From Terriglobia bacterium (lineage in GTDB: Bacteria > Acidobacteriota > Terriglobia > Bryobacterales > Bryobacteraceae), in contig JAIQFN010000006.1 in assembly GCA_020073265.1 (NCBI GenBank), positions 1 to 64,000 on the forward strand: 64,000 nt of DNA, read 5' to 3'. The notes beneath the pieces are model-generated. The model did not search any database. It saw nothing but the letters and a program-made list of their open reading frames with translations, and was not told where the DNA came from. How positions within the stretch are numbered: the first letter of the stretch is position 1; the number at the start of each line of letters is the position of its first letter. The position numbers and the translations under genes were made by a program. This document shows positions 1-64,000 of the stretch, one piece after another.

Positions 1-2907
<2,907 letters not shown>

Positions 2908-3962
2908 ACTTGCCGTCTTCGGTCAGGCCGCTGGTCCAGGTGTGGTTGTCAACGATGGGATATCCATTCAAATACTCGCCGGTCTCGCGATCCAGCACGA
3001 ATGCGTAGCCGCCCTTGTTGATGTGCACCAGAAGCTTGCGCATGCGCCCGCGCACCTCGCGATCGATCAACAGGCACTCGTACGAGGAATCGAAATCCCA
3101 GACGTCTTTGGGAACCTCCTGGTGATACCACTTCAACTTGCCCGAGTCCGCATCCAGCGCCACCACGCTCGCGGTGTAGAGATTCGCTCCGTCTCCCTGG
3201 CCGGAAAAGCGCGGACCGGCATCGTTGTCGGCCGCGGCGTTCCCAACGCCCCAATACACCAGGTTCAGCGCCGGATCGAACGACCCGGTCATCCACGTCG
3301 CGCCGCCGCCGTACCGCCAGCTATCGCCTTTCCACGTCTCATTCCCTTTTTCGCCCGGCGCTGGAATGGTGTAGAAGCGCCACGCCACGCGTCCGGTCTT
3401 CATATTGACGGCCGTCAGGTAACCGCGATGCGCCGAATCGCCGCCCGCCCCGCCGACGATCACCTTGTCCTTCACCACCAGCGGCGCCGCGGTGATCGTG
3501 CATCCGCACTGCCGCGTGTCGTCCAGGTTCACCTTCCAGCCCTCTTCACCGGTCTTCTGATCGATCGCCACCAGGTAGTTGTCATACGTCGCCAGAAAAA
3601 CGTAACCGCCGCCCACCGCGACGCCCCGGTTCTGCGGTCCGTAGGGCACCGTCCCGCGCGGCAGCGGATACTTGAATTGCCAGATCAGGCGGCCCGTGAC
3701 CGCATCCAGCGCGAACACCTGGCTGCGCGACGTCGAAAGATACAACACGCCGCCGATGACGATGGGCGTCACTTGCAGGCCCATCTCGTAGTCGCCGGTT
3801 TGAAAGGCCCACACCGGCGCCAGCTTCTTCACGTTGTTCCGATTGATTTGATCGAGCGCGCTATAGCGCCAGGCAAGCTGCGTGCCGCCGTGGTACGTCC
3901 AATCTCCGCGCGAGGCCCCATCCTGCGCGTAAACCGCGCCGACCGCCACCAACAAAATCAGA

Positions 3963-3990
3963 GTTCGCATTGCGAACGATTATATATCGT
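3963..3990 (-). promoter_or_regulatory. Start-overlapping palindrome and -10 box of the quinoprotein gene
   Basis: GTTCGCA-T-TGCGAAC (3963-3977) is a perfect inverted repeat covering the ATG at 3970. It abuts ACGAT-TATAT-ATCGT (3976-3990). Read on the minus strand, a TATAAT hexamer lies only 8 nt before the ATG, so transcription would start at or next to the start codon (leaderless mRNA). The inverted repeat is a plausible repressor site. This is inferred from sequence only. Confidence 0.4.
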
Positions 3991-4015
3991 CCGTCCGTGC
4001 TCTGATTGGCTCCGC

Positions 4016-5680
4016 CTAGGGCTTCCCCGACTTCTCCCGCGCCGGCAAAAACTCGTCCCCCGCGTGCCAGGTCGGTAGCCCATCCTGATTCGCCACCGTC
4101 GTCCCGATCAGAAATCCGAAGTGCGCCACCTGCTCCATCCCCGAGAAATCCCAATCGTCGTGATACTCGTCCGACGGCTGATGATAGTGCTTATCGTTGT
4201 AATCCTGGAAAATCTTTTCGCCAAAGTCGGCGGGCTTGCCGTAATACTCGGTGCCCTGGTTGATCGAAAACGCCGGCACGCCCGCATGCGCCAGCGAAAA
4301 GTGATCGGAACGGTAATAATGCCCCTGCTCGGGATGCGACTCCGCTTGGATCTTCAGCTCCATCCGGCGCGCCGCTTCCTGCACCACCGGCCACGCCGTC
4401 GTGCGCTCGGCACCCGTCACCGAAATATCCTTGGTCCGCCCGAACGGATAAAATCCGTCGAAGTTCAGATCCAGCGCCGTCTTCGCCAGCGGAATCACCG
4501 GATGCTCGGCGTAATACTCCGATCCGCGCAGCCCCGCCTCTTCCGCCGTAACCGCCGCGAACAGCGCCGTGCGCTTCGGCTTGTGCTCCAGCGCCTGCCA
4601 GGCCCGCGCCAGCTCCAGCAGAATGGCGCAGCCGGTGGCGTTGTCCACCGCGCCGTTGTAAATCGAATCGCCCTTCACCGCCGGCCCGATCCCCAGATGA
4701 TCCCAGTGCGCGGTGAAAATCACCGCCTGCGATTCCAACGCCGGATCGCTCCCCGGAATCATCGCCACCACGTTGCGCGATTCGATCTGCCGGATGCGCG
4801 TGGGAATGTTGGCGCGAATGTGCAGCCCCAGCGGAATCGGCCGGAAATCGCGCGAATTCGCGGCGCTGAGCATCTCTTCCACCTTCTTCGATGACATCCC
4901 GAACAACCGCGCGCCCGCTGCCTCGCTCAACCAGCCGGCAAACGCCAGCGCGGGCTGCCCAGCGGCCAGCTTCAACTGCGGATCTTCCTTGCCCCACGAA
5001 CTGCGCACCACGTCGTATCCATAACCGGCGGTCGGCGTGGTGTGAATGATGAGCACCCCTTTCGCGCCCCGCCGCGCGGCCTCTTCGTACTTGTAGGTCC
5101 AGCGACCGTAGTAAGTAAGCGCGCGCCCGCCGAAAAACTTCGGATCCTCCGAAGGCGGCTCGTTGGTGAACAGCACCAGCACCTTGCCTTTGACGTCCAC
5201 GCCCTTGAAATCGTCCCAGTGGAACTCGGGCGCGGCGATCCCGTGTCCGACGAACACCGCCTCGGCGTCAAACTGATCCGCGGCCTGCTGCAGTTCGCTC
5301 ACGCCGACGAAATCGTCCAGCCACTTGAACGCCACGGTCTGGCCCGCTCCCACGGCCGCCAGCGTGGCGCTCGGCTGCGTCGTCACGCCCACCATCGGCA
5401 CACGCTGGAAGTAAGTGCCGCGATCGCCGGCCGGCTTAGCTCCGATCAGCTCGAATTGCGTGGCGATATATTCGGTCGCGAGCTTCTCACCGCGCGTCCC
5501 GACGCCGCGCCCCTCCAGCGAATCGCTGGAAAGAAACTTGACATGCGCCCGCAACCGCTCGCCCGAAATTTCCCCCGTCTGCGCAAACGCAACAGCGGCA
5601 ATAGTGAGCACAAGGCAAATGTGGGGCAGCCATTCCTGGCTGCAGCCGGCTTTCAGCCGGGTTCTGATTTTGTCCATCAT
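4016..5680 (-). CDS. Secreted M28 family zinc aminopeptidase
   Basis: A 554-residue secreted peptidase. A hydrophobic segment 'ICLVLTIAAVAFAQ' with an AFA|Q-type cleavage site is followed by a PA (protease-associated) domain at ~residues 100-290 and the M28 catalytic domain at ~300-520. Di-zinc ligands and catalytic residues are visible: 'FTAHWDHLG', 'GAVDNATG' (bridging Asp), 'TAEEAGLRGSEYY' (general base and ligand Glu), 'LDLNFDG' (Asp) and 'YYRSDHFSLAHAGVPAF' (His). The start codon is only 5 nt downstream of the ADOP stop, suggesting co-transcription. Residues ~8-20 (KAGCSQEWLPH) are encoded by a dispersed double-hairpin repeat (5621-5660), so the original N-terminus was probably remodelled. 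No alternative ATG exists before the hydrophobic core. Confidence 0.9.
   Translation of the reverse strand: MMDKIRTRLKAGCSQEWLPHICLVLTIAAVAFAQTGEISGERLRAHVKFLSSDSLEGRGVGTRGEKLATEYIATQFELIGAKPAGDRGTYFQRVPMVGVTTQPSATLAAVGAGQTVAFKWLDDFVGVSELQQAADQFDAEAVFVGHGIAAPEFHWDDFKGVDVKGKVLVLFTNEPPSEDPKFFGGRALTYYGRWTYKYEEAARRGAKGVLIIHTTPTAGYGYDVVRSSWGKEDPQLKLAAGQPALAFAGWLSEAAGARLFGMSSKKVEEMLSAANSRDFRPIPLGLHIRANIPTRIRQIESRNVVAMIPGSDPALESQAVIFTAHWDHLGIGPAVKGDSIYNGAVDNATGCAILLELARAWQALEHKPKRTALFAAVTAEEAGLRGSEYYAEHPVIPLAKTALDLNFDGFYPFGRTKDISVTGAERTTAWPVVQEAARRMELKIQAESHPEQGHYYRSDHFSLAHAGVPAFSINQGTEYYGKPADFGEKIFQDYNDKHYHQPSDEYHDDWDFSGMEQVAHFGFLIGTTVANQDGLPTWHAGDEFLPAREKSGKP
5621..5660. repeat. Double-hairpin repeat, family A copy 1
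   Basis: A 40-bp unit beginning GTGGGGCAGCCATTCCTGGC. It folds into CAGCCA-TTCC-TGGCTG followed by CCGGCT-TTC-AGCCGG. The same unit occurs at 27565-27604 and, inverted, at 54698-54737. This copy lies inside the signal-peptide region of the M28 peptidase gene and is translated. Confidence 0.85.
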
Positions 5681-5685
5681 CCACT

Positions 5686-8175
5686 CTATTCTTCCCGCAA
5701 AGCCACCGTCGGATCAAGCAGCGCCGCCCGCCGCGCCGGCAGCCACGAAGACACCGCCGCAATCAGCAAGAACATCACCGTCATCCCCGCGAACGTCACC
5801 GGATCAGTCGGCCGCACCCCCACCAGCATCGTGGTCATCGCGCGCGTCATCCCGAGCGCCACCACCAATCCCACCCCAATCCCCGCCGCGCTCAACACCA
5901 GCCCCTGCCCGATCATGGCGCGGAAAATGCTCGCCGGCGCCGCTCCCAGCGCCATGCGCACTCCGATCTCCGCCGTCCGCTGCCGCACCGCCGCCGACAA
6001 CACGCCATACAGCCCCACCGCCGCCAGCACCGCCGCGATCACCGCGAACACGCCGATCAGCACCAGCGCGAAACGCGTCTCGCCCTGGGCCTGGTCCACG
6101 AACTTCTGCATCGGCTGCATCTCCGACACCACCAGCCGCGCATCCAACTTCGCCACCTCCTGCCGGATCGCGGCGCCCAGCAGCGCCGGATCGCCCGAGG
6201 CCCGCACGGCCCAGCGACCCACCACGCCTTGTCCCATGTAAGCGTCCGTCAAGAACATCGCCTCGCGTCCCGGCCGCGCCAGCGAGCTGTGCCGCTGATG
6301 CGCCACCACGCCGATCACCTCGAACCACTCCGCTTCCGGCGTCCGCGCGCGAATCAGCAGCCGCTTCCCCACCGCCGCCTGATTCGGAAACGCCTTGGCC
6401 GCCAGATCCTCATCGATCACCACGCGCCGAATCTCCGGCCTGTTATCCGGCTCGCTGAATGTCCGCCCCGCGATCAAACGCGTCCGCAGCGTTTCGAAAT
6501 AACCCGGCAGTATGAAATGAAAATCGCCCTCGTGAAATTTTCCAGGATTTCCCACCGCCTCTTCGGTCCCCCAGCGCCCGTACGCGATTCCGCCATCCAA
6601 CGGCAGCGGCGCCGCCGCCGTCACCGCCTCGACGCCCGGCAATCCGCGCAGCCGTTCCCGAAGCTGCTGGATCAATACCGCTCGCTCCGGCCCATTTCCA
6701 CGCAGCCCCGCGAGCAAGAAGGTCAATACGCCGCGCGCCTCGAATCCCGGATCCACGCGCTCCAGCGCCACTAGCGTCCGCAGCATCAAGCCCGACCCGA
6801 TCAGCAGCACGAACGAGAGCGCCACTTCCGCGATCACCACGCCGTTGCGAGCCAGCCGGCCTCCCGCCAGTCCCGCCGTGCGACCGCTCGCGCGCAGCGC
6901 CTCCACCAGGTCCGGCCGCGAGGCGCACAACGCTGGAACGATCCCGAACATCGCAGCCGCCGCCACCGACGCCAGCACCGCGAACCCCAGCACCATCGGA
7001 TCGATGGCCACCGCATCCAGCCGCGGCAAATCCTCCGGCCCCAGCAGCACCAGCAACTGAATTCCCCAGCGCGCCAGCAACAATCCCAGCGCCGCGCCGC
7101 CCGCCGCGATCAGCAGACTCTCGGCCAGCATCTGCCGGATCAGTCCCCAGCGGCTCGCGCCCAACGCCGACCGCACCGCCAGCTCCCGCGCCCGCCACGA
7201 CGCCCGCACCAGCACCAGGTTCGCAACGTTGGCGCACGCGATCAGCAGCAGGAACATCACCGCGCCCATCAGCGCCACAATCGCCGGCCGCGCGTCCTTC
7301 ACCAGGTCCTTGTGCATCGGTTCCACGCGGACGTAAAAACCCGAAGTCTGCTTGATCGGAAACTGCCGGCGCAGATCCGCCGCGATACCGTCCACCTGCA
7401 CTTGGGCCTGCTCCACCGTGGCGTTCTTCTTCAACCGCCCCACCACGCGCAGGAAAACATCGTTGCGCGGTGCGTTCACGAAGTCCGCGCGCATCGCCGT
7501 CCAAACATCCGGCAGCCTTTCCACGTTTGTGCCCGGCGCAAACAACAGCTCGAAGCCGGGCTCCAGCACGCCCACCACTTGCCCGCGCCCGCCGCCCAGC
7601 TCGATGCTCTGGCCGATGATATGCGGATCGCCGCCGTAGCGCCGCTTCCAGATGCCGTAGCTCAGAATCGAGATCAACGGAAGCCGCGGAGGCGCGGGCG
7701 CATTGTTCGCCACGGCATTCGCGCCGCCCGCCTGCAGAGGAGCCGGCTGCGGCACTGCGTCTTTCTCCACGAAATCCCGGCCCAGCGCCACGCGCGCGCC
7801 CAGCAGCGAGAAAAAATTCGGCGTCACCGCACCCATGCGGACCATCTCCGGCTCTCCGCCCTCGCTCGCCAGCGGCTGCCGCCCCGTCGCCACCGCCGCC
7901 AGCCCCTCGAAAGCCGTCGCCTCCCGGCGCAGATCCGCGAAGTCCGGCGGCGAGAATGGAAAATCGCTGATGTTCCGGTTCCGCATGTCGCCCCACACCA
8001 CCATCAGGCGCCCCGGATCCAGATACGGCAGCGGCCGCAGCAATGCCGCGCTCAGCACGCTGAAAATCGCCGTGCTCGCCCCGATGCCCAGCGCGATCGT
8101 CGCCACCGCAGTAAGCGTGAAGCTGGGATTCTTCCGCAATGTCCGCGCAGCGTAACTCAGGTCTTTAGCCAGCAC
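5686..8175 (-). CDS. ADOP-type ABC transporter permease (MacB/FtsX family)
   Basis: Large membrane protein of ~830 residues with the acidobacterial duplicated orphan permease architecture: an N-terminal amphipathic '[16 protein letters not shown]' followed by a TM helix, a MacB-like periplasmic domain (~residues 45-240), a first FtsX block of three TM helices (~280-400, '[29 protein letters not shown]'-type signature), a second periplasmic domain and a second FtsX block ('[15 protein letters not shown]', then '[17 protein letters not shown]' at the C-terminus). No ATPase is adjacent, as is usual for the family. GTG at 8175 is preferred because GGGAGG lies 6 nt upstream; the GTG at 8181 touches that Shine-Dalgarno. 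Closely followed by the M28 peptidase gene. Substrate unknown. Confidence 0.88.
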
Positions 8176-8237
8176 GCACACCCTCCCGTCAGTCTAAGTA
8201 TGTGGCGCACGTACTCATGCGAACGCAAGGGTGGAGC

Positions 8238-9656
8238 TTACCTCGCCGTGAGCGCCTTCAAATACCGGTAATAAAACTCCACCCCGTCATAGAACGCCGC
8301 GACACGTACCCGCTCATCCCTTCCATGCGCCCGAACGTCGTCCTGGTCGATCGCCACCCCGTTTACCCCGTAACTCGGCAAGCCGGCCGCGTTGGTATAA
8401 ATGCTGTCGGACGCCCCCGTATCCATGATCGGAATCACGGGCGCACGCGGCCACATCTCATCGGCCACGTGCTCGAGCGCCTTCAACACGTCCGGCCTCG
8501 GCATCACCGGCGCACCCGCCTTCTTCTCCGGCGCGCGGTCGGAAACATTGTAGGCATCGTCCACGTACCGCACCACGATCTTCGGGTCCGCGAAAATCTT
8601 GTTCAGCTCCCCCCGGATCTCCTCCGCCGAATGGCCCGGCAGGATCCGGCAATTCACGTTGGCCTGCGCGAGCTGCGGCAGCGCGTTGTTCGCATGCCCG
8701 GCATTCAACCGCGTCGCGACGCACGTGGTATGCAACATCGAGTTGTAGCGCGCGTCCCGCGACAGCCGTGCGATCGCCCCGGCATCCGCCGGTGTCCGTA
8801 GCATCCCCTTCATGTCCGCCGCCGTCTGCCCGGTCTCCAGCGCCGCGCGCTTTTCAAAATATACCCGCGTCACCGCGTTCAGCTCGAACGGAAACGGCGC
8901 GCGCTCCAGCCGCGAAAGCGCATCGGCAACGTGGTAAATCGCGTTGTCCGGCACCGGCAGCGAACTGTGCCCGCCCGGATTCGTGGCCGACACCTCGTAA
9001 TCCGCGTACAGCTTCTCGCTCGCCTCGATGTCGACGTTCACCGGCTTGCCCTTCACCGTGGTCACGCCGCCCGAGTCGGCGTTCAGCACGAACTCGGCGT
9101 CCACCAGCTCGCGATGATTCTTCAGCAGCCAGTTCACCCCGTTCGATTTCCCGCCTTCTTCGTCCGCCGTCAAGGCCAGGATGAGATCGCGGCTCGGCCG
9201 GTAGCCCTCGCGCTGGAACCGGATGAACGTGGTCACCAGGATGGCGTCGTCCACCTTCATGTCCTGCGTCCCGCGCCCGTAGAAATAGTCGTACTTCTCG
9301 ACAAATTTGAACGGATCGGTGGTCCAGTCCTCACGCCGCGCCTCCACCACGTCCAGATGTCCGATGATCAGGATCGGCCGCCCGCCCGCACCCGTCCCGT
9401 GATAGCGCACCACCAGGTTGCCCTTGCGCGGATTGGGGCCCAGAACTTTCAGGTCGGCCGGCGCGAACCCGGCATCCAGCAACCGCCCGGCCATGGCTTC
9501 CGCCGCGGTGGTGGTGCTGCCCACCGAATCCGTGGTGTTGATCTCGATCAACTGCTGGAAAATGTCGCGCGACAGCGTGCGCGTAGCTTCATCCAGCGTG
9601 GCCGCCGGCAACATGGATGCCAGAAAAATACCGGGAATAATTCGCCGTAGGTTCAC
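8238..9656 (-). CDS. M20/M25/M40 family zinc peptidase, secreted
   Basis: About 470 residues. Zinc-binding signatures of the M20 clan are present: 'ILIIGHLDVVEA' (His, Asp), 'YGRGTQDMKVDDAI' (bridging Asp), 'ALTADEEGGKSNG' (catalytic Glu pair) and a C-terminal region with 'IPIMDTGASDS'. A lid/dimerisation domain lies between ('SATNPGGHSSLP'). The open frame extends to 9719, but the signal peptide begins with a GTG at 9656 (VNLRRIIPGIFLASMLPAA), which I take as the start; the true start is not certain. Like the upstream M28 peptidase it is probably exported for extracytoplasmic peptide turnover. A broken TIGR03435 gene tail ends just upstream. Confidence 0.85.
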   Translation of the reverse strand: MNLRRIIPGIFLASMLPAATLDEATRTLSRDIFQQLIEINTTDSVGSTTTAAEAMAGRLLDAGFAPADLKVLGPNPRKGNLVVRYHGTGAGGRPILIIGHLDVVEARREDWTTDPFKFVEKYDYFYGRGTQDMKVDDAILVTTFIRFQREGYRPSRDLILALTADEEGGKSNGVNWLLKNHRELVDAEFVLNADSGGVTTVKGKPVNVDIEASEKLYADYEVSATNPGGHSSLPVPDNAIYHVADALSRLERAPFPFELNAVTRVYFEKRAALETGQTAADMKGMLRTPADAGAIARLSRDARYNSMLHTTCVATRLNAGHANNALPQLAQANVNCRILPGHSAEEIRGELNKIFADPKIVVRYVDDAYNVSDRAPEKKAGAPVMPRPDVLKALEHVADEMWPRAPVIPIMDTGASDSIYTNAAGLPSYGVNGVAIDQDDVRAHGRDERVRVAAFYDGVEFYYRYLKALTAR

Positions 9657-9715
9657 CGCTCCATGCTGCCAGACACCGCCTGCCCAAGTAAAGGCCAGCG
9701 CCGGCGCGGCCCGCG

Positions 9716-9833
9716 TCAATTCTCCGACGGCTTCTCCGCCCGCTCGATCACCAGAATCTCCACCGGCCCGTTCTGCGATTCCAGCTTGAGGCCGAGCTGC
9801 TCCTGAAGCGCGGTGAAGATCGAAGGACCCGAT
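9716..9833 (-). pseudogene. TIGR03435 family C-terminal remnant
   Basis: The minus strand reads [18 protein letters not shown], then ...[15 protein letters not shown] and a stop (TCA at 9716-9718). This is the characteristic tail of the TIGR03435 family, secreted proteins expanded in Solibacter. Only ~38 codons remain. Upstream sequence has no matching frame and passes into the nucleotidyltransferase promoter region. I interpret it as the stub left after replacement of the gene body. Confidence 0.75.
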
Positions 9834-9925
9834 CTAGTGCTTCCTCAGCTCCGTGTTCCGGAGTGCGACCCATCCGCACTTCATCGGAGTATAAATGAAC
9901 GAGACACTTAAGGAGTCTGGCGAGC

Positions 9926-10714
9926 GTGAATATCCCCAAGGATCTCTCCGACCTTCTTCAGGCGATGGCCACCGACTTCCCCGCGATGCTTCGTGGGAAC
10001 CTCGTTGGCATCTACCTGTGGGGCTCGCTCACCTATGACGCCTTCGACCAAACCTGCAGCGACGTCGATTGCATTGGCGTCACGCGACGAGACCTCGACG
10101 ACCGCGAGTTTTCCGGACTTGATGAGTGGTTCAAGAACAAAGGGGAGCAAAACAACTGGGTCCGTCGAATCGACATGCGCTTCGTGATCGAACATGAATT
10201 TCTGGACAAGGCGTCGCGATGCTGCGGCTTCTACCACTACATTGGAAAGCTGGTACGACATGGATCGGACGGAAACCCGATCATCTGGATGAATATTGCC
10301 CGGTCCGGCATCACGCTGTGGGGCACGGACTCCAAGCTCATTTCGCCGCATGTGTCCGACCAATGCCTCAACGACGCGCTCCTATTGGAATTACACTACC
10401 TGGAGCATGACCTGACCTCCAACGCCGGGGATCGATCCGAAAAGGCGTTCATCCACAATGCCTACGCGGTCCTCACCGCTTGCCGCATCCTTTACTCGGC
10501 CTATCACAGGGCACTGGCTTCCAAAGACCAAGCCTACGGCTGGGCGCTGGAAACGGTCCCAGCCATGTGGCGGACGATCATTCAAGCTGCTAAAGAAAAT
10601 CGGCTGAAGAATACCGGCTCGACGACCCGCCAGTTGGAACAGGATGCGATCCGCTTCCTCGAGTTCGTGACCGGTGAGGTCAACCGCATTTTGGAGCGAT
10701 CACCTCAGGCTTGA
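9926..10714 (+). CDS. ANT(3'')/AadA-like nucleotidyltransferase
   Basis: 262 residues. The N-terminal nucleotidyltransferase fold carries 'YLWGSLTYDAFDQTCSDVD', the G-S-x(n)-SD-x-D metal-binding signature, followed by 'RRIDMRFVIEHEF' with the third acidic position. The C-terminal half is helical, like the DUF4111 domain of AadA-type aminoglycoside adenylyltransferases. GTG at 9926 is the start, supported by AAGGAG ten bases upstream. It is more divergent than clinical AadA, so the substrate (aminoglycoside or other) is not certain. It stands alone between a gene stub and a methyltransferase, and its lower G+C suggests acquisition. Confidence 0.75.
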   Translation: MNIPKDLSDLLQAMATDFPAMLRGNLVGIYLWGSLTYDAFDQTCSDVDCIGVTRRDLDDREFSGLDEWFKNKGEQNNWVRRIDMRFVIEHEFLDKASRCCGFYHYIGKLVRHGSDGNPIIWMNIARSGITLWGTDSKLISPHVSDQCLNDALLLELHYLEHDLTSNAGDRSEKAFIHNAYAVLTACRILYSAYHRALASKDQAYGWALETVPAMWRTIIQAAKENRLKNTGSTTRQLEQDAIRFLEFVTGEVNRILERSPQA

Positions 10715-10764
10715 TCTACAAATCATGAACAGCCTGAGGAAAAGGGGTGCGGCGGGATGCGGCG

Positions 10765-11532
10765 CTAGTTCACCCGCGCAGCCAGAATCAGTATCGGGAA
10801 CGAGAAGTAAATCTTGCCATCCCTCCGAACCGTCTCCATCCCCAGACCGTCTTGCTCCAGCAACTCCGCGAACATCCTGCGGATTCGATCGGCATCCCCT
10901 TCCCTAGGAAACGAGCGCTCCAGCAGACCTTCCAGCTCGCCCTCGAGCCGGTCCGTCTGAACGCGCGGCGCGGCGAGACCGGCGTCCGCGAACAACGCGC
11001 ACAGCTCTTCAGGCGGCAACGCGCGGACGTGCGAAGGATCGCGCAGCTTTTCCATCTGATTAAACGCCTCCGCCTTGTTCGCCGCCGGCGCGCTGTCGGC
11101 CACCACAATGCGTCCCCCAGGCCGGCACACCCGCCGCATCTCTTTCAGCACCGCGAGCGGATCCAGAAAATGATGAAACGCGAACCGCGAGCTGACGATC
11201 GAGAATCGGCCGTCTTCGTACGGCAGCGGCAGCACGTCGCCTTCCTGCCACGTGAGATTCTCAAGCTTCTGCCGCCGCTGCAGTTCCCAGGCCTGTTCCA
11301 GCATGGCCGGAGTCAGATCGATGCCGGTGACATGCCGCGCCACGCGGGCAAACGCGCAAGCCAGAAGCCCCGGGCCGCATGCAACGTCCAGCACCGTGTC
11401 GTCGGAACCCGCCTCGGCCAACCGCACGATGCGATTGAGCGCATCTTCATTCCGAATCGCCGCGGCAGTCGAAAACGGCACCGCTTGGCGCGTGAATTGA
11501 TCGAGAATCCGCTCGTTGTGCTCCAACGCCAT
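10765..11532 (-). CDS. Class I SAM-dependent methyltransferase
   Basis: About 255 residues of the UbiE/Methyltransf_11 type. SAM-binding motif I 'VLDVACGPGLLACAFA' (~residues 47-62), motif II acidic end of beta-2 'VTGIDLTPAMLEQA', 'GDVLPLPYEDGRFSIV' for the adenine pocket, and 'EMRRVCRPGGRIVVADS' post-motif. The frame is open to 11547, but the ATG at 11532 (MALEHNERILDQF) matches the usual start. No substrate-determining feature is recognisable and the neighbours do not suggest a pathway; it could be a small-molecule or quinone-type methylase. Confidence 0.8.
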   Translation of the reverse strand: MALEHNERILDQFTRQAVPFSTAAAIRNEDALNRIVRLAEAGSDDTVLDVACGPGLLACAFARVARHVTGIDLTPAMLEQAWELQRRQKLENLTWQEGDVLPLPYEDGRFSIVSSRFAFHHFLDPLAVLKEMRRVCRPGGRIVVADSAPAANKAEAFNQMEKLRDPSHVRALPPEELCALFADAGLAAPRVQTDRLEGELEGLLERSFPREGDADRIRRMFAELLEQDGLGMETVRRDGKIYFSFPILILAARVN

Positions 11533-11583
11533 ACCTGACTTTATCAACCGCGCGGCGCGTCCACCGCCCGGGATGAGAGCTTT

Positions 11584-12774
11584 TCAGGAATCGAAAACCG
11601 GGACCTCAAACTCAACTGAAAAGTCAGCGCCCTTCAGCGGCGCGTTTGCCGAAAGCAACCAGGCAAATTTGTCGCCGGGACCACGCCAACTGTTCGGACA
11701 ACCGGCTGGAAGCTCGATGGCTACTGCCAGCGTGACTTCGCCGGCTGGCTCCTGACCGCGAATAACCGGCGTCGCCGAGTCGCATCGCCAAATGTCCGCA
11801 TTTCCGGGGGCGCTAGCCTTGCCCGTCGCGCTTCCGGGGATTGGCGACGACTCTCCAAAGGTCTTCTCGCATCGCAAGGTGAGCGCAACCTTGGCAGCGC
11901 CCGCTAACGCCTTGGGAGCGGAAATATGGCCGCGCAACGATTCTCCCGGCCGCCCCGGCATCGTGTCCAGGTGCAGATAGGTCCCGGCAAAACGCGTCGC
12001 TCGCGCCACCGCCACTAGCGCCCACCAGGCCAGCCCGGCTCCAATCAACGGAATCAACAGAAATGTGAGAGCCACATAGCGGCCGTTGCCAACCTCCCGT
12101 GGAATAACCAGCAGCACCGGAAAGGTTGCCACGTTCCAGAAAACCGCAATGCACACTTCCAGGATGGCGTCTTTTGCTTGCGATGACTTGATCGCGGGCT
12201 TCGACCACTCCACTCGTTGCTTCCAGGGTTCATCCGGATATCGCTCCATGAGGATCGCTCCCTTCCGCGCCTGTATGAATCGCAGACACGAAGAAATAAT
12301 GATCGCCCAGCCTGGTCCTCCAAAAACGACTGCAAAGACCAGATAGAACCCGATCGCCTCCCAGCGCAGGACGGGCATGAGGACCGATTCGCCCGGAGCC
12401 TTCGGATTCACGTGAGCCGGATAGGGCGCTTGCCGCGCCAGGTAAGCGTGCAATTCCCGGTAAGCATCCTGGCGAAAGGTTCCCAGGTTGTCGGAACTAT
12501 ACAGGGAGACCTGGTGGCCGGTGTATTGTTTTCCCTGGATGTTGTACCTGTAAGACGCGACGATCCTATCGGTCGATGAACCTGCCGATGTAAGTTCGAC
12601 GCTCTGCAGTGTGACAGGAACGATTGGCCATCCCTGCACGATCACAACCCTGAGCAGCGTGTGCAGGGTGAGATACGCCATCAAGGTCCCGATGGCGGCA
12701 AACGGCAGCGCCAGCAGCGAAAGGCACCCCAGGCGGGAAATCGACGTGGGAAGGAGAACGCCTATCGGACGCAT
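11584..12774 (-). CDS. DUF3592-domain membrane protein
   Basis: 396 residues with TM helices at ~15-40, ~150-175, ~215-240 and ~245-265. The extracytoplasmic segment between the first two helices has the DUF3592 features 'YRYNIQGKQYTGHQVSLYS' and 'YPAHVNPKAPGESVL'. A C-terminal soluble beta-rich region follows ('GRPGESLRGHISAPKALAG', 'LTLRCEKTFGE'). The function of DUF3592 proteins is unknown. It lies downstream of nothing obvious and is monocistronic by spacing. Confidence 0.75.
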   Translation of the reverse strand: MRPIGVLLPTSISRLGCLSLLALPFAAIGTLMAYLTLHTLLRVVIVQGWPIVPVTLQSVELTSAGSSTDRIVASYRYNIQGKQYTGHQVSLYSSDNLGTFRQDAYRELHAYLARQAPYPAHVNPKAPGESVLMPVLRWEAIGFYLVFAVVFGGPGWAIIISSCLRFIQARKGAILMERYPDEPWKQRVEWSKPAIKSSQAKDAILEVCIAVFWNVATFPVLLVIPREVGNGRYVALTFLLIPLIGAGLAWWALVAVARATRFAGTYLHLDTMPGRPGESLRGHISAPKALAGAAKVALTLRCEKTFGESSPIPGSATGKASAPGNADIWRCDSATPVIRGQEPAGEVTLAVAIELPAGCPNSWRGPGDKFAWLLSANAPLKGADFSVEFEVPVFDS

Positions 12775-12849
12775 GGTGGCCTTCCGTTACCGTCTTTGTG
12801 TTCCAACACCACATCTGAGTCTATCAACTGCCCGGCGCGTCAACCGTGA

Positions 12850-13020
12850 TTTGGTAGTGCGCTAAATCTCAACTCCTTCGTGGGCATCCCGCCTGGCCTG
12901 GTCGGAGTCACACAAATCAATTTTCAGATTCCCCCGGACGCTCCGCTGGGTGCGCAACCCGTGGTCGTGACCGTCGGCGACGTGCCAAGCGCGCCAGTCA
13001 CGCTGACCGTGACGCACTAG
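12850..13020 (+). pseudogene. TIGR03437 domain C-terminal remnant
   Basis: The plus strand reads ...FVGIPPGLVGVTQINFQIP, then ...GAQPVVVTVGDVPSAPVTLTVTH and TAG at 13018-13020. This is the end of the TIGR03437 (Solibacter uncharacterised C-terminal) domain, normally found at the end of large secreted repeat proteins. The frame upstream is closed by TGA at 12847, leaving ~56 codons and no start. Treated as a decayed gene end. Confidence 0.75.
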
Positions 13021-13042
13021 TTCGATGACTCCCGCCTACTAG

Positions 13043-13816
13043 TCACGCCGCGGTTTTCTCGGGCGCCTCCGGTTTTCCCAGAGCCGCGCTCACTCCCAGC
13101 GCCGGCACGATCATCGGCACTTGCTTGCGATATCGCCGGTACTTCTCTCCGTGAACGGTTACCAGGTCCGCCTCTTCAAACCGGATCGCCACCAAAATGT
13201 AAGCAGTCGTCATGACAGCGAAAAACAGGTGAGCCACCGTCATGACCGGCGCCGCCCAGAACGTCAGCAGCCATCCGACATACAGAGGATGCCGCACGTA
13301 GCGATAGAAGAACGGCGTCCGAAACTCCAGGTGCGTGTACTTGCGGCCCAGCAGGTAGAGATACACCTGGCGCAGTCCGAACAAGTCAAAGTGATTGATC
13401 AGGAACGTGCTCAGAAGAACGATCACCAGACCCACCACATACAAGCCCACAATGATGACCTGGGCGATCCCTCCGTCCACTCTCCAGATGGTGCCGCCGA
13501 TCGGCCGCCACTGCCAGAACATCAGCAGCAAAGCCGCGCTCGAGAACAGAACGTATGTGCTCCGCTCCACCGGCTCCGGCACGATCAGCGTCCAGGCCCG
13601 TTTGAACCAGGGTCGCGCCATTACGCTGTGCTGCAGCGCGAATAGAGCGAGTAGAGCGCCGTCGATCGCCAAAGCAGCCGCGGCCGAGCCCTCACGACCC
13701 GAGTCAATCGCCTTCGGAACGCCAAAATTGACCAGGAAACCAATCGCGTACAACAGCGTGGCAAAGAACACGCCGTAGCACGCGATACCGTAAGCAAACG
13801 CAACAATCCTTTTCAT
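13043..13816 (-). CDS. mddA: MddA-like methanethiol S-methyltransferase (NnrU/ICMT superfamily)
   Basis: 258-residue integral membrane protein with five or six TM helices. The C-terminal half has the MddA/isoprenylcysteine-methyltransferase signature: 'LINHFDLFGLRQVYLYLLG', 'FRTPFFYRYVRHPLYVGWLL', then 'ILVAIRFEEADLVTVHGEKY' and 'YRRYRKQVPM'. In characterised MddA proteins this fold uses SAM to convert methanethiol to dimethyl sulfide. ATG at 13816 is chosen because GGAG sits ~10 nt upstream; a TTG at 13825 is an alternative. Assignment to mddA rather than a generic NnrU protein rests on the RQV/HFDLFGL and RYVRHPLY blocks. Confidence 0.7.
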   Translation of the reverse strand: MKRIVAFAYGIACYGVFFATLLYAIGFLVNFGVPKAIDSGREGSAAAALAIDGALLALFALQHSVMARPWFKRAWTLIVPEPVERSTYVLFSSAALLLMFWQWRPIGGTIWRVDGGIAQVIIVGLYVVGLVIVLLSTFLINHFDLFGLRQVYLYLLGRKYTHLEFRTPFFYRYVRHPLYVGWLLTFWAAPVMTVAHLFFAVMTTAYILVAIRFEEADLVTVHGEKYRRYRKQVPMIVPALGVSAALGKPEAPEKTAA

Positions 13817-14177
13817 ATCAGTCAAGCTCCATCTTCACGACACGCTTGCCGCAGCCTCGCGCATTCCACTTCACTGGACGGCGAGCTGGGCAGCGATTCG
13901 GTTCGAACACCACTGGACGGCGATGGGCTTGCGCCGGAGGAGTCGCGACCGGAAGCGTCGCGCTCAAAATCGGCGAGAACAAGCAGTCTCGATACCATCG
14001 CTGAATTCCCCTGTAGACAGGTTGAAGCCCGGCGCCGTTTGGAAACGGCTACCGCAGCCTCTCACTTAAGACATGCGAAATCTGCCAGGAGAATTGAACG
14101 AGGTTGGGCGACTGCGCGATTTCCGGCCTGCGAGACCGAAGCACAGCTCTGTTTGTCGCGAACGCATGCGCGCTGGA
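13817..14177. other. Intergenic, no gene seen (361 bp)
   Basis: Separates mddA from the catalase gene (the catalase stop is at its right edge). It contains two imperfect copies of CACTGGACGGCGA (13872-13884 and 13911-13923). No convincing ORF, tRNA or terminator hairpin was found. Confidence 0.5.
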
Positions 14178-15128
14178 CTACTCGCTGGCGGCCCGGCGCC
14201 GGCGGCCGCTCGCCAGATAAACCGCGGCGCGAGGCTCCAGCAACGGGTCAGCCGATGGATCGATTCCGTCCACGCGCGGGATGGGGTCGAAGATCATCCG
14301 GCGCGCTTCGACATTATCGTCCGAAATGCGCGCCGTCAGAGCGATGCTGCCGAAATTGATTCGGGGGCGATCCTCTGGCCACTGCGCGGTGGCATCGTCC
14401 ACCGTGTCGCCCTTCCCCGCCAATTGAACCACGACATTCATCTTGACGGGACCCTTCGCGATTCTTTCGGCCAGTTCCTCAAACAGGAAGTCGGGACCTT
14501 TCGCCCCAGCCGCCGCTCGATCCAAGTACTCGTTTCCGGCCGCGGGCACTATCCGATAGCGTCCCCATTGCTCGGCGCCGTCCCGGTTGATGAACTTGTA
14601 GGCTGTCACGGAAAAGAACGACTCCCGCGCAAAGCTGCTGGGAATCGGCTTCGGCAACTGAACGAACGCCAAAGCCTTCGGATGCGCTCCCAGAAAAACC
14701 TCGATGGGCGACGGCTTCACCGCGCCTGGACCGCTGGCCGCGGCAGCGCGCAGGAATTCTACGAATTCCTCGGCCGTTCGCGTCGGGAATCCGTCGGCCG
14801 AGTGACCGATGATATCCGTGTGAACGTGTTCGGCGAGATGAAAGCGAACCGCAAAGCCGCGCGGGCTCGCCAGGTTGCCATCGTTGTCGGCTACCGCCGG
14901 GAAGCCGGCGAAGTCCGAAAAGCGAGCGGTCACCGGCGTCGAGGCTCGCTGCGCGTGAGGCGCGCGCGTCAGCAAGCTTGCGTCTGGCGATGGTGTGAAG
15001 GTTCCCGAAAGCATCACACCCTTCGCATGCGCCGGCCGGAAGCCGGGATGCAGCCCATTCAGTTTGTCCAAAGCCTGGATTGTGTCTTGGACCAGATTCG
15101 TCGCGGGTTTGTTAGTAGGCGTAGCCAT
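14178..15128 (-). CDS. Small catalase-family heme peroxidase
   Basis: 316 residues, i.e. the catalase core without the C-terminal flavodoxin-like domain (SrpA/catalase-related family). The distal histidine is in 'FRPAHAKGVMLSGTF', the distal Asn region is 'DNDGNLASPRGFAVRFHL', and the proximal heme tyrosine motif lies near the end in 'LEPRAAVYLASG' (R-x3-Y). The start is set at ATG 15128 (MATPTNKPATN); the frame is open 9 codons further upstream without an RBS. With the nearby perR-katG pair this gives the region two heme peroxide-scavenging enzymes. No signal peptide is visible, so it is presumably cytoplasmic. Confidence 0.85.
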   Translation of the reverse strand: MATPTNKPATNLVQDTIQALDKLNGLHPGFRPAHAKGVMLSGTFTPSPDASLLTRAPHAQRASTPVTARFSDFAGFPAVADNDGNLASPRGFAVRFHLAEHVHTDIIGHSADGFPTRTAEEFVEFLRAAAASGPGAVKPSPIEVFLGAHPKALAFVQLPKPIPSSFARESFFSVTAYKFINRDGAEQWGRYRIVPAAGNEYLDRAAAGAKGPDFLFEELAERIAKGPVKMNVVVQLAGKGDTVDDATAQWPEDRPRINFGSIALTARISDDNVEARRMIFDPIPRVDGIDPSADPLLEPRAAVYLASGRRRRAASE

Positions 15129-15372
15129 GCGCTTGTGGATGCGGGCGCATACCAAGGAGTTGCATCTACTTCCGTGACAGCCCCGTTACAATGTGACGCC
15201 AGCTACATTCTAACGGCGAGCGTCCCGGAGGCACGCGCACGTGTTACACGAAGAGGCGTGAAAGAAGAACCATCGAACGCACCCAATCCCGGTCATTTCG
15301 CCCCCCCTTCGTTCCAGGACCGCCATATCGCTCGTCCGGGGATGACAATCCGCTTCCGCCAACGGTGCGCCG

Positions 15373-16446
15373 CTATTTGCGCCTCGCGCCGCGGATCTCC
15401 TTGACGATGCGGTCAGCCAGCGCTGGAGCCGACCAAAGTTCGTTTTCATCGGGGTACGAGGCCCGCGTCCAAAGGTTGGGTCCGGCGGTAATCTCCTTTT
15501 CCATCACCGTCTCATCCGGACTGCGCCGCAACGTAATCTCCGCGGTTAGTTTCTTCTCTCCGGCTCCCCGGTACCAGGCCCCTTCCGCCTTCATCATCGT
15601 GCCCTCCAGGACCAGCGCCTCACCGTCCGGCGAATCCGCCACCTCGTTTTCACCCACGACAGTATCGGTCAGCCCCGCTTCTTTGAGTTTTTCGAGGAGC
15701 TGCGCATACAGGAAATCCTGGAACTCATTGGGGAGAACCACGCTCTGTGCAATCCGGAAGCGCCGAACCTCGAGCGCCACCCGTCCCGGCCCCCCGCCTT
15801 CGTTCAAAATAGGCGCTGGCGCCACCGTGGACTTCAACTTCGCGTTGTAGAAGAAATTTGTAATGCCTCGCGCCAGGGCCGTCTCCAGGCTTGCCTGGAT
15901 CGCTTCTTGCGCCTTGTTCTTTCTGTCCTCTTTTTTCCTTACTGCAGTCCCAAGAGCGAAAATGTCAGTGACGGCGCCTGTCCCATGGTCCGTGACGCTG
16001 ACCCACATCTCGAGCTTGGCGTAGTATTCGCGCCAGGTCGCCTCGGCCAGTCCGAAACGATACAGCTGTGCGGAAATGGAGTAGTCCGCTGAGGCTTCGT
16101 CCTGAGCGAGCCCGCCTCCCGACCGCAAGGATTCAACCAGCGCTTCCCGCACGATCTCCGCGGCTTCCCGCTGCCAGGTGATGTCTGTCATCGTGAGCTC
16201 GCGGTTGAAGTTGACTCCTGGCGGAAGCCACGCCGGATTTGGGCTGGTCCAGGTATTTGCTGTTATTACGGATGATCTCTCGGCGCTACCGGCTAGCTCG
16301 GCGACGTAAAAGGTCTTCCCCTTCAGAAACGCCGGTAGCTTCAGTGGTTGACGCAGGTAGGGGTTAACCACAAGGGTCTGGTCGGACGCGGCGCCCGAAA
16401 AACAGAACAAAACTCCCAGGATCGCGATTGAACTTACAGACGGCAT
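15373..16446 (-). CDS. Secreted protein of unknown function
   Basis: 357 residues starting at ATG 16446, eight nt after AAGGAGG; the GTG at 16452 is too close to that site. A signal peptide (MPSVSSIAILGVLFCFSGAASD) is followed by a presumably periplasmic mixed alpha/beta protein. Two halves look related: each ends in an oligomer-like 'E..IQASLETALARGITNFFY' or 'ADRIVKEIRGARR' helix after strands such as 'SAQLYRFGLAEATWREYYAKLEMWV' and 'LEGTMMKAEGAWYRG...LTAEITLRR'. This pattern recalls LptE/ABC-auxiliary-lipoprotein (DUF4410-like) folds, but I do not recognise the family. Confidence 0.6.
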   Translation of the reverse strand: MPSVSSIAILGVLFCFSGAASDQTLVVNPYLRQPLKLPAFLKGKTFYVAELAGSAERSSVITANTWTSPNPAWLPPGVNFNRELTMTDITWQREAAEIVREALVESLRSGGGLAQDEASADYSISAQLYRFGLAEATWREYYAKLEMWVSVTDHGTGAVTDIFALGTAVRKKEDRKNKAQEAIQASLETALARGITNFFYNAKLKSTVAPAPILNEGGGPGRVALEVRRFRIAQSVVLPNEFQDFLYAQLLEKLKEAGLTDTVVGENEVADSPDGEALVLEGTMMKAEGAWYRGAGEKKLTAEITLRRSPDETVMEKEITAGPNLWTRASYPDENELWSAPALADRIVKEIRGARRK

Positions 16447-16764
16447 AATCACCCCCTCCTTCGGTCGAAGGCCTGGAGACTTCTGCCTTTGAGTGAACAG
16501 TGCCGCAATCGTACCAGCACGCGGCTAGCCAGTCTTCCTCATGGAGTTCTATCAGCAGGCCACGTAATGACTTGCATCCGCTCGCACGCTCCCGACTTCA
16601 GTGTGGCAAAGAATTGCGCGTCCTGGCTCACTCAATTCATTCATTAACTGGGGTATTCCGGCCAATTAAAAAACCGTTTGGATCTCACTGGAAGGCTAGG
16701 ACTCCAGCGCAGTATGTTTTTCTTCCAAGCCATCCCCCCGCCCGTTCTGCTGAACGATATCCCT

Positions 16765-16797
16765 GGCGCCCTGGAAGTGCCGTTCGACGAGTCCTCT
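16765..16797 (+). repeat. 33-bp dispersed repeat, copy 1
   Basis: Begins GGCGCCCTGGAAGTGC and continues with GTTCGACGAGTCCTCTTC. It matches 22756-22788 with 4 mismatches in 33. Both copies can be read as 'GALExxFDESSS', suggesting a shared ancestral coding scrap, but no parent gene is in the window. Confidence 0.6.
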
Positions 16798-16842
16798 TCT
16801 TTCGCCAGTTTCTGGTGGCAGCGGCAATCCAAAGCATACGTC

Positions 16843-16869
16843 TTGACAAAATGTCACATTGGATATAAT
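16843..16869 (+). promoter_or_regulatory. perR promoter with overlapping palindromic operator
   Basis: TTGACA at 16843-16848 and TATAAT at 16864-16869, spacer 15. TGACA-AAA-TGTCA (16844-16856) is a perfect inverted repeat lying on the -35 box, and the -10 region is AT-rich and partly symmetrical (ATATAATCTAAATAT). Autoregulation by the PerR-like product is likely. The ATG at 16881 is only 11 nt after the -10 box with no Shine-Dalgarno, implying a leaderless or nearly leaderless mRNA. Confidence 0.6.
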
Positions 16870-16880
16870 CTAAATATTTC

Positions 16881-19637
<2,757 letters not shown>

Positions 19638-19695
19638 CGCTCAACTCACCGACGCGCGTACTTGCCTTGAGATTTTCGGCCACGGCATACGCGCG

Positions 19696-20190
19696 TCACC
19701 TTCGCTTGAGCAATAGCGTGATCAAGAACTTTTGCGCTTCGTCCTCGTGTCGAATCTGTCGCCAACTATCGAAGGCGTCCTCGACTGACTGAATCTTGCT
19801 GAGCACGTCAGTCCGTGTCCATTTGGTATCGCCATCGTAGTCTGCCTTGTTTCGATGTTCGCGCATCTGGACAAACGTGTCTGTGATGCGGTGGAGATGC
19901 CGACCTACGGCCAATTGCCCCCCGGCCTGAGGGCTAGCTTTGAAAGATTTCTCCAATTCATCCCGCTTGGTCCTACAGGCTGTGGACATTGCGCCATGGT
20001 CCAGCATGCGAGCGAACTTTCCGCGTTCGGCGGCTCGCTTCCAATTCTTAGCCGTCTCGGTGCTCAAGAGATGGAAAAGCGCGTAGTAAGCGGTGGATAC
20101 CGCCCGGCGCAGGCTCGCTTCTTTGGGGTGCTTAGGTTCCCGATTCGCGAGATGACGCGCCTGCTCAAGCAGATCCTGCGGGAACGACAT
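19696..20190 (-). CDS. HEPN-domain protein (UPF0332-like)
   Basis: 164 residues from ATG 20190 (MSFPQDLLEQARHLA). The frame is open further upstream but overlaps its partner gene. The HEPN four-helix features are 'LRRAVSTAYYALFHLLS' (~residues 27-43) and the C-terminal 'MREHRNKADYDGD', the R-x-K-A-D-Y form typical of UPF0332-like HEPN proteins rather than the strict R-x4-6-H RNase motif. HEPN proteins are commonly the toxin or effector half of small two-gene modules. Its start is one nt after the stop of the upstream 137-codon frame (20192), so the two are translationally coupled. Bracketed by katG-end repeats. Confidence 0.75.
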   Translation of the reverse strand: MSFPQDLLEQARHLANREPKHPKEASLRRAVSTAYYALFHLLSTETAKNWKRAAERGKFARMLDHGAMSTACRTKRDELEKSFKASPQAGGQLAVGRHLHRITDTFVQMREHRNKADYDGDTKWTRTDVLSKIQSVEDAFDSWRQIRHEDEAQKFLITLLLKRR

Positions 20191-20191
20191 T

Positions 20192-20515
20192 TTACTGGCG
20201 TTCCCAGAATGGGTCTTGCAGGGATTTCTGTTCGCTGCTGCTTCGGAAGTTGAAGTAAGTCTGGAGACCCAATTCCTCGGCTCTGATCTTATCCCGTACC
20301 GTCTCCACGATGCGGTGAGTCGTGTTCCGAAGTCTCCCAGCGTCAGCGGCATGATCGGAGATGACCACGCGAAAGAAGAGCGAGATCTCTCCCTGAACAT
20401 CCTCAGCAAAGCTGTACATTATGCGAATGACGTCGGGCGCTAAAGCCTTCTCGGCGCTTTGAACAGCGGCTCGAATTTTCTTCTCATCGACCGGCGTGTG
20501 AGGAACGATCGGCAC
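20192..20515 (-). CDS. Small partner protein of the HEPN module, unknown function
   Basis: 107 residues if started at GTG 20515 (VPIVPHTPVDEKKI); the frame is open to a GTG at 20605, which lies in the katG-end repeat and is less likely. Core sequence 'IRIMYSFAEDVQGEISLFF' followed by 'RVVISDHAAD' and 'GLQTYFNFRSSSEQ'. I recall similar small proteins directly upstream of HEPN genes, but no named family. By position it is the candidate antitoxin or partner. No nucleotidyltransferase (MNT) motif is present, so this is not a standard HEPN-MNT pair. Confidence 0.6.
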   Translation of the reverse strand: MPIVPHTPVDEKKIRAAVQSAEKALAPDVIRIMYSFAEDVQGEISLFFRVVISDHAADAGRLRNTTHRIVETVRDKIRAEELGLQTYFNFRSSSEQKSLQDPFWERQ

Positions 20516-20602
20516 GAGTCTATTATCCCGCTTCTGACCAACGGCCGCAAAAATGCTTTGCACGTCGGCTTGCGCCGCGCCGCCACTATCGCGGCGGCGT
20601 GA

Positions 20603-20653
20603 CACAAGGTGATGAATCCGGATCGCTACGACCTTCGCTGATTTCGGCGCAAC
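20603..20653 (+). pseudogene. Second copy of katG 3' end (katG remnant)
   Basis: Reads HKVMNPDRYDLR-stop against katG's [12 protein letters not shown]-stop. Five of 39 coding bases differ, three of them synonymous. Similarity continues ~12 nt past the stop codon (ATTTCGGC vs ATCTCGGG). It is in the same orientation as katG, 1017 bp downstream. It lies directly outside the HEPN module and ends where the next gene's stop begins. Confidence 0.8.
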
Positions 20654-21525
20654 TAGTGATTCGCGTGACGCACGGCATCAATGAACGCCGCGTCTCGTTC
20701 CCCTTCAGCGCAGAAATACTCCAGAATGTCGCTGTTGGGGATCAGAATTTCGGTGAACTTCACCGTTACCGGCTTGGTCAGCGTGACGGCATCGTCGACC
20801 GTCACTTCCATGTCCATATGGCCAAAGTCACGGCGGTGAAAACGTTCCTGAATGTGCATGGCCTCGCTGTGAATGTGGCCGCCAGGGAGCCGCGTCTTGT
20901 CGTTGTATCCCGCTGAGTCGACCACCAACGTATCGCCCTCCCAATGCCCCGTCGAGTAACCCATCCATGAGGGAAACGGGTCCACTGGAAGTTTGCGGCC
21001 GTCAGTATGGACTTGGCGAAAAGCGCCGTCCACCTCATAAAAGATCGCGAGTTCCTTCGGAGTCTGGAAAATTTTGAACGGACGTACGTTGAAATAGCGC
21101 CCGGGCATCCCGTAGGGCAAGCAATGCAGAGTGGAGTAAGGGTTGTCGCCCGCCTGCCGGAGCTTCGCCTCCTTGGCGCGAGTCTCAGGCCGGATCGGCT
21201 CTTCACCGGGCTTGAAGTCGATGAACAGGTTCAGAAAATATTTGTTCATCTGTCGTATGTCGTCTCCCGCCACAGCCTGGGGGCCGTTCGCAACCGCGGA
21301 GCCGTACAGCCGCTCGATTTCACCTTCCTTGGCCGGCTCCACTCCCCACACTCCGGACAGGTCCGGCTTGCCGTCGGCTGTGCGCGGGGCTTTTGCCGAG
21401 AGATCCGGTCTGCCGTCCGGCGTCAACGGCGTGCTCGGGTCCGGATAATTCAGCCACTGGGCGCTGGCACACGTCACATAGCCCGCGATCAATATCCCCA
21501 GCCTAAACGTTAGAAGGCGCATCAC
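20653..21525 (-). CDS. Secreted acidobacterial protein with DGKPDLSGVW motif
   Basis: 290 residues with signal peptide MMRLLTFRLGILIAGYVTCASA. The mature N-terminus contains 'APRTADGKPDLSGVWGV', a hallmark of a large acidobacterial paralogue group of unknown function. Conserved blocks follow: 'HCLPYGMPGR', 'KIFQTPKELAIFYE', 'GYSTGHWEGDTLVVDSAGY', 'TRLPGGHIHSEAMHIQERF'. The last has clustered His residues that could bind metal. GGAAG precedes the start. It sits between two katG-derived fragments. Confidence 0.75.
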   Translation of the reverse strand: MMRLLTFRLGILIAGYVTCASAQWLNYPDPSTPLTPDGRPDLSAKAPRTADGKPDLSGVWGVEPAKEGEIERLYGSAVANGPQAVAGDDIRQMNKYFLNLFIDFKPGEEPIRPETRAKEAKLRQAGDNPYSTLHCLPYGMPGRYFNVRPFKIFQTPKELAIFYEVDGAFRQVHTDGRKLPVDPFPSWMGYSTGHWEGDTLVVDSAGYNDKTRLPGGHIHSEAMHIQERFHRRDFGHMDMEVTVDDAVTLTKPVTVKFTEILIPNSDILEYFCAEGERDAAFIDAVRHANH

Positions 21526-21739
21526 ACTCTTCCTTTTCCCGCCGGACCAAAATCAAGGACAGCGAGGTCTCTGCCGGGCAGTCTAGCACTTTCCCGGGAT
21601 GACAAACGCGGCCCGCTAGCGGCGAAGTCTGGTCGGCGGCATGCGCGCCCTGAATGCGAACTTCGGGCCGTCCAAACACGGCGTCTTCACCAACCGGCCG
21701 AGACTGGCACGGAAGCTTTCGGTCGAACCAACTCGGGAA
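21526..21739. other. Intergenic region holding katG scrap
   Basis: Between the secreted protein and folD. Apart from the katG-derived segment at 21628-21704, I see no gene. Confidence 0.5.
21628..21704 (+). pseudogene. Internal katG fragment, near-identical
   Basis: Starts TCTGGTCGGCGGCATGCGCG and matches katG 19275-19352 (encoding '[15 protein letters not shown]', then 'HGVFTNRPE') over ~77 bp, with one substitution (CAAACAC vs CAATCAC) and one missing C that breaks the frame. The low divergence implies a recent duplication, independent of the older katG-end copy at 20603. Confidence 0.85.
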
Positions 21740-22690
21740 CTATCCCGCCTTCGCTACCGCTTGCGGCGGCCGGAAGTCATATCCACGCGAGCGTAAGCCG
21801 GCCGCGAACTGGGCTGCCCGCACGACGTTCTCCATCAATGCGGCCACGGTCACTGGGCCCACTCCCTTGGGCACCGGAGTGATGAACGATGCAATGTCCT
21901 TCACGCCTTCAAAGTCCACATCGCCATGCAGCTTACCGTCTGTGCCCACACGTGTGGCGACGTCGATGACCGCCGCGCCCGGCTTGACCAGGTCCGCTGT
22001 AATCCGGTAGCGCTCACTACCCACTGAGCTGATGATGATGTCCGCGGACCGCAGGAAGACGTCGTGGTCCGCGCGGCGCGTGTAACGATGGCACCATACG
22101 GCGGTAGCGTTGCACATGCGCCCGCCCAGCATGTGATGAATGGGTTTGGCCGTAATGTCATTGCGGCCCACAATGACCGCTACTTTGCCTTCGGTTTCGA
22201 TTCCGTAGAAGGCCATCATGCGGCGGACCGCCAGCGCCGTGGCCGGCAGATGAAGCATATTTTCACTCTGCGCGCGATACAGTTCCGGAACGGTGGCGCG
22301 AGAGATCCCATCCACATCTTTTTCGCCGGGAATGGCGTCAAATACGTCAAACTTGTTGAGGCCGGCGGGCGGCTCTTCAATATGGCGTGGCAACGGCAGT
22401 TGCACAAGAATTCCGTGGACGGCGGGGTCGCCGCCGAGACGGCGCACGTAGTCGCGCAGCGCCAAAGCGCTGATATCGTCATCCAGGTTGTGCAACTCGG
22501 CATGCATGCCCATGTGCCGGCAAGATTCCATTTTCTTTCCGACATAACGCAGCGAGGCCGCGCTCTTGCCCACCAGCACCACATCCAGGCGCGGGATGAC
22601 GTTGTGGTTTTTTAGCAGTTCCTCTAGCTCGGCCCGGACGCATTGCTCAATCTGGTCGGCAACCGGCCGGCCGTACATTATTTGTGCCAT
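21740..22690 (-). CDS. folD: FolD, methylene-THF dehydrogenase/cyclohydrolase
   Basis: 316 residues, slightly longer than typical (~285). The substrate-site motif '[16 protein letters not shown]' contains the Tyr49 and Lys53 catalytic pair, followed by '[12 protein letters not shown]' and 'EKDVDGIS'. The cofactor-site motif is unusual, '[17 protein letters not shown]' where most FolD have GRSNIVGxP. The C-terminal signature is '[20 protein letters not shown]'. It interconverts 5,10-methylene- and 5,10-methenyl/10-formyl-THF in the cytoplasm. The altered dinucleotide-binding loop may affect NADP/NAD preference, which cannot be judged from sequence alone. Confidence 0.9.
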
Positions 22691-22755
22691 GTGCCTCGAT
22701 TATACGGCGTGAGCTGAAAGCCCCGGCGCGCGAGCGCTGATAACGCGTGGCACGC

Positions 22756-22788
22756 GGCGCCCTGGAAATGCAGTTCGACGAGTCGTCC
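22756..22788 (+). repeat. 33-bp dispersed repeat, copy 2
   Basis: GGCGCCCTGGAAATGC... with GTTCGACGAGTCGTCCTC. It matches 16765-16797 and abuts the stop codon of the ASCH gene at 22789. Confidence 0.6.
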
Positions 22789-23100
22789 TCAGCGCGATTT
22801 GCGCCGCCCGGAGGACTTTCCGCGCGGGGGCACGTAATGGAACCGGATCAGATAAATGTTCTCGCCTTTGCCGTGCTTGGCCACTTTCAGCAGATCGATG
22901 AGACCAAGGAAACCCGACGCGCGCGCCAGCTCCGGAGTGATATCGGGAAAACCGATCGGCTGGATCGAGTCCACCTCGATTTCACCTTCTTCCATTCGGT
23001 AGCGGACGCCAGCTCTGACACGAGGGTGCATCCAGAATCGGATGCTGCACGTGATTTCTCCGCGACGAACTCCTTCGCGAAGCCCCTTGGCGAACACCAT
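22789..23100 (-). CDS. ASCH-domain protein
   Basis: 103 residues. 'MVFAKGLREGVRRGEITCSIR', then 'GVRYRMEEGEIEVDSIQPIGFPDITPELARASGF' and 'IYLIRFHYV' follow the ASCH beta-barrel order: an N-terminal helix ending in a K/R-T/S-R-like contact, strands, an LTxELA-type helix and a final strand. ASCH (PUA-like) proteins bind RNA or modified nucleotides. The gene is monocistronic. The exact ligand cannot be inferred. The basic tail 'RGKSSGRRKSR' is unusual. Confidence 0.7.
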   Translation of the reverse strand: MVFAKGLREGVRRGEITCSIRFWMHPRVRAGVRYRMEEGEIEVDSIQPIGFPDITPELARASGFLGLIDLLKVAKHGKGENIYLIRFHYVPPRGKSSGRRKSR

Positions 23101-23348
23101 TAGGAAAGTCTACACCCGGTGCATCCTGGAGATCACGCCTCTGCTAAATCTGCGGAGTCAGAAAGCGCAAGCCGCTTGCGACGTCCAGCACAAGAAAGCA
23201 TCGGGCGTTACAGGTCAAACTGGCGGGAGATCCCCATGCCATGCCGGTTCGGTATTCTCATATCAGGGCCTTTGTAGGGGCAGCGTTATTAGTGTCTGCT
23301 CAGAACGTCGACGCGGATTCCGTTCCGGACGGTCCAAGGAATCACCCG

Positions 23349-24332
23349 ATGTCTTTCACTTCTTGGCCACTTGCCTTTGCTGTTGACATTACAAGTGCAG
23401 TCAACGCCGTTCGGCTGACGCTGCAACCCTCCGAATGCACGCCGGTTCTGTACCACAGTACCTCGTTTCGCGGCATCACGGGCATTATTGACACGCACGC
23501 TCTATGGGCTACGTGCGTTGAGGATCTGGAGGATAAGGCCGAGATCCAACACGGCACCGACATGATCGAAGCTGAGATCCAGAAGACGGGGTTTACGGAG
23601 GCGAACGCAATTCCGGAACAGATCCTACGCTTCGTGCCCCAATTCCTCACGGAGCGTAGGAGTTGGACATTCGTCGCCTGCTTCCGAGGGACTCTTGAGC
23701 CTCCGAATCTCGCTGAACCGGCCGCCGCGAAGAAATGCGCCGAATGGGTCGGCGGCCATCCATACTCCCTCGAATTCGAAACGCTCTCCGACTGTGAACC
23801 TCGATTGCGTTTGGGTATGCATGCGGAACTGCAGTATCATCGCGTGGTCTATGACCCTGCGCTACAGCGTGACGCCATCGCCCGCGCTATCACAGCGGTT
23901 GTGGATTCCGCGCAGAAGTACTGTGGCGGAACGCTAGAAGGCGCTTGGGCAGACTCATCGGCCAAAAGCCATGCGCGAATCGCCGCTCAGTGCCTGATCG
24001 ACATGATCTCTGGGTTTAAGTCTGCGGGGTATAGCTGGGAGGATGAATGGCGGATCGTCTGCCGCCCCAGGATCATGCCGGCCGGTTCAGCGCCCGATCT
24101 CGAGGACGCTAATTTCAGGCCGTACATCAAGACCGGAAACTCTCGGTATGTGGATCTCAGGGTCTACGAGCGGGGACCTGTCTTTTCGGCGTTTCCACCA
24201 TGCGTGCTGCCATTTCGCGCGGTGCAGGTTTCCGATCCCAGTAATAGCCTTTTTGTTGAGCGCCAGCGCATCCGGAGAATGCTGGACGAAAACAGGCGCT
24301 TGGACATCCCTATCCGTGTCTCGACCGGATGA
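23349..24332 (+). CDS. DUF2971 protein
   Basis: 327 residues from ATG 23349, chosen because AAGGA lies 8 nt upstream; the frame is open to 23241. DUF2971 features: 'VLYHSTSFRGITGIIDTHAL' and 'WATCVEDLEDKAEIQHG' near the N-terminus, 'FVACFRG', 'AAKKCAEWVGGHPYSLEFE' and 'AGYSWEDEWRIVCRP' toward the C-terminus. The family is of unknown function and frequent in genomic islands and near phage-defence genes. Lower G+C than the flanks is consistent with transfer. Confidence 0.75.
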   Translation: MSFTSWPLAFAVDITSAVNAVRLTLQPSECTPVLYHSTSFRGITGIIDTHALWATCVEDLEDKAEIQHGTDMIEAEIQKTGFTEANAIPEQILRFVPQFLTERRSWTFVACFRGTLEPPNLAEPAAAKKCAEWVGGHPYSLEFETLSDCEPRLRLGMHAELQYHRVVYDPALQRDAIARAITAVVDSAQKYCGGTLEGAWADSSAKSHARIAAQCLIDMISGFKSAGYSWEDEWRIVCRPRIMPAGSAPDLEDANFRPYIKTGNSRYVDLRVYERGPVFSAFPPCVLPFRAVQVSDPSNSLFVERQRIRRMLDENRRLDIPIRVSTG

Positions 24333-24918
24333 ATCTCGTCTCAATAGACTACAAGCAATGAGAGCAGTGTATTCGAGGTGAGCGTCATGTACGGGTACAA
24401 TTTCGATCAATTCATAGATCGGGTCAGGGAGTATTCTGCGATGCTCCACGCATCAGGGAGCGAGGCTGCCACCGTCGAGCGTGGTCGAACCATTCACTTT
24501 GACGGTTTGTCGCCAACCCGGAACTTGAGGACGTCCGAAGTGGCGCTGGCCGAGCCGATCCTGCTCAAAAGGGCGGCAGCGCGAGCAACAGACTGTCGAA
24601 TATCCGAACAGCGCGTAGCGAGCTGATCCCGATTCACAAAAATCCTCCACCCGATTTCATCTCCCCTGACAACAACTTCCAAGCCCCCCGCGTCCCACCT
24701 CGAACCCTCCCATGCTAGTCTCAAGCCGGAACGCGTCACATGCGATCGAAAATCAACCGTCAACCCCGCCGCGAAAAACAAAAATTACAAAACAAACCGA
24801 ATCCCGATTTTGAACACTCCGGCGCGTCCCCATCCCCGCCCCGTTTCTGTGATTCTTAATGAATAGGTGCCTGCCGATCGCCCGCACCACCGGCGTACGG
24901 CTCCGCTGGCCTGCCCGC
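24333..24918. other. Poorly coding stretch between DUF2971 gene and ligD
   Basis: No confident gene. The minus strand is open at 24494-24781 (95 codons; 'GGLEVVVRGDEIGWRIFVNR' looks protein-like). The plus strand is open at 24387-24626 (MYGYNFDQFIDRVREYSAML...). They overlap, and neither has a clear ribosome binding site, so at most one is real. The last 150 bp before ligD are AT-rich with poly-A runs. Confidence 0.4.
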
Positions 24919-27459
24919 ATGTCGCTCAAAGAATACGAACGCAAAAGATCGTTCGACAAGACGCCCGAACCCAAGCCCGCGCCGCCCGCCGCCGCGCCCG
25001 CCGGAAATTTCTTCTGCGTCCAACGCCACGACGCCACGCGCCTGCATTACGACTTCCGCCTCCAAATCGACGGCACGCTAAAATCCTGGGCCGTGCCCAA
25101 AGGCCCCTCGCTCGAGCCGCTCTCGAAAGTCCTCGCCGTCCACGTCGAAGATCATCCGCTCGACTATGGAAATTTTGAAGGCAACATCCCCAAGGGCGAG
25201 TACGGCGGCGGCAGCGTCATGCTGTGGGACCGCGGCACCTTCGAGCTGGTCGGCGACTCGCCCGGCCAGGCCCAGATCGAGCGCGGCGATCTCAAGTTCC
25301 GCCTGCACGGCGAAAAACTCACCGGCGAGTTCGCTCTCGTCCACATGCGCAATCGCGGCAAGGGCAACGAATGGCTGCTCATCAAGAAAAAGGACGCCTC
25401 CGCCAAACCCGGCTGGAACGTCGAGGACTACGCGCGCAGCGTGCTCACCGGCCGCACCCAGCAGGAAATCGCCGACAACCTCCCCGCCGTCCAGCCCGCC
25501 TCCGCCACTCGCTCGCTCGAGTCGCTCAAAGGCGCCGTCCAGTCCCCGCTGCCGCGCTCCATCCAGCCCATGCTCGCCACTCTCGCCACTCGCCCGCCGT
25601 CCGGCCCCGAATGGCTTTATGAAGTGAAATGGGACGGCGTCCGCGCCATCTGCTTCGTCGACGCGAACCAGCTCCGCATTTTCTCGCGCAACCAGAAGCG
25701 CTGCGATCAGCAATACCCGGAGCTCAGCGTCCTGCCGCACTACCTCAAAGCGTCCAGCGCGATTCTCGACGGCGAGATCGCCGTGCTCGACGAAAACGGC
25801 CGCGCGCGCTTCAACCTCATCCAGCCGCGCATCTCGGTCTCCGATCCCAACAGCATCGCGCACCTGGCCCGCTCCACTCCCGTCACGCTGTTCCTGTTCG
25901 ACCTGCTGTACCTGGACGGCTACGATCTGCGCAACGTCCGCCTGGAAGACCGCAAGCGCCTGCTCGCCGAAATCCTCTCGCCCGCCGGCAACATCCGGCT
26001 CTCCGACCACTTTGCCGCCAACGGCGACGCCATGCTCGAAGCCGCCCGCGCTCACGGACTCGAAGGCATCCTCGCCAAGCGCCGCGACAGCAAGTATGAG
26101 CCGCGCCGCACCCGCGACTGGTTCAAGATCAAGGTCACCAACACCGGCGACTTCGTCATCGGCGGCTTCACCCACGGCGAGCGCGACTACTTCAGCTCGC
26201 TCGTCCTCGGCCTCTACGAAGGCGGCAAGCTAGTCCACGTCGGCCAGGTCGGCACCGGCTTCAACGAAAAATCGCTCCAGGAAATCTACGCGCGCGTCCA
26301 GCCGCTCATCACCAAGAAGAGTCCCTTCGCGGGACCCGTGAAGGCGCTGCGCGACGTCACCTGGATCAAGCCCGAGCTGGTGGCCGAGATCAAGTATCTC
26401 GAAGTGACGCCCGACGGCCTGCTGCGCGCCCCCGTCTTCGTGAACTTGCGATCGGACAAGAGTCCCAAGGAATGCGTCCGCGAAATCGCCGAGACGCCCG
26501 CGGCGCTCATCCAGCGCGAGCCCATCGCGCCGCCCAAGTCGCCCGCCGAGCTCACCGTCACCGTCGACGGCCACCGCCTCAAGTTCACCAACTTGAACAA
26601 GATCTTCTACCCCGGCGAAGGCATCGCCAAGCGCGACATCATCAACTACTACAACTCCGTCGCCAACCTGATCCTGCCCCACCTGCGCGACCGCCCGCTC
26701 TCGCTCAAGCGCTACCCCAACGGCATCGATCACGATTTCTTCTTCCAGAAGGACGCCGAAGACAAAGTCCCCGCCTGGGTGCGCCTGGAGCCGATCTTCT
26801 CCGAACACAACCAGGACAAGATCCACTACATCATCTGCAACGACCGCGCGACGCTCCTGTATCTCGCCAACCTCGCCTGCATCGACCAGAACCCCTGGAT
26901 GAGCCGGCTCGGTTCGCTCGAGCATCCCGACTTCGCGCTCATCGATCTCGATCCCACCGAGGGCTGCCCCTACCACCAGATCGTCGAAGCCGCGCAGCTA
27001 GTCAAGAAGACGCTCGATTCGCTCTCGCTCACAGGCTATCCGAAAACCACCGGCGGCGACGGCATGCACATCTACATTCCGCTCGAACCGGTCTACACCT
27101 TCGAGCAGGTCCGCACTTTCGCCGAGCTGCTTTCGATCCTGGTGATCCGCCAGAAGCCCGACCTGTTCACCACCCCGCGCACCGTCTCGCAACGCAAAAA
27201 GGGAAAGGTCTACTTCGACTATCTCCAGATCTCGAGCGCGAAGACCATTGCAGCTCCTTACGTTCTGCGCGCGCACCCCGGCGCCCCCGTCTCGACGCCG
27301 CTGGATTGGTCCGAAGTGAAGAAGGGTCTCGAGCCGCAGCATTTCAACATCCACAACGCCCTCGACCGCTTCGAGCGAGTAGGCGACCTCTTCGAGCCAG
27401 TCCTAAAAACTCCCCAGAACCTCGAGCCGGCCCTGGAAAAAGTGAGCCACCTGCTCTAG
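24919..27459 (+). CDS. ligD: LigD, multifunctional NHEJ DNA ligase (PE-LIG-POL)
   Basis: 846 residues from ATG 24919 (MSLKEYERKRSF). Domain order: 3'-phosphoesterase (~30-170; 'CVQRHDATRLHYDFRL', 'PKGEYGGG'), ATP-dependent ligase (~215-520; nucleotidylation Lys237 in 'YEVKWDGVRA', 'DGEIAVLDE', 'EGILAKR', 'WFKIKV'), and primase-polymerase (~550-840; 'HPDFALIDLDPTEG' with the metal Asp pair and 'TTGGDGMHIYIPL'). This is the PE-LIG-POL order seen in Pseudomonas-type LigD. It acts with Ku in end joining; no ku gene is in the window. The last codons ('KVSHLL') run into a short tandem repeat. Confidence 0.93.
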   Translation: MSLKEYERKRSFDKTPEPKPAPPAAAPAGNFFCVQRHDATRLHYDFRLQIDGTLKSWAVPKGPSLEPLSKVLAVHVEDHPLDYGNFEGNIPKGEYGGGSVMLWDRGTFELVGDSPGQAQIERGDLKFRLHGEKLTGEFALVHMRNRGKGNEWLLIKKKDASAKPGWNVEDYARSVLTGRTQQEIADNLPAVQPASATRSLESLKGAVQSPLPRSIQPMLATLATRPPSGPEWLYEVKWDGVRAICFVDANQLRIFSRNQKRCDQQYPELSVLPHYLKASSAILDGEIAVLDENGRARFNLIQPRISVSDPNSIAHLARSTPVTLFLFDLLYLDGYDLRNVRLEDRKRLLAEILSPAGNIRLSDHFAANGDAMLEAARAHGLEGILAKRRDSKYEPRRTRDWFKIKVTNTGDFVIGGFTHGERDYFSSLVLGLYEGGKLVHVGQVGTGFNEKSLQEIYARVQPLITKKSPFAGPVKALRDVTWIKPELVAEIKYLEVTPDGLLRAPVFVNLRSDKSPKECVREIAETPAALIQREPIAPPKSPAELTVTVDGHRLKFTNLNKIFYPGEGIAKRDIINYYNSVANLILPHLRDRPLSLKRYPNGIDHDFFFQKDAEDKVPAWVRLEPIFSEHNQDKIHYIICNDRATLLYLANLACIDQNPWMSRLGSLEHPDFALIDLDPTEGCPYHQIVEAAQLVKKTLDSLSLTGYPKTTGGDGMHIYIPLEPVYTFEQVRTFAELLSILVIRQKPDLFTTPRTVSQRKKGKVYFDYLQISSAKTIAAPYVLRAHPGAPVSTPLDWSEVKKGLEPQHFNIHNALDRFERVGDLFEPVLKTPQNLEPALEKVSHLL

Positions 27460-27460
27460 A

Positions 27461-27556
27461 GAAAGTGAACCACTTGCCCCAGCTTCATTCCTGTTGCAGA
27501 AAGCGACTCACTTGCCCCAGCTTCATTCACTTGCCCCAGCTTCATTCCTGTTGCAG
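27461..27556 (+). repeat. Short tandem repeat after ligD
   Basis: CACTTGCCCCAGCTTCATTC occurs at 27471-27490, 27509-27528 and 27528-27547. CTGTTGCAG follows the first and third, and variants of AAAGTGANCCAC precede. It overlaps the end of ligD on one side, and its right end encodes the last residues of the EamA protein on the other strand. It abuts a family A double hairpin. Confidence 0.8.
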
Positions 27557-28498
27557 TCGGCTAGGTGGGGCAGCCAATCCTGGCTGCAGCCGGCCTTCAG
27601 CCGGCCTCGGCACCCCACCGCCAAACCTCTTCACCACCGCCACGCCAACAAAAATGATCAACATCGCCCCCACCTCCCTCACACCCACATGCTCCCGATA
27701 AAACACCCACCCCAGCCCCAGCGCCACAATCGGATTGATGTAGTTGTAGATGCTCACCACCGACACCGGAAGCTTGTTCAGCACGTACACATAAGCGCTG
27801 TATCCAACCATGCCGCCGAACACCGCCAGGTACAGGATCGCCCCAGCCCCGCGCCAGCTCCACGCCGCCGGCAGCTTCTTGAACGGAATCGCAAGCAGCG
27901 CGAAGGCGATGCCCGTCGCCAGTTGCTGGATCGCCGCGCTGATCACCGGATGAGCCTTGGTCCGAAGCCGGCGCTGCAGAATCGAACCCAGCGCCCAGCC
28001 GCTGCTGCCGAACTGCAGCAGCAGAAAGCCCCTGAGCAGCGGCCCGTTCCAGCCCTGCTGCGCCGCGCTCGGTCCCACCAGCAGCAGCGTTCCCATCAAC
28101 CCCACCAGCATTCCCAAAATCGTCGGGCCATGCAGCCGGTCGCCGCCCGGAATGAGCGCCTCCACTCCGATCATCCAGAACGGCGACAGAGTGACGAACA
28201 GCGCCGCCAGCCCGCTCGGCACCCACAGTTCGGCGAACGCCAGCGAACCAGTGCCCACTCCGATCGTGATCACGCCGTACAGCGCCGTATACGTCAGCTC
28301 GCGCCCGCCCGGCACGTGCGCCTTGGAGACAAACGCCGCCGCCAGCATCGCGGTCCCGGAAATCAAGTACCGCAGGCTCATCAGCGTGAACGGATGCACC
28401 CACTCCAGCGCCATCCGGATTCCCAGATACGTCGTGCCCCAGAAAAAACACACCGCGGCCAGCGCAAGATACGCCGTGAAATGCGCGTGGCGCGGCAC
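27542..28498 (-). CDS. EamA (DMT superfamily) transporter
   Basis: 318 residues with ten TM helices in two EamA repeats. The first begins 'YLALAAVCFFWGTTYLGIRMAL' and the second 'LYLAVFGGMVGYSAYVYVLNKLP' and 'NPIVALGLGWVFYREHVG'. It is probably an inner-membrane exporter of small metabolites; the substrate is not predictable. The last ~20 residues (PRPAEGRLQPGLAAP, SRLQQE) are not native transporter sequence: they translate a family A hairpin (27565-27604) and the adjoining tandem repeat. The start is only 18 bp from that of the divergent pfkB-type gene. Confidence 0.85.
   Translation of the reverse strand: MPRHAHFTAYLALAAVCFFWGTTYLGIRMALEWVHPFTLMSLRYLISGTAMLAAAFVSKAHVPGGRELTYTALYGVITIGVGTGSLAFAELWVPSGLAALFVTLSPFWMIGVEALIPGGDRLHGPTILGMLVGLMGTLLLVGPSAAQQGWNGPLLRGFLLLQFGSSGWALGSILQRRLRTKAHPVISAAIQQLATGIAFALLAIPFKKLPAAWSWRGAGAILYLAVFGGMVGYSAYVYVLNKLPVSVVSIYNYINPIVALGLGWVFYREHVGVREVGAMLIIFVGVAVVKRFGGGVPRPAEGRLQPGLAAPPSRLQQE
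27565..27604. repeat. Double-hairpin repeat, family A copy 2
   Basis: GTGGGGCAGCCAATCCTGGC then TGCAGCCGGCCTTCAGCCGG; hairpins CAGCCA/TGGCTG and CCGGC(C)T/AGCCGG. It lies within the 3' end of the EamA gene and is translated as its C-terminus. Confidence 0.85.
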
Positions 28499-28516
28499 GC
28501 TTCAGGTTAACATTGA

Positions 28517-29449
28517 GTGTTGATACTGACCCTCACCATCAATCCTTCCATCGATCGCACCGTCATGGTCGATCGCCTGGTGTTCGAGGACCGCGCCTAT
28601 ATTCTTTCGCGCAGCGATTCGGCCGGCGGCCGCGGCATCAACGCCTCGCGCGTCCTGGCCTCCTTCGGCGCCAAGACCTTGGCCATCGTGCCGTCCGGCG
28701 GCGCCGGCGGAGACAAATTTCAAAAACTGCTCGCCAACTGCGGCTTCCCCACCAAGGTGGTCCCCATCAAGAGCGAGATTCGCGTCAACTTCACCATCGT
28801 CGACCGACAGGGACTGGCGGTGAAGCTGAACGAATTGGGGCCGCCCATCAGCGCCGACGAACTGGCGCGCGTCGAAAAGGCCGTCGAGAAGGGGCTCGAA
28901 TCGGCTTCCTGGCTGATGCTGTGCGGCAGCATCCCGCCCAGCGTGCCTGCAGGCTTCTACACCAAGCTCATCCGAATGGCGCGCGACCGCAAGGTCAAGA
29001 CGCTGCTCGACACCGACGGCGACGCGCTCCTGCATGGCGTCGAAGCCGGTCCCACGGTGGTGACGCCGAATCAGCCGGAAGCCGAGCGGTTGCTCAACCG
29101 CGCACTGATTACCCGCGCGCATTTTCTCGAAGCGGCCACGCGCATCAAGGCCATGGGCGCCGAGTCCGTGCTGCTGTCGCTCGGAAGCCGCGGCGTCGTG
29201 GCGATCGACGATCGCCGACTGCTGGAGGTGCTGCCCCCGCGTATCGACGCCGTCTCGCCCATCGGAGCCGGCGACGCACTGGCCGCTGCCTTCGTCTGGG
29301 CCGCCACCAAGAAAAAAGATTTCGCCGATTCGGTCCGCTGGGCCACCGCCGCCGGCACCGCCTCCGCCAAGCTCCCCGGCGTCCAGTTCGCCAACCTCGA
29401 CCAGACCAAGGAAATCTACAAGTCCGTCGAAGTGCGGGTTCTGCAGTGA
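28517..29449 (+). CDS. PfkB-family sugar-phosphate kinase (1-phosphofructokinase-like)
   Basis: 310 residues. 'LTLTINPSIDRTVMVDRL' and 'SAGGRGINASRVLASFG' are the N-terminal ribokinase/FruK signatures. The C-terminal ATP/anion-hole motif is 'AVSPIGAGDALAAAFVWA' with the catalytic Asp. The 'NPSIDRT' opening resembles FruK, LacC and PfkB 6-phosphofructokinase 2, so a fructose-1-phosphate or related substrate is likely but unproved. No PTS genes are nearby. GTG at 28517 is the start. It converges on the TauE/SafE gene with one nt between the two stops. Confidence 0.8.
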   Translation: MLILTLTINPSIDRTVMVDRLVFEDRAYILSRSDSAGGRGINASRVLASFGAKTLAIVPSGGAGGDKFQKLLANCGFPTKVVPIKSEIRVNFTIVDRQGLAVKLNELGPPISADELARVEKAVEKGLESASWLMLCGSIPPSVPAGFYTKLIRMARDRKVKTLLDTDGDALLHGVEAGPTVVTPNQPEAERLLNRALITRAHFLEAATRIKAMGAESVLLSLGSRGVVAIDDRRLLEVLPPRIDAVSPIGAGDALAAAFVWAATKKKDFADSVRWATAAGTASAKLPGVQFANLDQTKEIYKSVEVRVLQ

Positions 29450-29450
29450 A

Positions 29451-30329
29451 TCAGGCGCGCTTCTCGCGCGCCGCCGAGCGCAGCATCGTAATCGCCGCGT
29501 ACACCACCGCGACCACCACCAGCCATCGAACCGCGTTCAACGGAAGCGACTTGACGATCAGCGCCGCGATCAGCACGCCCGGAAGTCCGCCCAGCGCCAG
29601 ACCCAGCGCCTGCCGGGGACTGTAGCTGTCCATGCGGATGAAGCGCGCGCTCGCTACCGGCATCAGGAACGCGCACGATCCCATCATGATCGGAAACGCC
29701 GCTTTGGGATTCATGCCCAGCAGGCTGACCAGGATCATGCAGGGCGCGTACAGGCCGATGCCGAGCGTCATCAGCGCGCCCAGCAGCACGCTGCCGGCGA
29801 TGCCCGCGGCGAGCTTCCAGTTCTCCAGGATCAGCGCCGCGCCGCCGGCCGGAAACAGGTTGAGGTTGGTCATCAGGAAGAACGCGGCCGCGGCCAGCAA
29901 CGCGAACCCCATCCCGATCTGCACTTTTCTCCGCGGCCACCGGCCCACGATTCCGGCGCCGAACCAGGCGCCCAGGACCGACGCGCCGATCAGCCCCACC
30001 AGCGTCAGCATGTCGACTTGCACGATCAGGATGAACAGGAACGCTTCGAGCAGCGTGGGCGCGGTGTGGCCGACGTTCAGCGTTCCGGGGATCTTCTCGT
30101 CCGGCACCATGCGCCGGAATTTGAAGATCGCGGTGGTCGGCGCGAACGAACCGATGCCCAGCGTGTCGAAGAAATTGGTGACGCACCCGAGCAGCAACTC
30201 GAACAGCGTCGGCACGCCCGGCTTGCGCCCCTTGCCTTGCAGCCAGACCCACACGAACCCCACGGAGAAGATTCCGAGGGCCACGAACAGCCACCCGCGC
30301 GCATTCAGCACTGCGAGCAACAATAACAT
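29451..30329 (-). CDS. TauE/SafE-family permease
   Basis: 292 residues with about eight TM helices in two halves. Features: 'LLLGCVTNFFDTLGIGSFAPTTA' and, in the second half, 'LMTLGIGLYAPCMILVSLLGMNPKAAFPIMMGSCAFLMP', matching the repeated GxGxxxxP-type core of the family. TauE/SafE proteins move small organic or sulfur anions such as sulfite, sulfoacetate and taurine-derived species. It is the last gene of a four-gene run (porin, Cache protein, MCP, permease) with gaps of ~19-20 nt, which suggests linked sensing and transport. Confidence 0.82.
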   Translation of the reverse strand: MLLLLAVLNARGWLFVALGIFSVGFVWVWLQGKGRKPGVPTLFELLLGCVTNFFDTLGIGSFAPTTAIFKFRRMVPDEKIPGTLNVGHTAPTLLEAFLFILIVQVDMLTLVGLIGASVLGAWFGAGIVGRWPRRKVQIGMGFALLAAAAFFLMTNLNLFPAGGAALILENWKLAAGIAGSVLLGALMTLGIGLYAPCMILVSLLGMNPKAAFPIMMGSCAFLMPVASARFIRMDSYSPRQALGLALGGLPGVLIAALIVKSLPLNAVRWLVVVAVVYAAITMLRSAAREKRA

Positions 30330-30348
30330 GCGCCGGGCCCGCCGGCAA

Positions 30349-31749
30349 TCACGCTCCGAGCAACTCGCCGAGTTCCGAGACGACCTTGCGCATCGCTTCC
30401 GATTCGGCGCTAAGCTGCTCGGCGGCCGCGGAGGTCTCTTCGGCGTTGGCCGCTGCGCCTTGCGTCACCTTGTCCATCTCCGCCACCAGCCTGGCGATTT
30501 CGTCGACATCCGTGGCCTGTTCCTGATCGCCCACGCTGACTTCGTCCACCAGTTGTTTGGCCTGCGACGCCGTGGCTTGGATGGAGCGGATGGCATCGGC
30601 GACATGGGTCAGGCGCTGGTTGCCTTCCTGTGAAGAGGCGATGGCTTGCTCGATCAGCGCGGCCGTATCCTTGGCTGCTTGCGCGGAGCGGTGGGCCAGT
30701 CCGCGGACTTCGTCTGCGACCACGGCGAAGCCCAACCCGGACTCGCCGGCGCGCGCCGCCTCCACCGCGGCATTCAGCGCCAGAATGTTGGTCTGAAAAG
30801 CGATGTTGTCGATGACTCGGATGATGTTGGAGATCTTCTCGCTGGTGGTGTTGATCTGCTGCATCGATTCCAGCATGGCTTCCAGGCGGCGGTTGGCATC
30901 TTCGACCACGCGGCTGGTTTCGCCCATCAGTTCCGCCGCGGAGCGCGCATGTTGGGCGTTGGTTTGGGTGACCGATCGGACTTGCCCGGCCGACTCGGAA
31001 GTGTTCTCAAGGGATGCGGCCTGTTCGCTGGCGCCTTGGGCCAGCGACTGCGAAGCGCTCGCGACCTGGCCCGCCGACGCGGCCATTTGATCCGCACTCG
31101 CGCCCAAGCTGTCCACGGCCTGGCGGAGACGTCTGCGAATATTCCGTACAAGAAAGATGGCCAGCATAAGCAGCGCGGCGGTGCTGATGGCTACCAGCGT
31201 GTAAGTGAAGAGCTGGGTGCGGCGGCTGGACGCGGCTCCGCTGGCGGCCTCCTGCTCCAACTCCCTTTTCAGCGAGGCTTGCACCTTCTGCGTTTCCGCC
31301 ATGTAGCCATCGAACGCAGTGGTGGATTCTTCCATGAAGAGCTGCTGGGCGATGGCGTTGTCTCCATGCAGCAGTTGCGCGGTCACATGCTCGTTGGCCT
31401 GAAGCAGCTTGCCGAGAGCCTGGGCCAGCGGACCGCCGGCGCCGGAGGCCGCAGTCACGCGCTCCTTGGCGCTTTGCGAAAGCTTGGTTCCCTGAGCGAG
31501 CAGTTGTTCAATCGCGTCGGGATCGCGTGAGCGGACCAGCTTCAGCATGCCCGCCTGAACGTCGTTGAGCGCGTCCACGGCGCCGAACATGACATCCATC
31601 TTGGTATTGGCCTTGGCCGCCAGGTGGGTGGCGCCGCTGGTCGCGTTCGAAATCGCATAGGAAAGCAGCGCGACCGAGATCACGATCATGACGACAAAGG
31701 CCGCAACCAGAAAAGCAAGCTGGCGGGCGATGCTGAGGGTACGAAACAT
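30349..31749 (-). CDS. Methyl-accepting chemotaxis protein
   Basis: 466 residues. TM1 at ~11-33, a periplasmic four-helix bundle of ~150 residues ('[25 protein letters not shown]'-type helices), TM2 at ~185-207, then the signalling domain. The hairpin tip reads '[29 protein letters not shown]', then '[16 protein letters not shown]', the CheA/CheW-contact signature. No recognisable C-terminal pentapeptide is present and the protein ends 'ELGELLGA'. Directly downstream of a secreted Cache-domain protein that may present its ligand. Confidence 0.92.
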
Positions 31750-31768
31750 GCATAGTCCTTTACAGCGG

Positions 31769-32314
31769 TTACTTGAGTTTGGTGAGGCTCAGTCCGATCA
31801 CGATCGAACCGATCGGCTTGCTGCCGTCCAACACCGGGAGCGCGATCTGCACCTGCATCTGCCCGGTGGACTCATCCTGCTCGGCGGGTCCGATCCAGGT
31901 TTTGCCGGTCATCGGCACGCGATGCTTGGCGGCGTCCTTGTGGCAAAACGAGGTGGTCTTGGCGAAGAACGCGACTTTGTTGCCGTCGGCACCCGAGACA
32001 AACATCTCGGACATTTCGTCGTCGCGCTTGCTCTTAAGATATTCGGCCAAGGGATTCTTGGTGTAGGAGCGAACGAAAGGATCGAGCAGCGAGAGCGCCT
32101 TCCATTTTTCGTTGGTCATGGCCAGCGCTTCGGCGGGCGGAGCAGCGTTGTAAGCTTTCACCGCGGCGACGATCTTCGCGTCGGTGCTCCAGGCCTGCAG
32201 CTCTTTCAGCTTCCCGTCCACCTTACCCTTCACGTCGGGGGGGAGCGAACCCTCGCCGGCAAACAATTGCGCCGCGGCTGCAGCCGCGAGAACGAATTTC
32301 CAAAAGTGCTTCAT
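31769..32314 (-). CDS. Secreted stand-alone Cache/PDC sensor-domain protein
   Basis: 181 residues: signal peptide [21 protein letters not shown], then a helix '[22 protein letters not shown]' and a single PDC-like fold with '[19 protein letters not shown]', '[19 protein letters not shown]' and '[14 protein letters not shown]'. There is no TM helix or signalling domain, so it is a soluble periplasmic ligand-binding protein. '[13 protein letters not shown]' carries Cys/His residues that could contact a metal or heme. It lies 19 nt upstream of the MCP gene, suggesting it delivers a ligand to that receptor. Confidence 0.75.
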
Positions 32315-32334
32315 GCTAGTCTCCTCGATAAATT

Positions 32335-33681
32335 TCAGAATGAGTAAGTGTGGAACAGATACATGTAGGTGGGGCTCACGCCGGGGGTAGTCAAGCGCAC
32401 GAACTGGCCGGCGAACAGATGGCCATAGCCCGCGCCCACCAGCCAGTGCTTGTGCTTGTAGGTGGCGAACAAGTCGGTTTCCTCGCCCACGTGGCGGCCG
32501 GCCGTGCCCGCGGCCGACTTGGCGATGGACTTACCGCTACTGTTGTACAACGAGTCGCGGGCACTGGCCAGCCATAAGCTGTCGTACATGAAGTTCAGCG
32601 AAAACGCCTTGGTGAGACCGTAGGTTGCCAAGCCGCGGTAGTTGTGCAGGTTGCGCCAGCCGAACAGATCCTCGTGACCGAACTTGTCGTGGTTGGCAGG
32701 GTAGAGTTGATCGAAGGTAGAGGTGTGACTGGTGTCCTGGGGGTTCTTCGTACCGGAAGCGTATTTGTATTCGGCCAGGGCACTGAAAGACTTCGAGGCG
32801 AGCTTCCAGCGCCGCTGGATCCAGGAGTCCAACGCCGCCGCGCGATGATCGGCCGGGCCCACTTTGCCGTCTTGCAGCGCCAGTTCGACATTGTAGCTGA
32901 CCTGCGTGGAGAGCGGTCCGAAGAGCCGCCCGCCGAAGGTATTCACGCCGAGCCGGTCGGTTCCTGAGGCGGTGCTGCCGCCCGTGAATCCGCCGGGGCG
33001 GTTCTGGTCGTGCCGCAGAACATAGGCTTCCAGGGTATTCTTCCCAAAGATTTCCGGGAACGCGTTGTAGGCGCCCCACACGCGGTCGCCCAGCACGGGT
33101 CGATTGAATTCGCCGATTTGGATCTTGACCGGCGACACCACCAGGAATTCGAACCGCGCCCACGGGAACATGTAGTAGGCGCGGGCGTGATCATAGGTGC
33201 GGGACAGGTTGCTCCATTGCGGAGAGCCGATCAGGCGGGCCTCGCCGTAGTTGAGCATCATGCGGCCGGCCGTCATGCCGAAGCCGGTCTTGCTTCCGGG
33301 CCGGATTTCAAAGTAGGATTCCTGCAGGTCGGCCGGATCGCGCACCGTGTTGGGCGCATTGTCTCCGTACCAGGGCGAGCGGGCATCTTGCATCATTCCG
33401 GAGACCTTGAACCAGGACACCGGCTGGTAGCTCAACGAAACGCGTGTTCGCACCAAGCCGGTGCTGATATCGGGATCTTTTCCGAAGTTATTGCCGGTGC
33501 GGGTCTCATAGCGCACGCGCGATTCGAAACCAATTTTCCATTTCCCTTCACTTTGCTTGTTGAGCGATTCACCAACGGTTGCCGGCAGATCCCACCATTG
33601 CGCCGGTAACTGCGTTGTCGTCAACGCGATCAGCGCGAGCAGCGAGAATCCGCGGAACCGAGTCAAGATGTGCATGTTCAT
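32335..33681 (-). CDS. Alginate-export-family outer-membrane beta-barrel
   Basis: 448 residues from ATG 33681 (MNMHILTRFRG). A signal peptide ending 'TTTQLPAQ' is followed by 'KWKIGFESRVRYETRTGNNFG' and 'TRVSLSYQPVSWFKVSGMMQDAR', the N-terminal blocks of the Alginate_exp porin family, alternating amphipathic strands throughout, and a terminal aromatic 'YMYLFHTYSF' as recognised by BamA. Despite the family name, acidobacterial members are general or specialised porins; no alginate genes are nearby. It is the first gene of the porin-Cache-MCP-TauE run. Confidence 0.8.
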   Translation of the reverse strand: MNMHILTRFRGFSLLALIALTTTQLPAQWWDLPATVGESLNKQSEGKWKIGFESRVRYETRTGNNFGKDPDISTGLVRTRVSLSYQPVSWFKVSGMMQDARSPWYGDNAPNTVRDPADLQESYFEIRPGSKTGFGMTAGRMMLNYGEARLIGSPQWSNLSRTYDHARAYYMFPWARFEFLVVSPVKIQIGEFNRPVLGDRVWGAYNAFPEIFGKNTLEAYVLRHDQNRPGGFTGGSTASGTDRLGVNTFGGRLFGPLSTQVSYNVELALQDGKVGPADHRAAALDSWIQRRWKLASKSFSALAEYKYASGTKNPQDTSHTSTFDQLYPANHDKFGHEDLFGWRNLHNYRGLATYGLTKAFSLNFMYDSLWLASARDSLYNSSGKSIAKSAAGTAGRHVGEETDLFATYKHKHWLVGAGYGHLFAGQFVRLTTPGVSPTYMYLFHTYSF

Positions 33682-33849
33682 ATCTCCCCGGTGAACCATA
33701 TCGGTCCGGTGTGGGGAAGTTTGAGCAGCGGGAGAGACTCAACGCGAAGAGGTGACGAGCCAGGGTTCGAACTTGGCGGCAGGTGAGCGTTATTGCGCAG
33801 TGACCGGCCAGAGCGTCGGAAAGCCGGGGAGCGTGGATGTTCTCCGGGT

Positions 33850-33951
33850 CTACTGTGTAACCAGTTCTTCGCGGGCGCCGATGTGGCGGAGGCAGCGGTC
33901 GATCCACTGCTTGGTCAGTTTTTCCTGAACGCCGTTTTGCGAGAGGCGAGT
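33850..33951 (-). pseudogene. Second copy of flavoprotein gene 3' end
   Basis: 33860-33951 matches 38133-38224 at 89 of 92 positions. On the minus strand it is still in frame and ends ...REELVTQ-stop (stop complement CTA at 33850-33852), against ...REELVAI-stop for the intact gene. It is a direct repeat, same orientation, 4273 bp away, on the far side of the IetAS cassette. Confidence 0.88.
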
Positions 33952-34080
33952 TCCGTCACTGCTCACAAACGCCAGCCCTGGTCAGGTCCCTTCACACTCG
34001 TTATATCTCCGCGCCTGATTTGATCTCGAGAAACCATGGACTCAATTGTGATAGGAACGGTCGACGGAATGCTAGCCACG

Positions 34081-34148
34081 TCTTGAAAATCAAGAATGCT
34101 TGTTTTGCGTGTTTACTTCACTTACGTGCACTTAACGAAGGTGAAGTA
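34081..34148. promoter_or_regulatory. Candidate operator sites upstream of ietA
   Basis: Two perfect inverted repeats: TCTTGA-AAA-TCAAGA at 34081-34095, and TACTTCAC...GTGAAGTA with a 19-nt loop at 34114-34148. They lie ~390-450 bp before the ietA ATG. No regulator gene is in the cassette. Confidence 0.3.
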
Positions 34149-34532
34149 TCCATTTCCACGTATGAACCACACCACTCTCCCACTGAAACAAGATACCTCT
34201 ACGTCGCCTACGCGCCGAGTAACCAAGGGAGAAGGCAACTGAATCTTAGCTCACTACGAAAAAAATGAGCAGAGCTGATCGCCCGATCCACTGCCCAATC
34301 TGCTGGCAGGGTCTCGATCTTATGGCGGCCTCACACGACACATGGATTAACACGGACTGCCCCAGCGATGCCGCAACTGCGACAAGCAGCTCAGGAACGA
34401 TCGTTGTTGAGTTTGCTATTCCACACGAAGTTCGCTTGGACCGCCTTGGGTTTGGAAAACACTCGTGCGACTATAGAACTCAGTGATGCCAATACCGAGC
34501 GAACAATCAGTGCGAGTTGGCAAGGGGAAAGC

Positions 34533-35513
34533 ATGAGCATGGCTCGGCACGTGATCGCGCTCCTCAAGAGTCATCTTGAAGGTGACGATAAGGAATTTCT
34601 TTCAGTAGCGATGCAGGCCGCGGCCCACGAGGCCCGCCTTGGCCATATAGCGGTGGCACAGCAGTTACGCGACCTGATCGACGAAGCGAAACGACGAGGA
34701 TCCGCTGTCCAGAAACGACCTGGGCAGCTGCTTGTACTCGAACCTCGGGGCGAGCTAGCCAATCTTCTTTCCGTGCAGATACCCGGAACAAGGCTATCAG
34801 ATATGGCGCTTCCTGACTGCCTAGCGGAACGGCTCAAGCGCATTCTCATCGAACAGCGCCAACAGAAACAGTTGCGTGCTCACGGGCTCGGGCCGCGACG
34901 CAAACTTTTGTTTACTGGGCCGCCAGGTTCTGGCAAGACGATGACCGCTTCCGCTATCGCGGGCGAACTTCACCTTCCTCTCTTCACCATCATGTTGGAG
35001 GGGCTAATAACGAAGTTCATGGGCGAGACCGCAGCGAAGCTTCGCCTGGTGTTTGATGCCATGCGGCAGACACAAGGGGTTTATCTCTTCGATGAATTTG
35101 ACGCGATTGGTGCCCGCCGCAATCAGCTCAATGACGTCGGTGAGATCCGACGGGTGCTCAACTCTTTCCTTCAGCTTCTTGAAAAGGACACTTCGCACAG
35201 CCTGATTGTCGGGGCAACAAACCATCCTGATTTACTAGACCGCGCGTTATTCCGTCGATTTGATGACGTCATCGAGTATTCGCTTCCAGAGGTCAAAGTA
35301 GCTGAGCAGATCCTCACCAGAAAGCTGGTCGCCTTCCAAATAGCAGATCTCGACTGGTCGCGAATCTTGCCCGAAGTCGAGGGGCTGAGCCAAGCTGAGC
35401 TTGCTCGTGCCAGCGAGGAGTCAGCCAAACACGCGGTGTTGAACGGAACAACGCGTATCACTACCGAGGCCCTTCTTGCCGCCCTCCACGAACGAAGGGC
35501 GACCTCGCGCTAG
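34533..35513 (+). CDS. ietA: IetA-type AAA+ ATPase of IetAS defence module
   Basis: 326 residues from ATG 34533, preceded by AAGGGGAAAGC. An N-terminal helical region (~1-90) is followed by one AAA+ module: Walker A 'GPPGSGKT' (129-136), Walker B 'VYLFDEFD' (~183-190), sensor 1 'GATNHPDLLD' with Asn230, and arginine finger region 'ALFRRFDD' (239-245). Its stop (35511-35513) abuts the ATG of a subtilisin-like protease gene (35514). This ATPase-protease pair is the arrangement of IetA-IetS, known as an incompatibility/toxin-antitoxin-like locus of Agrobacterium Ti plasmids and as an anti-phage system. The cassette is bracketed by copies of a neighbouring gene's end, supporting horizontal acquisition. 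Confidence 0.85.
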   Translation: MSMARHVIALLKSHLEGDDKEFLSVAMQAAAHEARLGHIAVAQQLRDLIDEAKRRGSAVQKRPGQLLVLEPRGELANLLSVQIPGTRLSDMALPDCLAERLKRILIEQRQQKQLRAHGLGPRRKLLFTGPPGSGKTMTASAIAGELHLPLFTIMLEGLITKFMGETAAKLRLVFDAMRQTQGVYLFDEFDAIGARRNQLNDVGEIRRVLNSFLQLLEKDTSHSLIVGATNHPDLLDRALFRRFDDVIEYSLPEVKVAEQILTRKLVAFQIADLDWSRILPEVEGLSQAELARASEESAKHAVLNGTTRITTEALLAALHERRATSR

Positions 35514-37968
35514 ATGCCAGACTTTCCCCGCGACTTGCCCCATTTGCATTTGTTCAAGCGTGGAAAGGCTGAATCATATACCAGCAAGATACCGCCACCT
35601 AGGCATAAACTGCCTCAAAGGGATCGTGTCAAACAGGCCGAGACACTTCGGACTGCGCTAAGCGGGGCGCTGGCAGACGTCGAGCTGCGCCGTCGCGAGC
35701 GCGTTGTAGGAATTGCCGAAGGGACTCCTGGGTTTTACCTCGAATTCCAGATCCCAGCTGGTTCAGAAAATGCTGCAGAACTGCTAGAAGATCGCCGGAA
35801 ACACATAGAGCTTGTTGCGTTACGTAAGGAAGCCGACGATGGTCCGGCCCGGGCCACCGTCTTTGTACCGGATACGGCAGCCGAGCATTTCCTCCGGAAA
35901 ATCGAGTCTTATCGCACCGAGAACACGCTTAAGGGTAAGCCCAAGAATGAGGCTCTTGTGGCTCGTCTCGACACGGTCGCGCTCGCAGCGTTACTTTCAC
36001 TCTATACCGACGACACAGCTTTGTTACCGCGCCCGGGTGAAGGCATCTGGTGGGAAGTTTGGCTTCGCCAAGGACATGCCGAAATCTTTGGACCGCGTGG
36101 CGACTCGCCTTGCAATCCCGCTGCAAGCGCAGCGACTCATTTTCCCCGATCGCGAAGTCCGTTTGATTTATGGGGACGAAGTTATGCTCGCTCGTCTATT
36201 TGTAAACAGTGATGCGATCGCTGAGCTACGTCGAGCCAAAGACACGCCATCCACCTTCATGGAGTGGTCGAACGTCGAGCAGGCAGCGTCGGCAACATCT
36301 CTGGTGGCCCGTTTGCAGGGCCCAGAAAATCGCAACGTAAGTGTCTGTTTCCTTGATACTGGTGTGACGCAGTCACATCCCTTATTAGCGCCGGCTCTCG
36401 ACCTAGCGGATGTACAAACATATGACCCGAGTTGGTCCAGCGGAGATCAGCGTGGCCACGGAACCAATATGGCTGGAACATCACTCTACGGTGATCTATT
36501 GCCTTTATTGTTATCTAGCGGCCCCGTTACCTTGACGCATTGTCTGGAATCAGTCAAGATGCTGCCGGACGAAGACGAAAATGAGCCTAGACTGTATGGG
36601 GCAATCATGGCGGAATCAGTTGCGCGAGCCGAGGTCCAGGCACCGAAACGTCGTCGAGCGATTTGCATGGCCGTTACGAGCGACTTAGGAACCAATCGTG
36701 GCCGCCCGTCTTCATGGTCGTCTAAGGTGGACCAGCTCTGTTTCGGTGATGATGACTATAGGCGCCTCTTTTTCGTTTCTGCAGGCAACGTCCGCGATGG
36801 CTTATCAAAAGCCGGTTATCAGGCACGCAACGAAACTGAGCCGATTGAGAATCCGGCGCAGGCCTGGAATGCAGTCACCGTAGGTGCGTATACCGAAAAG
36901 ATAACGATCACCGATGCGACGTACTCTGGATGGCAGCCGATCGCGCCTGCAGGCGATTTGTGTCCGACAAGCCGCACATCCCTTACCTGGGAGCGGCAAT
37001 GGCCCCTCAAGCCTGATGTTGTTCTCGAGGGCGGAAACTGGGCCGCCTTGGGGGATGAATGCGTTTGCCCAGATGACTTAGGTTTATTGACGACGTATCG
37101 TGATCCCGCAACACGACACTTCGATGTCTTTCGCGACACGAGCGCAGCCACGGCCCTCGCTGGCAATCTTGCCGGGCGGATCTGGGCCACTATGCCCGAA
37201 CGCTGGCCGGAGACGATTCGGGCGTTGATTGTCCATTCCGCCAATTGGACTCCTGCGATGAAAGGACAGTTCTCGGGTGCAACAAGCGAGCAGCACAAAC
37301 GTGCACTCCTCCGCAAGTATGGTTACGGTGTGCCGAGTTACGCACTTGCGGTGTTCAGCGCCGCCAACGATCTTACACTCATCGCGGAGGACGAACTCCA
37401 ACCTTTTTGGAAGGACCCGAACGGCGGAATCAAAAGCCGCAACATGAATCTTCACCTGTTACCATGGCCACGAACCGAGCTTGAGAATCTTGGCGAACTC
37501 GAAGTCGAACTTCGAGTGACACTTTCGTACTACATTGAGCCCAACCCCGGCGAGCGCGGTTGGCTTCGTAGACATCGGTATCAGTCGCACAACCTGCGGT
37601 TCGCGGTTAAGCGGGCGCTTGAATCTGTTGACGCATTTCGCGGTCGTATTAATAAGGCGGCCACGACCGAGGAGGAGGGCTTCGGAGCAATCGATGCCGG
37701 TTCAGACCATTGGTACCTCGGACGCATTCGGAACGTTGGATCAATCCATTCTGACTATTGGCACGGTACAGCGGCCGAACTTGCGCAACGTTCTGCGATT
37801 GGCGTCTATCCTGTAGGTGGATGGTGGAAAGAAAACCCTTCTCATCTACGGTACGACCGAACTGTCCGATATGCGCTAATTGTCTCGATTCGCGCAATGA
37901 ATGGTGAGATCGATATCTACACACCTGTACGGGTACAGATTGCGACACCTGTTGAGATAACGACCTGA
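35514..37968 (+). CDS. ietS: IetS-type S8 (subtilisin-like) protease, interrupted by a frameshift
   Basis: Product of ~818 residues if the frame is restored. The N-terminal part (35514 to ~36070; MPDFPRDLPHLHLF...) and the rest lie in different frames. Continuity shows a +1 shift at ~36070-36074: 'WWEVWLRQ' ends one frame and 'DMPKSLDRVATRLAIP' begins the other, consistent with one extra G in CAAGGAC. The catalytic triad is intact: Asp in 'VCFLDTGVTQSHP' (~36354), His in 'QRGHGTNMAG' (~36456) and Ser in 'FRDTSAATALAGN' (~37141). A C-terminal beta-rich domain follows. There is no signal peptide, so it is probably cytoplasmic with IetA. It starts directly after the ietA stop. Confidence 0.82.
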
Positions 37969-38122
37969 GTGTCAGACCGCTGCGTCCGGCCACAGCACGT
38001 ATGTCACTGATTCGGGATCTCTCGCATGGCGGCGCCTTAGTTTACCTGCTAGGCCTGGGCCCTAGAATGTTCCGCTTGTCCATCCGAATTCCTGTGATCG
38101 ATCACTTTTCTATCTCCAACCC
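37969..38122. other. Spacer between ietS and the flavoprotein gene
   Basis: 154 bp between convergent stops. No gene or strong terminator was recognised. GGCCTGGGCCC (38053-38063) is locally palindromic. Confidence 0.4.
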
Positions 38123-41100
38123 TCAGATGGCCACCAGTTCTTCGCGGGCGCCGATGTGGCGGAGGCAGCGGTCGATCCACTGCTTGGTCAGCTTTTCCTG
38201 GACGCCGTTTTGCGAGAGGCGGGTGTGGAGGCTGGCGAAATCGACGTGGTCCATTTGCTGGTCCTGGTTGAAGCAGGAGAACACCACGGTCTCTTCGCCG
38301 GTGAGCGGGTCCTTATGAAGCTGGAGGCACTGGGCGCAGATTTCCTTCATCATGCACTGCATGGGCGAGTTGATGCTGGCGATGGCCTTGTGCCCTTTCT
38401 TCAGATACGGCGCGAGCACGCCGTGGCGGGCGCGCTGGACGGCGTGCATCATGGCGTCGGAGCCGATGACCACCAGGCGGTCGACCTTGCTGAAGGGGAT
38501 TTCGGGCTCGTCGAGGTCGCCACGGGCGTAGGCGGCCATGCCGTCGACGATGTTTCCGACGAAGGCCTTGTCCTGCACGCGGTCGGGCGTGAAGCCGGGC
38601 GCTTCGTCGCAGCACCAGACCACTATGTCGGCGGCCTTTTCGATCTCTTCGACCTTGTAGCGGTCGATCATCTTTTTGTATCCGGCGAAGTAGATGGTGC
38701 GGGAGCCGGAAGCGCGCAGTTGTTGCCCAATGGAAAACAAGACGGCGTTGCCGAGGCCGCCGCCTGCGAGCAGCACGGTCTCGCGCGAGGGAGTTTCGGT
38801 GGGAGTTCCGGTGGGACCCATGAGGATCACCGGCTCGCCGGGCTTGAGCAGAGTGCAGAGGTCGGATGAGCCGCCAACTTCGAGGACGATGGTGGAGAGC
38901 AGACCTTTTTCGCGATCGACCGAAGCACCGGTGAGCGCGAGGCCTTCCATGGCGAGCGTGGTGCCGTTGACGCGCGGGGCCAGCGATTCGTAGTTCTGGA
39001 GCCGGTAGAATTCGCCGGGCTGGAAAGCGCGCGCGGCCATGGGGGCGCGCACCACGACCTCGACGATGTTCGGCGTGAGACGGATCACGTTTTCGACTAC
39101 CGCGCGCAGCTCGTTGTTTAGTCGTTCCACGAGAACTGCGGGGCCAGGCGCCGTTGGCGTCCGGCGGGCGAGGACGCGCGAGACTACGGGATAACCTTGC
39201 TTGGCGCTGGCCATGGCTTTGACGACGTTGCCGGCGAAGGACGGATGCAGGTCGCCGAAGAAGCTGATGCCGCGGCCGTCGGGCCGCATGGAAGTGAGCA
39301 CGCGGGCGTGCTGGGGCTTGGCGACGCGTTCGGGCTGAACCGGGCGGCCATCGTCATCGACGGCCTGAAACCAGCGGCCATCCAGGAACAGATTGGCGGG
39401 ATCTTCGCGGCCGAGCACGGTGTTGGGCTGAGTGCCGGCGGCGACCAGGATGGATCTCGCCGCGAGTCGCACTGGCTCGCCGGTCGGCGACATTTTTCCG
39501 CGTTCGGGTTCGTATTTGTGGCGAGTGAGATGCAGGGCCGAGGCGTGACCGTAGCGGTCGACTTCGACGGCGGCGGGCGCCAGGCACTCGGCGAAGCGGA
39601 CGCCTTCCTCGAAGGCTTTCCAGACTTCTTCGTGGTTCAAGGTGTAGCTGGGCGAATCGACCAGGCGGCGGCGGTAGGCGATGGTGACGCCGCCCCAGGA
39701 ATTCAGCAGATGGATGAACTCCGGCCGCCGGCTCTCGAGGGCGGCGGCTTCCCGCTCGGCGCGAATGGCGCGGGCATGCGCGATGAACTCGTCGGCGGTT
39801 TCGGCTTCTTCCTGGCTCCATCCGGCGCGGACTTCGGTCTCGCCTTTCTCGGCGGCCAGCGTCTCGTAGCGCTTCAGGAATTTTTCGACCTGCACGACGT
39901 AGTAGGCCAGCGATTCGGTGGCGGTGTCGATGGCGGTGAGCCCGCCTCCGATCACGACAATGGGCATGCGGATCTGGAGGTTGGCGACCGAGTTGGCTTT
40001 CGCGGCGCCGGTGAGTTGCAGGGCCATCAGGAAATCGGAGGCCTGGCGCACGCCGCGCGCGAGTCCGTTCTTCATGGGGATGACGGTGGGGCGGCCGGCT
40101 CCGGCGCAGATGGCTACGTGGTCGAAGCCCATTTCAAAGGCGCTGTCGATGGTCATGGCGCCGCCGAAGCGCACGCCGCCGAACATGGCGAACTCGCGGC
40201 GGCGTTCGAGCAGCAGGCGGATCATCTTGAGAAAATTCTTGTCCCAGCGGACGGTGATGCCGTACTCGGCCACGCCTCCGAAGCCGGCCATGACGCGGTC
40301 GTCGAGCGATTCGTAGATCTCGCGGATGTCGCGAATGGGGCGGAAGCGCGAGCGCTGGCCGAGCGCGTCGATGCCGGAGAGATCCGAAGGCAGCGGTTCG
40401 ATCTTGAGGCCGTCCACGCCGATCACGGTGTGGCCTTCGTTCATCAGATAGTGCGCGAGGGTGAAGCCGGCGGGGCCGAGGCCGACGACCAGGACTTTGT
40501 AGCCGCTTTCGGGGAGCGGCAGCGGGCGCGCGAAGTTCAGCGGGTTCCAGCGCGTGAGCAGGCTGTAGATTTCGAAGCCCCACGGAAGTTCCAGCACGTC
40601 CTTGAGCGTTCGAGTTTCAATTTGAGGGATGTCGACGGGGTCCTGCTTCTGATAGATGCAGGCTTTCATGCAGTCGTTGCAGATGCGATGGCCGGTGGCG
40701 GCCGCCATGGGGTTGTCGATGGTGACGATGGCGAGCGCGCCGACGCTGTTGCCCTGCTGCTTGACGACGTTCATCTCCGAAATCTTTTCGTCCAGCGGGC
40801 AACCGGCCAGGGTGACGCCGAAGACGGTCTTCTTGAACTCGCCGGTTTTTTCCTTGAGGCCGGACGAGCAACTGTCCTTGGCCTGGTTGTGGCACTTGAT
40901 GCAGTAGTGCGACTGATCGAGCGCGCCGGCCAGCGCCATGCCGTGGTCGGTGAGCTGGAAACCTTCGCGGTATCGCCAGTGCTCCTGGGGCAGGAGCAGT
41001 TTGGAGATGCTCGCGTCCTGGATGGCGTGGACCGGGACCAGGTGCATCTGGTCGAGCTTGTGTGGGACCTTGAAGAGCACGTCGCGGCGGTGGTGTTCGA

Positions 41101-41641
41101 TTCCAGCGGGGGAGAGCGCGGCCCAGGCGGCGTAACGGGCGGCGGTCTGGAGTTCGGCGGCGTGTTCGGGTTCGTGGTCGAGCCAAGCGCTGACGTGGGT
41201 GAAGAAGCTTTTTTCGGTGAGCGGTTCGCCGAATTTGGATTCGAGCTCGCGGGCGAGCGCGGGGCCGTCGATGGTTGAGGCTTGTTCCCTGGTGACGCCG
41301 CTGATGGCGCGCTTCTGGATGAATTTGCGCTTGAAGGCGAAGAACGCGGCGGATTGGTTGTGGCGGGCCTGGAGCGCTTCGATTTGCTTGGTGATTCCGA
41401 AGAGCTGGCCGAGGAAGTCTTCGACATGCGGGGCGAGCGCGATGATCAGCTCGGATTGATCTTTGGGCGCGACGGCGGCGGGGTTGGAGCGGGCCTGGAG
41501 GAGGCGGGCGTGGAGCGGGGCGTCGGCTCGGGCGAGTTCGGCGAGGAACGCGGCGTCGAGGCGGGTGAGGCCTGGGCGCGCGTAGAGGTCCTCAAACGCG
41601 ACGCCGAAGCCTAGATCGAATTGGCCGGAGACGGCGGACAT
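38123..41641 (-). CDS. GltD/PyrK-like fusion: large FAD/FeS NAD(P)H oxidoreductase
   Basis: 1172 residues. The N-terminal ~350 residues are helical with Cys clusters ('CIKCHNQAKDSCSSG', 'ICNDCMKACIY') that can hold FeS clusters. A GltD/NfnB-type pyridine-nucleotide-disulfide oxidoreductase follows (~380-830; 'VVGLGPAGFTLAHYL', 'VVIGGGLTAIDTATES', 'VAAGTQPNT'). Next is a PyrK/NfnA-type FAD/NAD domain (~860-1090; 'VLLAGGGLGNAVLFSIGQQL'). The end carries a [2Fe-2S]-type Cys motif 'CMMKEICAQCLQL...FSCFNQDQ'. In one chain this joins the two halves of NADH-dependent ferredoxin:NADP oxidoreductase-like systems. Its last codons are duplicated at 33850-33951, beyond the IetAS cassette. Confidence 0.82.
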   Translation of the reverse strand: MSAVSGQFDLGFGVAFEDLYARPGLTRLDAAFLAELARADAPLHARLLQARSNPAAVAPKDQSELIIALAPHVEDFLGQLFGITKQIEALQARHNQSAAFFAFKRKFIQKRAISGVTREQASTIDGPALARELESKFGEPLTEKSFFTHVSAWLDHEPEHAAELQTAARYAAWAALSPAGIEHHRRDVLFKVPHKLDQMHLVPVHAIQDASISKLLLPQEHWRYREGFQLTDHGMALAGALDQSHYCIKCHNQAKDSCSSGLKEKTGEFKKTVFGVTLAGCPLDEKISEMNVVKQQGNSVGALAIVTIDNPMAAATGHRICNDCMKACIYQKQDPVDIPQIETRTLKDVLELPWGFEIYSLLTRWNPLNFARPLPLPESGYKVLVVGLGPAGFTLAHYLMNEGHTVIGVDGLKIEPLPSDLSGIDALGQRSRFRPIRDIREIYESLDDRVMAGFGGVAEYGITVRWDKNFLKMIRLLLERRREFAMFGGVRFGGAMTIDSAFEMGFDHVAICAGAGRPTVIPMKNGLARGVRQASDFLMALQLTGAAKANSVANLQIRMPIVVIGGGLTAIDTATESLAYYVVQVEKFLKRYETLAAEKGETEVRAGWSQEEAETADEFIAHARAIRAEREAAALESRRPEFIHLLNSWGGVTIAYRRRLVDSPSYTLNHEEVWKAFEEGVRFAECLAPAAVEVDRYGHASALHLTRHKYEPERGKMSPTGEPVRLAARSILVAAGTQPNTVLGREDPANLFLDGRWFQAVDDDGRPVQPERVAKPQHARVLTSMRPDGRGISFFGDLHPSFAGNVVKAMASAKQGYPVVSRVLARRTPTAPGPAVLVERLNNELRAVVENVIRLTPNIVEVVVRAPMAARAFQPGEFYRLQNYESLAPRVNGTTLAMEGLALTGASVDREKGLLSTIVLEVGGSSDLCTLLKPGEPVILMGPTGTPTETPSRETVLLAGGGLGNAVLFSIGQQLRASGSRTIYFAGYKKMIDRYKVEEIEKAADIVVWCCDEAPGFTPDRVQDKAFVGNIVDGMAAYARGDLDEPEIPFSKVDRLVVIGSDAMMHAVQRARHGVLAPYLKKGHKAIASINSPMQCMMKEICAQCLQLHKDPLTGEETVVFSCFNQDQQMDHVDFASLHTRLSQNGVQEKLTKQWIDRCLRHIGAREELVAI
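38133..38224 (-). repeat. Flavoprotein 3'-end direct repeat, right copy (gene end)
   Basis: A 92-bp block matching 33860-33951 with three mismatches. Identity begins 10 bp inside the gene end (after the stop and last codons) and continues into the coding region. Confidence 0.88.
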
Positions 41642-41900
41642 TGCAGGTTCTTAAGAGATGCCAGAATGACGGCGACCGATGCGGCGAGTTTGCCGCGCGG
41701 AGCAATCAAAACACGTTATACCCCGATTGTAGCAGGCGGGGCGTGAGACACTGTGCAAATAGTTGATGGGGTAGACTCTACTCTAGTAAGTGGCCAAGGG
41801 GTTGGGTACCGTCTTGCATCGTCTCAGCTCTCCAAGCACCACAAAACAGTGGCGACAAACTAGCCAACTGGAGGACCGTTCTTCAGGGTACGATGGACTC

Positions 41901-43091
41901 ATGATTCCAAAGCGCATCACGTCGATCACGCTCGGAGTCTGGCTAAGCGTTTCGCAGATTCCAGGCTGCTCCTGGGATTACTCGGTCTGGCCGAAAAGCA
42001 AGAGGTCGGACACAGCCCTATTCCGTTTTGTCGTTAACGAGCGATACGGGGCAGGTTATATTAATGGCCTGGGAAGAATTGTAATACCGCCACAATACCT
42101 CGCATTTGGTAATCACGGCGGAGACTTCTTCGAAGGGCTCGCGAATGTGAAGACAAAGGACGACGGCGACTTTTACATTGACGCAACTGGCAAGCGTGTG
42201 GCACCTTCAAACTACCTCTCAGACGGAGATTTCTCAGAGGGACTCGCAACGCGGTGGTTCCGAGATGAGAAGAAGTACGGTTTTATCGACCATTCTGGCA
42301 AACTTGCGATTCCCGCGACTTTCGACTATGCAAGTAGCTTTGCTGAAGGGCTAGCGGTAGTAAAGCTGGAGGGCAGGTTTGGGTATATCGACCACTCGGG
42401 GAAGTTAGCGATTCCTGCGAGGTTTTCATACGCAGCCGAATTCTCTGACGGACTCGCGCTCGTCGTCGAGAACGGGCCATGCCAGCACATCGGGTATGGT
42501 CCATGCGAATACCCGCTGAATCCTCCAATCATAATGCCGGCGGGCGTCTCCATAAGCCCGAACACCTCCCGGGTGCCGCGTTGCCGATACTCCGTCATTG
42601 ACCTAAAGGGACAGGTTCTTTTCACGAGCGACTACATCGACGCCAAACACTTTGCGGAGGGCCTCGCGCCAATGGGCGACGGAACGAAGTGGGGATATGT
42701 TGATTATTCCGGCAAGGTCAGAATACCTCTGCAGTTCGACGCCGCAGAGCCATTCTCAGAGGGCCTCGCCCGGGTCTTTGTCGGCCACAAGTATGGATTC
42801 ATCGACAGGACCGGAGCATTCGTCATTCAGCCACAGTTTTTCCTTGCGCAAGACTTTTCTGAGGGTTTCGCTGTTGTAAGCGACGAGAACAACAAATATT
42901 CTTTCATTAACACTAGCGGAAAACGCGCGATCGCTGGAGAATTCGACGGAGCCAGCGATTTCGTGATGGGGTTGGCTCACGTGCGTGTGGGGAAGGGCTA
43001 CTACTCCGCGACATGGTCCTACATCGACAAGACCGGGAAGGTGATCTTTTCATACTCGGACCACTCCAATAGAGGACAGCGCCGTCCATGA
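41901..43091 (+). CDS. WG-repeat protein, probably exported
   Basis: 396 residues from ATG 41901 (MIPKRITSITLGVWLSV). The N-terminus is a signal sequence with a possible lipobox 'QIPGC'. It is followed by about seven WG-type repeats of ~45 residues of the form 'YGFIDHSGKLAIPATFDYASSF' + 'AEGLAVV', e.g. 'FGYIDHSGKLAIPARFSYA', 'WGYVDYSGKVRIPLQFD' and 'YGFIDRTGAFVIQPQF'. WG repeats are common in bacterial extracytoplasmic and bacteriocin-related proteins without a defined activity. G+C is lower than the flanks. The frame is open to 41790 but the extra residues look non-coding. Confidence 0.8.
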   Translation: MIPKRITSITLGVWLSVSQIPGCSWDYSVWPKSKRSDTALFRFVVNERYGAGYINGLGRIVIPPQYLAFGNHGGDFFEGLANVKTKDDGDFYIDATGKRVAPSNYLSDGDFSEGLATRWFRDEKKYGFIDHSGKLAIPATFDYASSFAEGLAVVKLEGRFGYIDHSGKLAIPARFSYAAEFSDGLALVVENGPCQHIGYGPCEYPLNPPIIMPAGVSISPNTSRVPRCRYSVIDLKGQVLFTSDYIDAKHFAEGLAPMGDGTKWGYVDYSGKVRIPLQFDAAEPFSEGLARVFVGHKYGFIDRTGAFVIQPQFFLAQDFSEGFAVVSDENNKYSFINTSGKRAIAGEFDGASDFVMGLAHVRVGKGYYSATWSYIDKTGKVIFSYSDHSNRGQRRP

Positions 43092-43216
43092 TCTTCACGG
43101 TCGCATCGACACATGATCTGGAATCGAGGGCCCGTCCGGGGTTTCACAAGGCTGAGTAACACCCGATATTTACATTTGTTTGTGCTGATCCTGACGCCGG
43201 GGAGTGCCGGCCGTCG

Positions 43217-43501
43217 CTATTGGCGGTTGGTGCGGACGGGCGTAGCCATGCGGATCAGAGAAGGCGCTGACGCCATTTGTCTGGGTCGCGGGAGGTGCAC
43301 CCTGCGCTTCACCTCTTCCCATGGCACTCCCGAGGCAGGGTTTCTGAGAAGGTTCACTTTTCTGCGCGCGAGTTCCTGCTTTTGCCAGTCATGCACCGGG
43401 ACATCCTCCGGTTTCGCGGCAAAGTCGTCCCAGAGATCTTCGACGAGCTGAAGCTTTTCGGACGGGCTCAGATCAAAGATCGATGACACCTTCGATCTCA
43501 T
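43217..43501 (-). CDS. Addiction-module antitoxin-like protein (TIGR02574 type), orphan
   Basis: 94 residues; AAGGA precedes the ATG. The N-terminal ~75 residues match the putative addiction-module component family: 'SSIFDLSPSEKLQLVEDLWDDFA', 'WQKQELARRK' and 'GVPWEEVKRRV'. These antitoxins normally precede a ParE/RelE toxin. Downstream on this strand no toxin frame is visible, and the C-terminal ~20 residues after 'RRVHLPRPRQ' look like read-through into foreign sequence. Probably the remnant half of a TA locus. Confidence 0.7.
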   Translation of the reverse strand: MRSKVSSIFDLSPSEKLQLVEDLWDDFAAKPEDVPVHDWQKQELARRKVNLLRNPASGVPWEEVKRRVHLPRPRQMASAPSLIRMATPVRTNRQ

Positions 43502-43562
43502 TTGAAATCCTTAGCGATTCTCTCAAAACCCCAGCCTGCTTGGCCTACCAACGCCCTACGCT

Positions 43563-43730
43563 TCACTTGGTTGAACGGGTTCTCTTGGGCATCTTCAGAG
43601 TGGGCTTGAGACGCACCAGCTTGGCGCGTTTTGCGGAGGACCAATCGAGGTACTTGGTTGAATCGGCGGTGGCCCAGAATTGCTGCTCCTGGCCCTCGGA
43701 TTTGAATTCAGGAATCTTTCTCTTCTTCAT
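43563..43730 (-). CDS. Short CopG/BrnA-like antitoxin
   Basis: 55 residues: MKKRKIPEFKSEGQEQQFWA, then 'TADSTKYLDWSSAKRAKLVR' and 'LKPTLKMPKRTRSTK'. The 'IPEFKSExxExxFWxTxDSTxYLDW' opening is typical of CopG_antitoxin family proteins found with BrnT/RelE-like toxins. Normal members continue into a ribbon-helix-helix ('...ISLRLPESLLE...') that is absent here, so this one is truncated after the N-terminal toxin-binding part. It lies 61 bp upstream of the TIGR02574-type gene on the same strand. No toxin gene is present. Confidence 0.65.
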   Translation of the reverse strand: MKKRKIPEFKSEGQEQQFWATADSTKYLDWSSAKRAKLVRLKPTLKMPKRTRSTK

Positions 43731-43752
43731 GTCACGGTTCATTTTCTCTTGC

Positions 43753-43797
43753 GTTCACACGAGTGTGAACGCGGCACGCAGGAGTGCGTGCGCCACG
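43753..43797. repeat. Double-hairpin repeat, family B copy 1
   Basis: GTTCACAC-GA-GTGTGAAC (43753-43770) followed by GCGGCACGCAGGAGTGCGTG CGCCACG, whose core folds as GCACGCA/TGCGTGC. Same layout as 45345-45389. It lies in the gap just downstream of the VOC gene stop. Confidence 0.8.
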
Positions 43798-43804
43798 GGT
43801 TGAC

Positions 43805-44263
43805 TCAATAGATGATGAATTCGAGGAGGTTGCCGTCGGGGTCGCGGACGTAGACGCTGGAGCCGGACTTTTTGCGGCCGCCCTGGCGTGGGACTGGGCC
43901 TTCGATCACTTTCGCGCCGGCGCGATCCAGCAGGGCCTTCAGTGCCACCGGGGTGCCGTCCCAGACGAAGCACAGGTCGCCGCAGGGGGGCTTCGCGGCG
44001 GGGGCGCGCAGGGTGAAGCTGGCGTCCTGCCACAGGACCGGACGGTGAAAGTTGATCATCTGATCGCCTACGTAGACCGAGCAGGCGGCGCGGCTCTCGC
44101 GCACCTCGAATCCGAGAGCGCGATAGAAGGCCAGCATCGCGCCGGTGTTCTGCATCGGAAGGGCGACGTGATCGAAGCCTCGGACGCTTCCGGACGGTTG
44201 CGCCGCCGCGGTGGCGGCCACTGCGCCGCTGATGAACTTACGCCGGGAAGAGTTCCGCCGCAT
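43805..44263 (-). CDS. Tat-exported VOC (glyoxalase-like) protein
   Basis: 152 residues from ATG 44263; 44278 is an alternative start five codons upstream. The N-terminus 'RRNSSRRKFISGAVAATAAA' is a twin-arginine signal. The VOC fold follows: 'GFDHVALPMQNTGAMLAFYRALGF' with the first metal His, and 'SSVYVRDPDGNLLEFIIY' with the C-terminal Glu ligand. Of the usual four metal positions the middle ones are less clear. Probably a periplasmic dioxygenase/lyase-like enzyme of unknown substrate. It is divergent from the cyclase gene, and the shared 34-bp gap holds back-to-back promoters. Confidence 0.8.
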   Translation of the reverse strand: MRRNSSRRKFISGAVAATAAAQPSGSVRGFDHVALPMQNTGAMLAFYRALGFEVRESRAACSVYVGDQMINFHRPVLWQDASFTLRAPAAKPPCGDLCFVWDGTPVALKALLDRAGAKVIEGPVPRQGGRKKSGSSVYVRDPDGNLLEFIIY

Positions 44264-44278
44264 GGTGTACCGTTCCAT

Positions 44279-44312
44279 GATACGCGTATAATAACCGGCG
44301 GAGGTCATTGTC
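44279..44312. promoter_or_regulatory. Shared promoter region, VOC gene / cyclase gene
   Basis: TATAAT at 44287-44292 on the plus strand is followed by CGGAGG and the cyclase ATG at 44313. The same AT-rich block read backwards (TTATTATA) can serve as the -10 element of the divergent VOC gene. Confidence 0.45.
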
Positions 44313-45341
44313 ATGAAGGGCTTCTTTCTTGGCTTGGTTCTGGGATCGTTCCTGGCGATGTTGGCTGCCGCGCAACCGAAGGCGGCAACGTCGGCGCAAC
44401 ACCCGGTGATTACCATCGAACAGGTGAACAAGTGGGAGACGGAGCTTTCCAACTGGGGCCGCTGGGGCAAGGACGACGAGCGCGGATCGCTGAACCTGAT
44501 TACGCCGCAGAAGCAGGTGCAGGCGGCAAAACTGGTGAAGGACGGCGTGACGGTGACGCTGGCGCACTTCGCGAGCCTGGAGAAGGCGGAAGACAATTTC
44601 AATTTCGGTCCGACCAAGCACGAGATGTTCGGCGTGGATCCGAAGACGCACATACCGCGCTTCGCGCTGGACATGATCAGTTTCGGGATTCACGACGGCA
44701 CCAACTCGCACATGGACGCGTTGTGCCACTACCGGCTGCAGCGCGACGGCCAGTGGGTGGTGTTCAACGGGCATCCGCAGGAGCTGGATGAGAAGGGCTG
44801 CAAGGCGGACGGCATCGATCGCATGGGTCCCGGTATTTTCACGCGCGGCATTCTGGTGGACATTCCCCTGATGCGCGGAGTCGACTATCTGGAGCCGGGG
44901 ACGCCGATTTATCCCGAGGATCTGGAGGCGTGGGAGAAATACGCGCACGTGAAGATCTCGAGCGGCGACGCGGTGTTCGTGCGGACGGGGCGGTGGGCGC
45001 GGCGCGAGAAGGTGGGGCCGTGGAATGTGGGGAGGCAGGCGGCGGGGCTGGATGCTTCCACCATGCCGTGGTTCAAGCAGCGCGACATTTCGGTGCTGGG
45101 CGGCGATGGAGTGAACGATGTGCAGCCTTCGGGCGTGCAGGGGCAGGGCGAGGCGGCCGGGCGGCCGGTGCATACGCTGACCATCGCGGTGCTGGGCGTG
45201 CCGCTGGTGGATAACGCGTATCTCGAGGATGTCGCGAAGGAATGCGCGAAGCGGAAGCGCTGGGAGTTTTTGACGACGGCGCAGTTCATGCGGATTCCGG
45301 GCGGGACGGCGACGCCGTTTAATGGGCTGGCGACGTTCTGA
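44313..45341 (+). CDS. Secreted cyclase-family metal hydrolase (kynurenine formamidase-like)
   Basis: 342 residues with signal peptide MKGFFLGLVLGSFLAMLAAAQ. PF04199 signature: 'GIHDGTNSHMDALCHY' (H-x-G-T-x2-H-x-D-x2-C/H metal site) at ~residue 125, 'GILVDIPLMRGVDYLEPGTPI' and 'GDAVFVRTGRW'. Cytoplasmic family members hydrolyse N-formylkynurenine or open cyclic amides; this exported version has unknown substrate. CGGAGG gives a good ribosome binding site. The gene ends 9 nt before thiD, so they may be co-transcribed. Confidence 0.85.
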   Translation: MKGFFLGLVLGSFLAMLAAAQPKAATSAQHPVITIEQVNKWETELSNWGRWGKDDERGSLNLITPQKQVQAAKLVKDGVTVTLAHFASLEKAEDNFNFGPTKHEMFGVDPKTHIPRFALDMISFGIHDGTNSHMDALCHYRLQRDGQWVVFNGHPQELDEKGCKADGIDRMGPGIFTRGILVDIPLMRGVDYLEPGTPIYPEDLEAWEKYAHVKISSGDAVFVRTGRWARREKVGPWNVGRQAAGLDASTMPWFKQRDISVLGGDGVNDVQPSGVQGQGEAAGRPVHTLTIAVLGVPLVDNAYLEDVAKECAKRKRWEFLTTAQFMRIPGGTATPFNGLATF

Positions 45342-45344
45342 GGC

Positions 45345-45389
45345 GTCCCCATGAGTGGGGACGCGGCACGCACGAGTGCGTGCGCCACG
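45345..45389. repeat. Double-hairpin repeat, family B copy 2
   Basis: GTCCCCA-TGAG-TGGGGAC followed by GCGGCACGCACGAGTGCGTG CGCCACG (hairpin GCACGCA-CGAG-TGCGTGC). It supplies the thiD start codon and first ~14 codons (MSGDAARTSACATK). Confidence 0.85.
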
Positions 45390-46193
45390 AAGACGGTCGC
45401 GCTAAGCATCGCCGGGTCGGATCCTTCGGGCGGGGCCGGGATACAGGCCGACCTGAAGACATTTCATCAGTTCGGGGTTTATGGCGAGGCGGTGGTCACG
45501 CTGCTCACCGTGCAGAATACGGTCGCGTTCGAGCGCGTGGAGTGCGTTCCGGCTGAGCTGGTGGTGGAGCAGATTCGCGCGGTGATCGGCGACATTCCGC
45601 CAGGGGCGGCCAAGACGGGGGCGCTGGGGAATCGCGAGATCGTCGAGGCAGTGGCCGATGTGGCGGCCGGCTTTCGGTTTCCGCTGGTGGTGGATCCGGT
45701 CATGCTGAGCAAGCACGGCGGGGCGCTGATTGCTCGGGATGCTATCGCGGCGCTGAAGGACAAGTTGCTGCCGCGCGCTTTCCTGGTTACGCCGAATCTG
45801 GAGGAAGCGGAATTGTTGACCGGGATCGAGGTGCGCGATATCGCAGGGATGCGGGCGGCGGCCGAAAGATTGCGAGGGCTAGGGCCGCGGGCGGTATTGG
45901 TGAAGGGCGGCCATCTGGCGGGAAGCGCGACGGACATCCTGCTACACGACGGCGGCTGGGAGGAATTTGCGGCCGAGCGCATCGAGACGCGGCACACGCA
46001 CGGGACCGGGTGCGCGTTTTCAGCCGCGATCACGGCGCTGCTGGCGAGCGGCGAGGAGCTGGTGGCGGCGGTACGCACCGCCAAGCGGTACATCGGCGAA
46101 GCGATCCGCACTAGTCCTGGTCTGGGGGCGGGGGCGGGGCCGGTGAATCACCATGCGGCTTGGCGGATTGACCAGGCTGCTCGGGAAGAATGA
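45351..46193 (+). CDS. thiD: ThiD, hydroxymethylpyrimidine (phosphate) kinase
   Basis: 280 residues. 'VALSIAGSDPSGGAGIQADLKTF' is the ThiD N-terminal signature; substrate and catalytic parts include 'VVDPVMLSKHGGALI', 'PNLEEAELLTG', 'AVLVKGGHL' and 'RHTHGTGCAFSAAITALLA', with the GTGC anion hole. It phosphorylates HMP to HMP-PP in thiamine synthesis. The start codon and residues 1-14 are encoded by a double-hairpin repeat; native ThiD begins near residue 15 and no other start codon is present. GAGG lies 7 nt upstream of this ATG, so it is usable. The 3' end overlaps the convergent FtsB-like gene by 83 bp. Confidence 0.9.
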   Translation: MSGDAARTSACATKTVALSIAGSDPSGGAGIQADLKTFHQFGVYGEAVVTLLTVQNTVAFERVECVPAELVVEQIRAVIGDIPPGAAKTGALGNREIVEAVADVAAGFRFPLVVDPVMLSKHGGALIARDAIAALKDKLLPRAFLVTPNLEEAELLTGIEVRDIAGMRAAAERLRGLGPRAVLVKGGHLAGSATDILLHDGGWEEFAAERIETRHTHGTGCAFSAAITALLASGEELVAAVRTAKRYIGEAIRTSPGLGAGAGPVNHHAAWRIDQAAREE

Positions 46194-46467
46194 AGGAAGT
46201 CTCGCCGGGGCGCAGCAGCTTCAGCTTCTTGCGAATCTCCAGTTCCTGTTCCGACGGGTTTTCTTCGAGCTTCTTAATGCGATCGCGGCGGTAATCGTTC
46301 TCGCGCTGGAGCGCGGCGTTGTCTTCTTCGAGCTTGCGGATCTCATCGCGCTTTTCGCGCAGAGCGGGCAGACCTTGGGGGCTGCGCAGCGTGCGGTAGC
46401 CATAGGCTGCGACCAGCGCGAAGACGATCAGAAAGATGATGCGAGCGGCGGCCTTCTTGATTCGCAA
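46111..46467 (-). CDS. FtsB/DivIC-like septum formation protein
   Basis: 118 residues. A short cytoplasmic N-terminus, one TM helix (~10-27, 'IIFLIVFALVAAYGY') and a coiled coil (~35-75, 'LREKRDEIRKLEEDNAALQRENDYRRDRI') ending in 'RKKLKLLRPGETSFIL', the conserved FtsB/DivIC tail. The last 20 residues are proline-rich. TTG at 46467 is the start, eight nt after AAGGA. It acts in the divisome as a bitopic scaffold protein. The 3' end overlaps thiD on the opposite strand. Confidence 0.82.
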   Translation of the reverse strand: MRIKKAAARIIFLIVFALVAAYGYRTLRSPQGLPALREKRDEIRKLEEDNAALQRENDYRRDRIKKLEENPSEQELEIRKKLKLLRPGETSFILPEQPGQSAKPHGDSPAPPPPPDQD

Positions 46468-46537
46468 AGAAAAGAGTCCTTACATTTGTTTATAATCCTG
46501 TTTTGCCTAAAGGTCCAGAGGTAAATTGAAGAGGGCC

Positions 46538-46622
46538 GTGGACAGACGGATCTGTCCACGCGCGAAGACCTCGCATCGCTCCAAGGAGAATGTTGCCGCT
46601 AGGGACAGATTCGTCTGTCCCT
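46538..46622. repeat. Paired hairpins, family C
   Basis: GTGGACAGA-CGGA-TCTGTCCAC (46538-46559) and AGGGACAGA-TTCG-TCTGTCCCT (46601-46622): two related perfect hairpins 41 bp apart in the gap between the ftsB-like gene and cutA. They could also act as a transcription barrier upstream of cutA. Confidence 0.75.
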
Positions 46623-46641
46623 GCGAGCGAAAAAAATTGCG

Positions 46642-46974
46642 ATGACTGACAAAATTGTGGTGCTGAGCACGTGCGGGTCGCTGGATGTGGCCGAGCGGAT
46701 TGCGCGCGGGCTGGTGGAGAAGCGGCTGGCGGCGTGCGTCAACTTGATTCCGGCGATGCGGAGCATCTATCGCTGGAAGGATGCCGTGGAAGACGAGCAG
46801 GAAGTGCTGCTGGTGATCAAGTCGAGCCGGGAGCTCTTCGGGGAGCTGCGCGCCGAGATCGAGAAACTGCACTCTTACGAATTGCCGGAGGTGGTGGCGC
46901 TGCCCATCGTGGAAGGCTCGGAAGCCTACTTGCTGTGGCTGGATCGCGAGCTGGCTGAACGGCCCGATCAGTAA
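46642..46974 (+). CDS. cutA: CutA-family protein
   Basis: 110 residues, full length. Family blocks 'VVLSTCGSLDVAERIARGLVEKRLAACVN', then 'IYRWKDAVEDEQEVLLVIKS' and 'LHSYELPEVVALPI' are intact, including the conserved Cys of 'AACVN' and the Trp of 'YRWKG/D'. CutA forms very stable trimers linked to divalent cation tolerance, with a PII-like fold. It converges on the TolC gene with two nt between stops. Confidence 0.92.
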   Translation: MTDKIVVLSTCGSLDVAERIARGLVEKRLAACVNLIPAMRSIYRWKDAVEDEQEVLLVIKSSRELFGELRAEIEKLHSYELPEVVALPIVEGSEAYLLWLDRELAERPDQ

Positions 46975-46976
46975 GT

Positions 46977-48629
46977 CTATTTCACCTTGGGCGTCTCGAG
47001 CACCATGCCCAGTCCGTCCAGCAACGACCAGGTGGCCTGCTGATAACTCAGGAAGGCTTGCTGGTATGCCACGTAGGCGTTCAGCAAAGCGCTCTGCGCG
47101 CTGGCCAGGCGCGTCTGCGAATCGAGCATTTCGAAGGCCGTGATAGTGCCCAGGTCGTATTTCTGCTGCTCGGCCTCGACGTTTTTCTCGGCGAGATCGC
47201 GGGCGCGTACGGCGGCATCGATGGTGGCGTTGGCGAGCTCGATGGCGTTCAGCGACTGGCGCACGTCGAGGGTGATCTGCTGCTGGACCTGGCGCTCGGT
47301 ATAGCGGTCGCGCACCCGGTTGACGAGCGCATCGGCAAGCTGGGCCTGGGCGTTGCTGGAGCGCAGCGGGAAGGTGAACTGCAGGCCCGCGCCGTAGGAG
47401 GGATAGTTGAATCCGAAGACCTGGCCGATTGAATCGCCCAATCCGCCGGAAACGGCCGGAGTGGTGATGCCGAGCGGGCCGACCACGGCGACCTGATTGC
47501 CCGCCAGGCCGGAGGACTGTCCCTGCGCGGTGAGGTCCAGCCGCGGAAGCATGAGATTGCGGGCCACACGCGCGTTCAGATCGTCGATGGAGACGCGGCG
47601 GTGGGCGGCGTCCAGCTCGGGACGCACGCTGAGAGCCTTGGCCAGCGCTTCTTCGAACGGGAGAATGGAGGACTTGGACGGAAGCGTGGAAGGTTCGTCG
47701 TCGAGCACCAGCTCGGTGGCGCGCAGCTCCGCGGTGAGGTCGGCGCCAATCGCGCGGCGCAGGCCGTCCAGGGCGGCCTTGTAGGTGTACTGGGCCTGCA
47801 CCAGGTCGCGGTTGCGCTCGGCCAGTTGGGTCTCGGATTGATAGATGTCGAGCGCGGCGAGCGCGCCCAGGTCCAAGGCCTGCTTGTCGTGCTCGTAGGA
47901 CTTTTGCGCGAGGTCGAGCGTGGCTTGCAGCACCTTGATGGTGTCGCGCGAGCGGACTGCGTCCCAATATTGTCCGCCGGCCGACGCCACCAAAGCGGAG
48001 ATGCGCGCCTCGCTGGATCGTGACGTAATGATCAATTCCGTACGCGCGATCTCGAGCGGCGCGCGCACCTGAATACTGGTGCGGTTCTGCAGCAGGGGCT
48101 GGGAGAATTGGAAGCTGAGCAAGCCGGTGATATTCGGATTGAAGATGTTGAACGCGCTGTTGGTGGAATTGCGGATGCCGCTGTAGCCCACCGACATGTT
48201 CTCGCCGGTGGGAAGAAGCCGCTGGAAGGTGATGAAGGAGTTCTGCGTGAGGCTGCTCAGCGTGGATGCGCCGCCGATTTGCGAGAACTGCGGGGCGACC
48301 GAGCGTAGCGTGTTGAATCCCAGCGCGACCAGAGGATCGTAGGGCGCTTTCGCGGCGGTGATCTGGTCGGCCGCGTTGTAAACATCCAGGCGGGTCAGGT
48401 TGACGTCGGTGGAATTCTTGAGCACCAGCTCGAGATACTCCTTGATGGTGAGGTGCAGCTTTCCCTCGGAGATGCGTTCCCGGAGCCCCTGGACGTCGCG
48501 CACCGCGGTGATCTCGGGATGGAACTGGAATCGCTGATTGAACCACTGGCGCACGGGCAGATCGGCGGGTAGCAGCGAGGCGGGAGCAAGCAGCAGCAAG
48601 AGCAGCAGCCGGGCGGAAGATCTACTCAT
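46977..48629 (-). CDS. TolC-family outer-membrane efflux protein
   Basis: 550 residues with signal peptide MSRSSARLLLLLLLAPASLLPA. The outer-membrane efflux repeat occurs twice: helical stretches such as 'LDLAQKSYEHDKQALDLGALAALDIYQSETQLAERNRDLVQAQ' and 'ARDLAEKNVEAEQQKYDLGTITAFEMLDSQTRLASAQSALLNAYVAYQ'-like segments in the second half. It would form the trimeric exit duct for the adjacent adaptors. The start overlaps the permease stop by 8 nt; last gene of the five-gene efflux operon. Confidence 0.9.
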   Translation of the reverse strand: MSRSSARLLLLLLLAPASLLPADLPVRQWFNQRFQFHPEITAVRDVQGLRERISEGKLHLTIKEYLELVLKNSTDVNLTRLDVYNAADQITAAKAPYDPLVALGFNTLRSVAPQFSQIGGASTLSSLTQNSFITFQRLLPTGENMSVGYSGIRNSTNSAFNIFNPNITGLLSFQFSQPLLQNRTSIQVRAPLEIARTELIITSRSSEARISALVASAGGQYWDAVRSRDTIKVLQATLDLAQKSYEHDKQALDLGALAALDIYQSETQLAERNRDLVQAQYTYKAALDGLRRAIGADLTAELRATELVLDDEPSTLPSKSSILPFEEALAKALSVRPELDAAHRRVSIDDLNARVARNLMLPRLDLTAQGQSSGLAGNQVAVVGPLGITTPAVSGGLGDSIGQVFGFNYPSYGAGLQFTFPLRSSNAQAQLADALVNRVRDRYTERQVQQQITLDVRQSLNAIELANATIDAAVRARDLAEKNVEAEQQKYDLGTITAFEMLDSQTRLASAQSALLNAYVAYQQAFLSYQQATWSLLDGLGMVLETPKVK

Positions 48630-49875
48630 AGCGCAGCGCCTCGATGGGATCGATTCGCGACGCCTGGCGGGCCGGATAGATGCCGAAAATCACGCCCACC
48701 GCCACCGACACACCGAACGCGATGATGATGGACGAGGGCGTGACGATGGTCATCCACTGCGCCGCGCGCGCGATCATCCACGAAAGGAAATAGCCGAACA
48801 GGATGCCCACCAAACCTCCTCCGATCGAGATCACAATTGACTCCAACAGAAACTGCCGCACGATATCGATGCGCCGCGCGCCGGTGGCCCGCCGGACGCC
48901 GATTTCCCGGGTGCGTTCCATGACGGTGGCGAGCACGATGTTCATGATGCCGATGCCGCCCACCAGCAGCGAAATGGCCGCGATGGCGACCATGACGTAG
49001 GTGAAAATCGACTGGGCGCGCTGCTGCTCGGCGAGCAGCTCGGCCGGGATGGTGACCAGGAAGTCGCGCACGTGGTGGTGCGTGGAATCGAGAATCGCGG
49101 AAACGACTTTGGCCGCGCCCACGCTGTCTGCGCCGGCCTTCAAGCGGATGTCCACGCCGTCCAGCTCGTCCTTAAAGCTGCCGCCGTTGTCGAAGAAGCG
49201 GTACTGAAAAGTGTTGAGCGGAATGTAGACCACGAAGTTGGGATCCTGCGACTGGGCGGTTCCGGAGCCGGAGCTGATCTGCTGCTTCAGCACGCCCACC
49301 ACGCGCAGCCAGCTCTCGTTGATCTTGATGAACTTGCCGAGCGCGGGCCCATAGCCCAGCATGGCGATCTTGGCGGACTCGCCGAGCACGCACACCGACG
49401 AACTGGCGTTGTCGTCGGCGGCGTTGAAGGAGCTGCCGTCTTCGAGTTTCCAGTTGTGAATCGCGGCGTAGGAGGGCCGCACGCCGTACAGTTCGGGAAG
49501 ATCCTGCGGCGGCCTGGGGAAGGCGCGCGCCGGGTGCAGGCTGCGGCGCGCCGAGATGAGCTCGAGAGCGTCGACGTTGGCTTCCAGCACGCGCACATCG
49601 CGCTCGGTGAGGCCGGGCGAGGAGCGGCGGCGCTGCTGCAACTCCTGATCGCTCGAGGCGGGCCGCGACTCGATGAGCAGATTGCGCACTCCCAGTTGCT
49701 CGATGAAACGCAGCGACTCCTCCCGCGCCCCCGCTCCGATGGAGAGCATCCCGATCACCGCTCCGACGCCGAAGATGATGCCGAGGGCGGTCAGCACGGT
49801 GCGGGTCTTCTGGGCCCACAGATTTCTGGCGGCCAGGCCAACGTCGGCGGCGTAGCGCGATATGGTGTCTATCAT
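48622..49875 (-). CDS. ABC transporter permease, MacB/FtsX type without ATPase
   Basis: 417 residues. TM1 (~25-48) in 'KTRTVLTALGIIFGVGAVIGMLSIG' precedes a MacB_PCD periplasmic domain (~50-255) and three TM helices at ~290-315, ~340-365 and ~380-400. FtsX signatures are 'MERTREIGVRRATGARRIDI' and 'YPARQASRIDPIEALRYE' at the C-terminus. No nucleotide-binding domain is fused or adjacent, although MacB-like transporters need one. ATGA overlap with the upstream adaptor gene. Confidence 0.88.
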   Translation of the reverse strand: MIDTISRYAADVGLAARNLWAQKTRTVLTALGIIFGVGAVIGMLSIGAGAREESLRFIEQLGVRNLLIESRPASSDQELQQRRRSSPGLTERDVRVLEANVDALELISARRSLHPARAFPRPPQDLPELYGVRPSYAAIHNWKLEDGSSFNAADDNASSSVCVLGESAKIAMLGYGPALGKFIKINESWLRVVGVLKQQISSGSGTAQSQDPNFVVYIPLNTFQYRFFDNGGSFKDELDGVDIRLKAGADSVGAAKVVSAILDSTHHHVRDFLVTIPAELLAEQQRAQSIFTYVMVAIAAISLLVGGIGIMNIVLATVMERTREIGVRRATGARRIDIVRQFLLESIVISIGGGLVGILFGYFLSWMIARAAQWMTIVTPSSIIIAFGVSVAVGVIFGIYPARQASRIDPIEALRYE

Positions 49876-51248
49876 TTCGCCAGGGACTTCATGGCGCTGG
49901 ACGCCTCGGGCTTCTTGTTCGCCAGCTCGGTGGGATTGGCGAGGGCGACTTCCTGGCCTTCGCTGACGCCGGAGATGACGACGCGGGTCTCGTTGCGGCG
50001 AATCAGCTTGACGTCCATGGGGGTGAAGCCGGCCGGCGAGTGGACGTAGACGAAGGTCCGCCCGCCGCTTTCAAACAAGGCCTGCGCGGGCAGCGAGAGC
50101 ACGCCTCGCAACTGGTCGGTGGTGATGACCACCTTCGCGGTCATGCCGGGCCGGAGTTCCGCGATCGGATCGTCGAGACTGCTTTTGCATTCGAAATGGC
50201 GGTTCCAGGGCGGTCCGGTGGTCCCGGCCAACTCGCGCACCTGGCCGTGGAACTGGCGATCCGGCGCGGCGATGATGGTGATGGCGACTTTATCGCCGGG
50301 CGCGAGATGTCCGCGATCGAGTTCGCTGATGTCGGCGGAGATCTCCCAGTTCTTCAGGTCGGGTATCTCGGCGATCACCATGCCGGGACGCACCGCATCG
50401 CCGCTTTGATACAGCGGCAGCGTCATGCCGAAGAACAGCATGTTGCCGGTGGTGTTCTGCCGGACGGAGACGTAGCCGTCGCGATGCGCGCGCAGCGTCA
50501 TGGCTTCGATGTTGCGGCGGGCCGTGGTGGCCTGGGCTTCGGCCTTGGCGGCGGCGGCTTCCTGGATCTCGATGGTGGCGTCGTTGGTGGCCTTGCGATT
50601 GGCGATGTTCTGCTGGAGCTGCTTGAGACGGTCGCGCGCGTTGGTGAGGTCGAGGTCGTTCTCGTGAGCGGTAATGGCCGGCGACAGCGGATTCTTGCGG
50701 ACCTCCAACTCGGCGGTGCGGACGTCGGCCTGGGCTTTGAGCAAAGCGTAACGGTCCTCTTCCTCGTTGGCCTGTTTTTGCGCTTTGGTCTGGAGGATGC
50801 GCTGCTGCGCCTCGGCGAGGTCGGCTTCGGCTTCGCTGAGCCGGTATTCCTGCTCGGTGGTGTCGAGGCCCACCACCACGTCGCCCTCCTTGACCTTGTC
50901 GCCGGGCGTGCGGAGATCGATGATGTGCATTTCGGCTCCGCCGATCAGGGGCGCGGTGAGAACCTCGGAGTTGCCTCCGCGCAGTTCACCACGCGCGGTG
51001 ATGGAGAGACTGACGTCGCCACGCAGAACCTTGGCGGTAGGGATGGGAGCTTCGTTGGTTGTCGACACGATCTTGCGGTATCCGCGGACCGCGTACCACG
51101 CGGCTCCGGCGACGGCGGCGGACAGGACCAACCCGATAGCGAGACGCCGCAGCCAGCGCGAACCACGCCGGCGCACCGGTTTCTGAGCGGGCGGCTGTTC
51201 GCCGCGAGACTCCGGCGGAACCAGGGGAGGCGCGAGCGTTTGGCTCAT
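49872..51248 (-). CDS. HlyD/MacA-family periplasmic adaptor 3
   Basis: 458 residues. A cytoplasmic Arg-rich N-terminus and TM helix (~35-55), lipoyl/barrel-sandwich half 'GDKVKEGDVVVGLDTTEQEYRL', a long coiled hairpin (~130-235; 'AEADLAEAQQRILQTKAQKQANEEEDRY'-type), the second lipoyl half 'MTLRAHRDGYVSVRQ' and beta-barrel domains. Adaptor between the inner-membrane permease and TolC. Its start overlaps the stop of the preceding adaptor by 4 nt. Confidence 0.85.
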   Translation of the reverse strand: MSQTLAPPLVPPESRGEQPPAQKPVRRRGSRWLRRLAIGLVLSAAVAGAAWYAVRGYRKIVSTTNEAPIPTAKVLRGDVSLSITARGELRGGNSEVLTAPLIGGAEMHIIDLRTPGDKVKEGDVVVGLDTTEQEYRLSEAEADLAEAQQRILQTKAQKQANEEEDRYALLKAQADVRTAELEVRKNPLSPAITAHENDLDLTNARDRLKQLQQNIANRKATNDATIEIQEAAAAKAEAQATTARRNIEAMTLRAHRDGYVSVRQNTTGNMLFFGMTLPLYQSGDAVRPGMVIAEIPDLKNWEISADISELDRGHLAPGDKVAITIIAAPDRQFHGQVRELAGTTGPPWNRHFECKSSLDDPIAELRPGMTAKVVITTDQLRGVLSLPAQALFESGGRTFVYVHSPAGFTPMDVKLIRRNETRVVISGVSEGQEVALANPTELANKKPEASSAMKSLAK

Positions 51249-52480
51249 TGCTTCTCCTGCGGCTCGGTCAAGGCGACCTCGACGCCGGCTGCAATTCCTT
51301 CGACTGCGACTTCATCCGGGTTGCGAGCTTTCACGCGAACCTCTCGCGGGACATATTGATCCTGTGCCTGGACGTACACGGCCGGTTTTCCGTTGCGCGT
51401 AAAGAGGGCCTTGACCGGGATGCTGATGGCGTCGGGAATTCTGGTGCGGATGAGGTCGGCGCCGGCGTTCATTCCGGGGCGCATGCGCGGGTCGGGCTTC
51501 TCGAGTTGCGCGTAAGCGCGGAAGCTGCGCGTGGGAGGCCACTCGTTGAAGCTCCGTTCGGTGAGCGGCGTGATGGCAACCAGTTTGGCGCGCAGCACTT
51601 GTTCGGGAAACGCATCCACGTGGACCAGAACGTCGCTGCCCACCTGGATCAGCCCGCGGTCCGTTTCATCCACCTTGCTTTCCATCTGCAGCGTCGCCAG
51701 ATCGGGAATCTCGGCCAGAGTTGCGCCGGGCCAGGCGTGATCGCCCACCTTGAAGGGCTGCGCGTTCACCCAACCCTGCGAGAAATTGGGCAGGTAGTTG
51801 ATGACGCCGTTCAGCGGGCTCTTCAGCTCCATCTTGGCCAGGTGGGAGTTGGCCAGATCCACCTGCGCCTGCGCGGTGCGGAGTCCGCGTTCGAGCGATG
51901 CGATGGTGCGTTCTTCGGCGCGGCGATGCACCGCGATGGCGGCCTGCCGAACCTTCAGGCGCTCTTCGGCCATGGCGAGATCGATGGCGCTCTCTTCTCC
52001 CTGGATGGCGCTGACCACTGATTTCTTGGAAGCTTCCAGGCGCGCGCGTTCGGCCTGGTATTGCGCGGTGGCCAGGTCCAGAGCATCCTGATCGATGGTG
52101 ATGCGCGAGTGGGCCTTGGCCTGGTCGAGCGAAGCCTGCGCCTGTTGCAGCGCGGCCTGTTTCTCGACCAGATCCTGCTGGGTGCGGCTGGGATCAAAAC
52201 GGACCACGGCCTCACCGGCCTTGACTTCGCTGCCCGATGGCGCCATCCAGATGATCTGCAGGTCGGGCACGTCCAGGGGAGCAATCACCTGCACGAAACG
52301 GTCGGCCACCAGCTCGCCGCGGCAACGGACCAGCTCGAGAAAATCGCCCTTGCGCGCGCGGGCGAAGGGCAGGCTGACGGCATCGTGCGCGCGGCGAAAC
52401 TCGCGGATCGCCAGAGCCGATCCGGCGGCGACGATCAGCAGAATGGCCGCCCGCAGCAGGAATTTCTGGTAGCGCTTCAC
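51245..52480 (-). CDS. HlyD-family periplasmic adaptor 2
   Basis: About 411 residues from GTG 52480 (VKRYQKFLLRAAILLIVAAGSAL), whose GTGA overlaps the TGA stop of the upstream gene. TM anchor ~8-26; 'GSEVKAGEAVVRFDPSRTQQDL' lipoyl half; coiled hairpin (~90-200); 'MELKSPLNGVINYLPNFSQG' second half; then a beta-barrel with 'RMRPGMNAGADLI'. The upstream extension of the open frame to 52813 is a shadow of the preceding gene. Confidence 0.85.
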   Translation of the reverse strand: MKRYQKFLLRAAILLIVAAGSALAIREFRRAHDAVSLPFARARKGDFLELVRCRGELVADRFVQVIAPLDVPDLQIIWMAPSGSEVKAGEAVVRFDPSRTQQDLVEKQAALQQAQASLDQAKAHSRITIDQDALDLATAQYQAERARLEASKKSVVSAIQGEESAIDLAMAEERLKVRQAAIAVHRRAEERTIASLERGLRTAQAQVDLANSHLAKMELKSPLNGVINYLPNFSQGWVNAQPFKVGDHAWPGATLAEIPDLATLQMESKVDETDRGLIQVGSDVLVHVDAFPEQVLRAKLVAITPLTERSFNEWPPTRSFRAYAQLEKPDPRMRPGMNAGADLIRTRIPDAISIPVKALFTRNGKPAVYVQAQDQYVPREVRVKARNPDEVAVEGIAAGVEVALTEPQEKQ

Positions 52481-53448
52481 TGGGGCGCCTCGATGTCCAC
52501 GGCGGCCGAAAGGTCGGGCATCAGATGAGGATCGCTTTGATCGAGCACGAAGAGCGCGCTGAAGGTCTTCACCGGCGTTCCCAGGGCGGCGGTGGCCGCG
52601 GGGCTGGCGGAGGCGAAATGCGCATGGAAAGCGATCTCGGGAAACGCGTCCAGGTGCACGGTGGCGGTGGCGCCCTTCACCAGCACGGCCCCGTCCGGCT
52701 CGCCGACGGTGAGTTCGATCTCCATCTCGGAGGGATCGAAAACTTTGAGGAGCGGGCTGCCGGGCCACAACTGATCGCCTTCCTGCGGATGACCCACCGA
52801 GTTGTTGCGCCACATATTTTCGAGCGCAGCCATGCCTCGGATCGGCGCGCGAACCAAAAGCAGCTCGGAGTTTTTGATCTGCCGCGTGACGTAACGCTGC
52901 TGCCGGTCGCGCTGCAACTCGAGGCCGCGCAGTTCGGCTTTTTCGGCGTCCTCGTGGTAGCGGTTGGATCGCTCCAGGCTGGCGACGTGTTCGCGCGCGT
53001 CCGCCAGTTTGACTTCGTTCTTCTGGCGCTCGATTTCGCTGAGCACGGGGCCCTTGCGGCTTTCAATGGCGGCCTTCTTCAGGTCGGATTCCGCCTGCTG
53101 GAGAGCCGACTCTCGTCCTTCGGCGTTGCTGGTCTGCTCGGCCTTCTTGGTTTCGATCTGGTGGTCGAGGTCGTCGAGGCGCGAGCGGGAGTCGTCGAGC
53201 AGCTTCAGCTCGTTGGTGCGGTCGAAGGACGCGATGGGATCGCCTTGCGCGACGCTGGTGCCGTTCCGAATCAGCGTTGCGAGCGTGAGATTGCCGCCCA
53301 GGCCGGCGATGCGTGGAACCAGAACCGTGACCGAATGGACGGCCCGGATGACACCGGTGGCCCGAACCGTGCGCCGGGCAGGCTGGTCGCCGACCAGAAG
53401 CATCGCGGCCGCGGTGAGGGGTACGACTAAGTACGCCAGCGTTCTCAA
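52477..53448 (-). CDS. HlyD-family periplasmic adaptor 1
   Basis: 323 residues from TTG 53448, six nt after GGAGG. An N-terminal anchor (LAYLVVPLTAAAMLLVG) is followed by 'NGTSVAQGDPIASFDRTNELKLLDDSRSRLDDLDHQIE' leading into a long coiled coil (~80-180), then 'LLVRAPIRGMAALENMW' and a beta-barrel part with 'HLMPDLSAAVDIEAP'. It is shorter than typical adaptors and lacks a membrane-proximal domain. First gene of the efflux operon; three adaptors in a row is unusual. Confidence 0.83.
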   Translation of the reverse strand: MRTLAYLVVPLTAAAMLLVGDQPARRTVRATGVIRAVHSVTVLVPRIAGLGGNLTLATLIRNGTSVAQGDPIASFDRTNELKLLDDSRSRLDDLDHQIETKKAEQTSNAEGRESALQQAESDLKKAAIESRKGPVLSEIERQKNEVKLADAREHVASLERSNRYHEDAEKAELRGLELQRDRQQRYVTRQIKNSELLLVRAPIRGMAALENMWRNNSVGHPQEGDQLWPGSPLLKVFDPSEMEIELTVGEPDGAVLVKGATATVHLDAFPEIAFHAHFASASPAATAALGTPVKTFSALFVLDQSDPHLMPDLSAAVDIEAPQ

Positions 53449-53694
53449 GACGCTCCTCCGGTTTTGCGCTACATCAGCTTTAGACGCCGAAAGGGCAGGA
53501 AACGGACAGGCAAAATGCTCACCAAATTCGTTCGTCGTGAAAGCCGTTGATTTTTCAGTATATTCGACGCGCGGGGTAGCCGGGTGTTAGTGCGTTTGCG
53601 GCCCAGGTGAGCTGGGGTCGCTCGACGCGAGTTCCTTGGTTCCTTGGTTCATTGGTTCATTGGTTCTCTGCCCTTGGTGTAAGCTTGTCACATT
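53449..53694. other. Divergent intergenic region with short tandem repeat
   Basis: Between the efflux operon and the esterase gene. 53632-53667 holds imperfect tandem 9-mers (GGTTCCTTGGTTCCTTGGTT then CATTGGTTCATTGGTTC). No gene seen. Confidence 0.5.
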
Positions 53695-54669
53695 ATGCTG
53701 AGTGAGAAGCTGGATCTCAACGTTCGGTTGTTGTTGCAGGCCATTCAAGGGGAGGGCAATCCGCCGCTCGAGAGCTTGCCGCCGGTGGAAGCGCGCAAGG
53801 CCGCGGCCGAGAGTATGCAGCCGGTCAGAGGCACGCCGGAGACGGTGCGGTCGGTGGAGGATCTGCGGATTCCCGGTCCGCTGGGCGAGATCCCGATCCG
53901 CGTGTACACACCGGAGCCGGATGCGCCGCGCGCGGGCCTGGTGTACTTTCATGGCGGTGGCTGGGTGATCGGCGATCTGGACACGCACGACGTGCCGTGC
54001 CGGGCGATCGCGCGGCGCTCGGGAGCCGTGGTGGTGTCGGTGGACTATCGGCTGGCCCCTGAACACAAGTTCCCGGCGGCGGTGACCGATTGCTACGCGG
54101 CCACGGTGTGGGTTTCAGAGAACGCGGCGCGGCTGGGCATCGATCCGCAGAGAATCTGCGTGGGCGGCGACAGCGCGGGCGGAAATCTGGCGGCGGTGGT
54201 CGCGCTCAAGAGCCGCGACGAGAAAGGTCCCGCCATTGCGCTGCAGGCCATGGTTTATCCGGTGACGGATCTTTCTTCGTTCGACACGGACTCGTATCAG
54301 GAGTTCGCCCAGGGCTATCAGCTCACGCGAACCATGATGGATTGGTTCCGCGACCTGTATCTCGGGAGCGCCGAGGACGGCCGGAGTGCGCACGCGTCGC
54401 CGCTGCTGGCTCGCGACTTGCGGGGGTTGCCGCCGGCGGTGATTCTTACGGCCGAATGCGATCCGCTGCGGGATGAAGGCGAGGCTTACGCCAAGCGGCT
54501 CAAGGATGCGGGAGTGCCGGTTGCGAGCACGCGGCATGCGGGCATGATCCATCCGTTTTTCTCGCTGGCGGGGGCGGTGCCGCAAGCGCTGGAGGCGTAT
54601 CAGCAGATCGCGGACGTGGTGCGTGCGGCGGGGCGGCAGTCATCGAGCGTGGGGGCGGTGTCGATTTAG
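53695..54669 (+). CDS. HSL-family (bacterial hormone-sensitive lipase-like) esterase
   Basis: 324 residues. Oxyanion motif 'YFHGGGWVIGD' (~residue 82), nucleophile 'GDSAGGNLAA' (Ser ~157), catalytic Asp in 'AECDPLRDEGE' (~255) and His in 'GMIHPFFSLAG' (~285). The cap region at the N-terminus is ~50 residues. Cytoplasmic, no signal peptide. Probably hydrolyses short-chain acyl esters. Preceded by a short tandem repeat and followed by a family A hairpin. Confidence 0.92.
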   Translation: MLSEKLDLNVRLLLQAIQGEGNPPLESLPPVEARKAAAESMQPVRGTPETVRSVEDLRIPGPLGEIPIRVYTPEPDAPRAGLVYFHGGGWVIGDLDTHDVPCRAIARRSGAVVVSVDYRLAPEHKFPAAVTDCYAATVWVSENAARLGIDPQRICVGGDSAGGNLAAVVALKSRDEKGPAIALQAMVYPVTDLSSFDTDSYQEFAQGYQLTRTMMDWFRDLYLGSAEDGRSAHASPLLARDLRGLPPAVILTAECDPLRDEGEAYAKRLKDAGVPVASTRHAGMIHPFFSLAGAVPQALEAYQQIADVVRAAGRQSSSVGAVSI

Positions 54670-54697
54670 GACGCGAGGTTCAAGGACAAGAATCTTG

Positions 54698-54737
54698 CCG
54701 GCTAAAGCCGGGCTGCAGGCAGGATTGCCTGCCCCAC
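54698..54737. repeat. Double-hairpin repeat, family A copy 3 (inverted)
   Basis: CCGGCTAAAGCCGGGCTGCA GGCAGGATTGCCTGCCCCAC; the reverse complement aligns with the units at 5621 and 27565. It lies between the esterase stop and the cytochrome gene stop, ending next to the latter. Confidence 0.85.
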
Positions 54738-54738
54738 G

Positions 54739-56379
54739 CTAGCCCTTGGGAAGCTGGAGCAGGTACTTGCAGAGGGCGTCCATGTCCTCGGCGGCGAACT
54801 TGTAGGGCGGCATGATGGTGCCCTTGGAAACGGCCTGCGGATCGTTGAAGTGCTGTTCGAGCCAGGCTCGGTCGTGACGATCTCCCACGCCATCGAGCGG
54901 CGGGCCGAGCTTCTTGCCGACGCCGTTGATCTGGTGGCAGGTGTCGCAGTGATTGGACTGGTAGACCAGGGCGCCTTGGACCACGTAATCGGGCGCGGCC
55001 ATGATGGCGCCCTCGTTGTCCGGCGTCAACTTCAGCACGAACGCCGACAGCGCGGTCAGTTCCGAATCCTTGAGCTGCACGGGCGGCATGGAACTGCCGG
55101 GCACGATGGTGGCCGGATTCTTGAAATGTGGAACCAGCCAGGCGGCGTTGCGATGCTCGGCCGGCATCTTGGTGAGATCCGGTCCAATGCCTTGCTTGCC
55201 GCCTCCGGGATGGCAGGCTTTGCAGTTCCCCTTGCGGAAAAGCGCGAGTCCTTGCAGTTCTTCCGGTGACAGGTTCTGCCAGGGCTGCAGCGCCGTGGCG
55301 CTTTCCGAGGGCGCGGCCAATCCGTTTTCCTCGGGGTTGGGAGGCGTGGTCATGACGGCGGCGGTGGTGAGGCCGGTCCACGCGAGGGCGGCGAGAAACG
55401 CGGCGGCGAAGGCGAAGGTGCGCTTTCCGAGGCGCACCATGGGACCGCGATCGATGAACGGAATCAAAAGCAGAGTGAGCACCGCCACGCCGGGCAGCAC
55501 CACGGCGCCCACTACTTCGAGCGGGCCCTTGAAGAACTTCAGGGTCTGGAACAGAAACAGGAAATACCACTCGGGGCGCGGAATGTAAGCGGTGTCGGTG
55601 GGATCGGCGAGCCGGCCGAGCGGGACTTCGGCCACCACCGCCAGGGTGAACAGGATGATGAAGGCGATGGCGACGCCGACGGTATCCTTAAAGACCTGTT
55701 CGGGGAAAAATTTCCGGCGCGGAGCATTGTCGCCGACGGCGGGCGCGACGCCGTGCTTGCGCACCAGGAAAATATGGATGCCGATCAGGATCATCACCAG
55801 TGGCGGCAACAGAATGGTGTGCAGCGCATAGAAGCGCGAGAACGTGACTCGGCTGACGCCATTCTCGCTGCCGAGCAGGCGTGTCAGATACGGTCCTAAG
55901 ACAGGCGCCGATCCGGTGATCTGAGTGGTGACCACGGTACCCCAGTACGCGCGATTGTCCCAGGGCAGCAGGTAACCGGTGAGCCCGAAGACCATCACGA
56001 CCAGCAGCAGAACCACGCCCACCATCCAGGTGGCTTCGCGCGGCTTCTTGTAGGCGCCGTACAGGAACACCTGGGTCATGTGCAGGACCACGATGATCAG
56101 CATCATGCTGGCGCCCCAGTGGTGCAGGCCGCGGATCAGCTTGCCGCCGGTCAGCTCGGTCATGATGTAGCGGACGCTATTGTAGGAATCGCCGGGAGTG
56201 GCGGCGTAGTTGAAAGCCAGCAGGCCGCCGGTGAAAACCTGGATCACAAAGAAGAACACCGCGGCGCTGCCGATGATCTGGTGCCAGCCGCTGGAGGCGG
56301 GGATGTCTTCGTAGAGGAAATTCTTGATGGCCGACTCGAGGCCGGTGCGATGCTCTAGCCAGTCGATGATCTTACGCAT
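54739..56379 (-). CDS. Cytochrome b fused to a di-heme cytochrome c tail
   Basis: 546 residues from ATG 56379 (MRKIIDWLEHRTGLE). Cytochrome b core with eight TM helices and bis-His heme ligand pairs in 'RGLHHWGASMMLIIVVLHMTQ' (helix B) and 'FYALHTILLPPLVMILIGIHIF' (helix D); the Qo-site motif appears as 'RPEWYFLFLFQ' (PEWY). The C-terminal ~190 residues contain two CxxCH heme sites, 'CKACHPGG' (~405) and 'CDTCHQING' (~500), with Met ligand candidates 'GSSMPP' and 'GTIMPPY'. The fusion replaces separate cytochrome c1 and c subunits. Overlaps the Rieske gene by 8 nt. Confidence 0.9.
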   Translation of the reverse strand: MRKIIDWLEHRTGLESAIKNFLYEDIPASSGWHQIIGSAAVFFFVIQVFTGGLLAFNYAATPGDSYNSVRYIMTELTGGKLIRGLHHWGASMMLIIVVLHMTQVFLYGAYKKPREATWMVGVVLLLVVMVFGLTGYLLPWDNRAYWGTVVTTQITGSAPVLGPYLTRLLGSENGVSRVTFSRFYALHTILLPPLVMILIGIHIFLVRKHGVAPAVGDNAPRRKFFPEQVFKDTVGVAIAFIILFTLAVVAEVPLGRLADPTDTAYIPRPEWYFLFLFQTLKFFKGPLEVVGAVVLPGVAVLTLLLIPFIDRGPMVRLGKRTFAFAAAFLAALAWTGLTTAAVMTTPPNPEENGLAAPSESATALQPWQNLSPEELQGLALFRKGNCKACHPGGGKQGIGPDLTKMPAEHRNAAWLVPHFKNPATIVPGSSMPPVQLKDSELTALSAFVLKLTPDNEGAIMAAPDYVVQGALVYQSNHCDTCHQINGVGKKLGPPLDGVGDRHDRAWLEQHFNDPQAVSKGTIMPPYKFAAEDMDALCKYLLQLPKG

Positions 56380-56884
56380 GTGGCTCCGGAGGTCCGATCT
56401 GCAGAACGCCTCCCTCAACCTTCACCGAGTATCGATCCAGCGGGCGCGGGGCCGGGCCGCCCAGCACTTTGCCGTCGACCGAGAACGCGGAGGTGTGGCA
56501 CGGGCAGACGAAGGTGTGCGAGGGGTCGTCCCAGTGATAAGCGCAGCCCAGATGCGTGCAATTGGGCGTGAAGGCGATCACCTGGTTGTCGGGTTGCTTC
56601 ACCACCCAGGCGGTGGCTTTCTCGGTGATCAATTGCCAGCCGTCGGCACGAGTGCGCTGGAAGGAGATCTCGGTGGGCTTGCCGGCCGGGATGGAGGACA
56701 GGTCGGCGGTCTTCACCCATTCGCTGGCTTTGCGAGCCTTGGGCGGGAAGAGCAGGTAGATGGCCGCCGGGACAGCCACAGCGGCGCCGATGAGGCCCAT
56801 GACGCCATTGATGAACAGGATGTAGAAATTCCTACGCGTGGGGGGCAATTCCACGGCGGGTTCGTGGGAATGATGTTCTGCCAT
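56372..56884 (-). CDS. Rieske [2Fe-2S] protein of a bc complex
   Basis: 170 residues. A single N-terminal TM anchor (~22-45, 'FYILFINGVMGLIGAAVAVPAAIYLLF') preceded by 'PTRRNF', a possible Tat motif, then the Rieske fold. Cluster ligands: 'CTHLGC' (~110) and 'CPCHTSAF' (~127). The product is the quinol-oxidising partner of cytochrome b/c encoded immediately downstream with an 8-nt overlap. The PPKARKA linker forms the hinge. Confidence 0.92.
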   Translation of the reverse strand: MAEHHSHEPAVELPPTRRNFYILFINGVMGLIGAAVAVPAAIYLLFPPKARKASEWVKTADLSSIPAGKPTEISFQRTRADGWQLITEKATAWVVKQPDNQVIAFTPNCTHLGCAYHWDDPSHTFVCPCHTSAFSVDGKVLGGPAPRPLDRYSVKVEGGVLQIGPPEPHA

Positions 56885-56978
56885 TTGATTCAGTTCTCTA
56901 ATGTACTTGATGGCGGACGGGGGGTCAAGAAGCCTTGGGGCTGGCGGTGCACCGTCCCACAGCGGTTCCTCTCCAGGT

Positions 56979-57317
56979 CTACAGCGCGCCGTCGCCGCGG
57001 TCGTCGTTGCGGATGCGGATGGCTTCGGCCACGTCGAAGACGAACACTTTCCCGTCGCCGATCTTGCCGGTGCGGGCGCTGGAGACCACGGTCTGGATCA
57101 CTTCCTGCGCGCGCGCGTCCGCGACCACCATCTCCACTTTGACCTTGGGCAACAGATCCACCTGGTATTCCATACCGCGATAGACTTCTTTGTGGCCCTT
57201 CTGCCGGCCGTGTCCGCGCACCTCGGAAATGGTCATGCCGTCGACGCCGATGGCCTTCAGAGCTTCTTTCACGTCTTCGAGTTTGTGGGGCTGGATGATG
57301 GCTTCTATTTTTTTCAT
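56979..57317 (-). CDS. glnK: PII nitrogen regulatory protein (GlnB/GlnK)
   Basis: 112 residues, standard length. 'MKKIEAIIQPHKLEDVKEAL', T-loop 'GHKEVYRGMEYQVDLLPKVK' with Tyr51 (the uridylylation site in proteobacteria), B-loop 'TGKIGDGKVFVFDV' and the C-loop Arg residues 'IRIRNDDRG'. It binds ATP/ADP and 2-oxoglutarate. Immediately downstream of an amt gene (13 bp), the usual glnK-amtB pairing but with amt first. Probably gates the ammonium transporter. Confidence 0.93.
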   Translation of the reverse strand: MKKIEAIIQPHKLEDVKEALKAIGVDGMTISEVRGHGRQKGHKEVYRGMEYQVDLLPKVKVEMVVADARAQEVIQTVVSSARTGKIGDGKVFVFDVAEAIRIRNDDRGDGAL

Positions 57318-57330
57318 GGCTGGCCTCGGG

Positions 57331-58710
57331 CTACGCTTCGAGATTATAACCTTCTTCGCCGTGCATGCTGACGTCCAGTCCCTCGATTTCCTGCTCGGGC
57401 GCGACGCGCAGCCCGATCACGACGTCGCATATTTTCAGGATGATGAGCGTTCCCACGATGGCCAGGCCCCAGGAAATCAGCACCGCGATGCCCTGATTGA
57501 GCACCTGGCCCGCGTTGCCATCCACCATGCCCAGGGGAAGGACCTTGCCGCCGGCGTCCTTGAGGCCGTCGTTGACGGCGCTGGTGGCGAACACGCCCGT
57601 CAGGAGCGCGCCCAGAGTTCCGCCCGCGCCGTGGACTCCGAAGGCATCCAGGCTGTCGTCGTAGCCGAACTTGCTCTTGACGGCGGTGACCATGAAGAAG
57701 CAGACCAGGCCGGCCGCGAAACCGATCAGCAGGGCCGGAAACGGCTTGACGAATCCGGAGGCGGGCGTGATGGCCACCAGTCCGGCGACCGCGCCCGAGA
57801 TCGCGCCCAGCACGCTGGGCTTGCCATTGTGCACCCATTCGGCCAGCATCCAGCCCAGCACGGCGGCGGCGGTGGCGAAGTGCGTGGCTACGAACGCGCT
57901 GGTGGCTAACGACGAGGCCGCCACAGCGCTGCCCGCATTGAATCCGAACCAGCCGACCCACAGCAGGCAGGCGCCGATGACGCTGATCACCACGTTGTGC
58001 GGCTTCATGGGCTCGGACCCGAAGCCTTTCCGCTTGCCCAGGTACAGTGCGCAGATGAGCGCCGAAACACCGGAGCTGATGTGCACCACCGTTCCGCCGG
58101 CGAAATCGAAGGTGGGGATTTTGCCGCCCAGAAACGCATTCAGAAAGCCGCCCTTGCCCCACACCATGTGCGCCAGAGGGAAGTACACCAGGAACATCCA
58201 CAGCACCGTGAACAAGAGCATGGCGCTGAACTTCATGCGTTCGGCGAAGGCGCCGGAAATCAGCGCCGGCGTGATGATGGCGAACATGAGCTGGTAGACC
58301 ATGTAGGTCTGGTGCGGGACGGTGGCGCCATAGTCGGCATTGGGCGCGGCGCCGACTCCATTCAAGAACAGATATCGCAGATCGCCGAGGAACGGCGTGC
58401 CTTCACCGAACGCCAGGCTGTAACCGACGATGGCCCACAGCACCGTGACGACCGCCATCAGGACGAAGCTGTGCATCATGGTGCCCAGGACGTTCTTGCG
58501 CCGCACCAAGCCGCCGTAAAAGAGCGCCAGGCCGGGCCCGGTCATCATCAGCACCAGCGCGGCGCTGGTGAGCATCCAGGCATTGTCGCCGGCGCTTTGA
58601 GCCGACTTGACGGCCGCCTCCAGATTGCTGATTCGGGTTTCCGTGGGGACCGCTTGAGCCAGTGCCAGCAGGGGCAGGAAGAGAAGGAGCGCGCAACGAC
58701 TTGGTCGCAT
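57331..58710 (-). CDS. amt: Ammonium transporter Amt
   Basis: 459 residues from ATG 58710, giving signal peptide MRPSRCALLLFLPLLALAQA. The frame is open upstream without support. Eleven TM helices: 'WMLTSAALVLMMTGPGLALFYGGLVR' at the start, 'DFAGGTVVHISSGVSALICALYLGKR' (conserved Asp and pore His), 'FVKPFPALLIGFAAGLVCFF', 'FGVHGAGGTLGALLTGVFA' with the second pore His, and a cytosolic tail 'DVSMHGEEGYNLEA'. It conducts ammonium across the inner membrane and is regulated by the adjacent PII protein. Confidence 0.95.
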   Translation of the reverse strand: MRPSRCALLLFLPLLALAQAVPTETRISNLEAAVKSAQSAGDNAWMLTSAALVLMMTGPGLALFYGGLVRRKNVLGTMMHSFVLMAVVTVLWAIVGYSLAFGEGTPFLGDLRYLFLNGVGAAPNADYGATVPHQTYMVYQLMFAIITPALISGAFAERMKFSAMLLFTVLWMFLVYFPLAHMVWGKGGFLNAFLGGKIPTFDFAGGTVVHISSGVSALICALYLGKRKGFGSEPMKPHNVVISVIGACLLWVGWFGFNAGSAVAASSLATSAFVATHFATAAAVLGWMLAEWVHNGKPSVLGAISGAVAGLVAITPASGFVKPFPALLIGFAAGLVCFFMVTAVKSKFGYDDSLDAFGVHGAGGTLGALLTGVFATSAVNDGLKDAGGKVLPLGMVDGNAGQVLNQGIAVLISWGLAIVGTLIILKICDVVIGLRVAPEQEIEGLDVSMHGEEGYNLEA

Positions 58711-58788
58711 AGTGGTAAATGATACACCGACCCAGGGCTGAGGCGCCACTAAGATCTCGGGGCGGTTAGATACGGCGCACACTTGCCG

Positions 58789-59100
58789 TTAGGATTTTCG
58801 GCCGTCAGCCTTGGGCTTCCATTTCAGACCGCCGCTGAACTCCAGGCCGACCACGTAGCGAGTGGCTTTCCGCGCGCAACTCCGCACCGAGGCGGTACCG
58901 TGCAAGAACTTCTCGGCGCGAAAGTTCACGTAGGTGCCTTCTTTCACCGGAAGAGGCACTTCGAGCCGCATTCCGTCCTCGGAGACATCCACGGTGCGGC
59001 CGCTGGTGAATTCCTCGTTGCCCAGGCGATTCTTCCACGACAAATACACCGGAGTGCCATGGGGGATTCGTTCGTGGCGGCGGAGATTGCCTCGCGGCAT
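58789..59100 (-). CDS. PilZ-domain protein
   Basis: 103 residues, a single PilZ domain. c-di-GMP-binding motifs: 'RRHERIP' (RxxxR type) at residues 7-13 and 'TVDVSEDGMRLEV' (D/NxSxxG) at ~37-48. The rest forms the beta-barrel ending 'YVVGLEFSGG'. Stand-alone effector; partner unknown. Its divergent neighbour is marR. Confidence 0.85.
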   Translation of the reverse strand: MPRGNLRRHERIPHGTPVYLSWKNRLGNEEFTSGRTVDVSEDGMRLEVPLPVKEGTYVNFRAEKFLHGTASVRSCARKATRYVVGLEFSGGLKWKPKADGRKS

Positions 59101-59174
59101 AAACCGAACTGTAACAATTGCGGGCGGCCGGTGGCAAGGGTCTCGCGGCCGTGGCGCGGCCGGGTTTTTGATTT

Positions 59175-59191
59175 ATATCGTGTTACGATAT
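59175..59191. promoter_or_regulatory. Candidate MarR operator
   Basis: ATATCG-TGTTA-CGATAT is a 17-bp perfect inverted repeat located 7 bp before the marR start codon (59198), overlapping the likely -10 region (TATTAT 59189-59194; TTGATT 59168-59173). Size and symmetry fit a MarR-family dimer site, suggesting autorepression of marR-clc. Confidence 0.55.
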
Positions 59192-59197
59192 TATTGA

Positions 59198-59647
59198 ATG
59201 GACCTATCCTTGGTGGAATATCAAGCTTTGGCGGAACTGCGCTATCAGATCCGCCGGTACGTGCATTTCAGCGAAGAGCAGGCCCGCCAGCACGGCTTGG
59301 AGCCGCAGCAGCACCAGTTGCTGCTGGCCATCAAGGGACTTCCGGAAGGGGCCCGAGCCACGATCGGCGAGCTGGCGGTGCGGCTGCAACTGAAGCACCA
59401 CAGCACGGTGGAATTAGTCGATCGCCTGGCACAGCACGGCTACGTATTCCGCAGTGCCGGCCAAGACGACCGGCGCGAGGTCCTGGTTCGCCTTTCCGGA
59501 CCCGGCGGACGCATCCTGCGAAGCCTCTCGCTGGCCCATCAGCAGGAGTTGAAGACCGCCGGTCCGGCGCTAGGAACGGCATTGCGGGCGTTGCGCAAGG
59601 CCAGACGAACGCGGTCCAAGCACAGCGGCGCGGGGCACGCAGCATGA
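59198..59647 (+). CDS. MarR-family transcription regulator
   Basis: 149 residues. An N-terminal dimerisation helix 'YQALAELRYQIRRYVHFSEEQAR' is followed by the winged helix 'TIGELAVRLQLKHHSTVELVDRLAQHGYV' and the wing 'RSAGQDDRREVLVRLSGPGG', the MarR D-x-R-x-x/R signature. Its stop overlaps the ClC gene start by ATGA, so the two are co-translated. A palindromic operator lies just upstream. The ligand is unknown; control of the chloride channel gene is the obvious role. Confidence 0.88.
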   Translation: MDLSLVEYQALAELRYQIRRYVHFSEEQARQHGLEPQQHQLLLAIKGLPEGARATIGELAVRLQLKHHSTVELVDRLAQHGYVFRSAGQDDRREVLVRLSGPGGRILRSLSLAHQQELKTAGPALGTALRALRKARRTRSKHSGAGHAA

Positions 59648-61446
59648 GACATCCGCGCGCCCAAGCGCTCGGGGACTTCACCGCCGATTCGCGCACCATC
59701 CCCATCTCGCTGCTGGCGATCCTTATCGGAGTTTTGAGCACTGGGGTGGCCTGGGCTCTGCTCCGGCTGATCGGCCTCTTCACCAATCTTTTTTACTACC
59801 ATCGCTGGAACTTTCAACTGGTATCGCCGGCCGGGAATCACTTGGGACCGTGGGCCATTCTGGTCCCCATCGCGGGTGCGCTGGTGATCGGATTGATGGC
59901 GCGCTACGGCTCGGAAAGGATCCGCGGGCACGGCATACCGGAAGCGATTGAATCGATCCTGATCAACGGCAGCCGGGTGCAGCCTCGATTGGCGATTCTG
60001 AAGCCGCTCTCGTCTGCGATTTCGATCGGCAGCGGCGGCCCGTTTGGCGCCGAAGGGCCGATCATCATGACGGGCGGCGCGTTTGGATCGATGATCGCGC
60101 AGTTCTTCCATCTCACCAGCGCCGAGCGTAAGACGCTGCTGGTGGCGGGAGCGGCGGCGGGCATGTCGGCCACGTTCGCGTCGCCGGTCGCCGCGGTGCT
60201 GCTCTCGGTCGAACTGCTGCTGTTCGAATGGAAGCCGCGCAGCCTGGTTCCGGTGGCGCTGGCCAGTGCGGCCGCCGGCGCGGCCCGCCGCTACATTCTG
60301 GGGCTCGGCCCGCTGTTTCCCGTTCCGAATCATCCCAGCTTCATCGGACCCGAAGGATTGCTGGGCTGCGCGATTTGCGGACTCCTGGCCGGAGCGCTCT
60401 CGGTGTTGTTGACGGGCGCGGTCTACGCCGCCGAAGACGCTTTCGCCAAGCTGCCCATTCACTGGATGTGGTGGCCGGCCATCGGAGGCCTGGTAGTGGG
60501 CGCCGGCGGCCTGGTCTTTCCACAGGCTTTGGGCGTCGGCTATGACACTATCGGCGCGCTCTTGCAAGGCAACGTGGTGACCGGCACGATCGTAGGCATC
60601 CTGCTGGTGAAATCGGTGATCTGGGCCGTGTCGCTCGGATCGGGAACCTCGGGTGGAGTGCTGGCGCCGCTGCTGATGATGGGCGGCGCGCTGGGCGGCA
60701 TCGAGACCATGTTCCTGCCCAACTTGGGCGGCGGATTCTGGCCGCTGGTCAGCATGGGCGCCATCCTGGGAGGCACCATGCGGTCGCCGCTCACGGGCAT
60801 CATCTTTGCGCTGGAGCTGACTCACGACATCAACGTGCTCTTGCCGCTGCTGGTAGCCAGCGTGATCGCGCATGCGTTCACGGTGCTGGTGCTGAAGCGG
60901 TCGATTCTGACCGAAAAGGTAGCGCGGCGTGGATACCACTTGAGCCGCGAATATGCCGTGGATCCGTTGGAGATTTTGTTCGTGCGCGACGCCATGCGCA
61001 CCAACCTGGTGGCGTTCAGCTCCGACAACACGCTCGATCAGGTGAGGACCAGCCTGAACGCTCAGCGCGGCACGCGCGGGCAGCATCTTTATCCGGTAGT
61101 GGATGAAAAGCGGCACTTGTACGGAGTCATCACCCGGAAGCAACTGCACAAATTCCTGGCCGATCCGAAGCCGGCCAGGCGGACGCTGGCCGATCTGGCG
61201 ACGGATCCGTTGGTGGCGTATCCGGACGAGCCTTTGCGCGTAGTGGTGTACCGGATGGCGGAGTCGGGATTGACGCGTTTTCCGGTGGTGGACCGCGGCG
61301 ACCATCGCAAGCTGGTGGGCATGATCGGACTGCGCGACCTGCTGTCGGCCAGGGCGCGAAATCTTGAGGAGGAGCGCAATCGGGAGCGGGTGCTGCGCAT
61401 CCGTCTGCCGGTGCTGGGCAGCGAACCCCGGCAGACGTCGGTCTAG
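59644..61446 (+). CDS. ClC-family chloride channel/transporter with CBS pair
   Basis: 600 residues. The ClC core (~20-430) contains 'SIGSGGPFGAEGPIIMTGG', with the gating Glu in the G-x-E-G-P loop, and 'SLGSGTSGGVLAPLLMMGGALG', the GxFxP-like selectivity segment. 'GGTMRSPLTGIIFALELT' is the third conserved loop. Two CBS domains follow (~450-590; 'LYPVVDEKRHLYGVITRKQL', 'TRFPVVDRGDHRKLVGMIG'), probably binding nucleotides. Presence of the gating Glu fits an H+/Cl- exchanger, but the proton-glutamate on the inner side is not evident. ATGA overlap with marR. Confidence 0.9.
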   Translation: MRHPRAQALGDFTADSRTIPISLLAILIGVLSTGVAWALLRLIGLFTNLFYYHRWNFQLVSPAGNHLGPWAILVPIAGALVIGLMARYGSERIRGHGIPEAIESILINGSRVQPRLAILKPLSSAISIGSGGPFGAEGPIIMTGGAFGSMIAQFFHLTSAERKTLLVAGAAAGMSATFASPVAAVLLSVELLLFEWKPRSLVPVALASAAAGAARRYILGLGPLFPVPNHPSFIGPEGLLGCAICGLLAGALSVLLTGAVYAAEDAFAKLPIHWMWWPAIGGLVVGAGGLVFPQALGVGYDTIGALLQGNVVTGTIVGILLVKSVIWAVSLGSGTSGGVLAPLLMMGGALGGIETMFLPNLGGGFWPLVSMGAILGGTMRSPLTGIIFALELTHDINVLLPLLVASVIAHAFTVLVLKRSILTEKVARRGYHLSREYAVDPLEILFVRDAMRTNLVAFSSDNTLDQVRTSLNAQRGTRGQHLYPVVDEKRHLYGVITRKQLHKFLADPKPARRTLADLATDPLVAYPDEPLRVVVYRMAESGLTRFPVVDRGDHRKLVGMIGLRDLLSARARNLEEERNRERVLRIRLPVLGSEPRQTSV

Positions 61447-61520
61447 GAGAATTCCAGATCCGGAAGTCTGGCGTTCGCAAGCATGCCGGATTGGAAGGCG
61501 CCGTGATATCCTGGATTCGT

Positions 61521-61730
61521 ATGGCAATTCCCAACGTCAAACGGTTCCGGCCGTTCTGCCCGACCTGCAACGAGAGCTTTACCCTGATGGCCGTTCTGCC
61601 GAAGGACGCCAATGTCGACGCGTATTTGAATGACGCTGTCGCGCGTCACGATCACAAGGCTTTCCAGGAAGCCAAGCAGTTGCACTTCAAGATCCGCGTC
61701 GGCCAACAGAAACAGCGCAAAGCGAAGTAG
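61521..61730 (+). CDS. Small conserved-looking protein with CPTC motif
   Basis: 69 residues from ATG 61521 (MAIPNVKRFRPFCPTCNESF). One CxxC near the N-terminus suggests half a zinc ribbon or a redox site, and the remainder is basic ('KQLHFKIRVGQQKQRKAK'). The frame also has an ATG at 61491. Short, on the plus strand with its neighbours, ending 42 bp before the BNR-repeat gene. I do not recognise the family. Confidence 0.5.
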   Translation: MAIPNVKRFRPFCPTCNESFTLMAVLPKDANVDAYLNDAVARHDHKAFQEAKQLHFKIRVGQQKQRKAK

Positions 61731-61772
61731 TAGAGTACAGTTTCCGGCCGCGCACTCCGCTAAAATGGGCGA

Positions 61773-62852
61773 ATGCCCGCTAAGAAAATAACCGTCTGGA
61801 TCGGCACGCGCAAAGGCGCGTTCGCTTTCTCCACTAGCAATCGCAAAACCTGGACGGCGGAGGGCCCGTTCCTTCGCGGCCAGGAAGTGAATCACGTTTC
61901 CCAGGACCCCCGCCAGCCGAAGCGGCTGTACGCGGCGGTGAACAGCGCATGGTTCGGCCCGCACATCCACGCCTCCACCAACGGCGGAAAAACCTGGAAG
62001 CTTTCCGAAAAAGGACTGGAGCTGAAATGCGTTCCCGGCCAGTCGATCAAGCGCATGTGGCATATCCAGGCTGGGCACGCGGACGAACCGGGCGTGGTGT
62101 ATGCCGGCGCCGATCCGGGAGCGCTGTTCAAGAGTCACGATTGGGGCGCGAGCTGGGAAGAAGTGCCGGGACTGACCAATCACCCCAGCCGCGACAAGTG
62201 GGGACCGGGCGGCGGCGGGATGATGGTGCACTCCATCCAATGCCTGGGCAAGGGCCGCGTGATCGTGGGCATCTCGGTGGCCGGAGCATTTCGAAGCTTC
62301 GATGGAGGCGCAACCTGGGCGCCGTTCAACACCGGCGTGCTGGCGGATTTCCAACCCGACAAGTACCCCGAAGTCGGCGTGTGCGTGCACAAGTTGCTGG
62401 CGCATCCGAAGGATCCCGAGTCGCTGTACCAGCAGAACCACTGCGGGCTGTATCGCGCCAAGCTGACGGCGGACCGCTGGACCGACATATCGCGCGGGAT
62501 GCCGACGCGTTTCGGATTCGGTCTGGCTGTTCCGGCGGCCGAACCGCTGAGCATGTTCACGGTGCCGATCGAGTCGCCGCAGTATCGCTGCAATCCGGAG
62601 GGCAAGTTCCGAGTGGCGCGCACTCGCGACGCGGGCAAGACCTGGAAGCTGCTGACGCGTGGACTGCCGCAGCGCAACGCGCATCTGCTGGTGCTGCGGG
62701 AAGCCATGACGTCGGACGCGCTGGATCCGGCCGGCGTCTACGTCGGGACCGCGTCCGGACAGGTGTTCTACACGCGCGACGGGGGCGACAACTGGCAGAT
62801 CCTGGCCGATAGTCTTCCGTCCGTGTATTCGGTTTCCGTAGCGTCCGCGTAA
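61773..62852 (+). CDS. BNR/sialidase-like beta-propeller protein
   Basis: 359 residues, cytoplasmic by lack of a signal peptide. Asp-box/BNR repeats recur: 'ASTNGGKTWKLS', 'KSHDWGASWEEV', 'RSFDGGATWAPF', 'RTRDAGKTWKLL' and 'YTRDGGDNWQIL', marking a six-bladed propeller. Related proteins are annotated as exo-alpha-sialidase or glycosyl hydrolase, but the catalytic Arg triad of true sialidases is not evident, so enzymatic activity is doubtful. Stands alone upstream of lpdA. Confidence 0.8.
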   Translation: MPAKKITVWIGTRKGAFAFSTSNRKTWTAEGPFLRGQEVNHVSQDPRQPKRLYAAVNSAWFGPHIHASTNGGKTWKLSEKGLELKCVPGQSIKRMWHIQAGHADEPGVVYAGADPGALFKSHDWGASWEEVPGLTNHPSRDKWGPGGGGMMVHSIQCLGKGRVIVGISVAGAFRSFDGGATWAPFNTGVLADFQPDKYPEVGVCVHKLLAHPKDPESLYQQNHCGLYRAKLTADRWTDISRGMPTRFGFGLAVPAAEPLSMFTVPIESPQYRCNPEGKFRVARTRDAGKTWKLLTRGLPQRNAHLLVLREAMTSDALDPAGVYVGTASGQVFYTRDGGDNWQILADSLPSVYSVSVASA

Positions 62853-62950
62853 GACGCCGGCCCAGGAAGTTCGCTCCGCATTCGCGCGAATCGTGGCGAC
62901 AACACGCCGCATCTATAGTTCTTGGCGAAATTCGTTATCCTGAAAATAAA

Positions 62951-64000
62951 ATGACCTACGATTTGATCGTGATCGGGAGCGGCCCGGGCGGCTACTCCGC
63001 GGCGATTCGCGCGGCCCAGTACGGACTCAAGACCGCACTGGTGGAGAAAGACTCGCGGCTGGGCGGCACCTGCCTGCTGGTGGGATGCATTCCCACCAAG
63101 GCGCTGCTGCACACCGCCGACGTTTGGGAGCATTTCGTGCATTCGGCCGAGGAGGGCATCCAGTGCGACAATCCGAGGCTTGATTACGCGCGGGTGCTCG
63201 ACCGCAAGAACAAGATCGTCGCCAAGCATTCCAAAGGCGTCGAGTTCCTGATGCGGAAGAACAAGATCGACTGGATCAAGGGCTACGCCACGCTGCAGAC
63301 GCGCGGGGCAAATGGATTGCATCGCGTGGAGGTGAAATCGGGCGAAGGCGCCGCGACGCATGAAACCAAGAACGTGATCATCGCGACGGGCTCGGAAGCG
63401 CGCATGCTGCCGGGGCTCGAGCCGGATTCGAAAAGCATTCTCACCAACATCGAGATTCTGGACCTGCCCGGCATTCCCAAGAGCATGCTGATCATCGGCG
63501 CCGGCGCGGTGGGCGTCGAGTTCGCCTCCATCTTCAATCGATTCGGCACCCAGGTCACGGTCATCGAGATGCTGCCGCGAATGGTCCCGATCGAAGACGA
63601 AGAGATCTCCAAGGAACTGGAGCGTTACTTCAAGAAGACCGGCATCCGCTCGGAGACCGGCGCCAAGGCGGAAAACATCACGCGGACCGACGGCGGCGTG
63701 CGCATGTGCGTGTCGATGGCGAACGGCAAGCGCGAGGACATGGAGGCCGAGACGCTGCTGGTGGCGGTGGGACGGAAGCCGAAAACGGACAACATCGGAA
63801 TCGACCAGCTCAAGGTGGAGCTGGATCGCGGATTCATCAAGGTGGACGAATACCAGCGCACCGGCGAGCCGGGGATTTACGCCATCGGCGATGTGGTGGC
63901 CGGAACGCCGCAGCTTGCGCACGTGGCCACCATGGAAGGCATGGTGGCGGTGGCGCACATGGCCGGCAAACCCGCCAAGCCGGTGAATCGCAATCGCATT
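62951..64000 (+). CDS. lpdA: Dihydrolipoyl dehydrogenase, 3' end beyond window
   Basis: The first 350 residues of ~470. FAD-binding 'YDLIVIGSGPGGYSAAIRAAQ', redox disulfide 'GGTCLLVGCIPTKALLH' (CxxxxC), NAD-binding 'MLIIGAGAVGVEFASIFNRFG' and the second FAD motif 'GIYAIGDVVAGTPQLAHVA' are all present; the dimer-interface domain with the catalytic His-Glu is cut off by the window end. E3 component of 2-oxoacid dehydrogenase or glycine cleavage complexes. In the redox loop LLV replaces the common LNV. The gene is open through base 64000. Confidence 0.93.
   Translation, partial: MTYDLIVIGSGPGGYSAAIRAAQYGLKTALVEKDSRLGGTCLLVGCIPTKALLHTADVWEHFVHSAEEGIQCDNPRLDYARVLDRKNKIVAKHSKGVEFLMRKNKIDWIKGYATLQTRGANGLHRVEVKSGEGAATHETKNVIIATGSEARMLPGLEPDSKSILTNIEILDLPGIPKSMLIIGAGAVGVEFASIFNRFGTQVTVIEMLPRMVPIEDEEISKELERYFKKTGIRSETGAKAENITRTDGGVRMCVSMANGKREDMEAETLLVAVGRKPKTDNIGIDQLKVELDRGFIKVDEYQRTGEPGIYAIGDVVAGTPQLAHVATMEGMVAVAHMAGKPAKPVNRNRI

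Follow-up and report, generated by a model that had tools for sequence, protein, structure and literature searches.

How does a pair of defence-type genes come to lie between two copies of the end of a neighbouring gene when no recombinase gene lies with it? This question is raised by the window, i.e. the whole stretch of 64,000 nucleotides that was analysed, in which an IetA/IetS-like cassette is found behind a large flavoprotein gene and is bracketed by direct repeats of the 3' end of this gene (Table 1). The reading towards which we lean, with due reserve, is a CIME-like site-specific insertion, whose integrase was lost or acted in trans.

Table 1. Features of the flavoprotein locus in the window and of related loci in other genomes.
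Feature	Position	Strand	Basis
Target gene, 1172-aa FAD/NAD(P) oxidoreductase, glutamate-synthase-beta-like	38123..41641	-	NCBIfam NF005128
Gene-attached repeat copy, attL-like, 3' end of target gene	38133..38224	-	Repeat and genome search
Far repeat copy, attR-like, displaced gene end	33860..33951	-	Repeat and genome search
Ancestral last codons and stop (VTQ, stop) of target gene	33850..33859	-	G004 alignment
Proposed site core AAGCAGTGGATCGACCGCTGCCT	33890..33912; second occurrence 38163-38185	-	Core pattern
Permease gene on far side	29451..30329	-	Synteny: in G004 it follows the single end of the flavoprotein gene
Inserted cassette	33952..38132	.	54.9% G+C vs 61-65% in flanks and target gene
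Gap between far repeat and ietA, 580 nt, no recognisable remnant	33952..34532	.	Recombinase gene here in close relatives
ietA-like AAA+ ATPase, 326 aa if started as in relatives	34533..35513	+	Walker A GPPGSGKT, Walker B LFDEF
ietS-like gene, N-terminal part, frame 1, up to frameshift	35514..36090	+	ORF comparison
ietS-like gene, S8 subtilisin-like protease part, other frame	36080..37968	+	Motifs DTG, HGT, TSA (catalytic-type) present
Short non-coding left end of cassette	37969..38122	.	
Stacked units behind flavoprotein gene, each closed by a copy of the gene tail	L166 (G176:C32) 11390-16080		
Tyrosine recombinase genes upstream of ietA	L274 4463-5344; L273 10292-12654		G171, G177

The two repeat copies are 92 nt long and share 89 of these positions (97%; BLAST E of approximately 4e-37 within the window). 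Throughout the 6.41-Mb genome the 92-mer matches at these two places only, and a search with a 25-nt core, which permitted up to three mismatches, returned the same two places and none for the reversed control. Both copies are read in frame to a stop codon of their own, the gene-attached copy as TRLSQNGVQEKLTKQWIDRCLRHIGAREELVAI (...GAREELVAI) up to the stop at 38123-38125 and the far copy as ...GAREELVTQ up to the stop at 33850-33852. All three differences between them are silent third positions, and beyond both stop codons the sequences are unrelated despite the high identity of the repeats. Coordinates, length and identity of the repeat, as well as the second in-frame end with its own stop (REELVTQ versus REELVAI), had been given in a preliminary description made from the sequence, and our repeat search and reading frames agree with it. 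The target gene scores 821 bits against NCBIfam NF005128, below the cut-off of 1072. The core that we propose as recombination site is an imperfect dyad, in which 7 of the 9 arm positions pair, located within a 58-nt block that is identical in both copies; the core site and the crossover position at the end of the flavoprotein gene are both proposals.

Relatives indicate which of the two ends is the original one. In G004, a genome of the same genus, the flavoprotein gene has a single end, VTH with TAG as stop codon. Because G004 aligns with the far copy through its stop codon (81% over 102 nt of DNA), whereas the match of the gene-attached copy stops at 38133, the far copy is the native end, which was displaced, and the tail now found on the gene arrived with the cassette, i.e. 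the last residues of the flavoprotein (VAI, stop) are now cassette-derived. The preliminary description had regarded 38133-38224 as the real end of the gene, which applies to its present function as gene tail but not to the ancestral tail, while its view of the far copy as a displaced end was right in substance, though this can be demonstrated only via relatives. An insertion at the 3' end of the flavoprotein gene is supported by these comparisons, since G004 has a single end followed downstream by a counterpart of the window permease, and since the G+C content of the cassette is lower than outside. However, other genes downstream are not the same in G004 and in the window, so that the empty site does not amount to a base-perfect junction. 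No relative carries a second flavoprotein gene at this position among the orthologous loci compared.

The same gene end was used in a second genome. Extra copies of it occur in only two of the 96 family genomes that have this end, the window genome and G176. In G176 the gene tail occurs three times in frame (171 nt, about 94% identity), and these copies surround two related units of 2.3 and 2.2 kb, which carry on the opposite strand genes for an RHS-like protein and for a secreted protein of 238 aa. G177, a congener of G176, has a single end (ELVAQ, stop) like the farthest G176 copy and the same downstream genes. Hence, empty sites in relatives, which the preliminary description had proposed to look for, exist in both G004 and G177, and other modules behind the same flavoprotein gene exist in the form of the two G176 units with their other cargo. 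Between the G176 gene end and the first copy there are ten differences, nine of which affect third positions (binomial p = 4e-4). Non-silent changes relative to the gene end number three in the far copy and one in the middle copy, a pattern as would be expected if ends were displaced in turn, the far end first. Moreover, the new stop codon lies within about three codons of the repeat end in the window as well as in G176, as expected for a unit that carries its own substitute tail. Since the differences are mostly silent in both genomes, the copies diverged as functional coding ends prior to being joined, and such prior divergence speaks against a simple duplication at insertion.

The cargo is probably an anti-phage gene pair, judging from profile matches of both genes: the ATPase matches the PADLOC model IetA (PDLC02196, 2.3e-68) and the protease the PADLOC model IetS (PDLC04233, 1.6e-29) and Pfam S8 (1.4e-58). 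As in IetAS systems (IteA/IteS in NCBIfam), the AAA+ ATPase gene is followed directly by the S8 protease gene, but the NCBIfam equivalogs stay far below their cut-offs, with 192.7 of 510 bits for IteA and 49.5 of 900 bits for IteS. The probable start of ietA is at 34533, as in the relatives, rather than at 34368. The IetAS pair of the preliminary description is thus retained as far as the PADLOC models go and not at the level of the NCBIfam cut-offs, and the protease is not a single ORF, which it had overlooked: ietS is frame-shifted near 36.08-36.10 kb and runs in two frames, while it is one ORF of 816-830 aa in the relatives G171, G177, G237 and G008 and in a viral contig. Either the IetAS system is inactive in the window genome, or the assembly is in error at the frameshift; because of this frameshift a working pair is doubtful, and if the assembly is correct here, the cassette is unlikely to be active in defence. 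Remnants of ietA with frame breaks were also seen at L278 (G079) and L280 (G081), in the former near a predicted Fic-like gene.

If the cassette was inserted by a site-specific enzyme, where is this enzyme? The preliminary description had noticed that no integrase or transposase lies between the repeats, and indeed neither such a gene nor a remnant was detected in the window cassette or in either G176 unit, including the 580 nt between the far repeat and ietA. Downstream of 162 orthologues of the flavoprotein gene, phmmer searches with three query integrases, which have moderate sensitivity, found no integrase. Among the 237 family genomes, the window genome and G176 are the only ones with more than one match to a degenerate core pattern, no helper site was found, and an attP-like core had no match in viral contigs and only short matches (E above 0.01) in phages and plasmids. 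The genomes are without exception fragmented drafts and are mostly metagenome-derived, and the absence of an integrase from these collections is no proof. Elsewhere in the window genome, Phage_integrase exceeds its cut-off in eleven matches; one of these is truncated and related to the G171 recombinase, and no link of the eleven matches to the flavoprotein site was found. Relatives of the IetAS pair give a different picture. A tyrosine recombinase gene lies directly upstream of ietA in G171 and G177, overlapping ietA by a few bases in G171, and a large serine recombinase gene occupies the same place in the viral contig L294; the IetA proteins of the relatives with a tyrosine recombinase are 79-82% identical to that of the window. 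Because these recombinases are carried beside ietA, this IetAS lineage evidently travels with recombinases. Flanking direct repeats of the gene-tail type were absent from the other IetAS loci. The locus in G237 has repeats of about 300 nt, which are members of a dispersed repeat family.

According to the CIME-like reading, a small mobile unit made of the IetA-IetS pair and a substitute flavoprotein-gene tail would have entered at the 3' end of the gene, most likely in the 58-nt block that both copies share unchanged. The unit would have exchanged the native final codons (VTQ, stop) for its own (VAI, stop) and pushed the native end to the far side, and the host gene would have been kept intact through the substitute tail. 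The attL-like and attR-like gene ends would remain without an integrase, either because it was lost or because one acted in trans. With regard to the integration proposed earlier, the insertion at the gene 3' end and the displacement of the native end hold up at the strength given above, whereas site-specific recombination, the position of the crossover and the source of the recombinase are what we infer.

Several other classes do not apply. An autonomous integrative element (ICE, IME or prophage) was rejected, as there is no own integrase or transposase. An integron gene cassette lacks support, as GTTRRRY is absent from the left end and from both copies of the repeat. A DDE transposon would need inverted ends, and no terminal inverted match of at least 8 nt was found within about 100 nt of the ends; a DDE transposon with target-site duplication disagrees with the missing transposase and with a repeat that is 92 nt of coding sequence with silent differences.

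The layout itself is of a known kind. The e14 prophage and phage 21 at icd of E. coli supply an alternative 3' end to the gene and leave the original end on the far side; these are prophage-type elements with an encoded integrase, in which they differ from the window unit, which shares the substitute-tail layout. CIMEs are defined by att sites that are kept without integration genes (PMC5704250). The window shares with them cargo between attL/attR-like repeats at a gene end, the lack of integration and transfer genes and the empty sites, and in G176 also tandem accretion, but the units are very short (2.2-4.3 kb), no integrase-bearing parental element is known for the site and recombination is inferred, so that the element is described here as CIME-like and not filed as a CIME. 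In Dehalococcoides, 15 ssrA islands have the repeat without an integration module (PMC3146451). These islands are similar in their repeats of a single-copy gene 3' end, the many cases without integration module and the tandem arrays, and they differ in that the target is the tmRNA gene, the repeat has 20 bp and a serine recombinase family, DsiB, is known (PMC3146451), in contrast to a protein gene as target, an in-frame repeat of 92-171 nt and no known helper in the present case. Novel aspects are the gene that serves as target, the very small units, the length of the in-frame tail and the occurrence of two independent integrase-free cases at one protein gene.

The window and its relatives contain further repeats. 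The 3' end of katG (17366-19624) at 19572-19630 is repeated on the same strand at 20589-20647 (83% over 59 nt, with stop). The tails surround two small minus-strand ORFs (19696-20409 and 20192-20605) with no Pfam or PADLOC match and with a lower G+C content (55.9 vs 62.4%). Relatives of katG have single ends, and the far copy in the window is decayed. An internal 78-nt piece of katG (19276-19353) recurs with 97% identity at 21628-21704, 2.35 kb downstream near folD, and the order in which this piece and the tail copy lie is not that of a second katG after simple decay. At L341 (G000:C4), the tail of a lipase-maturation-factor gene (LMF1; 7891-8068) is repeated at 9057-9233 (178 nt, 88%), with the last approximately 110 nt in frame to an own stop, and the repeats surround a PIN-domain (VapC-like) gene. 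Contig C4 is probably a contamination in G000 or G005; since it is identical to G005, another genus, over 4407 bp of DNA, this case counts for the family and not for the window genome. Other repeats in the window are a dispersed, REP-like repeat of about 50 nt (43744-43797 and 45336-45389, several also in the flanks of G001 and G004), a 54-nt direct repeat (11513-11566 and 12793-12846, 81%) at the start of a methyltransferase-like gene, with a single DUF3592 gene of 396 aa immediately between the two repeat copies, and a tandem repeat at 1-2580 with units of about 276 nt that are 73-79% identical. A crude survey counted three gene-tail and four gene-head duplications in 742 kb of the window genome, four and one in 946 kb of family loci, and none of either type in 958 kb of Proteobacteria. 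Because the head cases are mostly short dispersed repeats and the tail cases L202 and L178 are tandem paralogues or repeats, no significant tail excess is claimed.

The lack of an integrase in any unit, locus or collection searched counts against the CIME-like reading, and two unrelated integrase-free units at one site are more than simple decay predicts. Furthermore, the long repeats of 92 and 171 nt suit homologous recombination too. The main alternative, possible though less probable, is a homologous insertion free of any integrase, in which a circle with tail and cargo, set free from an array of a related strain, would have been taken up through one homologous crossover within the tail of the gene. 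It is equally tentative that such units would be gained, lost and built up in tandem by way of the 92-171-nt repeats alone. This alternative would account for the absent integrase, for the long repeats at 94-97% identity and for the tandem units of G176, and also for the silent-site divergence, if the donor tail came from a working orthologue. The absence of a helper in 162 loci, the window genome and 237 family genomes is likewise consistent with it, as are the integrase-free gene-tail duplications around other cargo at LMF1 and katG. However, 92 nt are short for a RecA-dependent crossover, the initial joining of the cargo to a gene tail is left unexplained and identity ends near the stop codon in both cases.

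That a 92-nt segment was merely doubled as unrelated DNA was joined, i.e. a tandem or target-site duplication without any tail-carrying element, is very improbable and disfavoured. It needs no special enzyme and results in the identical layout, but the copies differ at silent positions only and not at random, and unrelated sequence follows both stops behind nearly identical repeats. A new stop within three codons of the repeat end in both genomes is unlikely by chance, and the flavoprotein gene would have been struck independently at least twice. Finally, we regard it as highly unlikely that strain variants were joined at a common gene tail during assembly of this metagenome-derived genome: its 131 contigs, 3.3% contamination, the cross-contamination seen with contig C4 and an ietS frameshift that could be a sequence error would be compatible with such an artefact, but the contig is 138.8 kb long, window katG and flavoprotein gene match the genus at the expected 77-84%, the two copies are told apart by three silent sites and by the sequence past either end, and the identical layout is present in the independent genome G176.

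Defence genes are known in islands, but the movement of small modules without a mobility gene is rarely visible. At this locus donor tail, displaced native tail and empty sites are all readable, and a second genome contains stacked units, which makes it a clean small case of defence-gene movement, here in a peat-soil Acidobacteriota bacterium. It is conceivable, if rather doubtful, that the family holds a class of integrase-free gene-tail cassettes with IetAS, PIN-type or secreted cargo, each equipped with a copy of a host gene 3' end, which enter and stack by homologous recombination; this idea rests on few and uneven cases and is not claimed here. If it were true, the working gene tail itself would be the mobility signal. 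If the unit was mobilised in trans as part of the CIME-like reading, its integrase would be a concrete thing to look for; otherwise the locus would point to an integrase-free spread of small modules via conserved gene ends.
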